Origin: a virus
IMG/VR virus record: IMGVR_UViG_3300005582_000006
Location: 1-64,000 of that record
Strand: one strand, 5' to 3'
DNA: 64,000 nucleotides
Below are positions 1-64,000 of this stretch, in pieces. The position numbers and the translations under genes are program-made. A model generated the notes under the pieces. The model was not told where the DNA came from and ran no database searches. It saw only the letters and a list, made by a program, of their open reading frames with translations. Within the stretch, counting starts at the first letter, position 1, and the number at the start of each line of letters is the position of its first letter.

Positions 1-435
1 CCAACACCAACGCCAACACCTACACCAACACCGACTCCAACACCAACGCCTACACCAACACCGACTCCAACACCAACGCCAACACCTACACCGACTCCAA
101 CACCAACGCCTACACCAACACCGACTCCAACACCAACGCCTACACCAACACCGACTCCAACACCGACTCCAACACCTACACCAACGCCAACACCTACACC
201 GACTCCAACACCAACGCCAACACCTACACCAACGCCAACACCTACACCAACGCCAACACCTACACCAACGCCAACACCAACGCCTACACCAACACCGACT
301 CCAACACCTACACCGACTCCAACACCAACGCCAACACCTACACCAACGCCAACACCTACACCGAATCCAACACCAACGCCTACACCTACACCGACTCCAA
401 CACCAACACCTACACCTACCCCAACGCCTACTCCA
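1..435 (+). repeat. Hexanucleotide tandem repeat encoding Pro-Thr
   Basis: The tract is built almost wholly from four recurring 6-base words (ccaaca, ccaacg, cctaca, ccgact), each encoding Pro-Thr, arranged in varying order with a frequent 30-base higher-order period, for example starting at 61, 91 and 121. One word has decayed to ccgaat at 361-366. The plus strand of the tract is C-rich and nearly G-free, unlike the AT-rich surroundings. Confidence 0.95.
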
Positions 436-1140
436 GAAGAATATCTTGGTTATGAAATAGCTGTATTTACATCTAACTTAAATCCTAATCCATCAGAAGG
501 ATTTACTTTAGGGGTTAGTCTTTCTTTGGGAAAAAGATATGAAAATTGTCAAAACATATATGCACAATTAATAAATGGTGATGGAACAAATTATGGCGTT
601 TCACATTCAACAGGATTTGTAAATCTTACAAACGGAAATTATCTATTTACTGGAATAATACCAACATCATTTAGAGGGGCTATTAAGTTTTATTGTGGGT
701 CTGAACTTTTAGGTGCTACTGCAATTAATCCAGAAGAATATGAAAATGTAGATGTTAAAGTAAGTACAAGGTGTGCTACTTCTGGAGTAGGAGTTCCAGC
801 ATTAACAAATCCAATACCAATTAATCCAGAAGATCCTATAGAACTAAGACTTACAGATGACTATTTAACAGAAGAATCAAGATCCATAGACATAACTTCT
901 GTTAATTGGCCAGACCTAACTAATTCTACTACAGACTTTATGATTGATTCTAGACCAACATTCATTAAACGAGCACAGCTACTTAACGGAACATCTTTAA
1001 GAATTGAACTTAGCAATGAAGAATTAGCACAAATTGGGGCAGGAAGGTGGTCATATGAATTTAGATCTACCTTATCTAATACCCATATAATTACGCTGTC
1101 TGTTGGCAATATAGTTATAGTGCCACCATTTACCGATTAA
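1..1140 (+). CDS. Virion protein with N-terminal (Pro-Thr)n tract, 5'-truncated by window edge
   Basis: The reading frame is already open at base 1 and runs to the TAA at 1138-1140, so the true start lies upstream; an internal ATG at 526 is not the start. The first 432 bases encode 72 consecutive Pro-Thr dipeptides, with one Thr replaced by Asn near base 364. About 235 residues of ordinary, probably beta-rich sequence follow, beginning PTPEEYLGYEIAVF. A rigid extended Pro-Thr stalk carrying a globular C-terminal domain is typical of surface-exposed fibre or decoration proteins, and Thr-rich stretches of this kind are classic mucin-type O-glycosylation substrates. The gene sits just upstream of small structural genes and a glycosyltransferase gene. 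The function as a virion fibre or decoration protein is inferred from context; no specific family is recognised. Confidence 0.75.
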   Translation, partial: PTPTPTPTPTPTPTPTPTPTPTPTPTPTPTPTPTPTPTPTPTPTPTPTPTPTPTPTPTPTPTPTPTPTPTPTPTPTPTPTPTPTPTPTPTPTPTPTPTPTPTPTPTPTPTPTPTPTPTPTPNPTPTPTPTPTPTPTPTPTPTPTPEEYLGYEIAVFTSNLNPNPSEGFTLGVSLSLGKRYENCQNIYAQLINGDGTNYGVSHSTGFVNLTNGNYLFTGIIPTSFRGAIKFYCGSELLGATAINPEEYENVDVKVSTRCATSGVGVPALTNPIPINPEDPIELRLTDDYLTEESRSIDITSVNWPDLTNSTTDFMIDSRPTFIKRAQLLNGTSLRIELSNEELAQIGAGRWSYEFRSTLSNTHIITLSVGNIVIVPPFTD

Positions 1141-1144
1141 AATA

Positions 1145-1155
1145 TGGTGTATTAT
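1145..1155 (+). promoter_or_regulatory. Recurrent intergenic motif tggtgtattat, copy 1
   Basis: The string tggtgtattat lies in the short gap between the stop at 1140 and the gene at 1190. Near-identical copies occur in the gaps before the genes at 4052, 6243 and 34853. No good -35 box stands 17 bases upstream. It could be a phage-specific late promoter; this is inferred from recurrence only. Confidence 0.35.
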
Positions 1156-1189
1156 TAATTGAAACAATACTCTAACCATAGAGGTTATT

Positions 1190-1720
1190 ATGTACTGGCA
1201 AGCAGAATTTATAACATTATTGAGAGTTTTACTAGACGATTTAGTTTCTCCACAACTCTATACAGACAAACGACTTACGCAAGTAATTGCTGTTGCTGCT
1301 CAACTAGTTACTTCAGAATTAAAATTTGCAAATAATTTTCAAGTCGATATTCAAGCACTCACAATTAATCCTAGTCCAGTAGATAGGGCGACTACTAGAG
1401 ATGACAACTTTATAAATTTAGTGACTATAAAATCAGCATGTTTAATAGAGCGTGGCGAGACAAGAAGGGCTGTTGGTCAAGGAATTGCTATTAGAGATGG
1501 TAGTTCTTCTATTGACTTGCGTGGAACTATGGATGGTAGAATGAAATTACTAGAAAAGGGTTGGTGTTCTGTTTACGAAGAAGTTAAACTAGAATATCAA
1601 ACGGCAAGAGTTGGATTAGTAGCTGGTGCTGCTATAATGAGTCCGTTTAGAATATTTGCTGGTTCTAGAGATCAAGTTTATTATACTAGCAATGAAGGCA
1701 GAACATTTTTCCCAAGATAA
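1190..1720 (+). CDS. Putative small virion or connector protein
   Basis: This encodes 176 residues and starts at an ATG preceded by an AGAGGT ribosome-binding site. No catalytic motif, signal peptide or membrane segment is visible. The first 60 residues look helical and the remainder mixed. It lies in a plus-strand run of structural genes upstream of the major tail protein, where head-tail connector and completion proteins are usually encoded. A virion-structural role is inferred from position and I do not recognise the family. The candidate regulatory motif at 1145 precedes it, so it may head a transcription unit. Confidence 0.6.
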   Translation: MYWQAEFITLLRVLLDDLVSPQLYTDKRLTQVIAVAAQLVTSELKFANNFQVDIQALTINPSPVDRATTRDDNFINLVTIKSACLIERGETRRAVGQGIAIRDGSSSIDLRGTMDGRMKLLEKGWCSVYEEVKLEYQTARVGLVAGAAIMSPFRIFAGSRDQVYYTSNEGRTFFPR

Positions 1721-1731
1721 GGAGTAGGTAG

Positions 1732-2190
1732 ATGGCAACTCATCATATAATTAATAGCGGTGTGATTAAAATTGGATCTTCAACTATTCAACCAACTGAA
1801 GGGCATCCTTCTGGAGAAGTAACTACTTACAATAGGGTTGATGTTAGAACATTTTCTGATATTGAACCAGTAAATTTAAGTAGAAATTTTGGCTATTACA
1901 ATGTAGATACTAGCATGAGCGATAGTCTTGAAGATGGCTCTAGTGCTATTGCTGCAACAGGAATTAGCCAACAAGTTTTCCCTGCAAAATCAGGAAGAAA
2001 TTATTTTTACTTTAAAAACAATTCTACTGGAATTATGTACTTGAATTTTGGCGAAGATGCTGATACAACTACATCATATAATTTATCAGCAAATCAAGAA
2101 CTAGTATTTGAGAATGGGTTTGTTCCATTAGATGCGGTCAATGTTTATTCGGTTGAGCTATCTGGTTTGTTTGTTGCAAAACAGGCTTAA
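1732..2190 (+). CDS. Putative beta-rich virion protein
   Basis: This encodes 152 residues and starts 12 bases after the previous stop, behind GGAGTAGGTAG. The sequence is rich in Ser, Thr, Asn and Gly with alternating hydrophobics and no Cys. The C-terminal half (about residues 95-150) has the pattern YFYFKNNSTGIMYLNFGEDA, typical of small phage beta-sandwich virion proteins, with a later FENGFVPLDAVNVY stretch. No enzymatic motif is seen. Its place among structural genes suggests a decoration, fibre-associated or completion protein. I do not recognise a named family with certainty. Confidence 0.6.
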   Translation: MATHHIINSGVIKIGSSTIQPTEGHPSGEVTTYNRVDVRTFSDIEPVNLSRNFGYYNVDTSMSDSLEDGSSAIAATGISQQVFPAKSGRNYFYFKNNSTGIMYLNFGEDADTTTSYNLSANQELVFENGFVPLDAVNVYSVELSGLFVAKQA

Positions 2191-2220
2191 TTTAAGTTTT
2201 AGGAAGCTAAAGGAGGATTT

Positions 2221-4020
2221 ATGTTATTAACCATTGGTATGGCTACATATGATGATTTTGATGGTGTTTATTTTACACTTCAAGCACTAAAAGCTTTTCA
2301 CAATCTAGAAGATGTAGAACTTTTAGTAATAGATACAAAGCCTAAATCTTGTGAAGACACTAAGTCAGCATGTGGAAGTGCTGGTGCTAAGTACATACAC
2401 GCTCCAGAAAAAACTGGAACATCTCAATCTAGAAATCATGTTTTTGAAATGGCAACTGGCAAATTTGTAATGTGTATTGATTGTCACATTATTTTTGCAA
2501 AAGACTCTATTGAGAAGCTTAAAGAATACTTAAAGAAAAACGAAAATACAAAAAATTTAATTCAAGGTCCACTTCTTTACGATGACCAAAAAAGCACATC
2601 TACGCATTTTGATCCAGGCTGGAGAGGTCATATGTATGGAACTTGGGGTAATGATCCTAGAATTATTTCAGAAGAAGAATTTGAAATTCCAATGCAAGGT
2701 CTAGGCGTTTTTTGCATGAGGAAAGATGCTTGGCCAGCATTCAATAAGAATTTTCGTGGATTCGGTGGTGAAGAAGGTTACATACAAGAAAAGGTTAGAC
2801 AGAATGGTGGAAAAACAGTTTGTCTTACATTTTTAAAATGGATACATAGATTTGGCAGACCAAAAGGTGTTCCATACCCACTATCTGTTGTAGATAGAAT
2901 TTTTAATTATATTATTGGTTGGACAGAAATTGGTTGGAATCATAGAGAAGTAATTAATTATTTTAGTGGCAAAGTAACGCAGGAAGAGCTATTTAAAGCC
3001 ATTAGTGATTCGTCTAAATTTATTGGTAATCCTGTTCCAATAAACTCTTCAGAAAAAAATGCAATTAAAGTTAAAGCTTATGTTATTGGAAGAGAAAGTG
3101 TAACTACTGAAGAATCATTCAAAAAGATTAAATGGACTAAAGAAAAAGAATATATGTTGGGTGCAAATTTAAAATCTGTACTAGAAAAATTTATTGCAGA
3201 AGGAAATGACTATGCTTTAATATGTAAGGGCAATTTAAGACTAGAAAAAAATATAAACATAATGATTGATTTTTGGCCACTAATTAAAACAGGTCAAGCA
3301 AAGATAACTATATTTGATCAGATAAATAAGTCATCTCTAAAGACAAAGCATTCTCAACTTTCTTATAAAATTGCAGACATTGACGAACTAGACGATGCAC
3401 CTTTATATTTTGTAAGTAAAGATTTTGCACAAAAAGTTCTAGATGATTACAAAGAAGGTGCAGAGTTCTCTTATATTTGTGAAAAAGAAAATATTATTCC
3501 TTTTCTTTACACATTTGAAGAAAACATTCTTAGACTTAGAATGCAATATGTTCCTCTACCTAATGTTGATGGTGGACTTTCAGTTGAAGCAGTAAGAGAA
3601 ATTGTTTGGGCAGCAAACAACTCGTATTGTTTAGATATAAGCTCAGAAGGTCTACAAACCACCCTTGCTCTTTGCCAAAGAGGGCTTGGGGTAGTTAGAG
3701 TAGATGAATATAAAAATCAATCTAAAGAACAATTACAAACGACTATAAAGAATTTTAGCTACGAAAACTTTATTCTTACAGACAAAACAGATGATTTTCA
3801 AGCACCAGAAGACAATCCTAGAACTCTATTAATCAACTACAAGGGGTTGTCTCAAGAACTTATTGATTTCTCATTAATAAAACAAGAAACATTCTTAAGG
3901 CCCAAAGATTGTTTGATTATAGTTAATGCAGATCAAGAAGTTGCAGATATTTATAAAAAATCTGAAAAACTTAGTGTAATTAATTCATCAGACGATTATT
4001 TAATTTTAAAGAAGCTTTAA
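2221..4020 (+). CDS. Multidomain glycosyltransferase, GT27-like (polypeptide GalNAc-transferase-like) N-terminal domain
   Basis: This encodes 599 residues and has a strong ribosome-binding site (AAAGGAGG). Residues 1-215 form a GT-A domain opening LLTIGMATYDD. A DXH metal motif (CIDCH, Asp87-His89) replaces the usual DXD, an FRGFGGEE segment (about 178-185) sits where retaining GalNAc transferases carry WGGEN, and a downstream KWIHRFGR supplies a candidate third metal-ligand His. This combination characterises the GT27 and related GT7-C enzymes that add GalNAc to Ser/Thr of proteins. Residues about 285-440 resemble a second, degenerate GT-A-like domain, and about 465-599 look Rossmann-like (LDISSEG...VVRVDEY), perhaps a methyltransferase fold; both are weak calls. 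Its placement inside the virion module, near a Pro-Thr repeat protein, suggests a virion protein substrate (inference). Confidence 0.7.
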   Translation: MLLTIGMATYDDFDGVYFTLQALKAFHNLEDVELLVIDTKPKSCEDTKSACGSAGAKYIHAPEKTGTSQSRNHVFEMATGKFVMCIDCHIIFAKDSIEKLKEYLKKNENTKNLIQGPLLYDDQKSTSTHFDPGWRGHMYGTWGNDPRIISEEEFEIPMQGLGVFCMRKDAWPAFNKNFRGFGGEEGYIQEKVRQNGGKTVCLTFLKWIHRFGRPKGVPYPLSVVDRIFNYIIGWTEIGWNHREVINYFSGKVTQEELFKAISDSSKFIGNPVPINSSEKNAIKVKAYVIGRESVTTEESFKKIKWTKEKEYMLGANLKSVLEKFIAEGNDYALICKGNLRLEKNINIMIDFWPLIKTGQAKITIFDQINKSSLKTKHSQLSYKIADIDELDDAPLYFVSKDFAQKVLDDYKEGAEFSYICEKENIIPFLYTFEENILRLRMQYVPLPNVDGGLSVEAVREIVWAANNSYCLDISSEGLQTTLALCQRGLGVVRVDEYKNQSKEQLQTTIKNFSYENFILTDKTDDFQAPEDNPRTLLINYKGLSQELIDFSLIKQETFLRPKDCLIIVNADQEVADIYKKSEKLSVINSSDDYLILKKL

Positions 4021-4035
4021 TTGTATAATTATCAG

Positions 4036-4046
4036 TGGTGTATTAT
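4036..4046 (+). promoter_or_regulatory. Recurrent intergenic motif tggtgtattat, copy 2
   Basis: tggtgtattat lies between the glycosyltransferase stop and the ATG at 4052, identical over 11 bases to the copy at 1145. It ends only 5 bases before the ATG, so if tattat acts as a -10 box the transcript would begin close to the start codon. Confidence 0.35.
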
Positions 4047-4051
4047 ACATT

Positions 4052-4573
4052 ATGGGCAAATTATTTACATTATCTGATGATGTCAAAAAAATAGCTCAAG
4101 ATGCTATAGATGACCTAATAGATCAATTGGGCAAGGATTGCCTATTGGTTTATCCCCCACTTCCAAATGCTTGTGTTAATTGTGTTATAGATCCGATTGG
4201 GAACAAGTCATCAAATCATTGGACTAGTGGTGGTCCTATGCCTTTTCCAAATGGCAGTATTTGCCCTTTGTGTGATGGTAGGGGATATCATTTCTCAGAG
4301 ACAACAACTCCGATAAAGCTTTTAATATCAAATAGCCCTTCTGATTGGTTTGTTAAAGTTCCAGCAAACATACAGCATCCAGCGGGAACAATTCAGACCA
4401 AGGGATATATAAAAGATTTAGCAAATGTTTTGCAGTCAAGAAAAATGATTATGCAAATAAGCTTAGAGCCAATGATTAGATATACATATGAACTTGCTGG
4501 CGAGCCTATTGATCAAGGAAACATAGTGCAAAACAGATATTGGGTTGCTATATGGAATAGAATAGGAGCTTAA
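4052..4573 (+). CDS. Putative head-tail connector or completion protein with Cys cluster
   Basis: This encodes 173 residues. Four Cys in two pairs (ACVNC near residue 43 and CPLCDGRG near residue 74) form a probable zinc-binding knuckle; the CPLCDGRG element resembles the CxxCxGxG unit of DnaJ-type zinc fingers. The rest is mixed alpha/beta with no enzyme signature. There is no convincing Shine-Dalgarno sequence before the ATG, unlike its neighbours. The next gene starts 2 bases after its stop, so the two are probably co-translated. A connector role is inferred from its position before tail-completion-like genes and the major tail protein. Confidence 0.6.
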   Translation: MGKLFTLSDDVKKIAQDAIDDLIDQLGKDCLLVYPPLPNACVNCVIDPIGNKSSNHWTSGGPMPFPNGSICPLCDGRGYHFSETTTPIKLLISNSPSDWFVKVPANIQHPAGTIQTKGYIKDLANVLQSRKMIMQISLEPMIRYTYELAGEPIDQGNIVQNRYWVAIWNRIGA

Positions 4574-4575
4574 AT

Positions 4576-5226
4576 ATGGCTTCTTTTAAATATAATGTTA
4601 ACCTTGACGAACAACAATTTGCATTAGCTGTAGTAAAAGAACTAAAAGCAACTCTTCGCAGAACAATAAATCAATTAATTGTACAAATAAGGCCAAGTGT
4701 TGTTGAATATATTGAAGATAAATTAAGAAAAGGTCCAAATGATACATATAATTCTTTAAGTATTGGAAAATTGAGAGATGATTTTGGTTTTAGACCAGGT
4801 GAAAATGTTGGAGAAAGAGTTGTTAAGGCAATATCGTCATCAATTCAAATAAATGCACTTGGACCAACTTCAGCAAGTTTGGGCGGTATTAGATTATCGT
4901 TATTTAAGGGTGGTGGCATAGAATCTTTATTAGATAAAGATTTTGGTGCTTATGACTCAAATGGCAATATTGTTGATTGGCTAAGATGGCTGTTAACTGC
5001 TGGTGATACTATAGTTATTGCTGATTATGAAGTAATATATAAAGATACGCCTCGTTCAAGAAGTCGCCACGCACTAATGATTTCTCCAAAAATGTCAAAA
5101 GGATTTAGGGTAGACCCAAATCATTCCGGAACAATAGATGATAACTGGATAACTAGAGCATTAGCTGCTACAGAAGCAGACATGCTCAAGAAGTTAAAAG
5201 AAGGCTTAGAGGGATTATTAAAATGA
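4576..5226 (+). CDS. Putative tail-completion or neck protein
   Basis: This encodes 216 residues, with an N-terminal helical region containing EQQFALAVVKELKATLRRT and a glycine-rich middle (GGIRLSLFKGGG). The size, N-terminal helix and location between a connector-like gene and the major tail protein fit HK97 gp10-like or tail-terminator-type proteins, but sequence similarity is not strong enough to assign one. It overlaps the next gene by 4 bases (ATGA), indicating translational coupling. No Cys cluster or catalytic motif is seen. Confidence 0.55.
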   Translation: MASFKYNVNLDEQQFALAVVKELKATLRRTINQLIVQIRPSVVEYIEDKLRKGPNDTYNSLSIGKLRDDFGFRPGENVGERVVKAISSSIQINALGPTSASLGGIRLSLFKGGGIESLLDKDFGAYDSNGNIVDWLRWLLTAGDTIVIADYEVIYKDTPRSRSRHALMISPKMSKGFRVDPNHSGTIDDNWITRALAATEADMLKKLKEGLEGLLK

Positions 5227-6179
5227 GCATAAAATTTCATGGCGTAACAAATTATGGAGATTCCTTAACTTCAGACTTACTAGAAACATCTGTTCATATG
5301 TTCATGCAAAATGGATTTTTATGTGCTGGTGCTTTTACAAATATTTATGTTCCAACAGGAGTTTACCCCACAGGAGTTGGTTCACATTCTTTACCATCTT
5401 ATAAGATGAGACTTTCTAGAGATCCTAGATATGCAAATGGTTCTGTTTGGGAAGGTGCTAGATCAGATTGGGTGTGGGAGTCTGGAGTTGAATATACTCA
5501 TCAACCTATAAGTATTAGTGGTATATATGTAAACACATCTTTTATACCTAAAAATACATCTGGACCTTCTGGATATAAGATAAATTATCCCGAAGGTAAA
5601 ATTATTTTTAATTCCCCAATAGCTACAACTAGTACAGTTAAATGTGAACATTCTTATAGAAATGTAAGGATTGTATCTGCTGATATACCTTGGTTTCAAA
5701 CCATACAATATGACAGCTTTAGAGTTGATGATGTTCAATTTTCGTCTAAAGGGTCTGGTGCTTGGGATGTTCTTTCCCTAAATAGAATACAGCTTCCTGC
5801 TATAGTTTTAGAAACATTGCCATCTGTGAGCATGACACCTTATGAGCTAGGAGCTATTAATAGGGTTCATAAACAAGATATATTGATGCATGTTTTTGCA
5901 GAAACACCTTGGGATAGAAGGCAAGTTCATGATGTTATTATTAATCAATGGGAAAAAAGATTTTGGGGTATAGATAAGACAAAACTTTTAGCTGATCAAA
6001 AATACCCTCTTACATATGATGGGCAAATAGCTCCATCTGGATTAAATTATGGGGATATAACAACTGACTACCAATGGAAGCTGATATCTTTTGATAAAAT
6101 TAGATCTCAAGAGCAGTTTGCTGCTCCACCTATGTATAGATCTAGTATAAGAGTTACTTTCTCAATAGATTCTCTTTAA
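5223..6179 (+). CDS. Putative neck or tail structural protein
   Basis: This encodes 318 residues, and the start codon overlaps the previous stop (ATGA). The composition is aromatic and beta-rich (many Tyr, Trp, Ser), with segments such as YKINYPEGKIIFNSPI typical of phage structural beta-sandwich proteins. No enzymatic motif is seen. Position directly upstream of the major tail protein suggests a tail-terminator, neck or collar role. The family is not recognised. Confidence 0.55.
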   Translation: MSIKFHGVTNYGDSLTSDLLETSVHMFMQNGFLCAGAFTNIYVPTGVYPTGVGSHSLPSYKMRLSRDPRYANGSVWEGARSDWVWESGVEYTHQPISISGIYVNTSFIPKNTSGPSGYKINYPEGKIIFNSPIATTSTVKCEHSYRNVRIVSADIPWFQTIQYDSFRVDDVQFSSKGSGAWDVLSLNRIQLPAIVLETLPSVSMTPYELGAINRVHKQDILMHVFAETPWDRRQVHDVIINQWEKRFWGIDKTKLLADQKYPLTYDGQIAPSGLNYGDITTDYQWKLISFDKIRSQEQFAAPPMYRSSIRVTFSIDSL

Positions 6180-6181
6180 AT

Positions 6182-6192
6182 TGGTGTATTAA
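6182..6192 (+). promoter_or_regulatory. Recurrent intergenic motif tggtgtattaa, copy 3
   Basis: tggtgtattaa immediately follows the stop at 6179 and lies about 50 bases before the ATG of the probable major tail protein. It matches the copies at 1145 and 4036 over 10 bases. A strong late promoter would be expected here because the major tail protein is made in large amounts. Confidence 0.4.
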
Positions 6193-6242
6193 TTAAGTGA
6201 GGGTTGATTTTTGGACAGAATTTTATATGGGAGATTCATAAA

Positions 6243-7337
6243 ATGGCAAATCGAAGAATATTTTACGCTTGTCAAGCAGTAGGCATTGCAGCAGATGGCA
6301 CTACTTCTTATCAAGAAGTTCGTGGTCTTCAATCTGTTGGTATTAATACTACTTTTAATCTTCAACAAGTTTTTGAAATCGGTATGATTTCAATCTATGA
6401 AAACATCGAAGGTGTTGCAGATGTAGAAGTTACACTTGAAAAAGTACTTGATGGTTTTCCGTTGTTGTACCATCTCGGAACTCAAGGTGCTTCTAGTGCA
6501 ACTTTGGTTGGTCGATCTAACAGGAAAGCAATTCTTGCTCTTTCTATTACTGATGATACTCAAGAAGCTGCTTCTGGAGTTCCAAGTTCTACTTGTGTTG
6601 TTTCTGGATGCTTTGTAAGTCAAGTTTCTTACAAAATTGGCATTGATGGAAATGCTACTGAATCAGTAACTATGGTTGCAAACAATAAGGTTTGGAATAC
6701 TGGTTCTACTGGTAAGTGGACACCACTCTTTCGACCAGCAGACAATGCTGATCCTGCTTGGGATGCTGATCCATATGATGAAGCGACTAATTTTAGTGCT
6801 CAACGATCTGCCTCTGGTATTGCTCAAAGACAGCACCTTAATATGGACAAGTCTGTTTTCCCAACTCAGATTCCTGGTATTGATGCTTCTGGCAAGAATA
6901 CTATTAATAGTACCTTAAAATGCTTTAATACATCTTTCCAATCCGCTTCTGCTTCTGCGACTCTTGGTCGTGAACAGATTCTTGAATTGGGTCGAAAAGC
7001 ACCTTACTTCCGATATACCAAATTCCCAGTAGAAGTTAGTGCTGAATTTGAAGTATTGGCAAAAGGTGGCGATGATATTGAAGTAACCGAAAGTGGTTCT
7101 GCTTTCAATAGTTACAATGGTAACAACTTGAAAGATCAGACAATTAAGTTAGTTCTTACTGAAGGTACTGTTATTGATCTTGGTACAAAAAACAAGATGC
7201 AATCTTGTAATTACCAAGGTGGTGGTGTTGACGGCAACAATGCAACTGTCACCTACTCATTCAGAACCTTTAACGACTTTACTATTAAGCATCCAGTAGA
7301 TCCTACATCTGCTTTACGAAGCACTGCTGATCTATAA
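6243..7337 (+). CDS. Probable major tail (tube) protein
   Basis: This encodes 364 residues from the ATG at 6243 (MANRRIFYACQ), chosen over an in-frame upstream ATG at 6204 because GGGAG lies just before 6243. The sequence is Gly/Ala/Ser/Thr-rich, beta-predominant and nearly free of low-complexity stretches. Codon use is shifted toward CGA/CGT Arg and GGT Gly, unlike the AGA/ATA-rich neighbours, which fits high expression. It sits between connector genes and chaperone/tape-measure genes and is followed by a strong terminator, the standard place of the tail tube subunit. Residues about 1-150 contain the segment YENIEGVADVEVTLEKV often seen in tail tube proteins. The assignment rests on context, size and expression signals. 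Confidence 0.65.
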   Translation: MANRRIFYACQAVGIAADGTTSYQEVRGLQSVGINTTFNLQQVFEIGMISIYENIEGVADVEVTLEKVLDGFPLLYHLGTQGASSATLVGRSNRKAILALSITDDTQEAASGVPSSTCVVSGCFVSQVSYKIGIDGNATESVTMVANNKVWNTGSTGKWTPLFRPADNADPAWDADPYDEATNFSAQRSASGIAQRQHLNMDKSVFPTQIPGIDASGKNTINSTLKCFNTSFQSASASATLGREQILELGRKAPYFRYTKFPVEVSAEFEVLAKGGDDIEVTESGSAFNSYNGNNLKDQTIKLVLTEGTVIDLGTKNKMQSCNYQGGGVDGNNATVTYSFRTFNDFTIKHPVDPTSALRSTADL

Positions 7338-7357
7338 TAGTTTGCAAACAAATATGT

Positions 7358-7390
7358 GGGCAGCAGGGAAACCTGTTGCCCCTTATTTTT
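7358..7390 (+). terminator. Rho-independent terminator with GNRA tetraloop
   Basis: The stem GGGCAGCAGG (7358-7367) pairs with CCTGTTGCCC (7372-7381) with one G-T wobble, closed by a GAAA tetraloop and followed by cttattttt. It lies 20 bases after the probable major tail protein stop and would limit read-through into the chaperone genes. Confidence 0.9.
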
Positions 7391-7401
7391 AGGAATATAG
7401 G

Positions 7402-8448
7402 ATGGATCAGTTTAAGAAGGAATTATATATTAGTAGAATTATTACTGGATTTTTTCGTTGTAAAATCAACGGAAAAGTCTATTTGCTTAAACAGCCAGAT
7501 CGCCACACTCGCCACATCGCTCAAGAAATATTCATAGAATCATTTGAAGAAGCAGAATTAGAAGGTCTGTACAATCAAGAAGAATTAGAATTCTTCATGT
7601 ATAGCAACAATGTATGGGATGATGAGAAAGAAAAACAAATCGTTCAAATGCCAAAAGACATTGAGGAATTAAAAGTAAGGCTATTTGAAGCCACATTTAA
7701 AACAGAAGAAAGAAAAACAATTAGGAAAATGCTTAAAATAGCAAAGGAAACATTTTCTAATCTATACAGAGAAAAAAGTGCATATAATCATTTATCTTGT
7801 GAAGGCATTGCCTCTATGGATAAGATGAGATACTTAGTTGGAAAAGGACTTTTATTTGAGGATGGAACTAGAGTTTGGGAAAATGATGACTTTTGGAAAC
7901 AAACTGAGCCACTTCTAGAAGATGCCACTTCAGCATTTATTGAAAATAAAATATCTGATTCTGAATTTAGAGAGATAGCAAGAACAGATCCTTGGCGATC
8001 TACATGGTCATGTAGAAAGTCTGAGAATAATTTATTTGGCGTTCCTGCTGTAGATTTAACAGAAGAACAAAAAAGCGTTATCATTTGGTCATCACTCTAT
8101 GATAATATATATGAGCATCCAGAATCTCCATCAGAAGAAGTTTTAGAAGATGATGATATGCTCGATGGATGGCTGATTTTGCAAAGAAGGAAAAGGGTTA
8201 AAAAAGGAATAGAAACAGGCGTAGATGGATTGCTGTCAAATGACAAAATAAGAAACAGTAAAGAAATATTTATAATTGCAGAAAACAAGGAAGATGCTAA
8301 GAAGATAGAATCTTTAAATGATATGAATGCAAGGATGATTAAGAAAGAAAGATCACAAGCTCTAAAAAAACATGGCACTCTTGCAGAAGAAAATATGCCC
8401 GACTCTATAAGGGATATTCAAATGCAAATGAATGCTGGAGGTAAGTAA
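7402..8448 (+). CDS. Putative tail assembly chaperone
   Basis: This encodes 348 residues and starts behind TAGGAATATAGG, just after the terminator. The protein is highly charged and largely helical, with no enzyme motif. An acidic patch (EEVLEDDDM, about residue 250) is followed by a basic patch (RRKRVKK). Its place between the major tail protein and the tape measure gene is where tail-assembly chaperones are found in siphoviruses and myoviruses, and it forms a tight unit with the next gene. The chaperone role is positional inference; the sequence alone does not identify a family. Confidence 0.5.
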   Translation: MDQFKKELYISRIITGFFRCKINGKVYLLKQPDRHTRHIAQEIFIESFEEAELEGLYNQEELEFFMYSNNVWDDEKEKQIVQMPKDIEELKVRLFEATFKTEERKTIRKMLKIAKETFSNLYREKSAYNHLSCEGIASMDKMRYLVGKGLLFEDGTRVWENDDFWKQTEPLLEDATSAFIENKISDSEFREIARTDPWRSTWSCRKSENNLFGVPAVDLTEEQKSVIIWSSLYDNIYEHPESPSEEVLEDDDMLDGWLILQRRKRVKKGIETGVDGLLSNDKIRNSKEIFIIAENKEDAKKIESLNDMNARMIKKERSQALKKHGTLAEENMPDSIRDIQMQMNAGGK

Positions 8449-8449
8449 A

Positions 8450-8815
8450 ATGGACATATATTCACAAATGGAAGATGCTTCTAACTTTTCTAAAAAGGAT
8501 GAAGAAAGAAATAGAAAAAAGTACGAAACTGAATCAAAAACAAGATTGCAAAAAATTATAACTACTAAGCTAAGAACATCATTTATTGGTGCTCTTTCTT
8601 CTTTTGAACAAAACTTCGGAGAGATTTGGGGATATGGAATAAGTGAAGCTGATTTAACTGACAAACAAAGAAAGTGGAGGGAACTATGGGATCTGTGTAG
8701 AACAAATGTTTTGAATAATGGCAATCATCAAATTAGATCTTGCGAAAATGAGATAATGCAGTATATTGTTTATTGGAACAGACACCAGAATATTCTTAAG
8801 CAAAAGGAGGATTAG
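8450..8815 (+). CDS. Putative small tail assembly protein
   Basis: This encodes 121 residues from the ATG at 8450 (MDIYSQMED), which has a strong GGAGGT ribosome-binding site; a longer in-frame start at 8432 overlaps the previous gene and lacks such a site. The protein is charged and helical (KKDEERNRKKYETES), with a Trp-containing middle. It ends 2 bases before the next start. Position suggests a tail-assembly chaperone partner of the upstream protein. No slippery heptamer is visible in the overlap, so the two appear to be made separately, not by a G/GT-type frameshift. Confidence 0.55.
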   Translation: MDIYSQMEDASNFSKKDEERNRKKYETESKTRLQKIITTKLRTSFIGALSSFEQNFGEIWGYGISEADLTDKQRKWRELWDLCRTNVLNNGNHQIRSCENEIMQYIVYWNRHQNILKQKED

Positions 8816-8817
8816 TT

Positions 8818-9690
8818 ATGAGTGTCACAAATAAGAAACAGTTTAAGGTGACTTTGGATAGTAAAGAAGTCGAACTTTGTGTTGTTCGACCTAATGTTAA
8901 GCAAAGGCAAGAAGGGCAAAAGATTTACAATAAGGCATTTAGAGATGCCGTTGAATCTGGTGCAATTCTTCGTGGTAAAGTCAATAATGTTATGCGAGAG
9001 CAGAATCTTTGGGATGATAACAAAGAAGCTGAATATCGTAAATTATTGGAAAAAATTAATGGGGCAGAAAGGAAGATTAAGTCTGGCGGTATTAAACTCA
9101 ATCAGGCTAAGGACTTAGCTCTTGAAATGAGGAAAGATCGTGCGGAACTTAGAGCTTTAACCTCTGAGCGATCATCCCTAGATAATAATACTGCTGAAGG
9201 TCAAGCAGATAATGCCCAATTCAATTACTGGGTTAGTTCATGTACGGTGTATTCAGAGACAGGGAAAACATATTTTAGTAATTATGAAGATTACTTAAAT
9301 AGAGATGACGATCCAGCAACTGGACAGGCAGCAGGAAGCCTTGCTATGTTGCTTTATAATCTTGATCCAGATTATGAAAAGAAACTACCTGAGAACCAGT
9401 TTTTAGCTAAATACAACTTTGTGGATGAAGAGTTGCATTTAGTTGATAAGACAGGGCGAAGGGTTGATTCTGAGGGTAGGCTAGTCAATAAGGATGGTAG
9501 GTATATTAGTGAGGCTGGTGAACTCATTGATATTCATGGTAATCGAGTTAACGAGGAAGGAGATTATGTTGTTGAATTCTCTCCGTTCCTTGATGACGAA
9601 GGTAAGCCAATCGAAGAAAAGATTGAGACTGTCAAAACAACGGCAGCACCAGAAATTGTTGTTGAAGCAGCTAAAGTTCCTGCTGAATAA
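8818..9690 (+). CDS. Putative tail assembly protein with C-terminal glycine heptads
   Basis: This encodes 290 residues and starts behind AAAAGGAGG. Residues 1-135 are helical and charged (AFRDAVESGAILRGK, DRAELRALTSERSS), like proteins found just upstream of tape measure genes. Residues 213-254 comprise six exact 7-residue units of the form G-x-x-[V/I/L]-x-x-x (GRRVDSE, GRLVNKD, GRYISEA, GELIDIH, GNRVNEE, GDYVVEF), suggesting a small beta-repeat. Codon use is less AT-biased than neighbours (CGT/CGA Arg, GGT Gly), consistent with strong expression, and a terminator follows. A chaperone or tape-measure-associated role is inferred. Confidence 0.55.
   Translation: MSVTNKKQFKVTLDSKEVELCVVRPNVKQRQEGQKIYNKAFRDAVESGAILRGKVNNVMREQNLWDDNKEAEYRKLLEKINGAERKIKSGGIKLNQAKDLALEMRKDRAELRALTSERSSLDNNTAEGQADNAQFNYWVSSCTVYSETGKTYFSNYEDYLNRDDDPATGQAAGSLAMLLYNLDPDYEKKLPENQFLAKYNFVDEELHLVDKTGRRVDSEGRLVNKDGRYISEAGELIDIHGNRVNEEGDYVVEFSPFLDDEGKPIEEKIETVKTTAAPEIVVEAAKVPAE
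9456..9581 (+). repeat. Six 7-residue glycine repeats (coding)
   Basis: Six consecutive 21-base units encode Gly-x-x-hydrophobic-x-x-x heptads in the C-terminal part of the 290-residue protein. The DNA words are diverged, so the repeat is conserved at protein level. Confidence 0.8.
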
Positions 9691-9722
9691 GTCAAGAACT
9701 AAACGGACAGTATCGCATAGAT

Positions 9723-9772
9723 GGGCAGGGTTTAATCGTAGAAGTAACTACGCTTATGCTCTGCCCTTTTTT
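9723..9772 (+). terminator. Rho-independent terminator with nested hairpin
   Basis: GGGCAG (9723-9728) pairs with CTGCCC (9761-9766), followed by a six-T tract. Inside the loop CGTAG (9737-9741) pairs with CTACG (9748-9752), giving a stacked two-stem structure. It separates the tail-assembly genes from the tape measure gene. Confidence 0.85.
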
Positions 9773-9786
9773 ATTGAGGTATAAAA

Positions 9787-12700
9787 ATGGCTTTTAATCT
9801 GACTGCCAATTTAAATGTTGCTGTAAATAGTGGTGCTTTAAAAGCAGCAGCCAATCAAATAAATAGCACATTAGGAAGTGTGAACAGTTTAAAAATAGGA
9901 ACAAATTCTGCAACATTTGCTTCTCTTACTCCATTAAAAACTCAGCTTTCTGAGGTTACTAATTCCATAGAAAATTTTGGTAGGCAAGCTGGCTTTGCTG
10001 CTAAAAGATTTGCTGCATTTGCTGTGACTGCTGGTTCAATTATTACTTTCACTAACAACATTAGAGAAGCACTTTCTGCTGCTGTAGATTTTGATAGAGA
10101 GATGATTAGGCTAAGACAAGTCTCTGGAGATACGGCACAAGATGTTGCTGCTGTAGGTGAACAAATAACAGGTTTGTCTAAGGGTTTGGGTGTTTCAAGT
10201 AAAGATTTAGTTGGTGTAGCAGTAGTTTTAAAACAAGCTAACTTAACTCTTTCCGAAACTAAAGATGCTCTAGAGGCAATGGCACAAGCTGCTTTAGCAC
10301 CAAACTTTGATAACCTCAAAGATACGACTGAAGGTGCTATTGCTATCATGAAGCAGTTTAAGGTCGAGGCAAAGGATCTTGGTTCAGCTTTAGGTTCTGT
10401 TAATGCTGTAGCTGGCGAGTTTGCTGTTGAAGCATCAGATATTATTGAGGCGATTAGAAAGACAGGGGGTGCTTTTAAAGCTGCTGGTGGTAATTTAAAT
10501 GAGCTTATAGCCTTATTTACATCAGTACGACAAACGACAAGAGAAAGTGCCGAAAGTATTGGTACTGGCTTAAGAACTATATTTACACGAATACAAAGAA
10601 ATGATACGGCTAATGCCTTAAAAGAAATTGGTATAAATCTTAGGTATACCGCAGATGAAGCTAAAGCTTTAGGAGATGTTGGTTTAGAACAGCAATTTGT
10701 TGGTCCATACGAAGCTATTAAAAGGTTGTCCTCTGGACTTTCTGAACTAAGGTCAACAGATCCCCGATTTAGTGCCATTGTTGAGCAATTAGGTGGTTAT
10801 AGGCAGATCAGTAAGGTTATCCCACTTATTCAAGAATTTGCTACTGCACAGAAGGCATTAGGGGTAGCTCAAGCTGGTAGTGTGTCTTTGGCTGTTAATG
10901 CTGGTCAAGCACAGGATGCTCTTGCTGTAAAACTACAGAAGTTGAAGGAAAGCTTTTTTGAGGTTGGTAGAAGTATTGTTAATAGCCCTGGCTTTAGAAG
11001 TTTGGCTGATACATTCATTGGTGCTGCCACTTCGGTCTTGTCATTAATCAATTCACTTAAAGGTTTACTCCCATTATTTACTGCTCTCGCTGCTGTAAAA
11101 ATTGGTCAAAGTATTGGTTCTTTTGCCACAGGTTTTGTAAAAGGTGCTGGTGCAGATAATTCTTCTGCAAGAACAAATAAAAAAGCAGATGGCGGTTTTC
11201 TTAGGATGAGAACAGGGGGCATAGTGCCAGGGAGTGGAACTGGGGATAAAGTGCCAGCTTTGCTTGAGCCAGGTGAGTTGGTTGTGCCAAGGAGTCAAGT
11301 AAGAAGAACTAAATACTATAAAGCTGGTCCTGTAAAATTAGAAAAAGTAGGAGGTAAAAAAGATACATCGTCAATAAATACTCTGATTAATAATGATCTA
11401 GACAAAATGTTAAATAAAGAAGACACAATTTATATGGAAGTTGTAGAAAAAAAACAAAAATTATTAAGCGATGAACATAAAAAAGATATTTATTCTTCAT
11501 ATCGTTTGGAAGATTCAGATGCTGAATTGTATTCTGATCCAAATTTTCGACCAATAATGTACGCTTCTGACAACACAAAACCAAAAACAGTAATATCAAC
11601 AGCAGAAGCATTAGAGAAATATAAAACACAAAATCCAAAATTTAAAGAATTATCGATAGATTACTTAAAAAATTTAAAGAGAAAGATTGCTCCAGCAGAA
11701 GCTGCATGGGGGAAAAAATTTGAAAATATTACTCTTGAAAAATACAGTAGTACTATTCAAGCAGCTACAAGACCGACAATAAATGGCAAAATGGTTGCCG
11801 AAAGCACTTATCCAGTAGACACTGAAACAATAAGTCCTAGAAAAAGGAAATATGGAGACATTAAATTTAAAACTAGCAAAGAAGAAAATAATCATTTGTT
11901 AAGTAAACAATTAAGAGCAAAATTGTATTATAAAAAACCTGAAAAATTAGGCTTTAGTAAAAAACTAGGAGATAATGTTGATTTAGGATTATTTGAATAC
12001 TATGGTTCATATGATACAAAACAAAAAGGCAAAACCATACTAGGAGCAAAAGGAGATTTTTTACAATCATTACAAGATTTGCACAATCAAACAAAACCAA
12101 AACTTGCTCTAGGTGGACCAATCCCTCGCCAAAGATTCATGAATGGCAATAGTGTAGGACCAAAACCATTTCCACCAAATTTTTCCCCCGAAGAAATTTT
12201 AAATTTGGTCAAGGGCGTTATTCATACAGATGAAGTGATAAAGGGTGCATTTAGAGTTGCTGCAAAAATAAATCATCCAGACAAGAATCCTACTGCTAAA
12301 CCTAATGGCAACATGGAAAGAGTAAATGCTGCTCTTAGGACTTTATTAGATAGAAACATTCTTATAAGAGCAAGGGCTGAAGCTGGTCCAAAGACCACAG
12401 ATAATACTAGACGAAATACCTCACCACCACCGCCACCAAAAAGAAATGCTCAATCAGAAGATCAAATTTTTAGGGCTGTTTTTGGCGATGCTCCAACTAA
12501 AGACGAAGCAAGAAGTCAATGGAAAGGCACAAATCCAGAGACATTTACCAAACCAAATAGATTTGATAGTTTTGAAGCAGTTAGAAATGCTAGTCAATTT
12601 AGAGAAAAAGAAGAAGCAGCTAAAACAATGAACGCTTCTTCTGCATATAGTGACAGGCTAAGAAAAGCAAAAAGAGGATATGCTAATGGTGGAGATGTAG

Positions 12701-15700
12701 TTAGACAGAAATTTGCTAGTGGTAAGTTTGTTGCTAAAGATACAAAAGGAAATATTGTTCGTGATAGTGTTGATGGTGCAGACGAAGTTGAAATGGCTGC
12801 AAAGATTAGGCAGATGGGATACTTTGTTATATCTCTTGAGCTTGTTGCTGCCAAAAAAGCCTCACAACAAAAACTACAAGAAAGACAAGACAGAAGAGAT
12901 CAAGCAAAAGAAAGAGCGAAAGAACTTAGAAGATATTGGAATATGAATGAGACAGACACAGGTGACATTAATACATCTAGACCTCCAAAAAGAGGTAACA
13001 GTCTTGCAATAGAAGAATCAGAAAGACGAGAAGAAAATGCTAAAGGAATTGTTTTGTCTGGACCAAGTGGTGCTATTGCTGGAGGTATTACTGGTGCTGT
13101 TAGTGGTGCTCTTCTTGGTAATATTCCGGGGGCATTTATTGGTGGCACTTTAGGATTTGGTGCTGGAGCAGTTGGCGGTATGATGTATGACAAATCAAGA
13201 AAATCAGAAGATGAAAAAAATAAAGGTTTGGCTAGATTTTCTTATCAAGACGAACAGGGCAAAAAAGGAATTATTCCTGCTAGAGATAAAGAAGAAGCAA
13301 TAAGAAGATTGTCTTTTGATCGTATTACACCAACAAATATGCGGAGAGTTGCACCAGAAAGATCTTGGGGTGAATATCTCGAACAAAAAAGAAATGATAT
13401 TTTTGGTATAAAAAAAGCATCAATAGAAGAGACAAATAGGGAATCTCGTAGCCGTGAAAGAAAATTTAGTAAAAGCATAGGCAAAGGAGATGCCCCACCA
13501 ATAATGGTAAGGAAACCATCTAAAAAGACCAAAGAATCTAAAAAATATAGTGAAGATATATACAAGCCACTTCCTGCATTAGCATTAGATCCAACTTTAG
13601 GAAAATCAGTAGCAATCACAAAAGAAATGATGGAAGAAAGAAAAAAGGCTAGGGGTTTTGCTTCTGGTGGATTAGTACCAGGAACTGGCAATTCTGACAC
13701 AGTTCCAATGGACTTAGACGAAGGTTCGTTTGTAATTAAAAAGTCTTCAGTTAATAGCATAGGCATTGATAATTTAGCTAATGCTCACAAATTTGCATCT
13801 GGTGGTAAAGTTCCTGCATTACTCACGCCAGGTGAATATGTATATAGCCCTAGCGAAGCAAAGAAAATTGGTGCTAATAAACTTCATCAAATGAATAGTT
13901 TTGCAAAATTTAAAAAAGGTGGTGAAGTTGGTAATAGTATAGTTAGTGATACATTTTTAAATAGCCCAAACAACTTAAAGAAAATACTTTTAACATTAGT
14001 TGATCAAATAATGGAGTCAGATCCAGAAATATCAAAAAAAGATGCAAAAGCAGAAGCCACAAGAATTGTAAGTGAAATAAAAGTTCAAAATCAAACATCA
14101 AATCAAGCAATTGGAAATGTTGCTAGAGCAGATCAAGATATATCGGCAGAAAAATCAAATATTGGTGTTTTTAATAAAGAACTAAAGGGTTTTGGTAAAA
14201 CACTATCTACTTTAGGTAAAGAAGCAACTAGTTTAGCGGAAGCACTTCAGAAGAATACAGATGCAGCAGATGCTTCATATACTGCTGAATTAGAATTAAG
14301 GGCAAAGGGTACAGCAATAGTAGCTGCTAGAGATGCAAAAGTAGCAGCAGGACAAGATTTAACTAAAGAAAATACAAGGGTTGGATCTGCACAAACAAAA
14401 GTAAATGAATTAAAAGATAAAAAGAAAGACATGGAAGAGGCTAGACAAGCAAAAATAGATGCAGCAGATCAAAGAATTGCAGCAGCAGAACAAGCAAAAA
14501 TCACAAAAGAAGCTCAACCAGTAGATTTAACTCAAGAAAATAAAAGAGTTGTTTCAGCAAAACAAAAAGTCGATGATTTAAAGCAAAAAAAGAAGGACAT
14601 GCAAGAAGCGAAGCAAGCAAAAATTGATGCAGCGAGTCAAAGACTTGCAGAAGCAGAAGAAGCAAAAAGATTAAAATCTCAACAGCCAGTAAACTTAAAA
14701 AGTGAAACTGCAAAAGTTGGAAATATTACCGGAAGAATTTCTGTTCTAGAAGCAAGAAAAAAATCTAAATTAGATGCTGGTGAATCAGTTAGAGTTGTGA
14801 ATGCACAAATAGCAGAAGCAAAAAGACAAAGAGATGTATTGACAAAACAGATGGCAGATAAAACTGCTGCTGGACCTAACACAAAAAAAGAACAAGAAGA
14901 AATTGATAAAGCAAAAGAGGAATTAGCAAAAGCTAGTAAGCCATTAAAAACAAAAAACATAGACACAAAAATAATGAGAGCAGAAGATGCTCTTACGCAA
15001 GCTACTACTGCAAGAGACAACAAAGTTCCTAACACAAAAAAAGAACAGGAAGAAATCGATAAGGCGAAAGCAGAAAAATTGGAAGCTGAAAAACCATTAA
15101 AATCAAAAGCAATAGATGCAAAAATAACAAAAGCTGAAAGTGCTTTGACTACAGCAACAAACGCAAGAGATACCAAGGCAAGAACGGCAGTAGACACATC
15201 AAAAGAAGATGCACAAATTTTAAAGTTAAATCAAGATTATCAAAAACTTCTTGATGATAGAAATACAAATGCTCAAAATAGAGTGGCAATAGAAAATAGC
15301 ATTACTGCTGTTGGAACTAAACAATTAAATGTTCAAAATGAAATTTTAAAGACAGAACAAAACATAAAAGATGCAGAATCAAACATACAAAAAGCCGAAA
15401 CAGCAAAAGCAGCAGCAAAAGCATCAGGGGAAAAGGCCACTAGATCATTTCAAGTAAATGCAAAGGGTGAGATTGTAAATGAAAAAGGAAGGCCAATTGG
15501 ACAAACAAAGCCAATAACTACACCTGATTCAATAAAGCAAATTTCAAAACAAAGAGAAAAAGAATACGCTAAACAAAATGATGGTAAAGCCCCTAGAAAA
15601 AGCGAAAGAGAAGATATAAGAAGTGGAATAGTTAATGAATATAGAGTAGCAACAGAAAAACAACTTAGAGCAAAAGCACAAAAAGAAGGAAAACCTGTTA

Positions 15701-18700
15701 GCGAATTGCAAATCCAGTCTATGACTGATCAATACACTAAGCAGTTTGCTCAAGGAAAAAGAGGGGCAGTTTTTAATAAACAAGGTGAAGTAACAGGAGA
15801 TAAGTCTTTAGGATCAAAATTAATTAAAGGTGGAGATTATAAAGAAAGTGGCGATTTAACATTCCAAGGTAAGGTAAAAGATTTTGGAAGTAGAGCACTT
15901 TTTGGTTCAAAACGGACTGATTTTGAAGCTGGTTCAGAAGGAGAGAGACAGTTTAAACAAGATAGAGCATCTGGTTACGCCAATAGAATAACAACTGCTG
16001 CTGTTGGTGGATCTTTACTTGCTTCTGGAATGAGAGCAGAAGCACCAGAAGTTTCTTCTCTTGCAAAAGCAAATGAACAAGGAGTAGTTGTTGAAGATAA
16101 AGCACAGCAAGAAGCTTATAGGTCCACACTTCAATTTGCTGGTGCTATTGAAAAAGCTGGAACATATGCTGCTACTACTGCTACCGCTTTTTCGGCACTT
16201 GGGCCAGTAGGTACTCTTGTAGGCGGTGCTTTAGGTGCATTTGTTGGATTAATAAAAGGTTATGCTGATGGCACTAAAGAAGCAGAGGCACAAATAAGAG
16301 AAGTAAAGTTAGGTGCTGCACTAACAGGATTGCAAGGAACATTTGATAAATTAAATACTGGTTTAAGAACTTTTGATGATACTATTGCCGAATCAATTGC
16401 AGCAAATCAAAAAATTATTACTGAAGCAAACGCTGGAAAAGCATTCGTTGAAGCTGGTGGAGAGAAAAGTGGTTTTGATAGATTAATATCTGGAATTACT
16501 GGTGGCGGTTTTGGTGGATTTGATGTTAAAAAATTCAACGAATTAAATTCAAAAAGTCAAAAAGAAGCTGGTGCTGCACAAATAGTTCCACTTACGAACA
16601 TTTTAAATAAACAAGCCGAACAACTTGGTTCTAGTGCAGTAAGACAGGCTGGTGGAAATGCTGGAACATTAGACTATAAAGATTTTGCAGCATCATTAGA
16701 TACCAAATTAACTAGTGGCGGTGGTGGATTTAATAATGCACAAATACAAAAAATTGCTAATGCAAGAAATGTAAGCTTTGATGATGTTAAAAAAGAAATT
16801 GTAAAAGTAATGAAAGATTCTTTTAAAGCTGCACAATTAGAAAAAACTCAAAAAGAAGCAGTAACTGTAAATCAAAGATCTATAAATTCTATGGCATTAT
16901 TATCAGAAGCAGTTGTTGCTGCTGCTAATTCGGTAGAAAGTTTCTCTAATAGGTTAAGCACAAATGAGTCATTTTTTAGTGGCGGTATTGGATCAACAAA
17001 AGTAACTGGAATTTCTAATCAGTTTGATCAAAAATCAACTCCAGACTTTAATTCTTTTAATTCTGCCGTTTCTAAACTTTCTGATTCACTTGGAACTTAT
17101 GGCAATGAATTTAAGACTCAAGGAAATGCGATTAATGCAGCTTCACAAGCATTGCCTTCATTACTTGCTGGTGCAATAGAAGATCCTGTTGGTGGTCAAG
17201 ATATAGCCGTACAAATAGCTGCTGGTTTAAGAGAAGCTTTAAGTGCTCAAGGTATTAGTGGGGCTGGAGCAGATAGAGTCGTAAGTTCTGTTGCTGGAAA
17301 TGTATCTGGACAAGAATACACAAAGCTACTTGCTGAAGCTGGTGGCGATGTATCTAAAGTTGCAGAAAAACTACTTGGCAATATAAAAGACCCATTTTTA
17401 AATGCAGCTAAAGATATAAGTCAAAGATTAGAAAATGCAAGTAATCAATACATTAGTGGTTTAGAAAATTTAGCTCAAAGACAAAAACAAATTGGCGAAT
17501 CGTTTAAAAACTTAGAAAGTGCAAAACTACAGAGAGATAAGTTTACAGCAGAGACTGTTGCTACAAATGCTGGTTTGCCATCACAAGCAGGGAATTTGAT
17601 TTCAGTAGATAGACAAATGCAAGGCTTTAGAACAAATCAAGAAAGACTTACTGGAACCAAAGGAGCAGAAGCACAGGACTCCAGAGTAATTGGAGATAAC
17701 TTAAAAAGAACGCAAGAAAGAATTAGGGAATTAGAACCCAAAGTACAGAATGCTTCTGGTGCAGAAGGTGGTGGGGCTGCATTTAGAGGTGCAGCATCTG
17801 AGTTAGTTAAATTAAAATCAGAAGCTTCAAATTTGCAAGAGTCATTAAAGAATTTGGCAGATCAATCAAACAATCTTGCTATTTTGGAAGGCAAACTTGG
17901 TCAAGTAAGACAAGAAAGAGATAATGAAACTCAAAGAGGAAAAGAGTTTTTAACGGCAGATCCAAAAGAAAGACAAAAAATATTAAGAGATAGAGTTCAA
18001 GGACAAGGACTACTTAAACAAGCACAAGCTCAAGGTGGAAATGTAAGTAATTTTAGTTCTGGACAAAACAAAGCACTTTTTGCATTCTTAGATAGTTTTG
18101 GTCCAGTTGGAAAAGATATTGCAGACAACATTGTGCGTAATACTACTGGTTTAGGGAAAAAGAAACCAGAAGAAGATATGTTAGTTGGAAAATTAGCCAA
18201 AGTATATGACGAGCAAGTAAAAGCAAATCAAGAGTTAATTGGTAATCAAAGAAGTTTACAGACTGATTATTTTTCTCAGTTGACAAAACAAAATACTACA
18301 TTTTATTCAAACCTAGATAAATTTATTGCTGGCATGGAAAAAAGTCAAGTTCAAGATGAAAAAAATAGAGAAGTTGCAAAGTCTGCAAAAATAAAAGATG
18401 TTCAAGAAAAAAGTGGTTTTCTTAGAGAAGCTGGAGTAACTGATGAAAATCTAAAAGATGTTAATGCAAATAAAGGAAAAATATCAGAAGTAATAAAAGC
18501 AAGAGAAGCAGCAAAAGAAGAGGAAAAAAGATCTGTAAATATTAATGAGTCAATGAGAGAAGGTGATTTCGCACAATCTCTAGGAAGATCATTCACTAAA
18601 GATGCAAGAGAAGCAGATGCAGCAAAAGAAATTGGATCAAAAGGAGAAACATTAAATGACATACTTTCAAAAATAGGATTGACAGGAAAACAAAGCTCTC

Positions 18701-21700
18701 TAGTTCGTGAGCAAGCAACAATTGCTGTAACTCAAAATAAAGATTTAAACATAGAAGAAGCAATAAAAATAGCTATAAGACAAGTATCGGGTCAAACAGT
18801 TAATGATGCAGAAAAAAGAGTGAGTACAGCAGAAAAAGGTGCTGGAGCACTTGGCGTTAATATTGCCAATAAAGCACAAGAACAAGGAATAAGTGCAGAA
18901 AAGTTTGAATCTAGTCTTGCAGCAGTTACCGAATTAAATCAAGGTATTGGGGTAAAACTTACAACGGCAGCAAGTACTGCTACAGCAAATATTGATAGAT
19001 TATCTGCATCCATTAATAGTTTAGGGGCACAACAACAAGGTATTGCTCCAGTTAATGTAAATGCTAATCCTGCACAAGCAATTGGATTTGCAGTTGGTGG
19101 TCCAGCATTTTCCCCAAGAGGAACTGATACTGTTCCAGCAATGTTGACACCAGGAGAATTTGTAGTAAATAGAAGTGCAACACAACGAAATCTCCCACTG
19201 CTTCAATCTATAAATAGTGGAAAAACATCGTATTTAGCAGATGGTGGAGAGGTATTGGGAAAAAGAATAAAAGCATCAGAAGATGTAATGAAAATATGGG
19301 ATACCCCAGGATTAAAACAAGAAGAAAAAATAGCTTCAATTAGAAACATCATAAGCAATAAATATAATTCTCTTAAAGAGTCTTCTTTAACTAATGTTCC
19401 TAATGGAATAGAAGGCGAATCAAGAAAGTCTGCTGCTTCTGCAATATTGCAAGAGGTTATTTCATCTTTATCAATAGGTCAAATTCCAAAAAATGAAAGT
19501 GCTAAAAGGGTAATCGATAGCAATGGTGGAATTGAATCACTTCAAGATTTTGGAAATATTTTTGGTGATTTTAAAAGAAAAGGAGATACAGAAAATTCAC
19601 TAGGTTATAGAACAAAAGAAATAAATGATAATTATGAAAAAATTAAAAAAGAAATGTTAGATGAAAAGTTATTAGATCCAACAGAATCATATGAAAACTT
19701 TAAAAAAGATAATAAATATAATTATGAGTTATTATATAGCAAATATGATCCTGCAAACATAAGGACTGCCCTTAATAGTGTGATGATAGAAGCTGGTAGA
19801 GATGCAACAGTAAAAGAAAAAGTTGTTGCTGGATTACTTGGTGCTGGTTCTGCAATTATTGCTGCTCCTATCGCTATTGGTGGCGTAGCTCTTTCTGGTG
19901 CTGGAGCTTTAGGAGCGAGTATTAGTGGGGCTTCTGTTACTGCTGCTGGAGCTACAACTTATGGACTTGGAAAACTTATAATGTCAGAGTCCGCAGAAGA
20001 AAAAAAGAGAATGGATTTATTTAAATTGGATGCAGCAATAGCAGATCCAATAAACCAAGATAATACACATGGGTATTCTGCTGCTGTTTCAACAGGAGCA
20101 AATATTAAAAAGTTTGCAGATTTAGAAACATTGAATTCAAAAAAAGAATTTGCAGAAGGAATGAAAAGGATAAAAGAAGACTTTAATCATGTTTACAAAT
20201 ATGGAGTTTCTGGAAATGTTAAAACGCCAGGCTGGTGGGGAAAAACAAATGAAGAAAAAATGAATACTGATTTATTAAAAGAAACATGGTATTACAAAGG
20301 AACTAATGGTGGTGCTATAGATGTAGCAAAAGATGGCTATACATGGCCAGGTATTCAAAATTATAGTGGTGAAAAGGTTAATACTTTTATTCAGCCCCTT
20401 ATTGATAAGGCAAATGCTCCAGATCCATCAAACGCACAAAAAATAAAAAATTACTTAAAAAGAAAAAATATATCTGATAAAACATATTTAATTCCAGATG
20501 ATTTAAATGATTTAAATCAATTTATTGTAAATCCAGAATATTTAAAAAGTTTAAATGCTGCTGGCACTAAAGATATAGATGCTAATATAGATGCTAAAAT
20601 ACCACAATATATTGCAACAATAGCAAATTTAAAAGCACAAAAGAAAGACATTGTTTCAGAAAAGAAACAAGAAAATATAGTTGCCAACATTGCAAACGAA
20701 GAAGGCACAACGCCCATAGATACGCAGATAAGAATGGCAGAGAATGAGGTTCTTGCAGCAAGAGGGAATAAAGAATTAGAATCTAAGAAAAAAGCAGAAT
20801 TAGAAATATTAAAACTAAGAAGAACAAGCTATAACCAAACTGGATTAACATCTAATGAAAAGTTAAGAAATGCTTATGGTCAAAATAGACCAGAAATAGA
20901 TAAGAGCTATGTTGAATCTAAAGCTTATCTTACTCAAATAAAAGAAGGAACTGGAGAGAAGTTTGTCGCTACAGATATGGGCAAAGAAGACGAGCTTTTC
21001 TTAAAGAGACAGGGCGATGCAGGAAGATTAGCACAAATAGGTTTAAGAAGAGAAGTGCAAGCTAGTGCTATACTTGGCAAAATGGTAAAGCTAAAAGGTA
21101 TTTTTGCTAAAAATCAAGGCGAAGAATTAAACAAAAAAGAATTTGCTGAAATTGGTAAAGATCCAAATCAATTAATACCTTTAGGCTTAAAAGAATACAA
21201 TAATTTATACAGTGGACAAAAAGGAAGTTTAGCAAAAGAAGACTTTGATAATCCTAAACTTATACTTCCATTCCAAAAAGAAATTGTTGGATCTTTCTTT
21301 AAACAACAAGCAAGCACAAGATCTTTAGCAATAAGTGGTAAGGGTCTTCTTGACTTTATTGATCAATATTCAAACATAAAAGACACTAAGGGTTTTGTTG
21401 AAGCAAAGGTAAAACAAGCTGGACCAGATGCTATACCTTTAGTTGTAAGGGCGATAGAAGAAGGAAAAATAAATGCGTTGAGCGTTCTTAATGCAGCAGC
21501 AGCAAATGTTGGTGGTATAAGCAGAAAGAGCTTAGAAGGTGCTATTGGAAGAAATAAAGACTTTAATCTATTAGATAAGCTCTCCGAAAAACAAGAAGGA
21601 AAAGCACAAAAAATTGTTAAACCATTCTCTGGAATTGATTTTATAGAAGGTGAAGATGGTGCTTATGCAACTATAAAGGCAGTAAGTGGAAAAGGTCAAG

Positions 21701-24700
21701 TTTCGATGTCTGCCAATAATACCGCATTAAGAATAGCTGCTCCTTACTTGCCAAAATCAATTTATAAACAAGATATTCTTGCTGGAGAAGCATATAACAA
21801 TGATGGATTAAAAAAATTGGCTGGTGATAGACCAACATTGGGAAGTCCTAATAGCTCTTTCACATTTCCAGCAGATGGGCCAAGTCTTTTTACTACAGAA
21901 GATTTTTTAAATGCTGTAAGTAATTCACAGGGGTACGCAACTATTTCATCAAAAGCAGTAGTTGTAGAAGAAGATGTTGAAGGTAAGAAACAAAGAAAGA
22001 TTGATTATAAAAGAAATTTAGATGTTGCAAATATTGAAAATTCTAAAACTAGAGAGGCGATGAAAAATCGTTTAAAGCGTATAAATGACATAGAGGGAAT
22101 TAATAAACCGAATCAACCAGAAGAAAATAAAAATGTAGTTAAAGGAGAACCCAATGAATTTCAAGCTGCAATTATAAAAGAAAAAAATGAACAGAGTGCT
22201 CTTGCAGCTAGACTACCTAGAGCAACCAAAGAGCAACAATTATTTGAAGGCCAATACGGAGAACTAAGTGTTGAAAGTCGATTAAATAGGGGTGAAATAA
22301 CTAGAGAAGAAGCAGCAGCACAAATAGAACGACAAAGACAAGCTAGAAAAATGTCATCTGGTGGAATAGTAAACTATCTTTCATCTGGTGGTGTTCCTAG
22401 TCATAGTCCTAATCCTGATCCTTCGTTCTTTAAGCCTAAAGGTACAGATACAGTACCAGCTATGCTTACGCCAGGTGAGTTTGTAATAAATGCCTCTGCT
22501 ACTGCTAAACATGGCGATTTATTAAGTGCTATAAATAGTGGTAAAGATGTTGGATATTCTGCTACTGGTGGAATAATTTATTTAGAAGATGGTGGAGAAG
22601 CAAGAAAAAAAGCATTTTATGAAAAAATGAATAAGCGAAAAAATGACGAAGAAAAATTAAGATATTTAGTTGATGATAAAGATAAAGATAAAAATACCTA
22701 CATGCAAGACAGAAAAGATGATTTAGAATCTACTGCTAATAGGGCAACTCAAACTTTTTCTCGTAGGCAGAACCAATTTATACAAGATGAAGACAAGAGC
22801 AATAATGCTGGAACAGAAATGGTTTTTAATGCTATGGGGATGACTGGACTTGCAAAAGCAGGAATATCTGCAATTTCAAAATTTGCAATGAGTCCATCAC
22901 TTAACGCTGCTGGTCAGGGAGCAAAAAATATTGGGAAAAACTATTTTAAATACGAAGCACAAAATCAAGTGCAAAACACAGGTATAGATATTTTTAAGTC
23001 AAATGCGGAAAAATTACTTAGATATGCAAGCGGTGGATTAGTAAGTTATTTATATGATGGTGGATACTTAAAAAGAAGAGCAAACTTAGCTTCTTATAGT
23101 GGCAGTGAAAATGAATATGTTACAGATCAAGAAGAAGTTGGTAAACAAAATACGGCAAATATAACCAATAGAATAGCAGCAAAGAATCAAGCTGAAAACA
23201 ATGCATTTCAAATGTTTTCTAACATTAGATTTAATGACGGAACTGGTAGTCTTTTTGACAATACACAATCTGGATTTTCTACTGGATCTGGTGGTGTTTC
23301 TGCTCAACAAGCACTATCTTTTCAAGATCCAACTAAGCCTGGTGGAGAAGGCATAACATCAGCAGCAATGGGTATGATTGGAGATGTTCAATCCAGAATG
23401 AAGGGTAATAAAAATCCATATGGAAATATTTCTGTTACTGGTGCAGAATTAAACGAATTAAAATCTGCAAAAGCAAATGAACCAGAAATACAGAAGAGGT
23501 ATGATGAATATAAAAAGTTTATAGAAGAACAAAAAAAACAACAAGAAGAAGAATCTGGTAGTACATATGCAAGTTTGGGGGGATTGATTTATGCTCAAGG
23601 TGGACTTTATCTTCCTCGTAATAATTATAGACCATATGTTTCAATTCCAGATAGCAGTTACACAGGTAGCGGAGGTTACTTTGGTGATAATGAATCTATT
23701 AATAATGGTGGGGGTTATTTTGGTGAAAGTGGAGATAAAATAGAAAGACAACAAAAACTTTACGAAATTCAAAAGAAAAAACAAAAAAGTCCTCGTTACC
23801 TACAAGCAGAACAATATCAACAACAACAATTTCAACTTAGAAATCAAGCATATCAATCACAACAACGAAAATCGCAAAATCCTAAACGACAACAACAGCC
23901 AGAACAATGGCAAATAAATTGGCAACAACAGCAACAAGCAAGTGGATATAAAAATCCATATGCAGCATTGCAATCAAAACCAATGTTTCCAGAACAGAGA
24001 CAACAACAATCAGAAAATTTTCAAAATCAAAGGGCATATCAAGCAAAGCAAGAAATGTATGGCGGTCCTAGTGCCCAACCAGTATTTCAAGCAAGTAACT
24101 ATGCAGGAAGTTTCTTTAATCAAGTTCCACAGCAACAACAAGTAGCACAAGACCCAAAACGAAAACAATTAAGTTTGTTTAGAATGAATCTAGGGTCATA
24201 TAGTTCTGGTGGTAATGTAGATACTATTCCAGCTATGTTAACTCCTGGTGAGTTTGTAGTAAATAAACAAGCATCATCTAAAAATTATTCTTTATTACAT
24301 GCAATCAATAGTGGCAAAGAAGTTGCTAGATTTAAAGATGGTGGTAGCGTTGGAAATATTCGTGGAAGAAAAGTAGACCCAATAGAATCTGGAATAAGTC
24401 TATTAGCTGGTAAGCTATCTGGAGTTGGAAATAAATTTATTGAGAGTGGAGATTCATTCAAGACTGGAGCAAATGCTAATAGGGAAGGATCACAAAACAT
24501 ATTGGCTTCTTCATCAAAGTTTAATTCTGGAGTTGGAAGTTTTGCTGATTCTGCTACTAAAATATCAAAAAGAAAGGGCTATAATTCTGGTGGTCTGGTA
24601 AACTATTTTGCAGATGGTGGATTCACACCAAGAGGCACAGACACTGTTCCCGCTATGCTGACACCAGGAGAGTTTGTGGTAAATAGACAATCAACATCTA

Positions 24701-25119
24701 AAAATTTAAATTTATTAAAAAATATAAATGGAAATGCTAGTTATATGTCTAATGGTGGAGTTATGTATGCTAGAAGGGGTGCTTTTGTTGGAAATTCATC
24801 GCAAGACTCATCTCCAGCAATAGATATGACTTCAGTTACAGAATTAGCTAATGCAATAAGTACATTAGGAACTACATTTCTCAAACCTTTTGGTGAACAA
24901 GTAGATGCATTTAAAAATTATGCTGAAGCTTTACAAACACAAATCAATAAAATACCAACAGTAGTAAGAATAGAAGTCATGGGTAGTTTAAATGCTGCTT
25001 TAAATATTGACTTTAATCCAGATGGCGTATATACAGCGGTAACACAAGCAACGCAAGAATTACAAGGGTTTATAATTGCAGAAATAAATAAACAACTTGG
25101 AAATGATATGAGAGCATAA
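9787..25119 (+). CDS. Giant tail tape measure protein
   Basis: This encodes 5110 residues; the start is supported by GAGGT and a fresh transcription boundary. Residues about 30-400 resemble the TP901-type tape measure core, and extended charged helices dominate the rest. Recognisable parts, in order: a possible PD-(D/E)XK-like segment (about 620-760, weak); a J-domain-like unit with HPDKNP (about 799-855, His830); two short GspF-N-like units (about 975 and 1147); three Gly/Ala-rich hydrophobic segments (about 1096-1135, 2123-2165, 3347-3400) able to insert in a membrane; tandem coiled-coil duplications (1524-1635, 1698-1800); and a Gln-rich stretch (about 4650-4790). At least seven PGEFVVN-type motifs are scattered along it. 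It sets tail length and is ejected with the DNA. The usual 0.15 nm per residue would imply a tail of about 0.75 micrometre. Confidence 0.9.
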   Translation: MAFNLTANLNVAVNSGALKAAANQINSTLGSVNSLKIGTNSATFASLTPLKTQLSEVTNSIENFGRQAGFAAKRFAAFAVTAGSIITFTNNIREALSAAVDFDREMIRLRQVSGDTAQDVAAVGEQITGLSKGLGVSSKDLVGVAVVLKQANLTLSETKDALEAMAQAALAPNFDNLKDTTEGAIAIMKQFKVEAKDLGSALGSVNAVAGEFAVEASDIIEAIRKTGGAFKAAGGNLNELIALFTSVRQTTRESAESIGTGLRTIFTRIQRNDTANALKEIGINLRYTADEAKALGDVGLEQQFVGPYEAIKRLSSGLSELRSTDPRFSAIVEQLGGYRQISKVIPLIQEFATAQKALGVAQAGSVSLAVNAGQAQDALAVKLQKLKESFFEVGRSIVNSPGFRSLADTFIGAATSVLSLINSLKGLLPLFTALAAVKIGQSIGSFATGFVKGAGADNSSARTNKKADGGFLRMRTGGIVPGSGTGDKVPALLEPGELVVPRSQVRRTKYYKAGPVKLEKVGGKKDTSSINTLINNDLDKMLNKEDTIYMEVVEKKQKLLSDEHKKDIYSSYRLEDSDAELYSDPNFRPIMYASDNTKPKTVISTAEALEKYKTQNPKFKELSIDYLKNLKRKIAPAEAAWGKKFENITLEKYSSTIQAATRPTINGKMVAESTYPVDTETISPRKRKYGDIKFKTSKEENNHLLSKQLRAKLYYKKPEKLGFSKKLGDNVDLGLFEYYGSYDTKQKGKTILGAKGDFLQSLQDLHNQTKPKLALGGPIPRQRFMNGNSVGPKPFPPNFSPEEILNLVKGVIHTDEVIKGAFRVAAKINHPDKNPTAKPNGNMERVNAALRTLLDRNILIRARAEAGPKTTDNTRRNTSPPPPPKRNAQSEDQIFRAVFGDAPTKDEARSQWKGTNPETFTKPNRFDSFEAVRNASQFREKEEAAKTMNASSAYSDRLRKAKRGYANGGDVVRQKFASGKFVAKDTKGNIVRDSVDGADEVEMAAKIRQMGYFVISLELVAAKKASQQKLQERQDRRDQAKERAKELRRYWNMNETDTGDINTSRPPKRGNSLAIEESERREENAKGIVLSGPSGAIAGGITGAVSGALLGNIPGAFIGGTLGFGAGAVGGMMYDKSRKSEDEKNKGLARFSYQDEQGKKGIIPARDKEEAIRRLSFDRITPTNMRRVAPERSWGEYLEQKRNDIFGIKKASIEETNRESRSRERKFSKSIGKGDAPPIMVRKPSKKTKESKKYSEDIYKPLPALALDPTLGKSVAITKEMMEERKKARGFASGGLVPGTGNSDTVPMDLDEGSFVIKKSSVNSIGIDNLANAHKFASGGKVPALLTPGEYVYSPSEAKKIGANKLHQMNSFAKFKKGGEVGNSIVSDTFLNSPNNLKKILLTLVDQIMESDPEISKKDAKAEATRIVSEIKVQNQTSNQAIGNVARADQDISAEKSNIGVFNKELKGFGKTLSTLGKEATSLAEALQKNTDAADASYTAELELRAKGTAIVAARDAKVAAGQDLTKENTRVGSAQTKVNELKDKKKDMEEARQAKIDAADQRIAAAEQAKITKEAQPVDLTQENKRVVSAKQKVDDLKQKKKDMQEAKQAKIDAASQRLAEAEEAKRLKSQQPVNLKSETAKVGNITGRISVLEARKKSKLDAGESVRVVNAQIAEAKRQRDVLTKQMADKTAAGPNTKKEQEEIDKAKEELAKASKPLKTKNIDTKIMRAEDALTQATTARDNKVPNTKKEQEEIDKAKAEKLEAEKPLKSKAIDAKITKAESALTTATNARDTKARTAVDTSKEDAQILKLNQDYQKLLDDRNTNAQNRVAIENSITAVGTKQLNVQNEILKTEQNIKDAESNIQKAETAKAAAKASGEKATRSFQVNAKGEIVNEKGRPIGQTKPITTPDSIKQISKQREKEYAKQNDGKAPRKSEREDIRSGIVNEYRVATEKQLRAKAQKEGKPVSELQIQSMTDQYTKQFAQGKRGAVFNKQGEVTGDKSLGSKLIKGGDYKESGDLTFQGKVKDFGSRALFGSKRTDFEAGSEGERQFKQDRASGYANRITTAAVGGSLLASGMRAEAPEVSSLAKANEQGVVVEDKAQQEAYRSTLQFAGAIEKAGTYAATTATAFSALGPVGTLVGGALGAFVGLIKGYADGTKEAEAQIREVKLGAALTGLQGTFDKLNTGLRTFDDTIAESIAANQKIITEANAGKAFVEAGGEKSGFDRLISGITGGGFGGFDVKKFNELNSKSQKEAGAAQIVPLTNILNKQAEQLGSSAVRQAGGNAGTLDYKDFAASLDTKLTSGGGGFNNAQIQKIANARNVSFDDVKKEIVKVMKDSFKAAQLEKTQKEAVTVNQRSINSMALLSEAVVAAANSVESFSNRLSTNESFFSGGIGSTKVTGISNQFDQKSTPDFNSFNSAVSKLSDSLGTYGNEFKTQGNAINAASQALPSLLAGAIEDPVGGQDIAVQIAAGLREALSAQGISGAGADRVVSSVAGNVSGQEYTKLLAEAGGDVSKVAEKLLGNIKDPFLNAAKDISQRLENASNQYISGLENLAQRQKQIGESFKNLESAKLQRDKFTAETVATNAGLPSQAGNLISVDRQMQGFRTNQERLTGTKGAEAQDSRVIGDNLKRTQERIRELEPKVQNASGAEGGGAAFRGAASELVKLKSEASNLQESLKNLADQSNNLAILEGKLGQVRQERDNETQRGKEFLTADPKERQKILRDRVQGQGLLKQAQAQGGNVSNFSSGQNKALFAFLDSFGPVGKDIADNIVRNTTGLGKKKPEEDMLVGKLAKVYDEQVKANQELIGNQRSLQTDYFSQLTKQNTTFYSNLDKFIAGMEKSQVQDEKNREVAKSAKIKDVQEKSGFLREAGVTDENLKDVNANKGKISEVIKAREAAKEEEKRSVNINESMREGDFAQSLGRSFTKDAREADAAKEIGSKGETLNDILSKIGLTGKQSSLVREQATIAVTQNKDLNIEEAIKIAIRQVSGQTVNDAEKRVSTAEKGAGALGVNIANKAQEQGISAEKFESSLAAVTELNQGIGVKLTTAASTATANIDRLSASINSLGAQQQGIAPVNVNANPAQAIGFAVGGPAFSPRGTDTVPAMLTPGEFVVNRSATQRNLPLLQSINSGKTSYLADGGEVLGKRIKASEDVMKIWDTPGLKQEEKIASIRNIISNKYNSLKESSLTNVPNGIEGESRKSAASAILQEVISSLSIGQIPKNESAKRVIDSNGGIESLQDFGNIFGDFKRKGDTENSLGYRTKEINDNYEKIKKEMLDEKLLDPTESYENFKKDNKYNYELLYSKYDPANIRTALNSVMIEAGRDATVKEKVVAGLLGAGSAIIAAPIAIGGVALSGAGALGASISGASVTAAGATTYGLGKLIMSESAEEKKRMDLFKLDAAIADPINQDNTHGYSAAVSTGANIKKFADLETLNSKKEFAEGMKRIKEDFNHVYKYGVSGNVKTPGWWGKTNEEKMNTDLLKETWYYKGTNGGAIDVAKDGYTWPGIQNYSGEKVNTFIQPLIDKANAPDPSNAQKIKNYLKRKNISDKTYLIPDDLNDLNQFIVNPEYLKSLNAAGTKDIDANIDAKIPQYIATIANLKAQKKDIVSEKKQENIVANIANEEGTTPIDTQIRMAENEVLAARGNKELESKKKAELEILKLRRTSYNQTGLTSNEKLRNAYGQNRPEIDKSYVESKAYLTQIKEGTGEKFVATDMGKEDELFLKRQGDAGRLAQIGLRREVQASAILGKMVKLKGIFAKNQGEELNKKEFAEIGKDPNQLIPLGLKEYNNLYSGQKGSLAKEDFDNPKLILPFQKEIVGSFFKQQASTRSLAISGKGLLDFIDQYSNIKDTKGFVEAKVKQAGPDAIPLVVRAIEEGKINALSVLNAAAANVGGISRKSLEGAIGRNKDFNLLDKLSEKQEGKAQKIVKPFSGIDFIEGEDGAYATIKAVSGKGQVSMSANNTALRIAAPYLPKSIYKQDILAGEAYNNDGLKKLAGDRPTLGSPNSSFTFPADGPSLFTTEDFLNAVSNSQGYATISSKAVVVEEDVEGKKQRKIDYKRNLDVANIENSKTREAMKNRLKRINDIEGINKPNQPEENKNVVKGEPNEFQAAIIKEKNEQSALAARLPRATKEQQLFEGQYGELSVESRLNRGEITREEAAAQIERQRQARKMSSGGIVNYLSSGGVPSHSPNPDPSFFKPKGTDTVPAMLTPGEFVINASATAKHGDLLSAINSGKDVGYSATGGIIYLEDGGEARKKAFYEKMNKRKNDEEKLRYLVDDKDKDKNTYMQDRKDDLESTANRATQTFSRRQNQFIQDEDKSNNAGTEMVFNAMGMTGLAKAGISAISKFAMSPSLNAAGQGAKNIGKNYFKYEAQNQVQNTGIDIFKSNAEKLLRYASGGLVSYLYDGGYLKRRANLASYSGSENEYVTDQEEVGKQNTANITNRIAAKNQAENNAFQMFSNIRFNDGTGSLFDNTQSGFSTGSGGVSAQQALSFQDPTKPGGEGITSAAMGMIGDVQSRMKGNKNPYGNISVTGAELNELKSAKANEPEIQKRYDEYKKFIEEQKKQQEEESGSTYASLGGLIYAQGGLYLPRNNYRPYVSIPDSSYTGSGGYFGDNESINNGGGYFGESGDKIERQQKLYEIQKKKQKSPRYLQAEQYQQQQFQLRNQAYQSQQRKSQNPKRQQQPEQWQINWQQQQQASGYKNPYAALQSKPMFPEQRQQQSENFQNQRAYQAKQEMYGGPSAQPVFQASNYAGSFFNQVPQQQQVAQDPKRKQLSLFRMNLGSYSSGGNVDTIPAMLTPGEFVVNKQASSKNYSLLHAINSGKEVARFKDGGSVGNIRGRKVDPIESGISLLAGKLSGVGNKFIESGDSFKTGANANREGSQNILASSSKFNSGVGSFADSATKISKRKGYNSGGLVNYFADGGFTPRGTDTVPAMLTPGEFVVNRQSTSKNLNLLKNINGNASYMSNGGVMYARRGAFVGNSSQDSSPAIDMTSVTELANAISTLGTTFLKPFGEQVDAFKNYAEALQTQINKIPTVVRIEVMGSLNAALNIDFNPDGVYTAVTQATQELQGFIIAEINKQLGNDMRA
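12181..12355 (+). other. J-domain-like module inside the tape measure protein
   Basis: In the tape measure frame, residues about 799-855 contain a helix ending VAAKINHPDKNP followed, after a short loop, by MERVNAALRTLLDR. This matches helix II, the invariant HPD loop (His830-Pro831-Asp832) and helix III of DnaJ-type J-domains. J-domains stimulate the ATPase of DnaK/Hsp70. The match in motif and spacing is visible directly; the function here is inferred. Confidence 0.65.
14356..14691 (+). repeat. Tandem 168-base (56-residue) coiled-coil duplication
   Basis: Two adjacent copies, beginning gatttaactaaagaaaat at 14356 and gatttaactcaagaaaat at 14524, encode DLTxENxRV followed by lysine-rich heptads and a closing QPV. 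They lie in the long coiled-coil part of the tape measure protein. Confidence 0.85.
14878..15183 (+). repeat. Tandem 153-base (51-residue) coiled-coil duplication
   Basis: Copies starting at 14878 and 15031 both encode NTKKEQEEIDKAK followed by similar charged helices and end in ARDxK. This is a second, independent tandem duplication in the tape measure coiled coil. Confidence 0.85.
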
Positions 25120-25131
25120 CAAGGTAAAATT

Positions 25132-26187
25132 ATGGCAAATTATATTGTATCTGGTGCTGGCAGTGGAGGGAACTTTAATGGCACATTTGTGTTTGCCAGC
25201 GGTTCTTTATATGAAAACAGCGTAGATTCAAATTATGTGCTGGTTTATGACTCAGGATTATCTCAGTGGACTATTCGTCATTTTTCAAGCGTTTATTACT
25301 ATAATACTGCAAGTGCAGGAAGTCCACCGCTAACAGGATGGCTAACATCATTAGGTTCAGCACCAGCACCAACAATAGCAATTGTTCCACCGCCAAAACT
25401 ATTTGGCATAAGAAATTTATTTTTAAAATCTGCTTTTGAAAACACTGTTTCTTTATATATAAAGTCTTCTGTATTTGATGCCAATATATTGCCATTACAT
25501 TTAAAGGTAAATACTCAAGAGCAAACAGACTTATATTTAAAAGCTTCTCCACAAAGTTCAATTAATTTATTCATAAAATATTGGTATGAACATCAAGACA
25601 ACCAAGAACTTTACTTAAAAGCATTTTTAGAAGCATCAACTAATTTATTTATAAAAAACATAAATTTATATACTGAATTAAATAATTCTATTGATTTGAA
25701 TATTCGATCATCAACAATAGATCAAAAAGCAGACAGCGTAGAATTTTATATAAAAGCACTTTTTAAAAATAGCCTAGAATTATTTTTGATGGTAAATGAT
25801 AGAGCATCAACAACAAACTTTATTCATGTATATATATCTGGACAAGTAATAAATTTAGCTTATTTTGAAAGTTTAAACCTTTATTTGAGCAATGACTACA
25901 CATTTATTAATAACTCGTTAAATATTACTATAATTGGTCTTGGAACTACATTTAATGGAATACCAAGCAATTCATCTATGAACATGTTTATACAAAGAGA
26001 TGTTGAAGCAACTTGGAATTCTGTACCATTAATAGCTTATGGTGCTTCTCCTGCAATAACTAGCAGTATTGACTTTAATATATATCCAAGTGACATTTAT
26101 TTTTATTCAGTTAGGTTAATAATTCCAAAAGTAAATCAACCATTCAATGAAAATATGCAATTATACACTCATGGTTTTGAGGATTAA
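25132..26187 (+). CDS. Distal tail protein with short beta repeats
   Basis: This encodes 351 residues and starts behind AAGGTAAAATT, 12 bases after the tape measure stop. Residues about 90-250 carry a degenerate repeat of roughly 17-22 residues whose core is L-[YF]-[LI]-K (NLFLKSA, SLYIKSS, DLYLKAS, NLFIKY, ELYLKAF, NLFIKN), so the protein is likely a stacked beta structure. No Cys or catalytic residues stand out. Genes immediately after the tape measure normally encode distal-tail and baseplate components, so this is probably a distal tail or fibre-attachment protein. The exact family is not recognised. Confidence 0.55.
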   Translation: MANYIVSGAGSGGNFNGTFVFASGSLYENSVDSNYVLVYDSGLSQWTIRHFSSVYYYNTASAGSPPLTGWLTSLGSAPAPTIAIVPPPKLFGIRNLFLKSAFENTVSLYIKSSVFDANILPLHLKVNTQEQTDLYLKASPQSSINLFIKYWYEHQDNQELYLKAFLEASTNLFIKNINLYTELNNSIDLNIRSSTIDQKADSVEFYIKALFKNSLELFLMVNDRASTTNFIHVYISGQVINLAYFESLNLYLSNDYTFINNSLNITIIGLGTTFNGIPSNSSMNMFIQRDVEATWNSVPLIAYGASPAITSSIDFNIYPSDIYFYSVRLIIPKVNQPFNENMQLYTHGFED

Positions 26188-26189
26188 AC

Positions 26190-27545
26190 ATGGCTGGAAC
26201 ATTATCAGATCCAATTCAAACATTTTCATTGCAAGAAAGTGTGCAGTTTTACGATAATGGAAAAGCAAAAACATATCTTTTCAATATATCTGTATCTGCA
26301 AAATTTGTTCCAAATCAATCTTTATCTATAAATGCAAAGCATTCTGCTATTATTGCAAGACAGGCAGCTATAATAACACAAATCAATGCATTTAAAGGTC
26401 AAACATATTTTGAAGTTCAATCAAGAGATGGTAATACTCCACCAATCAAGTTTATACCTAGAATTAAAAGTCTAAATTTTAAAGAAGATTTGTGGGTTGA
26501 TTTTTGTGATTATACAATTGAAATGGAAGCAGATTCTGTAACTATTGGATCGATAACAGTACCAGACAAAATTAATTCTTCAGAAATAGATGAGTCATGG
26601 TCAGTTGATTATAACGATGAGGATTTGAGATTTACAAAAGTAAATCATAAAATTTCTTGTAAGTCTAAAGATGTTGATGGAAAAAATGGTTGGGAAACAT
26701 CAAAAACAGAAGTTTTAAAAAAAATAAACGATCTTATTCCAACAGACATAAAAGACGAAGCTGGAAATACTTATTTAAAAGCTTCACCTTCAAATAAATT
26801 AATTAATTATAGTGTAAATGTACTTGGCGGTGAATTTTCTGCCGAAATAAATTTAACTTATCATAACAATCTATTAAAGAATTCAATTCTTCCTCAATTA
26901 CCACAAGCACATCATGAACAAACAGTTACAGACAAACAATCCAATGAAACATTAAGAGATACGCTTTCTATAGAAGGAACTATAACTGGCCTATCTTCAT
27001 CTTCTACATCAACTCCAAGCAATAGATATACAGAAGCATTGGCATTATGGACAACGGTAAGGACTGCTTTAAACCTTAAATATCTTACATTAACAATAAC
27101 TTCATTTTCAGAAACACATGATAAAGTAAAAGGAATAATTAATTATAGTTATGAAATTGAAAATATAAAAAGACCAACAACAACTGGCATAAAAAACGAA
27201 ACAATAACTGTAAGTTATTTTGGGCCTTTAGCTGATCCTCTTAATACTTATGTTATACACAATACTATCTATGGAGATAAGGGGCCAGTTTTTCAAAACA
27301 TTAACATGAATAAAGCAAAAACAATGTCTATTACAATAGAAAGAGTTGGAACAGAAACAAAACCAGATACATTGCAATATCAACCAACAGGAAGTATGAT
27401 TGAATCTGATACTATTAATTTTACTGCACAAAATAAAAAAATATCAAGAACTACAGTATTTATATGGGCAGATGGATCAACGCCAGTTTTGCCAACCATT
27501 ACTAATTTTGATTTGATAAACACAGAAATACCTAGACCATATTAG
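26190..27545 (+). CDS. Distal tail or baseplate protein, paralogue A
   Basis: This encodes 451 residues, starting 2 bases after the previous stop. The protein is beta-rich and shares a colinear set of motifs with the next gene product: CDYTIEME (versus CDYTISLE), DESWSVD...RFTKVN (versus DETWSLD...RFVKIN), YSVN and GTITG. The pair therefore arose by tandem duplication. Its position after the tape measure and before the hub-like protein suggests a distal tail or baseplate wedge role. No enzymatic motif is visible. Confidence 0.6.
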   Translation: MAGTLSDPIQTFSLQESVQFYDNGKAKTYLFNISVSAKFVPNQSLSINAKHSAIIARQAAIITQINAFKGQTYFEVQSRDGNTPPIKFIPRIKSLNFKEDLWVDFCDYTIEMEADSVTIGSITVPDKINSSEIDESWSVDYNDEDLRFTKVNHKISCKSKDVDGKNGWETSKTEVLKKINDLIPTDIKDEAGNTYLKASPSNKLINYSVNVLGGEFSAEINLTYHNNLLKNSILPQLPQAHHEQTVTDKQSNETLRDTLSIEGTITGLSSSSTSTPSNRYTEALALWTTVRTALNLKYLTLTITSFSETHDKVKGIINYSYEIENIKRPTTTGIKNETITVSYFGPLADPLNTYVIHNTIYGDKGPVFQNINMNKAKTMSITIERVGTETKPDTLQYQPTGSMIESDTINFTAQNKKISRTTVFIWADGSTPVLPTITNFDLINTEIPRPY

Positions 27546-27554
27546 GAATAATTT

Positions 27555-28814
27555 ATGTCTATTACATTAAATGGAACTGCAATAAGACCAATACCATTGA
27601 TAAGTATTAGTCAACAATCAGAATTTAGGGATAGCGGTAAATTAAAAACGACCACAATAACAGTAGATTTAAAAGGAAAAATTTTAGCTGTTGATCCAAT
27701 AGCGGGTGAGTCAGAACCAACTGGAACTGCTGAACAAATAGATAAAGCTAAATTAGGTTTAATTATAAAGAAAATGGAAACCTTAGAAGGTTTAGTAATC
27801 CACAAGATAGATGATATTAATATAAGCACATCAATAGGTGGTCCAAATTTATCTGGAAAATTTAAATTAAAATCTAAAAGCTTCCAGCTTGAACAATCAA
27901 GTTTAATATGTGATTACACAATATCTTTAGAACAAATAGTATTGGACAATGAAGATCCAGATGAAACTTGGTCATTAGATCCAGCAGATGAATATGGGAG
28001 ATTTGTAAAGATAAATAGGTCTAGAAGCATACAAGTAAAAAGCACTGAAATTCCAGCTAAAGATTATGAACTGGCAATGGAGAAAGTAGTTCTAACCACA
28101 TCTATAGCTGATTCTGATGCTTCTACATACTTAACTTTGCCAACAGAAGATTCTTATAATAAAACAACTAGTTATTCAGTTAACACATATAAGAATACTG
28201 TTGATTGCAATGAGTCTTGGATATTATCAAAAGACCCATTTGTAATCGAAGAAACATATACGGAAAAAGAAAGTTTTGATTCTGTATACAAATCCGCAAG
28301 CTTGCAAGGAACTATAACTGGATATGAAGGAAATGGGAAAACAAAGTATGATAATGCATCAGACAAATTAAAGGCAGTTAAAGAAGCAAGCCCTTGGGAA
28401 ATAGGCAAATCATACACTATTGGAACAATAACTGGTAAAGTAAGATCTGTTTCTGAAGGAACTAATAAAATATCTGGAACAATAAATTATTCTGTAGAAA
28501 TTTCTGAGGGTATAGAAGAAACTACTGAAAGATTTAAGTCTGTAAGTTGGACAGATACGCCACCTACAGATGTAATTGTTGTAATACCAGCAGTTGGTAA
28601 AGAATCAGGTCCAATTATACAAAAACTTCCAGCCAAAAAAAATGGTGTTAAAACAGTCAATATTGAAGTATTATATAATGATGGATCTAAAGGTCCACCA
28701 GATGTTTCTTCTTATGCACCAACAGCCACTGAAATATTTGTAGAAAAAGACGATATGACATTTGATTATAGAACTAAAAAAGTTACAAGATCAGTAGTTT
28801 GGAATTATAATTAG
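27555..28814 (+). CDS. Distal tail or baseplate protein, paralogue B
   Basis: This encodes 419 residues from an ATG 9 bases after the stop of its paralogue, behind AGGAATAATTT. It shares the motif order described for the upstream gene (CDYTISLE, DETWSLD, YSVN, GTITG) but is otherwise well diverged, so the duplication is old. It is beta-rich with no catalytic motif. The two paralogues could form a hetero-oligomeric ring around the tail tip, as duplicated baseplate proteins do elsewhere; this is an inference. Confidence 0.6.
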   Translation: MSITLNGTAIRPIPLISISQQSEFRDSGKLKTTTITVDLKGKILAVDPIAGESEPTGTAEQIDKAKLGLIIKKMETLEGLVIHKIDDINISTSIGGPNLSGKFKLKSKSFQLEQSSLICDYTISLEQIVLDNEDPDETWSLDPADEYGRFVKINRSRSIQVKSTEIPAKDYELAMEKVVLTTSIADSDASTYLTLPTEDSYNKTTSYSVNTYKNTVDCNESWILSKDPFVIEETYTEKESFDSVYKSASLQGTITGYEGNGKTKYDNASDKLKAVKEASPWEIGKSYTIGTITGKVRSVSEGTNKISGTINYSVEISEGIEETTERFKSVSWTDTPPTDVIVVIPAVGKESGPIIQKLPAKKNGVKTVNIEVLYNDGSKGPPDVSSYAPTATEIFVEKDDMTFDYRTKKVTRSVVWNYN

Positions 28815-28822
28815 GTGAAAAA

Positions 28823-31800
28823 ATGAGCTTTGAAAGATTAAAATTTTTAGATTTAACAATAGTAGATTTTAATTCATCTATTGGATGGAATGACACAGAA
28901 TCATCTGTAAACATAAAACTTGCTCCAGAAGATGGAGAAAGCATAGCACCGTATGAGTTAGGAAAAAATTATGAGTTTTCTTTAACTGAAGATTCTGTTT
29001 TTAAATTTAATGGTTTTCTAGATAGAGTTATTGAAAAACATGATACTGGTGGAACTTTTTATGAAGTTAAATTAAATGATGGAAAAGAATTAATCAAAAA
29101 TGTTGAAGTTATAACTAGTAGCTTGTATGGAACTAGCGATACAAAAGAAGACTCTCCAATAATAAATATGTTTAATGTTTTTAGGTGGTGGGAGAGTAAG
29201 GGATTTGGCAAAAGTCAAGCTAATGAAGGGGGGATGCCATACTCAAAACTTGAAGAAGGAATAAATGAACTTTCTAAAAAATATGGAATTATATCTGCTG
29301 GAGTACCATATTCAATAAAGTTAAATTTTGCAACCAGCGTACCAAAATTTTATAGAATAGAAGGTCCGTATATAAACTTAATGGATTTAATATCTAAAAT
29401 TTGTGATGATTTAGGTTTATTGTTTAAGATTACTCTAACAGGCACAGAATTTACAGTTCAAACAACAAGTTTAGGCGTAGATCCAGCCAATCAAAAAGTT
29501 CAAAATGTTATAAAAGATTTAGCAAAAGACAGGAATGTTATTTCTTGGGATGCTGGAATTGAATCTTCCAATAATATTGAATCAAATTTTATGCTTTGGG
29601 GTGGATTAAAAGAGCACAGCATAGTTTTTAACAACGATGTAGATTTAACTCAAATGAATGTTATTGTTGGAACACCAGTAAATTACCCCCAATATTTTTA
29701 TAGTAATGCTGTTGGTCCAAATTCAAGAATAAAGCAATTTTGGGGATATGATATTAATGGAACAGCATACTGGTCATCTGCTCAATACGATGTTGTAAAG
29801 TGTGCATGTCCATATTATAACTATAGATTTAATAGTTTAAGACCATCCGTAGCGAGTCATTCTACTGTAAAGGCAAACGCTTGGGGCATACCTTTAGTTG
29901 GAATGGAATCAATATTTCCGGGTGCTACATATTATGAAATGACAATGGATGAGTTGTTGTTGATAACTGGTGGAAATCAAGACAATTGGTCGTTGTATTT
30001 AGAAATATGGGATGATGCATTTAATAATGATAATATATATACGAGGGTTTTTCTTAGAGCACCGAGAAGAAATATCTCTATGGTTGCTAATTTTATGGCT
30101 GGTGGTGGATCTACAGAATTTACACTAAACAGAGAGTTTTCAGAAAAAGATAACGATATAGGAGTTATTCGTGGGGCACAACTTTTTACTTATTTAAAAT
30201 CAGTAATAGATTCATATTACGGCAAACAATTTTTAGTAGAAGTTAATTATAAGGGCGACCTTAATTATAATACTGTTGATGTTGGACAAAATAAACCAAA
30301 ATCTAAAAGCGATGGTCTTGTAATAAAACAAGTATTGGAAAATTATACAAGTTCAGATAATTTAGATTTAAACATTACACAAAATCAACCTAAAAAAATA
30401 TACAATATTTTACCAACTGATTCTGGATGGATAGATCCAGCAATTCTTGAAGCAAAGACAAATCCCTCTTTGCCTAGAGAAATGTTAAATGCTATGGCAT
30501 TAAATCAAGATGGGAAAATGCAAAATTGGTTGGTTTTTAATTTGCCAAATTCATGGGCAACTCAATTTACATATGATAGTAGTTCTTCAGACACAATTTC
30601 TTATTCAGATAGTGGATCTCAATATTTATGGGTTAAAGCTTCAGTAAACGAACAATATATAACTATTCCAGTAGCAACAACTGGAATAATAAAAACAACA
30701 ATACATTCTGAAGTAGTTGGTTTAGGAACTGTTGGAACATGGGTAAGCAATCAATATATTGGTGTAGACAAAAAAGACTCAGAACATGTATTAGTTTCAA
30801 TAGGCCAATCTGTTGCTGCGTTTAATCAATTAATACACAATCAATTTGGTGTTGATGCACTCATAACATGTTACTTTGGATTGCAATATAGAAATCAAGT
30901 CCTTGGTCAATCTGAAAATTTTAAAACAGGACTTCCTGCACTATACCCATTTCAAGCAATAATTAATTTTAAATCAACAAGAAATGATTTTTATGGTCCT
31001 TGGTATTTTGGAAATACTAATGGTGGAAAAACAAAAATAGAACAAAACAATGATTTAGTTCCTTGGCAGTTTAACGCTTCTGGAACATTAGAGGAAGCTG
31101 CTAAAAATAGATTAAAAGATATAAATCCAGTTCCTTATTTTGAAACTGGATCTTTAAATAAAATTGGTTTACCAGAACATAATCTTGGTGATGAAATAGT
31201 AAAAAATGGTCCAATAGTAACATCAATAAATGCATCATACGGACCATCTGGTGTAACCACACAATATTCATTCAGAACATTTACTCCAAAATTTGGAATG
31301 GCATCAAGATATAACACAGAAAGACTTAAAAAATCTGCTATAAAAGCATATTCTGACAGAAAAAATATATTGTTTGTTTACATGGAATCAATTAAAAAAT
31401 CTCAATCTTTACAGAGATCTTTTGCTGGAGCAAAAATACAAAACTTTATACTAAATTATCTTGGAAGAAGATACGATAGAAATACTCCACATCAAAATTT
31501 AATCATGGCACAAACAATTGATATTATGGCAGACAAGGGTGAAACAATAAGAAGAAAAACTATTGGTGGATCTCATAGTAATATAGAAAGTGGCGGGGCT
31601 ATTGCAATTCAGTCTGGATTATATAATAAAGGTGCTGTTTCTTATGATGGTTTATTTTCACCCTTTAATAATTTTGGCAGTAGATCTCAGTTAAATACAA
31701 ATACATCAATTCCATTCAGTGCTTTTATAAATGCTCCAGAAGGTCTTCCAACAGCATACACATATAATCCGTACAGATATACAGATCCAATAGATGATGA

Positions 31801-32911
31801 TTTAAAATTTCCTGCGGGTAGACCTCCAGCAATACATAGTTTTCAAGGCGATGGTGGCGATGTTTATGATAATTATCATGCTGCCGATATGCTTGAATCA
31901 GCAGGGAATGTGCTTAATGGAAACAAACAAGCATTATATGCATATTCAAGATTTGGACCAAAAAATGTAATTAAATGCCAACCAGTAGGTCTTCGTGGAC
32001 CAATTATGGTTGTTGGATATGGCAATTCATATATGGATTTTGATTTATTAACTGATAGTAATGGAAATTTAATAACAACAAAAAATAGATACAATGAAAA
32101 TGTTTATGTTCCAATACCAAATGTAGTGCCAAGTAAAATTGCTTATGCAACAGGAGAAGGTTTGGCTGGCCCAGTCGATTTAATGTGGGATAAATATAGA
32201 GGTGTTTGGACTTCTCATGATATAGTAACTGGTTTTGCTGCATCAAACATGCGACCATTTGATGATGGTTACATATATATAAACATGTCTGGAGTTAAAA
32301 CAAATAGAACATTATTTATTAAAAACTTTTCAACAAAAAAGATATATGCTGGTCAATCTGTAGTGGCTTGTTATTCAGTTAATGATGCAAGATGGATAGT
32401 TAGAGGGGAACAAATAAAAATAAAATTTGATGGTCAAGCATCAGATTGCCCTTCTCCAAATACTCCAACACAACAATATTCTGATTTTATAGTACCACTT
32501 ATGCAAGATGAGTGTGAACCAACAGAAGGAATGTTTTATGTTAACACAAATGGGGCTACTGGTACATATGCAGGACTTTCATTTAGAAATGGTTTACTTA
32601 AAGGAGCAAGTCCAACACCACCATCACCACCATCACCGCCATGCACAGAATCCGTAGAAGTTGTTTCTGGTGTAACTTGTGGTTCAGATGGATCTATAAC
32701 TGTTAGTAAAACCACTATTAGTTTGCCATGTGGTAGTACAACAGCAACAACAACAACACCAAGTCCTTACTACTTAAATGAAATTTCTGATCCAATAGCT
32801 TTTACTAAATGCTATGGATGTAGTCAAACTATGGGTCGTGTTTATTCAACCCATGTTAACCAAGCGAATTGTCTTTTTGCATTATCACTTATTCAAAACC
32901 CTAACTGTTAA
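28823..32911 (+). CDS. Large tail hub-like protein with Cys-rich C-terminus
   Basis: This encodes 1362 residues, with a ribosome-binding site (TAGGTGAAAAA) overlapping the previous stop. The N-terminal 500 residues have the layout of phage hub proteins (gp27 or late-control-D-like): an initial beta domain with FKFNGFLDRVIEKHD, then helices and a second beta domain. The centre is long and beta-rich. The last 110 residues switch to a low-complexity linker (PPSPPSPP, TTATTTTPSP) and a Cys-rich segment (CYGC near the end) similar in style to the next gene product. It is probably the central hub and tail-tip protein; the hub assignment is from position and domain style. Confidence 0.55.
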   Translation: MSFERLKFLDLTIVDFNSSIGWNDTESSVNIKLAPEDGESIAPYELGKNYEFSLTEDSVFKFNGFLDRVIEKHDTGGTFYEVKLNDGKELIKNVEVITSSLYGTSDTKEDSPIINMFNVFRWWESKGFGKSQANEGGMPYSKLEEGINELSKKYGIISAGVPYSIKLNFATSVPKFYRIEGPYINLMDLISKICDDLGLLFKITLTGTEFTVQTTSLGVDPANQKVQNVIKDLAKDRNVISWDAGIESSNNIESNFMLWGGLKEHSIVFNNDVDLTQMNVIVGTPVNYPQYFYSNAVGPNSRIKQFWGYDINGTAYWSSAQYDVVKCACPYYNYRFNSLRPSVASHSTVKANAWGIPLVGMESIFPGATYYEMTMDELLLITGGNQDNWSLYLEIWDDAFNNDNIYTRVFLRAPRRNISMVANFMAGGGSTEFTLNREFSEKDNDIGVIRGAQLFTYLKSVIDSYYGKQFLVEVNYKGDLNYNTVDVGQNKPKSKSDGLVIKQVLENYTSSDNLDLNITQNQPKKIYNILPTDSGWIDPAILEAKTNPSLPREMLNAMALNQDGKMQNWLVFNLPNSWATQFTYDSSSSDTISYSDSGSQYLWVKASVNEQYITIPVATTGIIKTTIHSEVVGLGTVGTWVSNQYIGVDKKDSEHVLVSIGQSVAAFNQLIHNQFGVDALITCYFGLQYRNQVLGQSENFKTGLPALYPFQAIINFKSTRNDFYGPWYFGNTNGGKTKIEQNNDLVPWQFNASGTLEEAAKNRLKDINPVPYFETGSLNKIGLPEHNLGDEIVKNGPIVTSINASYGPSGVTTQYSFRTFTPKFGMASRYNTERLKKSAIKAYSDRKNILFVYMESIKKSQSLQRSFAGAKIQNFILNYLGRRYDRNTPHQNLIMAQTIDIMADKGETIRRKTIGGSHSNIESGGAIAIQSGLYNKGAVSYDGLFSPFNNFGSRSQLNTNTSIPFSAFINAPEGLPTAYTYNPYRYTDPIDDDLKFPAGRPPAIHSFQGDGGDVYDNYHAADMLESAGNVLNGNKQALYAYSRFGPKNVIKCQPVGLRGPIMVVGYGNSYMDFDLLTDSNGNLITTKNRYNENVYVPIPNVVPSKIAYATGEGLAGPVDLMWDKYRGVWTSHDIVTGFAASNMRPFDDGYIYINMSGVKTNRTLFIKNFSTKKIYAGQSVVACYSVNDARWIVRGEQIKIKFDGQASDCPSPNTPTQQYSDFIVPLMQDECEPTEGMFYVNTNGATGTYAGLSFRNGLLKGASPTPPSPPSPPCTESVEVVSGVTCGSDGSITVSKTTISLPCGSTTATTTTPSPYYLNEISDPIAFTKCYGCSQTMGRVYSTHVNQANCLFALSLIQNPNC

Positions 32912-32931
32912 TGATTATTTTAGGATAAAAA

Positions 32932-34812
32932 ATGGATAGTAAAAAAGAAGTTTATTTTGATTCAAATGTTATTAATCCATACACATTTCATACTCCATGC
33001 ACAACATCATATAGTCCTAGTATTGGAAATATTTTTGGTTGTTGTTCTAATAATTTTACTTTAAATGGTCGATTATATGAGTTTGAAAGTTGCAATATTG
33101 GAAATCAAAACAGCACATACATAACAGCACCAGATTGTATTGATGATCTAGTTCAAGATAATTGTGGGGGCACTATTTTTGATGGTTGTTTTTCTATGAG
33201 GGGCATTGGCCCATTTTGTAATACTGGAGAGATAGTATATGGCACAGATTGTTGTAGATTAGTTAACGGAACAACTACAACTGCAAGTCCAACAACTACA
33301 ACTGCAAGTCCAACAACTACAACTGGAAGCCCGACAACTACAACTGGAACCCCATGTGATTGCTGTAGTGACTACTGTTATTTAATTAAATATTGTGGAA
33401 CGCCAACAAGTACGACCACTAGTGGTTGCTGCAATCAATATGTTTGTTCTGGTGGCATTAGAATGTTTTTATCTCAGAGTAGTAGCAACGATAGTATTAT
33501 TTGTGTACAACCTCAGATACAAATGGGATGCATTTCTGATTGTGGCCACACAAATGTAAGTGGCATAACAGATCCAGCTTATGTTGCTATTATTCTTGCT
33601 ATGTGTGAAGGAGCAATAATCTATGAGTATCAAGATGCTCCATGCTTAACATCTCCAAGTCCTACGCCCACTCCTAGCTCTACCACCACATGTCCAGAAT
33701 GCTATAAGTGCAGTAAAAATGCTGCACAGGGAGAAGAAATAGTAGAGACATTTAGGGGTATAGGTCCATGTGAATCATGTTCTGGTGTTTTAGAATCTTA
33801 TAATGAAAATTGTTCAACTACAACTTCTACGAGTACCAGTACATCGACATCGACATCTACAAGTATGCCACCAAGTTGTCCTCCTGGATATGTATCTTGT
33901 GGACAAGCTGGAGGTCTTTTTAGAGTAAGTTCAGACTGTGAATGGTCATTCGTTAACAGTGATGGTTGTCCAACAGATTGCACAGCATTTTTAGGTATCC
34001 CCGAACAAGTTGATGACTGTGAAGGTTTTCCACCAGGAACAGATAGAGCAGGAATATGCTGCCAAGCTATTACACCTACAACTACTACTTCTTGTCCATG
34101 TCATTTAGGTCTACCTAGAGCAGCAAATAATCTAGTATGCAGAGATGGAATACTACAATATCTTAGTTACGCTTGTTCTTATCCTTGTGTACCATCACCT
34201 AGAGATGGCTGGTCTGGTCCTGGCGGTGCATGTACAGACCCATTATATACTGAATTTACAGTTCATGATTGTAATTGTCCACCTACGAGTACCACTACAT
34301 CGACTTCGACATCTACCTCTACGAGTACCAGTACATCAACAAGCACTTCGACTTCGACAAGTACCTCTACTTCTACTAGTATGTCGCCAAGTTGTCCTTC
34401 GGGATATGTGTCTTGCGGACAAGCTGGAGGTCTTTTTAGAGTAAGTTCAGACTGTGAATGGTCGCTTATTAACAGCGATGGCTGTTTAGAAGGTTGTACA
34501 GCATTTTTAGGTATTCCCGAACAAATAGATGACTGTGTGTATGGAACAGAGAGAGCAGGAATATGCTGTCAAATTGGTACATCGACCTCTACCTCTACGA
34601 GTACATCAGAAACCCCAACCAGCACAACCCCAAATTGTTCGTCACAAGAATGCGGTTACTACAAAGATGTTTATAGTGTTGGTGCTCAAGGCGAGATTGT
34701 TTATAAATATTTACAAGATTTATTCTGTAATTCGACTTCATGTATTTGTCCAGATGCACCAGATAATCCTGGCGAATCTGCACCTATTCACATAACATTT
34801 ACTTGTGTATAA
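32932..34812 (+). CDS. Cys-rich tail-tip adhesin with Thr/Ser mucin-like linkers
   Basis: This encodes 626 residues starting behind TTTTAGGATAAAAA. Compact Cys-rich modules are separated by linkers of Thr/Ser or Thr/Pro: four TTTT(A/G)(S/T)P units near residue 115, Ser-Thr runs near residues 300-310 and 452-483, and shorter ones later. Two modules (residues about 312-378 and 484-547) are near copies, both containing GYVSCGQAGGLFRVSSDCEW and ending GICCQ. No signal peptide is seen, as expected for a virion protein. Modular disulfide domains on extended linkers suggest a receptor-binding fibre; the linkers are plausible O-glycosylation sites. Confidence 0.65.
   Translation: MDSKKEVYFDSNVINPYTFHTPCTTSYSPSIGNIFGCCSNNFTLNGRLYEFESCNIGNQNSTYITAPDCIDDLVQDNCGGTIFDGCFSMRGIGPFCNTGEIVYGTDCCRLVNGTTTTASPTTTTASPTTTTGSPTTTTGTPCDCCSDYCYLIKYCGTPTSTTTSGCCNQYVCSGGIRMFLSQSSSNDSIICVQPQIQMGCISDCGHTNVSGITDPAYVAIILAMCEGAIIYEYQDAPCLTSPSPTPTPSSTTTCPECYKCSKNAAQGEEIVETFRGIGPCESCSGVLESYNENCSTTTSTSTSTSTSTSTSMPPSCPPGYVSCGQAGGLFRVSSDCEWSFVNSDGCPTDCTAFLGIPEQVDDCEGFPPGTDRAGICCQAITPTTTTSCPCHLGLPRAANNLVCRDGILQYLSYACSYPCVPSPRDGWSGPGGACTDPLYTEFTVHDCNCPPTSTTTSTSTSTSTSTSTSTSTSTSTSTSTSTSMSPSCPSGYVSCGQAGGLFRVSSDCEWSLINSDGCLEGCTAFLGIPEQIDDCVYGTERAGICCQIGTSTSTSTSTSETPTSTTPNCSSQECGYYKDVYSVGAQGEIVYKYLQDLFCNSTSCICPDAPDNPGESAPIHITFTCV
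33271..33354 (+). repeat. Four 21-base repeats encoding TTTT(A/G)(S/T)P
   Basis: Four tandem units, beginning acaactacaactgcaagtcca, encode TTTTASP, TTTTASP, TTTTGSP and TTTTGTP. The first two are identical in DNA sequence, indicating recent duplication. Confidence 0.9.
33865..34065 (+). repeat. Cys-rich module, copy 1
   Basis: This module of about 67 codons, from MPPSCP to GICCQ, has a near copy at 34381-34572. A 47-base stretch beginning ggacaagctggaggtc is identical in both copies, so the duplication is recent or is maintained by gene conversion. Confidence 0.9.
34283..34380 (+). repeat. Ser-Thr dipeptide repeat linker
   Basis: About 32 codons of alternating Ser and Thr use mixed synonyms (agt, tcg, tct, aca, acc, act, acg). 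A shorter tract of the same kind lies at 33818-33864. Both precede a copy of the Cys-rich module, so the linker and module duplicated together. Confidence 0.9.
34381..34572 (+). repeat. Cys-rich module, copy 2
   Basis: This is the second copy of the module at 33865-34065, from MSPSCP to GICCQ, shorter by three codons near the end (CVYGTERAG instead of CEGFPPGTDRAG). Confidence 0.9.
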
Positions 34813-34820
34813 TGTTTAGC

Positions 34821-34830
34821 GGTGTATATA
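34821..34830 (+). promoter_or_regulatory. Recurrent intergenic motif ggtgtatata, copy 4
   Basis: ggtgtatata lies in the 40-base gap before the last plus-strand gene and matches the GGTGTAT core of the copies at 1145, 4036 and 6182. It may drive the single gene at 34853. Confidence 0.3.
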
Positions 34831-34852
34831 ACTATATATTAGGAGAAAAATC

Positions 34853-35467
34853 ATGGCTATATTTGCTTTTTATTCAGCAGGAAACGACATAGGTTCAAGT
34901 GGCGTGGGCTTTTTTGGAAGCTCTGGATTTGGTTCTTCCGTTTCCGTAGGAAACTATCAAGATTCTAGCTATATAACTAACAGTAATGGCACAATTGCTG
35001 GTGCTGCAATAAACAACATTAAATATTCTCATCCAAATTCTGGAATAGTTAATAGTATTGGATCTCCAAGCGGTCTAAATCTTCGAGCAATAACCAATGC
35101 TCAAGCTAGTTTAAATGTGCGTTTTACCCATACTAGCCCAGTGTCTACACAAAATGTAAAACTAAGAATCTATGATAGATCAAACATTAATAATGCAGCT
35201 AGTGGTGTTACTACTAAAGTTGCAGAAATTATTCATCCTAGCTTAACTAATGTTTTAGATGGTTCTGGATCTGCTTCTTGGCAAACGCCAGCAGGATCTG
35301 GAACAATTGTATCATTAGCTAATTCGCCTGGAATATCAGGCTTAAGTCCAAGCGGAAGCGGAACAGTAGCAGATAGGCATGATTGGTTTCTTGCTTTATC
35401 TGCATCTCCAGACTCAATTGGTTCAAAGACCCAATATGCTATGTGGGTCGAACTTGAATATCTCTAA
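34853..35467 (+). CDS. Putative virion or tail-fibre protein
   Basis: This encodes 204 residues starting behind TTAGGAGAAAAATC. It is Gly/Ser/Asn-rich with no Cys and almost no Lys in the first half, beginning MAIFAFYSAGNDIG and containing GFFGSSGFGSS. The composition and alternating pattern suggest an all-beta trimeric fibre or decoration protein. It is the last gene of the rightward block and overlaps the end of a leftward ORF by 29 bases. No family is recognised. Confidence 0.55.
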   Translation: MAIFAFYSAGNDIGSSGVGFFGSSGFGSSVSVGNYQDSSYITNSNGTIAGAAINNIKYSHPNSGIVNSIGSPSGLNLRAITNAQASLNVRFTHTSPVSTQNVKLRIYDRSNINNAASGVTTKVAEIIHPSLTNVLDGSGSASWQTPAGSGTIVSLANSPGISGLSPSGSGTVADRHDWFLALSASPDSIGSKTQYAMWVELEYL

Positions 35468-35597
35468 GCTTAAGTTCTTCTTTAATTAATTTAGAAATCT
35501 CCTTTGACCATTCGGTATCATATCCGTCTAGCCAAAGGAGTTCTTTTTTAAGCTCTTCAGTTTTTAAAGAACTAACATCAATACCAACATCACTCAT
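35439..35597 (-). CDS. Small hypothetical protein, 52 residues
   Basis: The ATG at 35597 (MSDVGIDVSSLKTEELKKEL) overlaps the end of the upstream zinc-ribbon gene by 8 bases, the coupling style used throughout this strand. The product is a short amphipathic, Glu/Lys-rich helical protein. The longer version of this frame starting at 35771 is mostly a shadow of the upstream gene. Its 3' end overlaps the convergent gene by 29 bases. No function can be given. Confidence 0.5.
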   Translation of the reverse strand: MSDVGIDVSSLKTEELKKELLWLDGYDTEWSKEISKLIKEELKLRDIQVRPT

Positions 35598-35958
35598 CTT
35601 TGTTTTCGCCTCGATATTTGCTCCAACCATTATGTGGACCATAAGAACCAGCTTCACGATCAGGCTTGCCATTAGCATCAAGCTTGCGTACTGGGAAAAT
35701 CCCACCGCCATCTTGTCGCTGCCCATAAGACAACCTTGCCCTACATTTTGAGTTAGTGCAACCCATTTCAAAATATTCGTAGACTTTCTTGTTCTTTTCT
35801 ACGGATCGTGTTTTTGGCATAATTGCGGTATTGCCACACAATCCACACTTTTCTTCATTAAAGATTTCGGAGATGCCTCCTACTTCTCTAAACACATCTT
35901 TAACAGAGTCACAATCAATTTCAATTGTGCAGAACTTTGTTGGGATAATAGCTTTCAT
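35590..35958 (-). CDS. Small zinc-ribbon protein
   Basis: This encodes 122 residues starting behind GGAGGAAGTAATT. Two Cys pairs (CGLCG near residue 38 and CTNSKC near residue 67) form a probable zinc ribbon, and the C-terminal third is Gly- and charge-rich. It follows the putative annealing protein gene by 2 bases and is likely co-transcribed with it. Small zinc-ribbon proteins next to recombination genes are frequent in large phages. The biochemical role is unknown. Confidence 0.65.
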   Translation of the reverse strand: MKAIIPTKFCTIEIDCDSVKDVFREVGGISEIFNEEKCGLCGNTAIMPKTRSVEKNKKVYEYFEMGCTNSKCRARLSYGQRQDGGGIFPVRKLDANGKPDREAGSYGPHNGWSKYRGENKDE

Positions 35959-35960
35959 AA

Positions 35961-36626
35961 TTACTTCCTCCAGTTAGAGTTATAGCCCTTGAACTTAACA
36001 TTAATAGACGCTTGATTTCTTTGCATTTCAGACAAATGTGATATTACAGCAACTGCTGACTTGTATGGAATTTCTTCAAGCTTTCCATTAAAGTTAAAAT
36101 CCTTTGCTGCACCCAAATAAGCTGCTACATTGATATCATTTCTTTGGCAGAGAGTTTCTATGAAATTCATCTGCGTAGGAGTTATCTTACCATTAACCCC
36201 AGTTTCTTCAAGAGGAACTAGCCCCGCTTCTTCAGCAGCGATTACTTTGCGTAATTTGAGCAGTTTCCTTAATGCTCGACCTTCAGCCCTAGTTTCAGCT
36301 ATTGCAGAAGAATATACGGCAAATCGGTGGTCACAATTGCCAGGATAGCAATCAGCTACACTTTGTTGCGATACCACCTCTTCTCCAATACGAACTGTAA
36401 CTTCATATTCAACAACACATCTATTGTCATTCTGAGGCGTTGGTGATTGTACAACTTTGGCATTTCCATCAATAATTGGCCCAAGAAGTAGTTCGGTAAC
36501 TCTCCTTAAACCATCTACTGTTGGATTTCCATCAGCTAGTTCATCTGGACCAAAATGAGATAGGACATACTCATTCCAATCTCTACTAGTCCTAAGAGGA
36601 ATTTCATTCTCTTCTTCATCTAACAT
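35961..36626 (-). CDS. Putative Rad52-like single-strand annealing protein
   Basis: This encodes 221 residues starting behind GGAGTAATTA. The N-terminal 140 residues have a beta-rich stretch (CVVEYEVTVRIG) followed by a helix with ETRAEGRALRKLLKL, a pattern reminiscent of the ATxAxxRALR helix in Rad52/ERF/RedB annealing proteins. A C-terminal helical unit (KITPTQMNFIETLCQRN) is common in phage annealing proteins as an extra domain. Codon use includes more CGT/CGA Arg than neighbours. The phage also has RecA and SSB, so an annealing or recombination-mediator role would fit. The similarity is at pattern level only. Confidence 0.4.
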   Translation of the reverse strand: MLDEEENEIPLRTSRDWNEYVLSHFGPDELADGNPTVDGLRRVTELLLGPIIDGNAKVVQSPTPQNDNRCVVEYEVTVRIGEEVVSQQSVADCYPGNCDHRFAVYSSAIAETRAEGRALRKLLKLRKVIAAEEAGLVPLEETGVNGKITPTQMNFIETLCQRNDINVAAYLGAAKDFNFNGKLEEIPYKSAVAVISHLSEMQRNQASINVKFKGYNSNWRK

Positions 36627-36629
36627 TAA

Positions 36630-37394
36630 TTACTCCAGTTCAAAAAAACATTCCTTCGTACCATTCTTAACTAAGTCTATTGTATGCAAAAGTTTTTTCA
36701 AGATCGTTCTCATATAAAATCCAGAACTATTTCCATCTATGTTTTTTACACGAATCATTTTCATTCCAGCATTTATTATAAATCCAGTTTTTTTATTATC
36801 ACTAGCCACTTGTTTTTTATGTATATCCTCACCCCAAATAGACCTAAAATGACTTGGTCCATCTATTTCTATTGCCAAATTAAGATCAGAAATAAATATA
36901 TCTATATGTTGTTTTCTGTCAATAGCCCAAAACTCTTTATGAAAGTCTGCTTTAAAACCTTCTTTTTTCAGTCCAGTAATCAAGAACTTTTCTAGTTTAG
37001 ATCCATATACTGCTGCTGCCCTAACTGATATTGCTGCTGCCTTTTGCATTTCTTCTACTTTTTGCACAGACTTAGCTTCCCACTGCTGTCTAGACATTTC
37101 AGCCCTTCTCTTCTTTTCATCCTCACCCATTTCTTGCCATACATTAGCAATAGAGTCACTTATCTTATTCTTTGTAGCTTCTGATGTTTTCTTGCCTTTT
37201 GTGGGGTGTTTACACCTACCAGTTTCTATAGCTTTTTCTTGTGCTTGAGATTTATCCCTGAGTGGTATGCCAAATTCTACTAAAGCCCTTCTAACCTTAT
37301 TAGGATATGTACCAAATTCTTCTGCTATTTGATATGTAGATTTAACTTGTTGTACATAATGCTCAATTAAGTATTCATGCGTTAACTGGTTCAT
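36630..37394 (-). CDS. Probable free-standing homing endonuclease, PD-(D/E)XK type
   Basis: This encodes 254 residues with a strong AGGAGCGATAAG site. Residues 15-47 look like a helix-turn-helix (TYQIAEEFGTYPNKVRRAL), residues 62-82 contain a NUMOD3-like element (GKKTSEATKNKISDS), and residues 130-250 form a nuclease domain with HIDIFI and the core AIEIDGPSHF (Asp165, Glu176, Asp178). DNA-binding modules of this type fused to a Vsr/PD-(D/E)XK-like nuclease characterise phage homing endonucleases of the I-Bth0305I/EDxHD group. It lies between the annealing gene and the sugar island, where a mobile gene could have inserted. Confidence 0.65.
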   Translation of the reverse strand: MNQLTHEYLIEHYVQQVKSTYQIAEEFGTYPNKVRRALVEFGIPLRDKSQAQEKAIETGRCKHPTKGKKTSEATKNKISDSIANVWQEMGEDEKKRRAEMSRQQWEAKSVQKVEEMQKAAAISVRAAAVYGSKLEKFLITGLKKEGFKADFHKEFWAIDRKQHIDIFISDLNLAIEIDGPSHFRSIWGEDIHKKQVASDNKKTGFIINAGMKMIRVKNIDGNSSGFYMRTILKKLLHTIDLVKNGTKECFFELE

Positions 37395-37833
37395 TCTTAT
37401 CGCTCCTAAATATTTCGCTTAATTTAAAGTCTTCAACCACTAAACATTTTTTATTCCACGCCTGTTCAATAGCTAATGCATGTCTATCGCTTCTAGCAAC
37501 TAATTTAATTTTACTATTACTATATATTTGCTGAATGTCTTCATAATCAAAAGATTGCAATCTCATCCACTCTAAATCCCAAACATAAAAATAAAAACTT
37601 TTTACAGATGGGTTTTTTAAGATAAGCTTGCATGAGTCTATATCTGTAGCAACAATGTTCTTACCTTTATAATTCCAAAAATCATACATCATAAAAATAG
37701 AAAATCCATTGTTTGCATTAATAGTGTAGTCATTTTGAGAAAATACAACTAAATCATTATCGTGTGACTGTTTAGTCAAAAGATATGAAAGCTGACTAAA
37801 CCTTATTTTATTTACAACAATTGCTATTTCCAC
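37375..37833 (-). CDS. Hypothetical protein in the sugar island, possible GT-B-like fragment
   Basis: I choose the GTG at 37833 because GAGGAA lies 8 bases upstream and the product then opens EIAIVVNKIR, typical of a Rossmann first strand; an in-frame ATG at 37848 lacks a site. The product is 152 residues. Hydrophobic strands alternate with helices (YFYVWDLEWM, KLVARSDRHALAI), which resembles the N-terminal half of a GT-B glycosyltransferase, but no nucleotide-sugar binding motif is present. It overlaps its upstream neighbour by 26 bases and belongs to the same operon. Confidence 0.5.
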   Translation of the reverse strand: MEIAIVVNKIRFSQLSYLLTKQSHDNDLVVFSQNDYTINANNGFSIFMMYDFWNYKGKNIVATDIDSCKLILKNPSVKSFYFYVWDLEWMRLQSFDYEDIQQIYSNSKIKLVARSDRHALAIEQAWNKKCLVVEDFKLSEIFRSDKNEPVNA

Positions 37834-38548
37834 TGAATAGTTCCTCATGAATTATGCCAGTTAAATCTAAACTACTATTTATTTGAACATGGTCTTTCAT
37901 TATTGACTTTATTGAATCTTGATTTTCTGGTTTTACAAATAGCAACATTAAAGAACCATCCATTTTGCCACCTATTGCACCATTTAACCTACAGTCAGAA
38001 TAAAGTTTTTCTATGTATGCATTTTTAGATGCTGGATCAACATCTCTTTTTATTTTCCAGTAAGCGTTTATTAATTGGCCTAAAAATATCCAGTTTTTTT
38101 CTTGGTATGCATCATAAAAATCAGCAACCATCTTTTCAAGATTGTCCATTTTATGAAATGATTTTGCTATAGACTTATCGTATTCAAAAAAATCTTTGTT
38201 TATTTCGTAAAGCATAATGTGATCAAAAAATTCTTTTTCATAATTAAGCTTTATTGAAAACCAAAGATGATCTGAAATTGTTAAATAGTTCAACCCACCA
38301 AATACAGCAGATTGAATTTTAGCAAAGTCATCATTGGGGTAAAGATCTTTTATAATTATGTTTTTTTCAAAATGATTATTCATGTATATATAATTTAATA
38401 CTTTTAATGTTGAATCACATAGAGCTTGTGTTTCAATTATTGTACTAAAATTAATAGATGTCCAAAAATTACATGATGCAAAACTAATTACTTTATTAGT
38501 ATGATCACCAATTATAGTTATTGGTTTTGGGATTCTAAATGCTAGCAT
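37808..38548 (-). CDS. Divergent GHMP-type sugar kinase
   Basis: This encodes 246 residues from the ATG at 38548, supported by GGAG; a GTG two codons earlier is possible. Residues 4-18 (FRIPKPITIIGDHTN) match GHMP motif 1, the segment IQSAVFGGLNYLTI corresponds to the QDQxAAxFGGxNxI element of heptose and fucose kinases (HddA/FKP-like), and GAIGGKMDGSLMLLFV near the C-terminus matches motif 3. The glycine-rich GLGSSSA phosphate loop (motif 2) is not recognisable, so activity is uncertain. With the nucleotidyltransferase at 40075 it could make an activated sugar for the surrounding glycosyltransferases. Confidence 0.6.
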   Translation of the reverse strand: MLAFRIPKPITIIGDHTNKVISFASCNFWTSINFSTIIETQALCDSTLKVLNYIYMNNHFEKNIIIKDLYPNDDFAKIQSAVFGGLNYLTISDHLWFSIKLNYEKEFFDHIMLYEINKDFFEYDKSIAKSFHKMDNLEKMVADFYDAYQEKNWIFLGQLINAYWKIKRDVDPASKNAYIEKLYSDCRLNGAIGGKMDGSLMLLFVKPENQDSIKSIMKDHVQINSSLDLTGIIHEELFSGNSNCCK

Positions 38549-39246
38549 AACCACTCCATAATATCGCTTTGATCTATTGTAGATTGATTAAACTCGACAT
38601 CTATTTGTGGGCATGAATCATTTGTTTCTAAAAAGAAACAATTCAAATTTAAAAATTTAACTTCTTTGTTGTCTTCAGTATCATAAAACGACTTAACTGT
38701 ATAGTCAGCTATTTTGGCTGGATATTCAAAGTTATATATTGGAAATTTAAAACACTCTTTCATTAAAAAATTTGAAAGATTAGAAGATGCATCCGTAAGT
38801 CCAACTTGAACATATGGTGGCATTGAATAGCAATTCATTGTATTTACAAAGTCATCGTTTATTTGATCTGCAAATTCCTTAAAACAGTTATTCCCATAAA
38901 TAATCTGAGGGCTTACAACCACCTTTCTTTTTGTGCAAAATTTATCGCAAACTTTATGGGCTAGACTTTTTGATTCTTGATATGTTTTTAAATTATATGT
39001 TTCCATCAAATGTTCTGGTTTTGTTTTAATAACAGTCCAAGAACACCTTGCTGCGTAAGTTTTTAAAACATCAATTATACCATTAGATGTTTCGTTATCT
39101 TCTATAGCTATAATTACTTTTAAAGTAGAGTTAGTGAAGTCTCTAGTTATCCACCACAAACACTTTCTGAGATGATCTGAAGATTTGACAAAACCTAAAT
39201 TTACACTCAATATTTCTCTAGAATTTTCTTTAGTTCCAATAGACAT
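38542..39246 (-). CDS. Hypothetical sugar-island protein, possible GT-A fold
   Basis: This encodes 234 residues with a good AGGAGT site inside the upstream gene, which it overlaps by 40 bases. The N-terminal part (VNLGFVKSSDHLRKCLWWI...KVIIAIEDN) resembles the first strands of family-2 glycosyltransferases, and KVVVSPQIIYGNN could replace the DXD region, but no acidic metal motif is evident. Eight Cys are scattered without CxxC pairing. It is most likely a divergent GT-A protein, judged from pattern and position only. Confidence 0.5.
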   Translation of the reverse strand: MSIGTKENSREILSVNLGFVKSSDHLRKCLWWITRDFTNSTLKVIIAIEDNETSNGIIDVLKTYAARCSWTVIKTKPEHLMETYNLKTYQESKSLAHKVCDKFCTKRKVVVSPQIIYGNNCFKEFADQINDDFVNTMNCYSMPPYVQVGLTDASSNLSNFLMKECFKFPIYNFEYPAKIADYTVKSFYDTEDNKEVKFLNLNCFFLETNDSCPQIDVEFNQSTIDQSDIMEWLC

Positions 39247-40073
39247 TTATCTGACTCCTGTTCCATACCCAATAGATTAAAAAGTTTTGCTACTCTATTA
39301 TGTGATGTATGATTATTCCTTACATCTTTATTTATTCTTTCTACTTCGTCATTTAAAGAATCTGGATTTTGAAGCAAGTCTATAATAGCTTTAAAAAACG
39401 ATTCTTCATCTTCATAATTAAAATTATCTGCACTTATCAAATCTTTCGTCTTAGCCGATCTATACAGTATACATGGTTTTCCAGATGCGAACACCTTTAA
39501 AGGCCAAATTTCACCAGAAAATAAATCAGAAGAAACAGACAAAGAGCAAGACATTATAATATCTTTAACCAGATTTTCCTTTGCTCTTCCTAAATATTGT
39601 CTATATGGCCACTTCTTATCTCCCCACACCTTAACAATAAAACCATTTTCAGATAAAGTGTTTAAAATAACATTGTCATTATCATCTATGTATTCACCAA
39701 CATAATTAATGTCAGAAATTAAGTTTGGCTTTAATTTTCCTTTGAGCAAAGGATAGATATCTATAGATGGATCAAAATTATTAAAACAATAAACATTATC
39801 ATGAAAGTTTTTGTTTTCTAAAAAAGAAGAGTTTTTATAAAAAATAACAACTTTGCATTTTGGATAAAGATTTATTGCTTTTTTTGTAGCTCTATCAAAC
39901 GCTGATTCACATGTAATAAATAGATCTGGTTTTTTTTCATAAAACGCATCTAGAATTGATTTTTCTTTTTGTTTAAAAAATAGAAATTCATGTCCACAAG
40001 ATATAAATGCTTTGCCCCAACCTGAGAATTCTTCTATGTTTAATTGTTCTCCATGAACACAAAGAATATTCAT
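39207..40073 (-). CDS. CgeB-like GT-B glycosyltransferase
   Basis: This encodes 288 residues. It shows the CgeB/YkvP-type layout: an N-terminal Rossmann half with PDLFITCESAFDR, a hinge, a second half with IVKVWGDKKWPYRQYLGR and then SVSSDLFSGEIWPLKVFASGKPC, which corresponds to the donor-binding region where these enzymes carry ...R.FEalasG. It starts 1 base after the upstream stop. It is a probable sugar transferase acting on a phage or host surface component; donor and acceptor are unknown. Confidence 0.6.
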   Translation of the reverse strand: MNILCVHGEQLNIEEFSGWGKAFISCGHEFLFFKQKEKSILDAFYEKKPDLFITCESAFDRATKKAINLYPKCKVVIFYKNSSFLENKNFHDNVYCFNNFDPSIDIYPLLKGKLKPNLISDINYVGEYIDDNDNVILNTLSENGFIVKVWGDKKWPYRQYLGRAKENLVKDIIMSCSLSVSSDLFSGEIWPLKVFASGKPCILYRSAKTKDLISADNFNYEDEESFFKAIIDLLQNPDSLNDEVERINKDVRNNHTSHNRVAKLFNLLGMEQESDKCLLELKKILEKY

Positions 40074-40074
40074 C

Positions 40075-40761
40075 TTAGCCTCTTTTCACTAGTTTCTTTG
40101 CTCTATCTATATCTTTGGAAGTATCTATCTCAACCATTTTCCAGTTGTTGTTCCTATGAGCTTTAAATATACCAGACTGATCTATTATTTCATTAAAAAT
40201 TTCAAAGCAAAATTTCTTATGTGATCTTTCATTGTTTGTTATTTTTTTATAGAGAAGCAATTCATTTCCAGTGAGCATAGCTATATGCCCCCACTTTGGA
40301 CTTACGCCATAGGAAAAATGAACCACATTGTTATCAACTACATTAACTCCAACTTCCATAGATCTTTGATTTTTTTCATTATCTATAGCAACCCAAGAAT
40401 TATTTTTTGGAGTTTCCTTAAATATTTCATCTGTAAAAACAAGATCGCCATAAATTATTAAAAGTTTTGAGTAGTTATTTCTACTTAAAGCTAAATTAAC
40501 AGACATTGATGTATTCGTAGATTCATAGCTTTTGTTTTCTATATATGAAATTAAAGATGGTATTTTTTCTAATACTTTATCTTTTTGAAATCCTACTATT
40601 ACAGTTATTTCATACTTTGGAAAACATGATTGAATTATGCTTATTTGTCTACCTATAACTGTTTGATCTGACGATATGCCAATAGCCGATTTAGGACCAT
40701 ATGCCTTCATTCTTTTGCCAAGGCCAGCAGCTAATATAACAACGCCAAGTTTATGAGCCAT
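40075..40761 (-). CDS. Sugar-phosphate nucleotidyltransferase
   Basis: This encodes 228 residues. The N-terminus VVILAAGLGKRMKAYGPK is the nucleotidyltransferase signature (GxGxRM...PK), followed by IVGF, a SYESTNTSMSVNLAL segment, and LLIIYGDLVFTD, which provides the metal-binding Asp. A later VEIDTSKDIDRAKKL matches the C-terminal end of LicC/HddC-type enzymes. It would activate a sugar (or choline) phosphate with an NTP and supply the island's transferases. It overlaps the family-2 transferase gene by 11 bases and could partner with the GHMP-like kinase two genes downstream. Confidence 0.8.
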   Translation of the reverse strand: MAHKLGVVILAAGLGKRMKAYGPKSAIGISSDQTVIGRQISIIQSCFPKYEITVIVGFQKDKVLEKIPSLISYIENKSYESTNTSMSVNLALSRNNYSKLLIIYGDLVFTDEIFKETPKNNSWVAIDNEKNQRSMEVGVNVVDNNVVHFSYGVSPKWGHIAMLTGNELLLYKKITNNERSHKKFCFEIFNEIIDQSGIFKAHRNNNWKMVEIDTSKDIDRAKKLVKRG

Positions 40762-41524
40762 TACTTATTTTGTCTCTTATTCTTGCCCAATTTTTAGTCC
40801 ATATATTTTTATCTACTGTGTTAGAAGAATTATATTTTCCTGTTCTCATGATTACATACTTTTCTGGTATGTGATAACAAACAAATTTTTTAGATATTCT
40901 TATCCACCAATCGTAATCTTCTGCTACACGCATTTCTTCGTCAAAAAGACCAGATTCTTCAATTGCATATTTGGCAACTAAACTATGTGGTGGAATTATA
41001 CACTCTGACAACAATCTTTCTGAGCAGAATGGTTCTTTATATTGTTGATGAACTCTATTCTTATCTACATATAAATTTTCATAGTCACAATATACAACGC
41101 CAACATAGCCTTGATGTTCAATCATCTTCTTAACTGTTTTCTTTATTTTTCCAGAAATGTGCATATCATCTGAATCAATAAATGAAAAAAAGTCTGTTTC
41201 ATCAAAACAAGACTTTATTCCAATGTTTCTAGCTGCTGATGGGCCTCTAGATGTATTTGCAGCAATTAATTTTATTTGAAAATTGTAATTTTTATATGTT
41301 CCAATTATTCCATCAATTCCATTTTCTGAAAATGGTTTTGGATTAGTTATTAAATTATATACATTTTGTGCTGAACTATCTGTAGATCCATCATCAATAA
41401 CAACAATGCTTTTACTATCATACGGATCATTAGCAACACTGTCTAAACAGCTTTCTATCCAATGACCATAATTGTAATTTGGTACAACTACAGTTACTCT
41501 TGGCTGTTTACTATGCATGGACAT
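40751..41524 (-). CDS. Family 2 glycosyltransferase
   Basis: This encodes 257 residues; a second in-frame ATG two codons in is an equally good start. The GT2 signature is complete: VTVVVPNYNYGHWIESCLDS, IVVIDDGSTDSS, SRGPSAARNIGI, FIDSDD (DXD equivalent), and EDYDWWIRI (the ED motif of inverting GT2 enzymes). It lies inside the sugar island with overlaps on both sides. It is likely cytosolic and inverting, with donor and acceptor not predictable. No transmembrane segment is seen. Confidence 0.9.
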   Translation of the reverse strand: MSMHSKQPRVTVVVPNYNYGHWIESCLDSVANDPYDSKSIVVIDDGSTDSSAQNVYNLITNPKPFSENGIDGIIGTYKNYNFQIKLIAANTSRGPSAARNIGIKSCFDETDFFSFIDSDDMHISGKIKKTVKKMIEHQGYVGVVYCDYENLYVDKNRVHQQYKEPFCSERLLSECIIPPHSLVAKYAIEESGLFDEEMRVAEDYDWWIRISKKFVCYHIPEKYVIMRTGKYNSSNTVDKNIWTKNWARIRDKISNGS

Positions 41525-42315
41525 ATGTCTTCACACTTTTTAATCATGGAAGTAAGGTTCTGTGTTGTTGCCACATACTTTATTTTTTCAATAATACTAT
41601 TTGCTGGTTTTTCAGAATTGTCATCAACAACTGCTTGTTCATTTCCACGCAATGCGTTAAATATAAATGATTGAAAAGTAAGCCCATTATTTTCAGAATC
41701 AATCGGTTCTAACAACAAAAATCTTTGCATGTTATCATTTAGGGCAATGTCAATTTGCTCTACAAATTTATTTGGCACAATAAAATCGGAGGTAAAAACA
41801 GACATGTATATGCAATTTGTTTTTTGCATTGCTACATTCATAGAAACATCTCCGACATATTCACCATCAACTATATGTCTAATAGACCATTTAAATGTTA
41901 CTTTTTTATCATTAAGAAGTTTCATTATTTTTGATGGTTGAACTTCTGGATTAGCACAGAAAATTACTTCGCTAAATTGTTTAGTCTGATTGCAAATACT
42001 ATCTATAATTCTAATTAAATTGCCTTGATCTTCTTTTATCATAACTAAACAGCCAACTCTAACTGAAGATCTTTCTCTAGCACTTTCCTTTGCTTCTTCA
42101 AATGTTTTTCCTTCTAAAAAAGATGCTGGTCTATATGTCATGCAAGCATGATTATTGATTACAAAAAATTCCTTTTCATCATCGAATGATTCGTCTACTG
42201 CAACGCCATTCTCTTTAAGCTTTTTTATTTTATCAAAAGAACAATCTGTTTGAGTTTTATCAGAATAAATAGCAAATATACAGTCTTTACATGATGTATG
42301 AACAGTTCCTAGCAT
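41494..42315 (-). CDS. Glycosyltransferase-like protein with N-terminal Cys cluster
   Basis: This encodes 273 residues from the ATG at 42315 (MLGTVHTSCKDC), which overlaps the previous stop as TAATG and has AAGGAG; the longer ORF start is not supported. Residues 9-25 contain CKDCIFAIYS...C and a further HACMTYRP, suggesting a small metal-binding or Fe-S-like domain. From about residue 85 a GT-A fold follows (VGCLVMIKEDQGNLIRIIDSI, EVIFCANPE, YMSVFTSDFIVP). A classical DXD is not clear. It overlaps the downstream GT2 gene by 31 bases. Confidence 0.6.
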   Translation of the reverse strand: MLGTVHTSCKDCIFAIYSDKTQTDCSFDKIKKLKENGVAVDESFDDEKEFFVINNHACMTYRPASFLEGKTFEEAKESARERSSVRVGCLVMIKEDQGNLIRIIDSICNQTKQFSEVIFCANPEVQPSKIMKLLNDKKVTFKWSIRHIVDGEYVGDVSMNVAMQKTNCIYMSVFTSDFIVPNKFVEQIDIALNDNMQRFLLLEPIDSENNGLTFQSFIFNALRGNEQAVVDDNSEKPANSIIEKIKYVATTQNLTSMIKKCEDICPCIVNSQE

Positions 42316-42794
42316 TATTTTCTCCTTGATTCTATATAGCAATAAAACGAGTCAAGTTTGACATTCTCTATTATCATATCATTTTCTACAAGTATATTTT
42401 TTATAAAAGGTATTGTAATACCAGATTTTTTAAAGTTCCAACTTTCTTCTTGACCACCATAAATATATTGCGATATATCTTCTTCCTTAATGCTTCCAAT
42501 TGTTGTCAATCTACATAATTCAATAATATCTTCAAAAAATAAAAATAGTTTTCCTTCATGCTTTAATTTTTTGCACCAATGTTTAATAGTGTCTTTTATT
42601 TCTAAATGACTTATAAAATTTAAAACTCTTTTGCAGGAAATAGCATCTAATTCACCATCATCTGCAATTTTACTTAAATCTTGATAATGACAATATAAAA
42701 TACTATCAGACGATGTTGGAAATGGGCTTATATATGTAAACTCACTGTCCTCAACATCTTCTTTAAAGAATGGTATTCCTATATTTATTTTCAT
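42315..42794 (-). CDS. Methyltransferase-like protein lacking the SAM-binding half
   Basis: This encodes 159 residues from the ATG at 42794 (overlapping the previous TGA as ATGA); a GTG three codons earlier is possible. The segment CKRVLNFISHLEIKDTIKHW followed by LKHEGKLFLFFEDIIEL matches the second half of SAM-dependent methyltransferases from sugar clusters (…vLEHi…W…LKPGGkL…). No GxGxG SAM loop is visible before it, so it may be degenerate, very divergent or structural. It is coupled to the glycosyltransferase genes on both sides. Confidence 0.55.
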   Translation of the reverse strand: MKINIGIPFFKEDVEDSEFTYISPFPTSSDSILYCHYQDLSKIADDGELDAISCKRVLNFISHLEIKDTIKHWCKKLKHEGKLFLFFEDIIELCRLTTIGSIKEEDISQYIYGGQEESWNFKKSGITIPFIKNILVENDMIIENVKLDSFYCYIESRRK

Positions 42795-43786
42795 AGTTCC
42801 CACCAGTTTTTGGTTACTGCCTTCTGTAAAACTTCATTCCATCTATTTGTAAAAGATTCTAGAGAAAAATTTTGAAGTATTGTTTTTCTTGCTTCTTCAC
42901 CCATTTTTCTGCACAAAGAAGGATCTTCCAAACAATTATTTAAGAATAATTTAAGTTCGTTTTCATCGTTTGAAATAAATCCATTTACTCCATTTTTAAT
43001 TATTTCTGGACACATTCCATTTGCGGTAGTAATAACACAACAACCACATGCCATAGCCTCTATTAAAGTAGTTGGCAATGGACTAAATATTGATGTATTC
43101 AAAAATATACTAGATCTATTATAACTATTAACTAAATCATCAACATCTTTAGCTGGTTCAGAAAGTTCTGGATTGCTGCCGATTACAACTACTGGCATAT
43201 CTTTTGTTATGTTTTGCCATAATGTAAATCCACATTCATAATCTCTATTTTTCCAATCATTAACAACACTTAGAATGTTGTTTTCTCTTTTTATTTTCTT
43301 ATTGTTAAAAACCTTAGTGTCAACCCCATGATTAATAACTTCATGATCCTTATTGAAATCCCAAGATTTTACAGAATATTCAGAAATAAATATGTTTGTA
43401 TTACCAAATTTTTTCTTCAATGCAGTTCTTGTTTCTGTCATGCATACATGTTCTAGACATATTAATGGTATGTGTAAATGTTTAGATATAGTCAAAGCTA
43501 TATCAAATTGCATAAATTTTTCATGGCTTAGAATGGCATCAAAAACAAGATAATTTGGAATATCGGATATTTTTTTTATATTATTTAATAACTTATGGTT
43601 TTTTGGTACTTCTGCATATTGAGAATTCCAAGCTTTAATTTTTGGATTGTTTATAACCCAAAAATCAGCATTGATATCAGCCATATTAGACTGATATCTT
43701 TCATGCGTTGAAAATGTAAGTATCTTAAGTCTATCTCCACTTTTTCTAGTGGATGACCTTACTATATTACTTAATGCGGGATGCAT
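42791..43786 (-). CDS. Family 4 glycosyltransferase (GT-B)
   Basis: This encodes 331 residues starting behind GGGGAATAG. The C-terminal half carries the GT4 hallmark SPLPTTLIEAMACGCCVITT followed by GMCPEIIKNGVNGF, with the EX7E-like acidic residues at LIEAMACG and further on. An N-terminal acceptor domain contains LICLEHVCMTETR and INHGVDTKVF. It begins immediately after the PhoH-like gene and overlaps the methyltransferase-like gene by 4 bases. It transfers a hexose or related sugar from a nucleotide donor; the target is unknown. Confidence 0.85.
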   Translation of the reverse strand: MHPALSNIVRSSTRKSGDRLKILTFSTHERYQSNMADINADFWVINNPKIKAWNSQYAEVPKNHKLLNNIKKISDIPNYLVFDAILSHEKFMQFDIALTISKHLHIPLICLEHVCMTETRTALKKKFGNTNIFISEYSVKSWDFNKDHEVINHGVDTKVFNNKKIKRENNILSVVNDWKNRDYECGFTLWQNITKDMPVVVIGSNPELSEPAKDVDDLVNSYNRSSIFLNTSIFSPLPTTLIEAMACGCCVITTANGMCPEIIKNGVNGFISNDENELKLFLNNCLEDPSLCRKMGEEARKTILQNFSLESFTNRWNEVLQKAVTKNWWEL

Positions 43787-44521
43787 CTATTCCCCTAACT
43801 GCTCAACGATATATTTAATAAGCCCATGCCTTTGTATATCATCGCCAGTAAGGAACACTTTAGCAATATCTTTATGATTAAGTTTTTCTAAAATCCACCC
43901 CATAGTGTTTCCTTCGTAATGAGGCAAGTCTGTTTGTGTATGATCACCACAAACGATAACTTTTGCATTTTGACCAAATCTAGTTAAAAACATTTTTAAT
44001 TGCCTTCTTGTGGCATTTTGTGCTTCATCTAAAATAATCATAGAATCATGAAATGTTCTGCCTCTCATTAATTCAAGAGGGCATATTTCTAATATCTGAT
44101 CATTTCTAATTGCCTTCATTTTTGTTTTTGTGACAAAATTACCAATTGCTTCAAGCATGGCAACCATAAAAGGCTCAGTCTTTTCCTTAAGATCGCCTGG
44201 AAAAGCACCAATCTTTTGTCCACATTCAATTAATGGTCTAGCTATAATAATTTTTTCTATTTTTTTTTGCATCAATAATCCAGCAGCAACACCACAAGCT
44301 ATAAATGTTTTCCCTGCACCAGCAGGACCAGAACATATTGTAAGCGTGTGTTTTTCAATTGCTTCTATATAGATATCTTGATTTTTTGTTTTACCTTTTA
44401 TTTGATTCGTCTTTTCTTCTTCAACTGATTTATCCCTTTCTTCCTTCCAAGAAACCTCTGTAGGTTCTTCTTTATAGTTTGCAATGTCTACCCAAGTTTG
44501 TTTTTTCTTTTTTGGAGGCAT
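43787..44521 (-). CDS. phoH: PhoH-like P-loop ATPase
   Basis: This encodes 244 residues with an AAAGGTG site upstream. Walker A is GPAGAGKT (residues 65-72), Walker B is MIILDEAQN, followed by TRFGQNAKVIVCGDHTQTDL, the sensor segment diagnostic for PhoH proteins. A Lys-rich start (MPPKKKK) precedes the domain. PhoH proteins are common in large phages and have been linked to RNA binding and remodelling. The gene lies between two glycosyltransferase genes and starts 50 bases inside the upstream one, so it is translated from an overlapping frame. Confidence 0.9.
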   Translation of the reverse strand: MPPKKKKQTWVDIANYKEEPTEVSWKEERDKSVEEEKTNQIKGKTKNQDIYIEAIEKHTLTICSGPAGAGKTFIACGVAAGLLMQKKIEKIIIARPLIECGQKIGAFPGDLKEKTEPFMVAMLEAIGNFVTKTKMKAIRNDQILEICPLELMRGRTFHDSMIILDEAQNATRRQLKMFLTRFGQNAKVIVCGDHTQTDLPHYEGNTMGWILEKLNHKDIAKVFLTGDDIQRHGLIKYIVEQLGE

Positions 44522-45611
44522 GTTTAATCACCTTTAAAAATTTTAAACCCACTTTTTCGTGGGAGAATTCGTAGGCACGATCTAAAGCAAAAGTAGCCTT
44601 AGACTTTCTAATGTCCTCCATCGAATAACAATCTCTCATCTTCCTTCTTAGGTCATGAATATCAATTGACCACCAATATTCAGATCCATCGTAAATGCCA
44701 TTAACAATCCTCTCTTGACCAAAAATAAATTCCTTATGGCAATCAACCAACCAACCAACATTGTCATTCAAATAGTCTTTGTAGCCAGAGCAATTAGTTA
44801 CAATAGGTGTCTTTCCAAAACCCATTGCATCGAATGCTGGTATGCTCCAAGCTTCACCATAAGATGCTTGCACAAAAGCATCACATGAATTGTGTAGTTT
44901 GTATATTGCGTTATTTGACAGTCTTTCTTTTATGCAAAATACTCTAGGGGGTCTTCTTACATTAAGTCCAGATGAAATAGAATTACAATATTTAGCAAAA
45001 TCTTCTTTGTCCTCATGATTTGTTTTTACTATTAAGCAAACATTTTCATCTCTTGAAAACTCTAAAAAATAAGCTTTTAATAATGCTGATAAGTTTTTCC
45101 TTCTTTTTTGTTCTCCGATAGTATAAAAAATAAAATCATTTTTAAATGTATTATCTTCAACTTGTTTTAGCTTTTCAAATTTTTCAGTATAAATAGAAAA
45201 ATCTCTAGCATGAGGAACAACATATATCGGAACTTTTACACCACTATCTCTGCACGATTCAATCATTTGATTATTTATGACAATACAACAATCCATGTTG
45301 TTTAAATGATTTTGCCATCCAGCCATTCTAAATGAAGATGTTTCATGAGCAAAAAGTGATATGTTTAAATCAAAACTTGAATCATATTGAACATGCGTTG
45401 GAAGAGTATGTTGAATAACAACATTGCAATTATCTGCTGATCTTTTTTCTAACTCTTCGACTCTTTTATGTGGAGTGTGATTTAAATCATTAAACTTTAG
45501 TGGCCTACAAACAACATTTACGCCAACTGAATCTAAAGATAATATATAATCTTCAGCAGCTTGACCATATCCAGTTCCATCTCTGTAATTTCCTATGTAA
45601 AGAACTTTCAT
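44472..45611 (-). CDS. Family 4 glycosyltransferase (GT-B)
   Basis: This encodes 379 residues starting behind AAGGAACTAAA. The N-terminal Rossmann domain opens KVLYIGNYRDGTGYG. The C-terminal donor domain has YTIGEQKRRKNLSALLKAY, the typical linker strand before the GT4 core, then ASYGEAWSIPAFDAMGFGKT with the E...E-type acidic pair, and VGWLVDC. It starts 1 base after its upstream neighbour. The final 17 codons share DNA with the start of the PhoH-like gene in another frame. Confidence 0.85.
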   Translation of the reverse strand: MKVLYIGNYRDGTGYGQAAEDYILSLDSVGVNVVCRPLKFNDLNHTPHKRVEELEKRSADNCNVVIQHTLPTHVQYDSSFDLNISLFAHETSSFRMAGWQNHLNNMDCCIVINNQMIESCRDSGVKVPIYVVPHARDFSIYTEKFEKLKQVEDNTFKNDFIFYTIGEQKRRKNLSALLKAYFLEFSRDENVCLIVKTNHEDKEDFAKYCNSISSGLNVRRPPRVFCIKERLSNNAIYKLHNSCDAFVQASYGEAWSIPAFDAMGFGKTPIVTNCSGYKDYLNDNVGWLVDCHKEFIFGQERIVNGIYDGSEYWWSIDIHDLRRKMRDCYSMEDIRKSKATFALDRAYEFSHEKVGLKFLKVIKHASKKEKTNLGRHCKL

Positions 45612-45612
45612 T

Positions 45613-47112
45613 TTAGTTCCTTATAGATTCATAGTGATTGTATTTAGATATTATTTTTTCTACTTCTTTATATATATCTTCTTTAGAAGACATATTGTAA
45701 TTTATTTTTTTCAATAACCTTGAAAACAAAAGAGAAAAATCATCATTAAAACACTTCAATAATTCTTTTAAAAATTCTACATTGTTATCAAAAGATATTT
45801 CTGAAGGTATGCTCATGTACTTTTTTGGTTCATTCCATGTATTAGAGCTTGGTATAGATAAAAAGTGATTTTTTAACTTTTCTGAAACAGCATCATAACT
45901 ATACTTTTCTTTTGCCAAATTTAATGTTTTATTAGACTTAAACTTTCTTACTGACTCTGGCTGTTTAAAATATTTAATACAAATATCTACAAAATTTTGA
46001 TTGTCTGGAAGTGCAAATTTTCTATGTGTTTCAACTTCATAATGCATTCTTTGTACTTTTATTGGAAAACCATCTAGTTTTCTAACTATATCGTACATAG
46101 CACTATAGTCTGTGGCACAAATAGGAACCCCACAAGAAGCTGCTTCTACTAATGGCATCCCAAATCCTTCTGCACAAGAGTATTGAACATATAGATCCAT
46201 TAGATTATACACCATTGCCATAGAGTCTCTTTTTGCACCAGAACTTGTGTTTGGAAACAAAGAAGATATTTTTTTACAATAATTGCATTCTATAATTGCA
46301 CCATTAAAATTTGATATAGATATGTTAAAACAACCTCTACAACTGTAGGTAAAAAACAGTTTTTTTGATATTTTTGGTCTTTCAGCTATTAACTTTGGTA
46401 TATCCCAACCAACATCTGGATAAGTAGTGTGCATATATAGAATTAATTTTGAAGATATTTCTTTTGGTGCTTGATCCAACAGCATTTCAAATGCATCAAA
46501 AAGATCTGGAATCAACTTTCTTTTTTGATTTCTCATGACAGAACCTATTATTAAGCAATCTGGATCTAAACCATGAGACTTTTTAAATTCTTTTTTGTCT
46601 TTAATCATGGTAAATACTTCATCTGCTGCTGGAGAAGCAGAAGAGATTAAATTTAGATTTGGATAATTTTCCTTAAGTATGTCTAAAGCCCAATCTGAAT
46701 ATGTAAATATAGAGTTCGCTTTAGTTAAAGTGTATATCCACTCTGGATCTAATGGAATAGAATCAATGGTTGGCATATAAGCCCAATGGAAATGTCTCTT
46801 GTAGGGTGAATCGCCAATAAAGTCATCAACCCAAGGATCTCTAAAAGACCACACTACATCTGGTTTGAATTCTAAAAGAACATCTTCAAAAATTGAAGAA
46901 CCAAATCTTCCATTGTTTTTATTTTCATCTGGATAGTATATTTTCCAAGGTGGTTTTGAAACTGATGAATGATCTTTGCCAAAGCATCCTATTTCTGCCA
47001 ATTCAAATTCTCCTGTTTGATAAAGCCTGTTCATAATCTGACAACCATAGTTGGCATATCCAGAGTTTATAAAAGTTGCTTCACCGCACAGGAGTATTCG
47101 TTTTTTTGACAT
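45613..47112 (-). CDS. Family 4 glycosyltransferase with inserted zinc-ribbon
   Basis: This encodes 499 residues starting behind ATAGGAATT. The GT4 core is clear: RILLCGEATFINSGYANYG, a domain linker with IIGSVMRNQKRKL, and QYSCAEGFGMPLVEAASCGV near the donor site. Inside the donor half residues about 255-281 form an insertion with CRGC (258, 261) and CNYC (276, 279), a four-Cys zinc-ribbon not usual in GT4 enzymes. An extra C-terminal helical region of about 110 residues follows. It is the first gene of the sugar island, just after SSB. Confidence 0.8.
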   Translation of the reverse strand: MSKKRILLCGEATFINSGYANYGCQIMNRLYQTGEFELAEIGCFGKDHSSVSKPPWKIYYPDENKNNGRFGSSIFEDVLLEFKPDVVWSFRDPWVDDFIGDSPYKRHFHWAYMPTIDSIPLDPEWIYTLTKANSIFTYSDWALDILKENYPNLNLISSASPAADEVFTMIKDKKEFKKSHGLDPDCLIIGSVMRNQKRKLIPDLFDAFEMLLDQAPKEISSKLILYMHTTYPDVGWDIPKLIAERPKISKKLFFTYSCRGCFNISISNFNGAIIECNYCKKISSLFPNTSSGAKRDSMAMVYNLMDLYVQYSCAEGFGMPLVEAASCGVPICATDYSAMYDIVRKLDGFPIKVQRMHYEVETHRKFALPDNQNFVDICIKYFKQPESVRKFKSNKTLNLAKEKYSYDAVSEKLKNHFLSIPSSNTWNEPKKYMSIPSEISFDNNVEFLKELLKCFNDDFSLLFSRLLKKINYNMSSKEDIYKEVEKIISKYNHYESIRN

Positions 47113-47120
47113 TTTAATTC

Positions 47121-47507
47121 CTATAGTATTTGATTGCCAAAATCTTCTTCTTCTGCAAATACTTCTGAATGTTGTTCTTCTTCATCGTTTGCTTTCTGAT
47201 CTACATACCAAAATTTTTGGACTATAAATTTAATTTTATGTCTGTTTTTACCATTTTCTTTATCTACCCAACTTTCTGTTTTAGCAGAAGTATGCACTAA
47301 AATTCTAGAACCTTTTTTAAAATACTTCCCAATCAAATCAGCAGTTTTTTCCCAAGCAACACAATCAATAAAAGTCATTTCTGGTTTTTCTTGATTCTTA
47401 GATGGATTTCTAACCGAAATACAAAAGTTAACAACGGATTTACCATTGTTTAATTTTATAAGTTCTGGTTCTCTAGTCAGCTTACCAAGAAAGGAACAAA
47501 TATTCAT
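47121..47507 (-). CDS. ssb: Single-stranded DNA-binding protein
   Basis: This encodes 128 residues starting behind TTAGGAGATAG. It has the bacterial-type SSB OB-fold: NICSFLGKLTREPEL, VVNFCISVRN, FIDCVAWEKTADLIGKYFKKG, then an acidic tail (EEEDFGNQIL) like the protein-interaction tip of SSB. Bacterial SSB usually ends DIPF, so this phage version has a variant tip. It coats ssDNA at the fork and lies directly downstream of the polymerase genes. Confidence 0.9.
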   Translation of the reverse strand: MNICSFLGKLTREPELIKLNNGKSVVNFCISVRNPSKNQEKPEMTFIDCVAWEKTADLIGKYFKKGSRILVHTSAKTESWVDKENGKNRHKIKFIVQKFWYVDQKANDEEEQHSEVFAEEEDFGNQIL

Positions 47508-47515
47508 TCTATCTC

Positions 47516-49141
47516 CTAAATTTGAACAACAGTTTTAACTAAAAGAGAGTCACTTTTTTTGTCTCGTTCACCTTGAATCAAGACTGTATTACCCTCTTTT
47601 AACAAAGAAGCAAAATCTTTGTACGAGTTTGGAAAACAAATGACATCATCTATTTTTCCAGTAGCATCAGATATTGATAAAAATGCCATTCTAGATCCTG
47701 GTGTTTTTCCAGCCTTTGTAAGCACTTCTTTAGACCTTCTTACTTCAACACCAAAGACCATATAGCCATTCTTTCCATCTAAGTATTCTTTGCATGTAGT
47801 GTTAGAACTACTTGTATCGCAAGAGTCTGTAGCATTATATGTTAAAGAAATTCCCAAAGAATCCTTTTCAATCCAACACACCCAACTTGGAATATCTATC
47901 AAAGGAGAAGGGGGATTTTTAATCATAGAGGCTATACTTTTTAAAACCTCAACTCTTTTGACTGAGGAACAACAACCGCCTTCTTTTTTTGTCTTTGCTG
48001 AGTTTAAAATCATATCTGGTATATTGGTGATTTCAACATTAGCTTTTATCCATTCCTTTTCTTTGTCTGTTAATTCAGACCAAGCATTAAATTCAGCAAG
48101 CAGAACCTTTCTTTTGCTGCCAAATTTTCTTAGGGCGTTAACAGCAATTAGTTTTTCAATACTTGATTTTGGCATTTCATCAGAACATTTAACCACAAAT
48201 TCTTCCCAAGAATCTATACTTTTGCCGTAATTATTTATGGCTAATTTAATTTTTTCAAATTGTGATTGTCCAATTCCTTTTACATCAGTAATACCAAACC
48301 AAATTGATATTCCATCAGTATAAAAATTACTGTTTAACATCATTAAATCTGGAGATTGAACAGTTATATTAAATTTTTTTGCATCTTCAATTAAGTCAGA
48401 TATTTCAAGCTGACTATCTGCTTTGTCTTTTGCAAAATAAAGCCAGCTAGTAAAGAATTGAACTGGAAAATGGCTCTTTAAATATGCCGTATCATATCCA
48501 ATTAGACCATAACAACAACTGTGACTGCGATTAAACGAGTATTTTTGACTCTGTTCAATCCATCCAAATATTTCTTCAGCTTGATCTTCTGAGACTACTT
48601 CTATCTTTTTAGCACCCTCAATAAACATCGTCTTACATTTTGCCATTTCGCTAGATGATTTCTTTCCCATTGCCTTACGAAGCATGTCTGCTTCTTGCAA
48701 AGTAAATCCAGCGATAACTCTAGAAAGTTCCATTGCCTGTTCTTGAAAAACAAGTGATCCATAAGTTGATTTGAGTGCTTCATCAACAATAGGATGATAG
48801 GATGAAACCTGTTCTTCTCCATTTACAATACGGCAATAATGTGCAGTCATACTAACGCCCTTATCATCCACAGAACGCAAAGCTCCTGGCCTAATAAGAG
48901 CACCTAAAGCAGTTAAATGATCAACAGTTTTTGGCCTTAGTTTCTTAGACCATTGTTTTCCAAGATCTGATTCTAACTGAAAAATTCCTTTTGTATCGCC
49001 CCTAGAGAATATATCCCAAGCAATATCGCAAGAAGGAAGATTGGTTGGATCTACTTCCATTAGAGGCAAAGAATCTTTGGTTAAAGGATCTCCAATTATT
49101 GGAAAACTACAACCACATGAAAATTTGTATGTTTTTGTCAT
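47516..49141 (-). CDS. dnaE: DNA polymerase III alpha, C-terminal half (fingers, HhH, OB)
   Basis: This encodes 541 residues. After a 35-residue N-terminal element with CGC (YKFSCGCSFPI), the sequence resumes the PolIII alpha fold just beyond the catalytic palm: GDTKGIFQLES, then HLTALGALIRPGAL and YGSLVFQEQAMELSR...ADMLRKAMGKK (fingers), a helix-hairpin-helix (VKGIGQSQFEKI) and a C-terminal OB domain (RMAFLSISDATGKIDDVICFP). The catalytic Asp residues are absent here because they lie in the separate gene at 50048. Both halves must assemble to polymerise DNA. The start is weakly supported (AAGAAAT), 4 bases after the exonuclease gene. Confidence 0.85.
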   Translation of the reverse strand: MTKTYKFSCGCSFPIIGDPLTKDSLPLMEVDPTNLPSCDIAWDIFSRGDTKGIFQLESDLGKQWSKKLRPKTVDHLTALGALIRPGALRSVDDKGVSMTAHYCRIVNGEEQVSSYHPIVDEALKSTYGSLVFQEQAMELSRVIAGFTLQEADMLRKAMGKKSSSEMAKCKTMFIEGAKKIEVVSEDQAEEIFGWIEQSQKYSFNRSHSCCYGLIGYDTAYLKSHFPVQFFTSWLYFAKDKADSQLEISDLIEDAKKFNITVQSPDLMMLNSNFYTDGISIWFGITDVKGIGQSQFEKIKLAINNYGKSIDSWEEFVVKCSDEMPKSSIEKLIAVNALRKFGSKRKVLLAEFNAWSELTDKEKEWIKANVEITNIPDMILNSAKTKKEGGCCSSVKRVEVLKSIASMIKNPPSPLIDIPSWVCWIEKDSLGISLTYNATDSCDTSSSNTTCKEYLDGKNGYMVFGVEVRRSKEVLTKAGKTPGSRMAFLSISDATGKIDDVICFPNSYKDFASLLKEGNTVLIQGERDKKSDSLLVKTVVQI

Positions 49142-49145
49142 ATTA

Positions 49146-49784
49146 TTATTTCTTAAATGAGTCTTTAAATTTAACTTTTGGGTATATTGATCTATGCAAT
49201 TTTAAGAAGTATGTGATCAAGTCTGCTGTTTGCTCAACATCAACTAGTGCATCATGAGCATTAGCCTTTGACATTCCAAAATGATCTCTAATAGTATCCA
49301 TTTTCATATTAGGCATATCATCTGAATTTTCAAACCAAAGCAACATCATTTCATCTAGATCAAACATGCTTCTTTTATTAAAGAAAGATTGCGTGGCATT
49401 TGGCTGAACATATCCTAATTCAACACAAACCCTTTGAAAAATTGGCATATCAAAAAATCTAATGTTTTTTCCTGCTGGAACAGGGGCTAATATATTGCTT
49501 TTGCCAACTGCAAAAGTAGATATAAAATCAATAAATCTACTCCAAACAACATCAAGATTAGGTGCAAGCTGAAGCTCTTCTCTTGTCTTTTTGTTTACTG
49601 CTAGTGCTGCTTCTTGTAAATTTCCAAAGTCTCTAGGCTTTACAAGACTGTTAAAAACTGCACCTTCTATTGGTTGAAGAGTTTTTCTATTTATTGCCTT
49701 TGCAGCAATTTGAATAACTTCACAAGTATTTGTATCTAAAGATCCTGTTTCAAAATCAAAAACAATAATCGTATTACTCTTCAT
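49146..49784 (-). CDS. DEDDh 3'-5' exonuclease (proofreading, epsilon-like)
   Basis: This encodes 212 residues. The DEDDh residues are visible: VFDFETGS (Asp10, Glu12), FFDMPIFQR (Asp112), and NAHDALVDVEQT (His177, Asp182). This is the fold of the PolIII epsilon subunit and of phage proofreading exonucleases. It sits between the two halves of the polymerase and overlaps the upstream small gene by 11 bases, so it likely supplies proofreading to the split enzyme. The ribosome-binding site (AAAGGAGAAG) is inside the upstream gene. Confidence 0.9.
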   Translation of the reverse strand: MKSNTIIVFDFETGSLDTNTCEVIQIAAKAINRKTLQPIEGAVFNSLVKPRDFGNLQEAALAVNKKTREELQLAPNLDVVWSRFIDFISTFAVGKSNILAPVPAGKNIRFFDMPIFQRVCVELGYVQPNATQSFFNKRSMFDLDEMMLLWFENSDDMPNMKMDTIRDHFGMSKANAHDALVDVEQTADLITYFLKLHRSIYPKVKFKDSFKK

Positions 49785-50055
49785 CGTCTTCTTCTCCTTT
49801 AATAGTTAGTTCTATTGATCCATCATCATTTTGCTGTATTTTAAGTTCGACTTCCGCATCTTCTGCTGAATCTAAAAAATCCTTATCTATAAGTAACATA
49901 CCTCCATTTTGAATTGTTATTGCCTTTAATAGTTTATTAGCCTGTTTAACAAGATCTTTCTTTAACGAAGAGCAATCAGACAAGGCATCTAGCAACGCTG
50001 TTTGCTGCACTACCAGTTTGCTTATTATAGATATTTCAAGAGAATTATCATTCAT
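49774..50055 (-). CDS. Small acidic hypothetical protein
   Basis: This encodes 93 residues, starting in the last codons of the polymerase N-terminal gene (8-base overlap) and ending 11 bases inside the exonuclease gene. Residues 1-45 are helical, and 55-93 look like a short beta hairpin with an acidic tail ending EEDDEE. No motif is recognised. Its position suggests a polymerase-associated accessory factor, an inference from gene order alone. Confidence 0.6.
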   Translation of the reverse strand: MNDNSLEISIISKLVVQQTALLDALSDCSSLKKDLVKQANKLLKAITIQNGGMLLIDKDFLDSAEDAEVELKIQQNDDGSIELTIKGEEDDEE

Positions 50056-51964
50056 TTGCTTTCCCCTTTAAAATATTTATACAACCCATTATTTTGTCTA
50101 AAACTGCAACTCCAAGTATATCAAACTTAACCATTCCGATTGATTCTAAGTCTGACATTTCCATGCCAGCTATCATTTGTTTTGTCTTTTTGTCAAATGT
50201 CATTGGACAAACTTCTGATAATGGAATGTTGCTAATAACTATACCAGCAGCATGTTTACCCTGACTTCTTTTTGTTCCTTCTAATCTGATTGCTTGTGCA
50301 AATTCCTTCGCTAATCTTCCAGAGTAAGTACCATCCTTTTCAATCTTACAATACTCAGATAATCTATCAGGAATATTCTCTAACGCCCACCTTATTATTG
50401 AAGAATCTCCATCTTCATCTTTCATGTCTTGTAACTGTTCAGATATCTCTGATTCGTCTGGAATGTACTTTGTTACATTGTTGCTTTCTTCAAAGGAAAA
50501 CCCATGAACCCTAAGAACATCTTTTAATGATCCACGCCCCTGCATACGACTAAATGTTATCATTTGACAAACATTGCTGCTACCATACTTTTGCTTTATA
50601 TATTCTATTACCTTATCACGCTTTGTAATTGGAAAGTCACAGTCAATATCTGGTAAACTTATACGACCAGCAGAGTTTCTTCCTGCATTATAAAATCTTT
50701 CAAATATAAGAGAATGTTTGATAGGGTCTACTTCTGTTATACCCAAGAGGTAAGATATCATGCAACCAGCACCAGAACCTCTACCTCTACCCATAATCCA
50801 ACCCTTAGACTTTGCCCAATTGCAATAGTCTTGCACAATTAAAAAATATCCAGCCAAACCAGAAGTATCTATAACTTCAAGTTCGTGTTTTATTCTCTCT
50901 GTATATACCTTATATTCATCTGTTTTTGGCTTTATCGCAGAGAAACGCCTATTCCATCCATCTCTGCATAACTTCCTCAAATAAAGGATCTGAGAAAGCC
51001 CATCTGGACAAGCAAAGTTTGGTATGGATGGTTGGTTTATAAGCGAATAGTTTTCACATAAACTGTCAATTAAGCAACAATTGTCTATTTCATCTTGTTC
51101 ATGAAAGCTAGATATTTCTTCAATTGTTGGAAGATAGTATTTGTTTGACTTAAAAAATACAGAAAGACCAAATTCTTCGTTATTTTCTAATTTGCTATTT
51201 ACATTCTTTAGAGTTGTTTCCATTGAAGAACATAGTAAAACCCTTTGGTCAGGAGCATCTTCTGGCATAACATAATGAACATCTGGAGTTGCTATTTTTT
51301 TAATGCCAGTTTTTGCACAAAGTTCTCTCAGGCATTCAGCAATAACCTTTGATGCAACTAAGTTAGAGCTATCAAACAATTGTATTTCTACAAAAAAATT
51401 ATCTGCCCCAAATATATCAATGTATTTTGCACAAATATTTTCAGCTTCATCTAGCCAGTTGGGTTTAAGCATTTCCTTTATTTCATCATAATCAGTTCTT
51501 TTGTAAGCCTCTTTATAATCTGCAAATAAAGAATTAGCCAAATCTGTTCCTGGATGACCAGAAAATGCAATTAAATCGCTGCACAGTCCTTTAAAGTCAT
51601 TTAAGTTTAATCTTGGTTTGTAATAAAAATAATCTAACGAGTTGGCTAAAGAAGATAAATTAATTAAGTTTTTCCAGCCATTTAAATTTTTAGCAATGAC
51701 ACACAGGTGAGTTAAGCTTGAGTTTTCTTTATTGTGTTCTGTTGCTGAATTTGTACAAATATAAAACTCACAACCAATAATTGGTTTTATACCTTGTGAA
51801 ATACAAGCTTTAGAAAAAGAAATAGCACCAGATATAGTTCCATGATCAGTTATAGCACATGAAGTATATCCAAGTTCTTTGCATCTTTTTGCTAAAAGAT
51901 CTGGCTTACTTAATCCATCTAATAGGCTATAATGGGTATGACAATGCAATGGTATCCAATTCAT
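50048..51964 (-). CDS. dnaE: DNA polymerase III alpha, N-terminal half (PHP and palm)
   Basis: This encodes 638 residues from the ATG at 51964, which has AAGGA; a TTG two codons earlier is also open. Residues 1-230 form the PHP domain (HCHTHYSLLDG, AITDHGTISG). Residues about 330-620 form the palm: MGRGRGSGAG, then PDIDCDF (about 438-444) and, near residue 615, MVKFDILG, which together supply the three catalytic Asp of the C-family active site. The protein stops 22 residues after that last Asp, whereas a normal alpha subunit continues into the fingers. The missing part is the separate gene at 47516. Confidence 0.9.
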   Translation of the reverse strand: MNWIPLHCHTHYSLLDGLSKPDLLAKRCKELGYTSCAITDHGTISGAISFSKACISQGIKPIIGCEFYICTNSATEHNKENSSLTHLCVIAKNLNGWKNLINLSSLANSLDYFYYKPRLNLNDFKGLCSDLIAFSGHPGTDLANSLFADYKEAYKRTDYDEIKEMLKPNWLDEAENICAKYIDIFGADNFFVEIQLFDSSNLVASKVIAECLRELCAKTGIKKIATPDVHYVMPEDAPDQRVLLCSSMETTLKNVNSKLENNEEFGLSVFFKSNKYYLPTIEEISSFHEQDEIDNCCLIDSLCENYSLINQPSIPNFACPDGLSQILYLRKLCRDGWNRRFSAIKPKTDEYKVYTERIKHELEVIDTSGLAGYFLIVQDYCNWAKSKGWIMGRGRGSGAGCMISYLLGITEVDPIKHSLIFERFYNAGRNSAGRISLPDIDCDFPITKRDKVIEYIKQKYGSSNVCQMITFSRMQGRGSLKDVLRVHGFSFEESNNVTKYIPDESEISEQLQDMKDEDGDSSIIRWALENIPDRLSEYCKIEKDGTYSGRLAKEFAQAIRLEGTKRSQGKHAAGIVISNIPLSEVCPMTFDKKTKQMIAGMEMSDLESIGMVKFDILGVAVLDKIMGCINILKGKANE

Positions 51965-51992
51965 ATTCAATCCTTAAATTTTTTTCAGTTAA

Positions 51993-52760
51993 TTAATTTC
52001 TTAAGTAGTTCCTAATTACATGTACTGACCAATCTTCCCAGTTTATGTCTGATATTACTGTTGTTTTTGTATGTTTAAATTCACCATTTGCAAGAGCTTT
52101 ATCTATTGGCTTAAGAAAAGTTCCATCTTTTAAATGCACATGAAAAACAACGCCAAAATGAACGGCATTTACTGTAGATGAATCATCATTTATAACGCCA
52201 ACCAATCTTACAGAATGAGGGTCTGAAAATTGAACTTCTTCTTCTATCTCTCTTTTGCAAGCATTTCCTATTGTTTCAATGTCATTTCCATCACAAGGAT
52301 TAACATGACCACCAACACCAACAGACCATAGATCATGAAGTCTATTTTCAGATCCGTGTTTTGATCTTTGATAAATAAACAATTGATCATTCTTTGTAAA
52401 AATACAATAAGGGATTACTTGTTTGTAATTCAAGTCATTTTCTGCAATATCTCTGTCTATATAAAATAAATTTTGTGGAACAAGAATTTTGTTTTTAATG
52501 CTAGAAGATTTTTCTCCAGTTAACATTCCTTGAAACGATAAGTCTTCAGTTAATAGTTCTTTTTTAAAGACTAAAACTTTCTCGCCATTGTACTTTGAAA
52601 TATACTCTGGTTCTTTTGAAACAATTAGTTTTACTTCTTCATCATAATTTGGATAGTCTTGATCTGTAGGAGATTCTTCTGGACTAAATGTTGTAGAAGT
52701 TGATGTTTGCATTGATTTTTCAAAAATAGTTTCTATCCACTTTTTACTTTTTGACATCAT
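51993..52760 (-). CDS. Nudix hydrolase-like protein
   Basis: This encodes 255 residues from the ATG at 52760, chosen because AGGGAGAATA precedes it; a longer ORF start at 52841 lacks a site. The Nudix box is ETIGNACKREIEEEVQF with its catalytic REUxEE core intact, although the leading Gly and the Gly after EE are replaced. The box lies about residue 180, preceded by a 100-residue Ser/Thr-rich N-terminal region. Resemblance to the NTP-hydrolysing or isopentenyl-type Nudix proteins suggests a role in nucleotide sanitising, but the substrate is unknown. Confidence 0.75.
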   Translation of the reverse strand: MMSKSKKWIETIFEKSMQTSTSTTFSPEESPTDQDYPNYDEEVKLIVSKEPEYISKYNGEKVLVFKKELLTEDLSFQGMLTGEKSSSIKNKILVPQNLFYIDRDIAENDLNYKQVIPYCIFTKNDQLFIYQRSKHGSENRLHDLWSVGVGGHVNPCDGNDIETIGNACKREIEEEVQFSDPHSVRLVGVINDDSSTVNAVHFGVVFHVHLKDGTFLKPIDKALANGEFKHTKTTVISDINWEDWSVHVIRNYLRN

Positions 52761-53775
52761 TATTCTCCCTATTAGATTGACCACCACCATCGCCATACGA
52801 AACGACTGTTTTTTTATTGGCATATTTAGTATACGCAACATTCATGCCCAATTGTATAAGTTCTTTGTTCATAAAGTCACATATTGATTTTTCTGTGTCT
52901 TCATATTTTTCTTTATGAAACTTACAAAGCTTCTCACATTTCCATCTATCTTTACCATAATCTATAATTCTTGAAGGAAAATGACAAGACTTTATTTTTT
53001 CATATTCATATCTAATCATTTCAATTGTTGTTTTTATATCTTCTTTATGAAAACATAATGTAAAAGGACCACCAGCTTTATTAAAAAAAATAGTAATAAT
53101 TATATTTTCTTCATCTGGATAAAGTTTGTTTAATGCATAATGATAAAGTCTTAATTGAAAGTCTTTATAAAAATCATCGTAGTTTTTTTCCTTTCCAGTT
53201 GCCCAGTTTTTTCTTTCTCCTGTTTTCCAATCTATGTACTCTATTGTTTTTTTGTCTACTCTAGTTATTAAGTCCATTGTTCCTTTAATTCTAAGATTTC
53301 CAGACATAACAGTACCATCATCTAAATAGTATTCGTATTTAGCCCAAGGTTCTTCAATCTCTATATCAAAATACTGCTCTGGTTGCTCAATCTTTCTAGA
53401 TAAAGGTGAAAACATACCATTGTTAAACAATAAGGTATCCCAAGTCCACTTAGAACATTCTTTTAAATCCTTGTCATCCCATTCATGAATGCTTTTATTT
53501 TTGTAATGATTAAAGGCAGACAGTATGGCACTTTCTGGAGAAATATCTATTGTGGAAAAAGTCTCTTTTAATTCACTATCTGTAAATGTAGATGTTTCAT
53601 TTTGTAGGCAAAGCTTTTTATTTGCCAACAATTCTAATGCTTTATGAACAACATTGCCTTTTTCCGCTTTTTTATTGGAATCATCTTGAAAGCCTAAGTT
53701 GTAAGTTAGCCAGTACTTATGTTGACACCATGCGTAAGAACTTACAGAACTAGACCTTAGATAAGTTATGATCAT
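52744..53775 (-). CDS. Cas4-like PD-(D/E)XK nuclease with probable Fe-S cluster
   Basis: This encodes 343 residues. RecB/Cas4-type nuclease motifs appear in order: a lone Cys in SYAWCQHKYWL (residue 17), GNVVHKALE (motif I), GTMDLITRV and YIDWKTGERK (metal-binding Asp and catalytic Lys), QLRLYHYAL (motif with Gln), and a C-terminal Cys group WKCEKLCKFH plus a further Cys. One N-terminal and three C-terminal Cys is the Fe-S cluster layout of Cas4 and AddB. No cas1, cas2 or CRISPR is present, so this is a phage DNA-processing nuclease, probably in recombination. It overlaps its neighbours on both sides. Confidence 0.8.
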   Translation of the reverse strand: MIITYLRSSSVSSYAWCQHKYWLTYNLGFQDDSNKKAEKGNVVHKALELLANKKLCLQNETSTFTDSELKETFSTIDISPESAILSAFNHYKNKSIHEWDDKDLKECSKWTWDTLLFNNGMFSPLSRKIEQPEQYFDIEIEEPWAKYEYYLDDGTVMSGNLRIKGTMDLITRVDKKTIEYIDWKTGERKNWATGKEKNYDDFYKDFQLRLYHYALNKLYPDEENIIITIFFNKAGGPFTLCFHKEDIKTTIEMIRYEYEKIKSCHFPSRIIDYGKDRWKCEKLCKFHKEKYEDTEKSICDFMNKELIQLGMNVAYTKYANKKTVVSYGDGGGQSNRENNDVKK

Positions 53776-54403
53776 TTTTAATCCAATTTATTTGTTTTAG
53801 TTTTCTAATCAATTCAAATTGTTGTTGTTCTTTAGACATATTTTCGTTGTTTAAAATAATGTCAAATTTACTTGTACATTTATCTATTTCATTTTCACTT
53901 ATATGGCTATCATTATCTGTGCTTCTTGTTAACCTAATAACTATTCCACCAGCATCTTTAATGCTATCAATTTCATTTTCAAATCTTGCATCAGTAATAA
54001 AATTTAATGGACAATTTTGTTTGCTTATTGCATTAAAACAAGCGTTGATGTGTATTGATTTATTCATTTTTCTGGCTATTCCAGTTCCAAATTCTTGTAA
54101 GAATTCTCTAGCTGTCATTTGTCCTATAGGTGGATTTAAATGATTATATTTTATTTCACTATAATGAGGTAAGTCTTCCCATAAATAACTTGTAAGTGAG
54201 TTTTTATCTTCTAAAGATCCAAAAACCTGTTTGTGTTTTAATCCAAAAAAGTTAATTGCTACTGACTTCATTGTTTGAGCAAAAGAAAACATGCATGAAT
54301 CACAACCAAAAAGTCTTAAAGAATTAAGAGAAAGAAATCCAGCTAAAGTATCTTTGCCAGAACCTTTTCTTCCAGAAAAACCTATCAATCTTTGAATTGT
54401 CAT
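53750..54403 (-). CDS. Deoxynucleoside monophosphate kinase
   Basis: This encodes 217 residues, with the start overlapping the primase stop (TAATG). The P-loop GRKGSGKDT lies at about residues 11-19, followed by a FSFAQTMKSVAINFFGL helix and TAREFLQEFGTGIARKM, a pattern shared with T4 gp1-type dNMP kinases. NFITDARFENEID contains the conserved DxRF.NE element of this family. It would feed dNTP synthesis for replication. Neighbouring genes are the primase upstream and the Cas4-like nuclease downstream. Confidence 0.85.
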   Translation of the reverse strand: MTIQRLIGFSGRKGSGKDTLAGFLSLNSLRLFGCDSCMFSFAQTMKSVAINFFGLKHKQVFGSLEDKNSLTSYLWEDLPHYSEIKYNHLNPPIGQMTAREFLQEFGTGIARKMNKSIHINACFNAISKQNCPLNFITDARFENEIDSIKDAGGIVIRLTRSTDNDSHISENEIDKCTSKFDIILNNENMSKEQQQFELIRKLKQINWIKNDHNLSKV

Positions 54404-55530
54404 TAATACGAGTTCCTTTCAATCAAAGGCTTAATCATGCTGTTTATCTGCTCATTGCTAAGATCACCTGGATCTTTAATGCCATCTGGCAGAGATGGAC
54501 ATACTATTTTAAACATTCTAGAAAGAGATGAATTTAATTTATTTGAAGCATTATTACCAGCTTTATCTGAGTCAAAAAGCAATATTAATGTAGTAGCACC
54601 AGAAGATTCAAGCAAAACCTGTTGTGTGTCTGTAAGAGAAGAGCCAAAAACAGCAACAACATTATGTATTCCATTCTCAACAAATTTCCATACATCTGCT
54701 GGACCTTCAACTAATATAACTATTCCAGTTTTTTTAATTTCATCTTTAGCATTGCCAAAATTATAAAGATAGTTCTTTTTTGAAAATCCTTTATTGTGAA
54801 TCCATTTGCTAATAATATTTTGCGGGTCACAGCTTTCATTTTCATGATAATTACTGCATTTATTGCATTTATCAAGTATTGTTCTTCCAGTAAAACCTAC
54901 AATTGTTTTATTGTCTGAATCGTATACTGGAACTACTGCTCTTTTCCTAAAGAACCTATTGTCTGATTTTGATTCCCCAATGTCATACATATCTAATATA
55001 TGTGCAGAATAGCCTCTAGATACAAAATATTTTGATGGTATATCAAGTCTTTCTCTTACAACTTTTTTAGTGTATAAGAATTCTTTTCCTTTTTTAGAAG
55101 GAGTAAATAAATGTGCGTGTTTATCAAAAGCATGAGAACTAACAGTATCTTTTATGTCAGAAAGATCTAATTTTAATAATCCGCAAAGAGAAGCAACTGT
55201 ATCTGAAAAACTAACTGTTTTATCTCCAATTTTTGACCAACCATATTTTTTATTACTCATTACTCCACGAAAAAATCCTATAGATGTATTTATAAATGTG
55301 TTTTCGCAATGATGTGTATAACAAACCCAATTACCAACTCTTGTATGTCCAGACATAAAAAGATTTACTGCTGTTCTATTATCTCCACCATGAACTGGAC
55401 AAGCACAAATTATTGAATCGGAAACTGTTTTATATTGAATATTAAAATAATCCATAAGGAATTCTATTTTTTCGCATATTACAGCATTTAAATATTCATT
55501 CTTAGTTATTTCAGTTGACTTCGATTTCAT
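54403..55530 (-). CDS. DnaG-like primase
   Basis: This encodes 375 residues, starting 20 bases inside the helicase gene. An N-terminal CHC2-type zinc element is seen (CPVH at 44-47, Cys70, H74-C75). The TOPRIM domain has VILVEGPADVW (Glu275) and LLFDSDKAGNN (Asp320, Asp322). Between them an unusual second Cys group (CNKC...C, residues 222-234) follows GFTGRTI. The protein is shorter than bacterial DnaG (about 600 residues) and lacks a separate helicase-binding domain. It pairs with the adjacent DnaB-like helicase in primosome function. Confidence 0.88.
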   Translation of the reverse strand: MKSKSTEITKNEYLNAVICEKIEFLMDYFNIQYKTVSDSIICACPVHGGDNRTAVNLFMSGHTRVGNWVCYTHHCENTFINTSIGFFRGVMSNKKYGWSKIGDKTVSFSDTVASLCGLLKLDLSDIKDTVSSHAFDKHAHLFTPSKKGKEFLYTKKVVRERLDIPSKYFVSRGYSAHILDMYDIGESKSDNRFFRKRAVVPVYDSDNKTIVGFTGRTILDKCNKCSNYHENESCDPQNIISKWIHNKGFSKKNYLYNFGNAKDEIKKTGIVILVEGPADVWKFVENGIHNVVAVFGSSLTDTQQVLLESSGATTLILLFDSDKAGNNASNKLNSSLSRMFKIVCPSLPDGIKDPGDLSNEQINSMIKPLIERNSY

Positions 55531-56971
55531 CTGGTAATCCTTCCACTACAAAACCATTGTTCTGTCTTGTAGACTGAGATTTAAAAATTTGACTTCTAGT
55601 TGGACCTTCTTCTATTTTTCCAAATTCATAATTGGCAAATATATTTATATAATCGCCTTGGTCCATGCCTTTGCCGTGTCTTGCAACAACAGGAACTAAT
55701 TTCAAATTGTATCTAATCTTATCCTGAGAGAATCCTTCATCTGCCATTTCCTCTTCACTTTTCCTTTTATAGATTGAAAAGTTGGAACATAGCCAAAGTA
55801 TTCTGTCAGAACCAGATGCTACATCAGTATCTTCACGATTAATACCATCTCTGTTTAACTGAGTAAACGCTAAACATGAAGCATTATATTGAACCATAAA
55901 GTTATGCAGATTTGTCATTAAAAAGCCAAGAGCTTGATATTCTGCCATATTTTTACCAATGCCAGAATCATCCATTAGCTTTATATAGTCATATATGATT
56001 AAACATGGGTTTGCTTTTCCAGAATCATCAAGACCAACATCTTTAATTACCCATCTTCTAGCCATACTTATAACTTCATCAAAGCTTTTTCCTGCAATAG
56101 ACTTGTATTGAAATGGCATTTCTTTAATTTTTTCAATAGCCTTTTTAATACTATTTCTTTTTGAAACATCTTTTGAAAACAAACCACTTTCAATTTCTTC
56201 TATTTTAACTCCAGACATACAAGCTAATATTCTATGCCAATGATCTTTCTCTGTCATTTCTGTATCAAGCATTAAGACTGGAATCTTGTTTGATGATACG
56301 CTGATGCCAACATTGTCAGCAAAAAAGCTTTTACCAGTTTTCATTCTAGCACCGATAAGATTCACAGTTCCTGGCCTAAAACCACCGCCAATAGCCATAT
56401 CATATGCTTTGAATCCAGAGGAAATGCCCAACTGTGAAATTGGATTTGACTCTAAATACTCAACATATTCTTCTATGCCATCGCTCATTAGTTTTGGATT
56501 AGGGTCTTCAGAATTTGAAATCTTAAATGTTGCATCTAAAACGCATGATTCTGCAATAGAAATGATGTGGCTTATAGGCTCATCGCCAGTCACATTTTCA
56601 AGTGTGTTTGCACCATTGATTAGATTTAAAGACAGGTTTTTGGCAATGCTCAACTTTTTAAGCTTTGCTGCACTTTTTCTAGCATTAACTAATTCAACTG
56701 GAAAACTGGTTAGTGATCTTAAATACTTTGCCTGTTCTGATGTCTTAAAAAACTGTGATAAGTTTAAAGATTCAGCAGTAGAAATAACTGTTGGTATATC
56801 TACCCTTGAACTCTTATCAGTAATTATTTTTGAAAAACATTTGAATATAGCAGCATTGTCATCGCTAGAAAAACAGTTTTCATCAATGATATCTGCAACT
56901 TCAATAAAACAATCGTAGCCTTTCTGAAAAAGTCCAGCTAAGACCACTCTTTCTGCACCTACATCTATCAT
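55511..56971 (-). CDS. DnaB-like replicative helicase
   Basis: This encodes 486 residues from the ATG at 56971, which overlaps the previous stop as ATGA; a longer ORF start at 57004 is less likely. Residues 1-100 match the DnaB N-terminal domain (AERVVLAGLFQKGYD). Walker A is GARMKTGKS (207-215) and is followed by VLMLDTEMTEKDHW, the DnaB H1a-like segment. SCLAFTQLNRDG and the Arg-finger region SDRILWLCS follow. It would unwind DNA ahead of the PolIII-type polymerase. No intein is seen in it. Confidence 0.9.
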   Translation of the reverse strand: MIDVGAERVVLAGLFQKGYDCFIEVADIIDENCFSSDDNAAIFKCFSKIITDKSSRVDIPTVISTAESLNLSQFFKTSEQAKYLRSLTSFPVELVNARKSAAKLKKLSIAKNLSLNLINGANTLENVTGDEPISHIISIAESCVLDATFKISNSEDPNPKLMSDGIEEYVEYLESNPISQLGISSGFKAYDMAIGGGFRPGTVNLIGARMKTGKSFFADNVGISVSSNKIPVLMLDTEMTEKDHWHRILACMSGVKIEEIESGLFSKDVSKRNSIKKAIEKIKEMPFQYKSIAGKSFDEVISMARRWVIKDVGLDDSGKANPCLIIYDYIKLMDDSGIGKNMAEYQALGFLMTNLHNFMVQYNASCLAFTQLNRDGINREDTDVASGSDRILWLCSNFSIYKRKSEEEMADEGFSQDKIRYNLKLVPVVARHGKGMDQGDYINIFANYEFGKIEEGPTRSQIFKSQSTRQNNGFVVEGLPDEIEVN

Positions 56972-57432
56972 CTTCTCACCGCTTTTTTCATGCAAGGAAC
57001 GCATATAAATCCAGAAGATTCATTATCTCTAGACTTAAACGCAAATTCCTCTGAGGTTATTTCCATAGTGTTGGAACATTTTGTACATTTAACGCTTTGA
57101 AATCCAGAAGATTCATCTACTGGCCTTCTGTATTTTTTAGGTTGTAGGTCTTTAGGTTGCTCTTCAATAAAAGAACATTCTAAAGTTTGATCGTCTACAA
57201 ATTTATTTTGAAATACTGGCCTAGCAACTGATTCTTTTGCCTTAACTGCACTATTATTCGTATTTATCATGAATTTATTCAATTGAATTTCTTCATTCTT
57301 AATTGTTTCAACAACAACTTCTTCTTTTCTATTGTTAAGCACTACAACGCCAGCCAAATCTTGCAATACTTCATCTACTAATACCCAATCACTTTTTTGT
57401 ATTGCTTCTTTTAATTTAGATATTACGCTCAT
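56968..57432 (-). CDS. Small protein with C-terminal zinc ribbon
   Basis: This encodes 154 residues starting behind AAGGAAAAATA. The N-terminal 70 residues are helical and charged, the middle is probably disordered, and residues about 112-152 contain CTKCSNTMEI...CVPCMKK, a CxxC...CxxC zinc ribbon. It lies directly upstream of and is coupled to the DnaB-like helicase, which is the usual place of helicase-loader or primosome accessory genes, but no loader family is recognised. Confidence 0.65.
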   Translation of the reverse strand: MSVISKLKEAIQKSDWVLVDEVLQDLAGVVVLNNRKEEVVVETIKNEEIQLNKFMINTNNSAVKAKESVARPVFQNKFVDDQTLECSFIEEQPKDLQPKKYRRPVDESSGFQSVKCTKCSNTMEITSEEFAFKSRDNESSGFICVPCMKKAVRR

Positions 57433-57928
57433 TATTTTTCCTTTTGTTGTAAGAAAGATTAGAAAATGTATCAGAAACCTTTTCTACTCTTATAGGCAAA
57501 TATTCTGTCCTGTCTATTCTTGCTTGTATCTTTACTGCAAGCATTTTTACTTTTTGTGCATAATCATCATCTTTAACTGATAATGCCATTCTTTCATCTG
57601 GAGAGAAATATCTATAATCTGTAAGTTTAGACGAAATAGCTTTTAGTATCTTTTCATTGCACCATCTTAATTTTGCTTTTTCTCTATTGAGCATTCTAGA
57701 TAAGTGAAAAGAGAAACTATTTAATAGAACACAAGCTTCTGCACAATCTTCAGAAGACATTTTTTTTAACTCTTCTTGCGAAAGATATAGGTACTTCATA
57801 CAGGTAAATTCTAAATCTTTAGGGATTGAGGATAAACCTATTGAGTTTTCATAGCTATCTAAAAGAGAATCAAATTTTTCTTCTTCACTAACCTTCAATT
57901 CTTTTTCGCCATTGTTGTTCTGATTCAT
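57416..57928 (-). CDS. Hypothetical replication-block protein
   Basis: This encodes 170 residues and overlaps the upstream nuclease gene by 41 bases and the downstream gene by 17 bases. It is mostly helical and charged, with a Leu-rich middle (YLSQEELKKMSSEDCAEA) and a helix containing RMLNREKAKLRWCNEKI. No enzymatic motif is visible. Its position beside RecA, helicase and primase genes suggests a DNA-replication accessory role. I do not recognise the family. Confidence 0.6.
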   Translation of the reverse strand: MNQNNNGEKELKVSEEEKFDSLLDSYENSIGLSSIPKDLEFTCMKYLYLSQEELKKMSSEDCAEACVLLNSFSFHLSRMLNREKAKLRWCNEKILKAISSKLTDYRYFSPDERMALSVKDDDYAQKVKMLAVKIQARIDRTEYLPIRVEKVSDTFSNLSYNKRKNNERNI

Positions 57929-58286
57929 TGAATGGTAACTCTATAAGGTAAATGTTATTTTTTTCACACCACTCTATTTTATTCTTATCATTTTTTTTAG
58001 AATGATAAAAGTTTAACATCGTATTATGAAAAAAAGGTATGAATTTGTAGTGTTGTTCTCCATGAACTTCAACTATTGTTTTTCTCAATGGCAACCAAAA
58101 ATCTGCTGCTAAACCTCCAGAACCAGGCAAAGTTGCTTCTTCTAAGATTCTGTCCATTGGATACATTGCTTTAAGTATAGATCTAGCCAACAAATGCAAT
58201 GAAGATCTAGGTTTAGAATCATCATGATCTGGAACATTACCAGAAGTCCAAGAGTAAGTTTTACCATCAAGACCTATTACTTTCAC
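57888..58286 (-). CDS. Small PD-(D/E)XK nuclease
   Basis: This encodes 132 residues from a GTG start that overlaps the RecA-like stop by 4 bases (GTGA). The core LAADFWLPLRKTIVEVHGEQHY contains Asp62 and a Glu73-x-His motif followed by Gln78-His79, the layout of very short patch (Vsr)-type and related phage endonucleases in the PD-(D/E)XK group. It is probably a repair or resolution nuclease in the recombination unit, although a homing-type role cannot be excluded. No zinc-binding residues are evident. Confidence 0.7.
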   Translation of the reverse strand: MKVIGLDGKTYSWTSGNVPDHDDSKPRSSLHLLARSILKAMYPMDRILEEATLPGSGGLAADFWLPLRKTIVEVHGEQHYKFIPFFHNTMLNFYHSKKNDKNKIEWCEKNNIYLIELPFNESEQQWRKRIEG

Positions 58287-60304
58287 GATATAATAGCCTT
58301 AATTTCTTTTTCTAAAGCAGCAATCCACTTAGGATTTTCTAATAATAATTTATACATTTTTTCTGCACCTTGAGTTTTAACCATTTTTATAGTAGCATCA
58401 TCCCAAGCTTCAGACTTTAATAGCTTTAAATGTCTTTCCATAAAATCTAATGTCATCCAAGCTCCAGCTTTATTTATAAGACCAAGCTGACAACCTAGGT
58501 TGATTGCCTCGTATGTATTATCTATTCCAATACCATATCTTATATAGCTATCTACTTCCATTCCTGGCGATCCCAAAGAACAAGATTCAATTAGCCAATG
58601 TACTTGCTGGCCAATCTGCTTGTCTTTTCCTTCCCCGCCAACAGTCCAAGGTTTATCAGACTTTACTCTCATTTGAACATCTGCTTGATATTGCAATGTT
58701 CTAGAACCTTTTTCTGTATAACCACCATACATACCTTGAGATTGAGTTAAGTGCATAATCGCCCACACCATACAGTTTTGAACAGGTACTATATTTGCTG
58801 CTTGCCTACAAAATCCAGCAAAAAGCTTATTGCCAGCCCCTCTATTCTCATAGCCAATACCTTGATCCATTTCCTTCTCATCACATAGAGCAGAAACGCT
58901 ATCTATGATGATTAAACTGCCTGGATGAGTATTGATGGCTTTAAAAGCTAAATTTAGATAGTCTTTTGCGGTAAGAATCTTTTCTTGAGTAGATCTATAG
59001 ATTGTCATCTTATTCAAATCTAAGCCAGCTATGCCCCTTAGATTCATAGGCTTTAATCGGCCCTCAATGTTTAGATAATACACATGTCTAGAACCATTCT
59101 CTGGTTTTTGACATTGAGCAGCAAAAGATAGTGAGGTAAGCGTGTTATGAGTTACAACAAAATTGTCTGTTAAATACAAACCGCTTTTATCTCTAACTGA
59201 GATACAAACACTTTGTTCTCTTCTTGTTTTCACTACAGATATTATTTTTCTGGATAAATTATTTTTTACATCTTTCTTTTTAAACTTTTCTTTTTTAAAT
59301 TCAAACAACTTCTTTTTATTTTTAATGATAATAGAACAATAATAAATAAAGTTGTCTTCATTGTTTTGATGTCTAGATATTAAACATATTCCACCTAGAG
59401 ACTGAACTAATAGTCTAAAGTCTTCAGCGAATCGCTTTGATGAAACTGTAATAATTGGAGTTTCCGTTTTTGTTATATGTGCAAAGCTGAGTATTCCTTG
59501 CAGTAGAGACATTCTATTTTCTACTGAATTATACAAATAATTTGGTGGTATAAATTTTTGAGATGTTTTTTTACCAAGAAGACCTAGCTCTCTTAACTCA
59601 TCATGTATGTTTATTGTTAATTGATTTTCTTGTTTTGTGTAAGGTGTCTTGGCTTCATTCATTAAATCGCAAATGCGATCACGAAGCTTTTCATCTTCAA
59701 TCAATGCAGTAATTTTTTTATTAAAAAATCCAACAGTAAGCAAAGCACCAAATACAAATGGGTTTATTGGAATCTTAATCGGATTAAATTTTGCTGGTGC
59801 TGTTATTGGTATTGAATACTTAGCTTTAGTGCTTTTACCTATATATATTTTGTTCATAAAATCTTTTAACATTACAGTTTTATAAGATTTTTGTTCTCTA
59901 GTTTTTATATTCCATAGATGATTTTCGCCACACTCTGCTGTTGAACCATCTGAAAATGTTACTGTATAAACATCTTTTACCCCTTGTGGATAAATACCAC
60001 AAACCATAGATGTTGTTCCATTTGGGCAACAAACCATTTCTCCATATGTAATATCGCCAATTCTTTTTGGACCATTAGCTGTATAAACTATGGCAGAGAC
60101 AGGTTGTTCTTTCCCACTTTTTGGGTGTCCAGAGCATGTGATCCAAGAACCTTCTGGTATTCCACCATGCAAACCCAAGTTTAGTGCTGGAGATAAAGGT
60201 ATTACATGTTTTTCTTCATCTAATAAGTCATTAGCATTTATAGCAATTCCTTTGCCATATTGTTTATCTACTTCTTTTAGAATTTTTTCAAGATTGTCAC
60301 TCAT
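58283..60304 (-). CDS. recA: RecA/UvsX-family recombinase precursor interrupted by an intein
   Basis: The 673-residue precursor starts behind AAAGGAACTAG and overlaps the previous gene by 8 bases. Residues 1-65 and 388-673 join into a 351-residue RecA-like protein: Walker A is split as GHPKSGK (59-65) and TLTSLSFA (388 on), and Walker B is LIIIDSVSAL, followed by GIGYENRGAGNKLFAGFCR and MHLTQSQGMYGG in the loop region. It carries out strand exchange and homologous recombination during replication. Without splicing the ATPase site is destroyed, so activity depends on intein removal. Confidence 0.85.
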   Translation of the reverse strand: MSDNLEKILKEVDKQYGKGIAINANDLLDEEKHVIPLSPALNLGLHGGIPEGSWITCSGHPKSGKEQPVSAIVYTANGPKRIGDITYGEMVCCPNGTTSMVCGIYPQGVKDVYTVTFSDGSTAECGENHLWNIKTREQKSYKTVMLKDFMNKIYIGKSTKAKYSIPITAPAKFNPIKIPINPFVFGALLTVGFFNKKITALIEDEKLRDRICDLMNEAKTPYTKQENQLTINIHDELRELGLLGKKTSQKFIPPNYLYNSVENRMSLLQGILSFAHITKTETPIITVSSKRFAEDFRLLVQSLGGICLISRHQNNEDNFIYYCSIIIKNKKKLFEFKKEKFKKKDVKNNLSRKIISVVKTRREQSVCISVRDKSGLYLTDNFVVTHNTLTSLSFAAQCQKPENGSRHVYYLNIEGRLKPMNLRGIAGLDLNKMTIYRSTQEKILTAKDYLNLAFKAINTHPGSLIIIDSVSALCDEKEMDQGIGYENRGAGNKLFAGFCRQAANIVPVQNCMVWAIMHLTQSQGMYGGYTEKGSRTLQYQADVQMRVKSDKPWTVGGEGKDKQIGQQVHWLIESCSLGSPGMEVDSYIRYGIGIDNTYEAINLGCQLGLINKAGAWMTLDFMERHLKLLKSEAWDDATIKMVKTQGAEKMYKLLLENPKWIAALEKEIKAIIS
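59144..60109 (-). other. Class 3-like intein in the RecA Walker A motif
   Basis: Residues 66-387 (322 residues) interrupt the recombinase between the Walker A Lys and Thr. The intein begins EQPVSAIVYT, with no Cys or Ser at position 1. Block B is ENHLW (His129, Trp131), a VCISV segment follows (Cys367), and the end is VVTHN with Thr385, His386 and Asn387, followed by extein Thr388. Trp, Cys and Thr in these blocks are the WCT triad of class 3 inteins. In the endonuclease region the LAGLIDADG motifs read GALLTVGFFN and LLQGILSFAH, with no acidic residues, so endonuclease activity is probably lost. Confidence 0.85.
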
Positions 60305-60728
60305 TGTCTAGTTCCTTTATTCTTTTAATTAAAGATTTAGATTGTTGAAAGGTTTTTCTAATTGGAAGTTCTACAGCTTCTTTTGATTCAGTCAAGCTTG
60401 AAATTTCTTTAAAGCTTTTTTCTTCCAAAATAATTAACTTCTTAAGCCAAGGAGCACCTAATGAAAATATCTTTTTGCCTTCTTTAGATCTAAGTGCTTT
60501 AGATACAACTGCTGCATCATGATCTTTTAAGATTATATTAGCCAAATTCAATTGTTTAAAAAATTCCTTTTTCCATCTTGGTTTGTTCCAAAATTTAATA
60601 GGTAATTCTTCTAAATTTTCTTTGGCTGTTCTTTCACACATAACTTCAGCTAAGAATTGTGCTGGAGTAATCCAACCACCACCATGTCTGGATTCGTATT
60701 TGCTATCATCACTTCGTTGTTTTGCCAT
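60297..60728 (-). CDS. Hypothetical protein upstream of RecA-like gene
   Basis: This encodes 143 residues. It is basic and mostly helical, opening AKQRSDDSKYESRHGGGWIT with aromatic residues near WNKPRWKKEFF and a Lys-rich C-terminal helix. It ends 8 bases inside the recombinase gene, so translation is coupled. No catalytic motif is seen. The ribosome-binding site is weak. A DNA-binding recombination accessory role is possible but not shown. Confidence 0.55.
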   Translation of the reverse strand: MAKQRSDDSKYESRHGGGWITPAQFLAEVMCERTAKENLEELPIKFWNKPRWKKEFFKQLNLANIILKDHDAAVVSKALRSKEGKKIFSLGAPWLKKLIILEEKSFKEISSLTESKEAVELPIRKTFQQSKSLIKRIKELDNE

Positions 60729-60730
60729 AA

Positions 60731-61147
60731 TTAATCATTCATTATTACTGGATCTATAGAAAGATTTTCTAAGATCCTATCTTCTTCATTTATTACAATT
60801 AACTCAGGAACTTTTATACTCTTTATTCGTGCAACATTGCCAATTATTTCGCCAGAAACAAAAAGATTTATGGAATAATCAGATGATAACTGTCCAATTA
60901 CCCCATTTGAAAAATAATAACCTTGTGCGTTCTCTGGAAAAGGTTCAAAAAAATTAGACCTAAACTGAAAGTAAAGCTTTGTAATCTTTAATCCAGTAGT
61001 AGTTATGTGTTTTTTTAATCTAATCCAAGCAGAGTTTATTTCTAAATTTGGCCTATCATCATCTTGATAAACTTTTGTACCATCAGATAGTACAGCTATC
61101 CATCTAGGCTTTTCAAAAATAAAATCGTCTTCTTTAGTGCAAATCAT
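60731..61147 (-). CDS. Hypothetical protein
   Basis: This encodes 138 residues, with the start overlapping the previous stop (ATGA). It is a beta-rich sequence with a WIAVLSDGTKVYQDDDRPN opening and several aromatic positions (FQFRSNFFEPFPENAQGYYF). No known family motif is visible. It belongs to a run of small genes that probably encode accessory proteins expressed with replication. Confidence 0.55.
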   Translation of the reverse strand: MICTKEDDFIFEKPRWIAVLSDGTKVYQDDDRPNLEINSAWIRLKKHITTTGLKITKLYFQFRSNFFEPFPENAQGYYFSNGVIGQLSSDYSINLFVSGEIIGNVARIKSIKVPELIVINEEDRILENLSIDPVIMND

Positions 61148-61431
61148 ATTTTATGCCTTGTATTCTTATACCTATCTAAGAATTCATGGTTAATATTATC
61201 TTTTTTAGAATTATTGTCATCTGCAACGCCTTGTTTTTCAGTCATAGAAACTGTTCCGCTATAGATTTGAAACGCATTAGATGCTTTAGTTTTTGAAGCA
61301 TTATATAGTTCTTGAATGTCTTCAATCTTAGCACCAACTTTTTCTGCTATAGATTCAATTGTTTGTAAGTGTGAGTTTGACTTTATATAAAACTCTTTAA
61401 CTTCGTCAATAACAAACTTTTTATTTTTCAT
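61144..61431 (-). CDS. Small helical hypothetical protein, possible DNA-binding
   Basis: This encodes 95 residues coupled to the upstream gene by ATGA. Residues 10-50 form two or three predicted helices (VKEFYIKSNSHLQTIESIAEKVGAKIEDIQEL) resembling a small helix-turn-helix unit. The C-terminal half is polar and Lys/Asn-rich. No further evidence supports a function. Confidence 0.5.
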   Translation of the reverse strand: MKNKKFVIDEVKEFYIKSNSHLQTIESIAEKVGAKIEDIQELYNASKTKASNAFQIYSGTVSMTEKQGVADDNNSKKDNINHEFLDRYKNTRHKI

Positions 61432-61772
61432 GCTATAGCACTCCTATCTGCGTTTCTAATAAAAGATGTTTTTTTTGTGGTAAGATATGAGATATAATGA
61501 TTAAAACATTCTTCACTAACTTTTCTATAGTGGTATTTGTTTTTGCCAGTATAATTATCAAACCTTCTTAGTTCTTCAACAAGATCTGTTTCTGGATCAA
61601 ATAACTTGCTTGAACTAAAAGATGAAAGACACATTTTAACCCAATAAGAATAGGTGTTATTAGTTATATATAATGATTTTTTAGCCAAACAAAAAGGCTC
61701 ATTTGGATCTATATCATTTGCATCTTTGTCATATCCGTATGACTTTATTTCTGGATCGTCATAAATTTCCAT
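61428..61772 (-). CDS. Hypothetical protein
   Basis: This encodes 114 residues starting behind AGGAGAAAATA, with the start overlapping the previous stop (TAATG). The N-terminus is acidic (DDPEIKSYGYDKDANDIDPN), followed by a basic, aromatic helical region (NYTGKNKYHYRKVSEECF). No motif is recognised. Confidence 0.5.
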   Translation of the reverse strand: MEIYDDPEIKSYGYDKDANDIDPNEPFCLAKKSLYITNNTYSYWVKMCLSSFSSSKLFDPETDLVEELRRFDNYTGKNKYHYRKVSEECFNHYISYLTTKKTSFIRNADRSAIA

Positions 61773-62122
61773 TATTTTCTCCTAGATGTTTTAAATAAAA
61801 TATTATCTTCATCAATTACAATATCATCTAAATTTGTAATTTCAGTATAATGTTCTGAATTTTCTTTATCTTCAACAATGAATCCAGCAGCACGAAATAT
61901 TCCTTTTATTTCTGTAATAAAACTTTTATCGCTACAGTAACAACATTCTGCTACACACTTCCAAATAAATGGCGTTCCATCACTTTTCTTTTCGTTTGGT
62001 TTTACAATCAGAACATCTACTAATGGCTTATTGCAATTGCTGCACTTTATAATTACATGCCCACCATCTACCAAACCTTCTTTTGGTTTTTCTTTTTCAT
62101 CTTCTTGTTTTAACTTGCTCAT
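61772..62122 (-). CDS. Small Cys-rich (zinc-ribbon-like) protein
   Basis: This encodes 116 residues starting behind AAAGGAG. CSNCNK near residue 33 and CVAECCYC near residue 64 provide Cys pairs for a probable zinc ribbon, and the C-terminal part has acidic beta segments (DIVIDEDNILFK). It is coupled to neighbours on both sides. The function is unknown. Confidence 0.55.
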   Translation of the reverse strand: MSKLKQEDEKEKPKEGLVDGGHVIIKCSNCNKPLVDVLIVKPNEKKSDGTPFIWKCVAECCYCSDKSFITEIKGIFRAAGFIVEDKENSEHYTEITNLDDIVIDEDNILFKTSRRK

Positions 62123-62484
62123 TTTTTTTCTCCTTTGTCTATATATTTCCTAATGTTCTTAATCTTATCAACATTTAATATTTTGTCTTGTTTTTCAAGA
62201 CCTTTTACTTTTCCAGACCTCCACCAAGGAAGCTTATTATCTGCTTCTTCTTTTTCTTTTGCAATCTTTTCTTTTATTTTTCCACCTTCTCTTTTAAAAT
62301 TTTGTTCGCTTATCTGGCCTAGTGTTTCTCCACCCTTAACATAACTAATTATGCCACCAGAAAACACTTGAACCAATTTATTTTTTTTACAACTAGGACA
62401 TTTTTCCAAATGACCTTCTGCAAAGGTACGAAATTGTTCTGTTGAAGCGTTGCAATTTTCACATGTGTATTCATAGGTTGGCAT
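62119..62484 (-). CDS. FmdB-like zinc-ribbon protein
   Basis: This encodes 121 residues from the ATG at 62484 (MPTYEYTCENC), directly after the previous stop; the longer ORF start inside the upstream gene is not supported. The opening MPTYEY with CENC and CPSCKK matches FmdB/CxxC_CxxC_SSSS family zinc ribbons, which are small putative regulatory proteins. The C-terminal half is Lys/Glu-rich and helical. It may modulate transcription; the role in the phage is unknown. Confidence 0.75.
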   Translation of the reverse strand: MPTYEYTCENCNASTEQFRTFAEGHLEKCPSCKKNKLVQVFSGGIISYVKGGETLGQISEQNFKREGGKIKEKIAKEKEEADNKLPWWRSGKVKGLEKQDKILNVDKIKNIRKYIDKGEKK

Positions 62485-62485
62485 A

Positions 62486-62728
62486 TTAAAATCCATTCTC
62501 TTCTTCTTCATCTTCGTCATCATGTAAATCAACACAATATTTCATTTTCCAAGAATCATGAGTAAACTCAAGTGCTTCTGGTGGAAAGCCATCACGCATA
62601 ACATTGGCATCTAAATCAAAATAAGCAACTAAAATTTCATTAGTCTCTTTATTTGTGTTAACAACAGTCATTGGCATACTTCCAGATTTTAAACAAACAA
62701 CATCACCATTTTGAAATGACTCATTCAT
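62486..62728 (-). CDS. YodC-like (DUF2158) small protein
   Basis: This encodes 80 residues from the ATG at 62728, supported by AGAGGTAATT; the upstream in-frame ATG lacks a site. The sequence NGDVVCLKSGSMPMTVVN matches the GDxVxLKSGGPxMTV signature of YodC/DUF2158 proteins, followed by LVAYFD and FPPEALEF, which complete the short beta fold. The C-terminus is acidic (DDEDEEEENGF). The function of the family is not known. Confidence 0.75.
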   Translation of the reverse strand: MNESFQNGDVVCLKSGSMPMTVVNTNKETNEILVAYFDLDANVMRDGFPPEALEFTHDSWKMKYCVDLHDDEDEEEENGF

Positions 62729-62780
62729 AATTACCTCTATATATATTAGTGGATTGTTAATATAGGTAGTCATAAAACAT

Positions 62781-62809
62781 ATTATACAATTCTTCGTTTA
62801 AAGTACCAA
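62781..62809 (-). promoter_or_regulatory. Candidate sigma70-like promoter
   Basis: Reading the minus strand, TTGGTA (62804-62809) and TATAAT (62781-62786) are separated by exactly 17 bases. The -10 box is perfect and the -35 box matches TTGACA at 4 of 6 positions. The predicted start lies near 62774, about 45 bases before the first gene at 62728, so it could drive the leftward small-gene and replication block. Confidence 0.6.
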
Positions 62810-62921
62810 TATTAAACCCGCATACTTTAAAGGTTTCTCTTTTTAGCACTTTTTATTTTTTTCTTTTTAAGTTTTTTAATCCTACAAGAACATCTTTTTG
62901 ATCTTTTCAAGCTGGTTCTTA

Positions 62922-64000
62922 TCATATTAAACACGCACCGCCAGCACAAGCTAGTTCGCCTTGTATATTTATTGTAGACTTTTCTTCTAATACATTTAAA
63001 TAGTTTACTTCTGAATAACTATCTATTAGCTTATTCCATAAGTCTAAATTGTACGCATCCTTAAGTGCATAAGTGGCATACTTTATATTGGAACTAAAAC
63101 ACTGATCAGAGTATGTTTTGATTAATTTTTTCCACTCTTCTTGTTTTTCATCTTTTGGTTCAAAATAACCAAGAACACAAGAACACGCATCCCACAAAGA
63201 TTTAAAGTTATACTCAGAAAATTTTGGATAAATTTCATAAGCACTAGATGTGGCTTCAAAACCCCAATTTTTTATTTGTTCTTCAATTGAATAAACTGCT
63301 GTAAATGGAGCTTGATTGTAATCTTTATCCCCAGTAGCAGCTATAAGCGATATTCCAGCAAGATCTGCACGATGATCATAGATGTAGTCTTTTACCTTAT
63401 CCCACTCATCATCTTGAACATGTATTGTATTAGATACATTATGATTTAATTCTTTTCTAATGCAAAGCTCTGGATTTTTACCAGACACTACCCAATTCTT
63501 ATAGGTTGACACAACATTGTCTAGCATAGATATGGCATCTATTTCTTCCTTAAGTACTGTTCCCTCTTGGGTTTGCACACAAAACCTTATACAATCATCT
63601 GTCTTGTTAGATGACCATACAGACTCTTCGCAAGCTTGAGGGTTAATGGTTTTAAAATATTGATAAGGAGATTCAAGCTGATTAGCTTGGACAATACGGA
63701 AATACCTCTTGCTATGATCTGGATGAATGCCTGATGTTGAACCTAATAGTGCAGCAGAATTACCTTCTGGTTTGACACAAGTCGTTCTAGCAGCAGGGTT
63801 TATGTTTAAAATAGATGCGTACTTTTTATTTATGTTTTTTACTATTTCAGCACCTTTCTGCTGAATTTCTGGATTTAGTAATATTTTTGGATGATGCTGC
63901 ATACCATTAATTGAAACGCCCAATAATGCCTCTTTACGAGCGATAAGTTCTGTAACATGACCCAAGTATGGAAAATTGGTAAAAGATGCTTGTAATGTAC
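62922..64000 (-). CDS. Ribonucleotide reductase, adenosylcobalamin-type, C-terminal part (5' end beyond window)
   Basis: The frame is open to the right edge; the first codons in the window read TLQASFTNFPYLGHV, so the gene continues outside. The visible 359 residues contain ALLGVSINGMQ, ARTTCVKPEGNSAALL and SGIHPDHSKRYFR, which match the class II (B12-dependent) ribonucleoside-triphosphate reductase family. The protein ends ACAGGACLI, with a C-x4-C pair of the type that re-reduces the active site. It provides dNTPs for replication. The N-terminal allosteric and cofactor regions are not in this window. Confidence 0.85.
   Translation of the reverse strand, partial: TLQASFTNFPYLGHVTELIARKEALLGVSINGMQHHPKILLNPEIQQKGAEIVKNINKKYASILNINPAARTTCVKPEGNSAALLGSTSGIHPDHSKRYFRIVQANQLESPYQYFKTINPQACEESVWSSNKTDDCIRFCVQTQEGTVLKEEIDAISMLDNVVSTYKNWVVSGKNPELCIRKELNHNVSNTIHVQDDEWDKVKDYIYDHRADLAGISLIAATGDKDYNQAPFTAVYSIEEQIKNWGFEATSSAYEIYPKFSEYNFKSLWDACSCVLGYFEPKDEKQEEWKKLIKTYSDQCFSSNIKYATYALKDAYNLDLWNKLIDSYSEVNYLNVLEEKSTINIQGELACAGGACLI

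What the first reader, a model, noticed from the sequence alone, without database searches (positions are those of the whole stretch)
2221..4020. GT27-like protein glycosyltransferase encoded beside a Pro-Thr mucin-like tail protein
The enzyme has a DXH motif (CIDCH), an FRGFGGEE segment and a downstream KWIHRFGR, the metal and donor-site pattern of polypeptide GalNAc transferases, which modify Ser/Thr in Pro/Thr-rich sequences. About 1.1 kb upstream is a protein with 72 Pro-Thr dipeptides. Virus-encoded mucin-type O-glycosylation of a phage tail protein would be novel.
Basis: partly seen in the sequence, partly recalled or inferred. Interest (0 to 1): 0.8.

Follow-up and report, generated by a model that had tools for sequence, protein, structure and literature searches.

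The report
Phage enzyme likely sugar-coating threonine-rich fibres
A phage gene encodes an enzyme whose predicted core closely resembles the animal enzymes that start mucin sugar coats, and in many phages and bacteria its relatives sit right next to genes for threonine-rich proteins, so viruses and bacteria may have their own version of mucin-style protein sugar-coating.

Summary
ORF 2221-4020 (599 aa) has a GT-A domain (PF00535, E 5.7e-13) with the three quoted motifs; a 145-aa Pro-Thr tract lies in a 5'-truncated ORF ending 1080 bp upstream. The domain's AlphaFold2 model (pLDDT 96) matches polypeptide GalNAc-transferases (GT27) best: all 50 Foldseek rows shown and VIA ranks 1-29 (Z 24.3-19.9; next family 18.9). 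D87, H89, E184 and E185 are invariant in 80 of 80 relatives; H209 in 79. One GT27 signature fails: GGEE for GGEN, an acidic residue as in inverting GT7 enzymes, so donor and linkage are open. The neighbour link is real: directly upstream a Pro/Thr-rich gene in 9 of 34 non-redundant viral loci against 4 of 419 other neighbours; bacteria 8 of 46 against 6 of 476. Some bacterial relatives neighbour leader-bearing precursors, often with Thr-rich tails. Against: one myophage lineage keeps the enzyme beside an exonuclease gene, with a T8 codon pattern in only 9 of 27 records; 0 of 120 loci picked for Thr-Pro repeats carry it. Best reading: a GT27-like Ser/Thr O-glycosyltransferase for P/T-rich virion stalks. 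Activity, sugar and the tail label are unproven.

The parts
2221..4020 (+). GT27-like glycosyltransferase ORF, 599 aa
   Evidence: PF00535 E 5.7e-13; 15 viral loci with relatives
2221..3045 (+). Catalytic GT-A domain, aa 1-275 as modelled
   Evidence: AF2 model pLDDT 96; GalNAc-T best by Foldseek and VIA
2473..2487 (+). CIDCH: D-x-H, predicted metal site (D87, H89)
   Evidence: 80 of 80 relatives identical at D87 and H89
2752..2775 (+). FRGFGGEE: GGE region aligned with WGGEN of GALNT7
   Evidence: alignment E 0.19
2836..2859 (+). KWIHRFGR: H209 aligned with the His of RVGHIY in GALNT7
   Evidence: alignment E 0.19
3046..4020 (+). C-terminal region aa 276-599 of unknown fold; diverges faster than the GT domain
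1..1140 (+). C-terminal part of a Pro-Thr-rich modular protein, cut by the record's start; proposed acceptor
   Evidence: longer relatives in L019 and L018 show front module + P/T/S stalk + this C-terminal domain
1..435 (+). Pro-Thr tract, 145 aa, 71 Thr and 73 Pro
1190..1720 (+). Conserved neighbour, 176 aa, no family
1732..2190 (+). Conserved neighbour, 152 aa, weak phrog_22789 (E 0.018)
40075..40761 (-). NTP-transferase (PF12804 E 1.3e-08), candidate sugar nucleotidyltransferase
40751..41524 (-). Second GT2-type glycosyltransferase (PF00535 E 1.4e-22)
42791..43786 (-). PF00534 glycosyltransferase (E 3e-18), candidate chain extender
44472..45611 (-). PF00534 glycosyltransferase (E 2.2e-13)
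45613..47112 (-). PF00534 glycosyltransferase (E 1.1e-10)

Best explanation
The N-terminal domain is a GT-A glycosyltransferase built like a polypeptide GalNAc-transferase (shown by model). D87, H89 and H209 probably hold the metal and the nucleotide sugar (inferred). It probably transfers the first sugar, donor unknown, onto Thr (and Ser) hydroxyls of unfolded Pro/Thr/Ser-rich stalks of phage-encoded surface proteins, here the Pro-Thr protein at 1-1140 and its paralogues (inferred from gene linkage in this family and in unrelated phages and bacteria). Other glycosyltransferases and a nucleotidyltransferase in the same genome (40-47 kb, plus two more GTs beyond the window) may extend the glycan (inferred). 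The product would be mucin-like sugar-coated stalks on the virion. GGEE in place of GGEN means that the linkage could be inverting rather than the retaining alpha linkage of GT27.
For: Fold: the 50 Foldseek rows shown are all ppGalNAc-T (best 1.4e-14); VIA Z 24.3, rmsd 2.7 over 254 aa to GalNAc-T2, 29 GalNAc-T entries before the first other family. Residues. Linkage: in this family 14 of 15 records with upstream sequence have a P/T/S-rich ORF upstream (L014-L017 are near copies). Family-wide: viral position -1, 9 of 34 against 4 of 419, Fisher p 1.5e-08; bacterial 8 of 46 against 6 of 476, p 4e-06. Tract units differ (PT, TTTTPEP, TnAP, TTST, TETEPPV), and the label is scattered over the GT tree, 22 changes over 75 rows. 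T8 codon pattern in 13 of 18 GT-bearing virus records against 2 of 17 GT-free records selected for TP repeats; without 5 records already known to have tracts 8 of 13, p 0.007. The same pattern read backwards does not differ: 6 of 18 against 7 of 17. Bacteria: precursors with a W-T/K-K-P...PAHA leader, 8 of 12 such loci with a Thr-rich tail, and in L123 a PqqD-type domain on the GT, fit a peptide acceptor. The GT has no hydropathy peak of membrane type.
Against: In a myophage lineage the GT is core (26 of 27 records over 55 kb) and follows an exonuclease gene, with the T8 pattern in only 9 of 27; nucleic acid or another protein could be the acceptor there. 0 of 120 loci picked for a (TP)7 run, the tract type of this window, carry the GT. 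L013, 80% identical GT, has no P/T-rich ORF within 8-10 kb upstream, though T8 patterns lie over 20 kb away. By sequence alone GalNAc-Ts are not significant (GALNT7 E 0.58 and 0.19; best hit is the GlcNAc-transferase 6h1j, 4.9e-07). E185 is not the GT27 Asn. In 25 of 34 viral and 38 of 46 bacterial loci the -1 gene is not P/T-rich. Long Pro-Thr or Thr tracts are also plain linkers and replication-slippage products.
Confidence: 0.6

Rival explanations
1. The enzyme glycosylates another virion protein (neck, head or tail tube) or extends glycan chains; the P/T-rich neighbours are only frequent companions in surface-protein loci.
For: Two conserved genes lie between tract ORF and GT in this family; in the myophage lineage the GT is kept without a T8 pattern in 18 of 27 records.
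Against: The enrichment is at exactly the -1 position, with 0 of 31 at -2 and 0 of 36 at +1 in viruses (P+T threshold); the fold is closest to chain-initiating peptide GTs.
Confidence: 0.2
2. The enzyme glycosylates hypermodified phage DNA, as some phage GTs do.
For: In the myophage lineage it follows a DNA exonuclease gene; phage DNA-modifying GTs are described (Pyle 2024, seen only as a citation in PMC12619734).
Against: Here it lies in a run of conserved genes of virion type (inferred), its fold is closest to peptide GTs, and bacterial relatives sit beside leader-bearing Thr-tail precursors. Genes for base hypermodification were not searched for.
Confidence: 0.1
3. The enzyme makes or modifies a host surface polysaccharide (superinfection exclusion or serotype change).
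For: GT2-type domain in Pfam; the sequence profile best matches GlcNAc-transferase 6h1j (TarP, name recalled; 4.9e-07) and chondroitin synthase (4.7e-05).
Against: No membrane-type hydropathy peak; position among conserved late-type genes (inferred); the fold ranking puts chondroitin and teichoic-acid GTs below all GalNAc-T entries shown.
Confidence: 0.1

Closest known systems
Polypeptide N-acetylgalactosaminyltransferases (CAZy GT27)
   Same: Catalytic-domain fold (Z up to 24.3), D-x-H, second His, GGE motif, Thr/Pro-rich likely acceptors
   Different: GGEE not GGEN; no recognised ricin-type lectin domain; 12-16% identity in the rows; no donor or activity known; phage and bacterial
GT7 / chondroitin-type GTs with a GGED motif (PF02709, K4CP, B4GALNT1)
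   Same: Acidic residue after GGE (recalled); 17 of 80 relatives have a weak PF02709 hit
   Different: Lower structural score (18.4 and 17.3); D-x-H instead of D-x-D (D-x-D recalled)
Glycosylated mycobacteriophage virions (Che8, Rita)
   Same: Phage-encoded GTs proposed, glycans on virion proteins
   Different: Reported on major capsid and tail tube C termini; no Thr-rich stalk or GT27-like fold in the passages read; the primary paper was not held
HPr-rel-A peptide system (TIGR04352, TIGR04353)
   Same: L099 carries an HprK_rel_A-like N-terminal region (E 2.3e-21), L108 a weaker one (1.5e-09), L123 a PqqD domain
   Different: Scores lie below NCBI cut-offs for these two models; GT and Thr-tail precursor are not in the two models

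Membership tests
GT27 polypeptide GalNAc-transferase | GT-A catalytic fold of GalNAc-T type | tested here: met
   ranks 1-29, Z 24.3 to 19.9, next family 18.9
GT27 polypeptide GalNAc-transferase | D-x-H metal motif plus a later His ligand (roles recalled) | tested here: met
   D87 and H89 in 80 of 80; H209 in 79 of 80, one gap, and aligned with the GALNT7 His of RVGHIY
GT27 polypeptide GalNAc-transferase | WGGEN motif (recalled as general in GT27; seen in GALNT7) | tested here: not met
   FGGEE; E185 in 80 of 80 relatives
GT27 polypeptide GalNAc-transferase | C-terminal ricin-like lectin domain (PMC4202792 passage) | tested here: inconclusive
   No lectin hit in Pfam for aa 261-599 and no significant PDB profile match, but the fold of this part is untested (low pLDDT)
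GT27 polypeptide GalNAc-transferase | UDP-GalNAc transfer to Ser/Thr with retention | not testable with these tools
   Needs enzymology
GT27 polypeptide GalNAc-transferase | Significant sequence relation | tested here: inconclusive
   GALNT7 E 0.58 and 0.19
Pfam Glycos_transf_2 (PF00535) | Score above gathering cut-off | tested here: met
   49.6 bits against 23.3; 80 of 80 relatives hit at E up to 1
GT7 C-domain (PF02709) | Score above gathering cut-off | tested here: inconclusive
   Window domain has no hit at E up to 1; 17 of 80 relatives have weak hits, best 3.9e-04
Phage virion glycosylation system | Glycan shown on a virion protein | not testable with these tools
   Needs mass spectrometry

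The most novel reading that the evidence does not exclude
Phages and bacteria share a mucin-type protein glycosylation system of their own: a GT27-like initiating enzyme that recognises Thr/Pro-rich tracts irrespective of their exact repeat. Phages use it to build sugar-coated virion stalks; bacteria use it on proteins with a W-T/K-K-P...PAHA leader and a Thr-rich tail, with HprK-like and PqqD-like helper domains. Its GGEE site would make it mechanistically distinct from eukaryotic GT27.
Probability: 0.4. Interest if true: 0.85.

Novelty: new variant of a known kind. Interest (0 to 1): 0.72.

Why it matters
Mucin-type O-glycosylation is regarded as a eukaryotic trait (general knowledge, not searched in depth). 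A GT27-like family spread over phages and many bacterial phyla, with candidate substrates encoded next door, would give its prokaryotic counterpart and perhaps bear on its origin. It could explain why phages keep long Thr-rich stalks, and offers enzymes with visible candidate acceptors for glycoengineering. The core claim can be tested with two genes in E. coli.

Tried and rejected
Full-length structure: the 14-row alignment A1 gave a poor model (pLDDT 46), so the fold of aa 276-599 is unknown. A GT25-like or methyltransferase-like C-terminal half, as in some bacterial relatives, was considered; no support. The control GT2 of this phage (L002:3364-4098, minus) gave 9 loci, too few and too related for a neighbour control, so there is no neighbour control with another GT family; the control is the other gene positions at the same loci. 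The lineage-matched control by the -1 exonuclease failed as a control because 26 of 27 records carry the GT (27 records over 55 kb, of 80 loci). The GT-free control set was 17 records over 61 kb from the 80 listed of 120 TP-repeat loci and is not random; I first used a T12 pattern there (0 of 17), then the T8 pattern used for the GT-bearing set (2 of 17). The 18 GT-bearing records were chosen by me, and 5 of them (L004, L011, L065, L072, L082) already showed tracts beside the GT; without these it is 8 of 13, p 0.007. Pooling all 39 GT-bearing records tested gives 20 of 39, p 0.007, and without the 5 it is 15 of 34, p 0.03. T8 matches are DNA pattern matches on either strand; their reading frames were not checked. 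The backward-pattern control rang in 6 of 18, 2 of 27 and 7 of 17. A TP4 pattern rang in only 1 of the 18 records (L004's). tblastn found no relative in INPHARED phages at E 1e-5.

Rows dropped before counts: the -1 statistic uses 85 non-redundant loci of 137 (4-mer overlap filter; loci without a motif-matched GT ORF left out). It rests on mechanically called ORFs of at least 80 aa; 2 of the 8 bacterial -1 hits (L110, L133) lie on the other strand. The 80 viral loci are the best of 296; the two peptide patterns used for each collection miss other relatives. The tree labels were assigned by hand, with 5 rows without information left out, and include weak bacterial cases up to 3.5 kb away on either strand, so part of the scatter is noise; L145, whose Ser/Thr tract missed that threshold, counts as negative. 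The tree warns of one long end branch (L142) and two rows of odd composition (L148, L081); 37 of 77 inner branches are open.

Literature: nine searches listed no paper whose title or abstract start describes a GT27-like enzyme of phages or bacteria linked to Thr-rich proteins; only open-licence PMC papers are held, and I read passages of three of them (PMC4202792, PMC11256854, PMC12619734). Freeman 2023 (PMC10527164) is not held.

Full report
WHAT IS THERE. The window is the first 64 kb of a 76,246-base IMG/VR virus record. ORF 2221-4020 encodes 599 aa. Its N-terminal domain is a GT2-type glycosyltransferase in Pfam (PF00535, 49.6 bits, cut-off 23.3). The Pro-Thr ORF at 1-1140 has 73 PT dipeptides, a 145-residue tract and then a 234-residue non-repetitive part. 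The record starts inside the tract, so the N-terminal part is missing. Two conserved genes (176 and 152 aa) lie between the ORFs. Downstream follows a run of genes, conserved in the relatives, leading to a 5110-aa ORF at 9787-25119, which by length and place looks like a tape measure (inference).

THE PRO-THR PROTEIN. Longer relatives show what it is like (read by eye). In L019 three neighbouring ORFs of 670, 1081 and 1202 aa have different front modules (a trypsin-like protease, with a PHROG protease hit, E 9.3e-09; Cys-rich repeats), then PT/PS/SP tracts; two of the three end in a domain similar to the one that ends the window ORF. In L018 the front module looks like a beta-propeller repeat protein. 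A member of the sister clade (L022) has Thr runs in place of Pro-Thr. This is the plan of a modular surface fibre: head, disordered stalk, anchor. That it is a virion or tail protein is inference; PHROG hits do not settle it.

THE ENZYME FAMILY. Close relatives (14 rows with the window; 49-95% identical to it) are conserved mainly in aa 1-270; the rest diverges. A scan with this alignment found 296 viral stretches encoding a relative, of which the best 80 were kept, and 57 loci in a collection of 84,980 bacterial and archaeal species genomes, up to 54% identical over the GT domain. So the GT domain is a widespread prokaryotic family and not a private invention of this phage. In an 80-row alignment D87, H89, E184 and E185 are in 80 of 80 rows, and W207, H209, R210 and F211 in 79 of 80, one gap.

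FOLD. The 80-row alignment gave a model with mean pLDDT 96. Foldseek against the PDB listed GalNAc-transferases in all 50 rows shown (best E 1.4e-14; 569 matches at E up to 0.001). The second look by VIA gave GalNAc-Ts in ranks 1-29 (Z 24.3 to 19.9; best rmsd 2.7 over 254 aa, 15% identity), followed by GlfT2 (18.9), chondroitin polymerase K4CP (18.4) and, lower, B4GALNT1 (17.3). By sequence, the family profile finds the GlcNAc-transferase 6h1j first (4.9e-07) and GALNT7 only at 0.58; a profile of its C-terminal half puts GALNT7 first at 0.19 and pairs GGEE with GGEN and H209 with the His of RVGHIY. The E-value is not significant, but the pairing fits the structure match. The Glu in place of Asn matters: inverting GT7 enzymes carry an acidic base there (recalled), and 17 of 80 members have weak PF02709 hits. 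I therefore call the enzyme GT27-like and leave the anomeric outcome open.

LINK TO THR-RICH PROTEINS. In this phage family 14 of 15 records with upstream sequence have a P/T/S-rich ORF upstream; L014-L017 are near copies, and L012 has no upstream sequence. Family-wide, with non-redundant loci and a P+T density of at least 0.6 over 25 aa, the directly upstream gene qualifies in 9 of 34 viral loci against 4 of 419 at fifteen other positions, and in 8 of 46 bacterial loci against 6 of 476. The repeat units differ widely. On the GT tree the label needs 22 changes over 75 rows, so it is not one inherited arrangement, though 37 of 77 inner branches are weak and some labels are noisy. The converse test is mixed: 6 of 120 loci chosen only for a T12 codon run carry the GT, 4 of them right after the tract ORF (one as a 96-aa fragment); one of the 6, L398, is of this phage family (50% identity over 598 aa). 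0 of 120 chosen for a (TP)7 run carry it (p 0.03 for 6 against 0). The T8 codon pattern occurs in 13 of 18 GT-bearing records against 2 of 17 GT-free ones; leaving out 5 records already known to have tracts it is 8 of 13, p 0.007.

BACTERIA. In 9 of 57 bacterial loci a strict pattern finds small ORFs with a leader ending W-x-K/R-P...P-x-HA, three copies in L109 and two in L114; three more loci (L106, L116, L134) show it by eye. In 8 of these 12 loci a Thr-rich tail passes the threshold. Some bacterial GT proteins carry further domains (9 phage and bacterial proteins scanned): an HprK_rel_A-like part in L099 (E 2.3e-21, below the curated cut-off), PqqD (PF05402 3.3e-13) and GT25 (9.3e-11) in L123, a methyltransferase domain in L145 (2.6e-06). 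PqqD-type domains bind peptides in RiPP pathways (recalled), which fits a peptide acceptor.

EVIDENCE AGAINST. In one phage lineage the GT follows a gene that in the two members scanned is an exonuclease (PHROG 69, E 3.8e-22 and 8.5e-20). It is present in 26 of 27 large records, with T8 patterns in 9 of 27. The Thr link is therefore not obligatory, or those substrates have shorter tracts. L013 lacks a tract ORF near the GT but has T8 patterns more than 20 kb away. The -1 gene is not P/T-rich in most loci (25 of 34 viral, 38 of 46 bacterial). Many records are fragments.

OTHER GLYCAN GENES. The same genome has a minus-strand set at 39-47 kb with an NTP-transferase, a GT2, three PF00534 GTs and a weak PF13524 hit, and two more GTs beyond the window (record positions about 65.4-66.1 and 71.6-72.6 kb). 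PhoH lies among the first set. These could extend a protein-linked glycan.

MECHANISM, STEP BY STEP. Shown: domain, motifs, fold match, gene linkage. Inferred: metal and nucleotide-sugar binding by D87/H89/H209; Thr/Ser as acceptor; stalks as substrate; extension by other GTs; a role in shielding, stability or adhesion of the virion. Unknown: donor, stereochemistry, role of aa 276-599.

NOVELTY. Phage virion glycosylation is known (Che8 and Rita, passages in PMC11256854; also PMC12619734). GT27 chemistry is known in eukaryotes. The combination found here, a GT27-like family of phages and bacteria linked to Thr-rich proteins, did not appear in nine searches of the held library (listed under Tried and rejected). 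I rate it a new variant of a known kind.

Noticed in passing
L104, L106, L109, L114, L116, L117, L120, L123, L128, L131, L134, L136: Small bacterial ORFs with a leader ending W-x-K/R-P...P-x-HA and variable, often Thr-rich C-termini, some in several copies near the GT; the two scanned (L123, L109) gave no convincing NCBIfam match.
   Followed up: partly
L019:41-2053: A Pro-Thr-stalk protein whose front module looks like a trypsin-type protease (GDSGSAL by eye; PHROG protease hit E 9.3e-09), i.e. a possible virion-borne protease on a stalk.
   Followed up: no
window 47516-51970 (-): DNA polymerase III alpha appears split: PHP and catalytic part in 50048-51970, finger domain in 47516-49141, with a 212-aa ORF (49146-49784) between them.
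   Followed up: no
window 39207-47112 (-): Cluster of an NTP-transferase and four to five further glycosyltransferases with PhoH among them.
   Followed up: partly
L041, L049, L052, L057, L064 and others: In one myophage lineage the GT lies after an exonuclease-type gene, in 26 of 27 large records, often before a gene starting MP(I/L)P; why a GT is core there is unexplained.
   Followed up: partly
L002:11292-11786 (-): ORF resembling a peptide deformylase (by eye only) near the end of the record.
   Followed up: no
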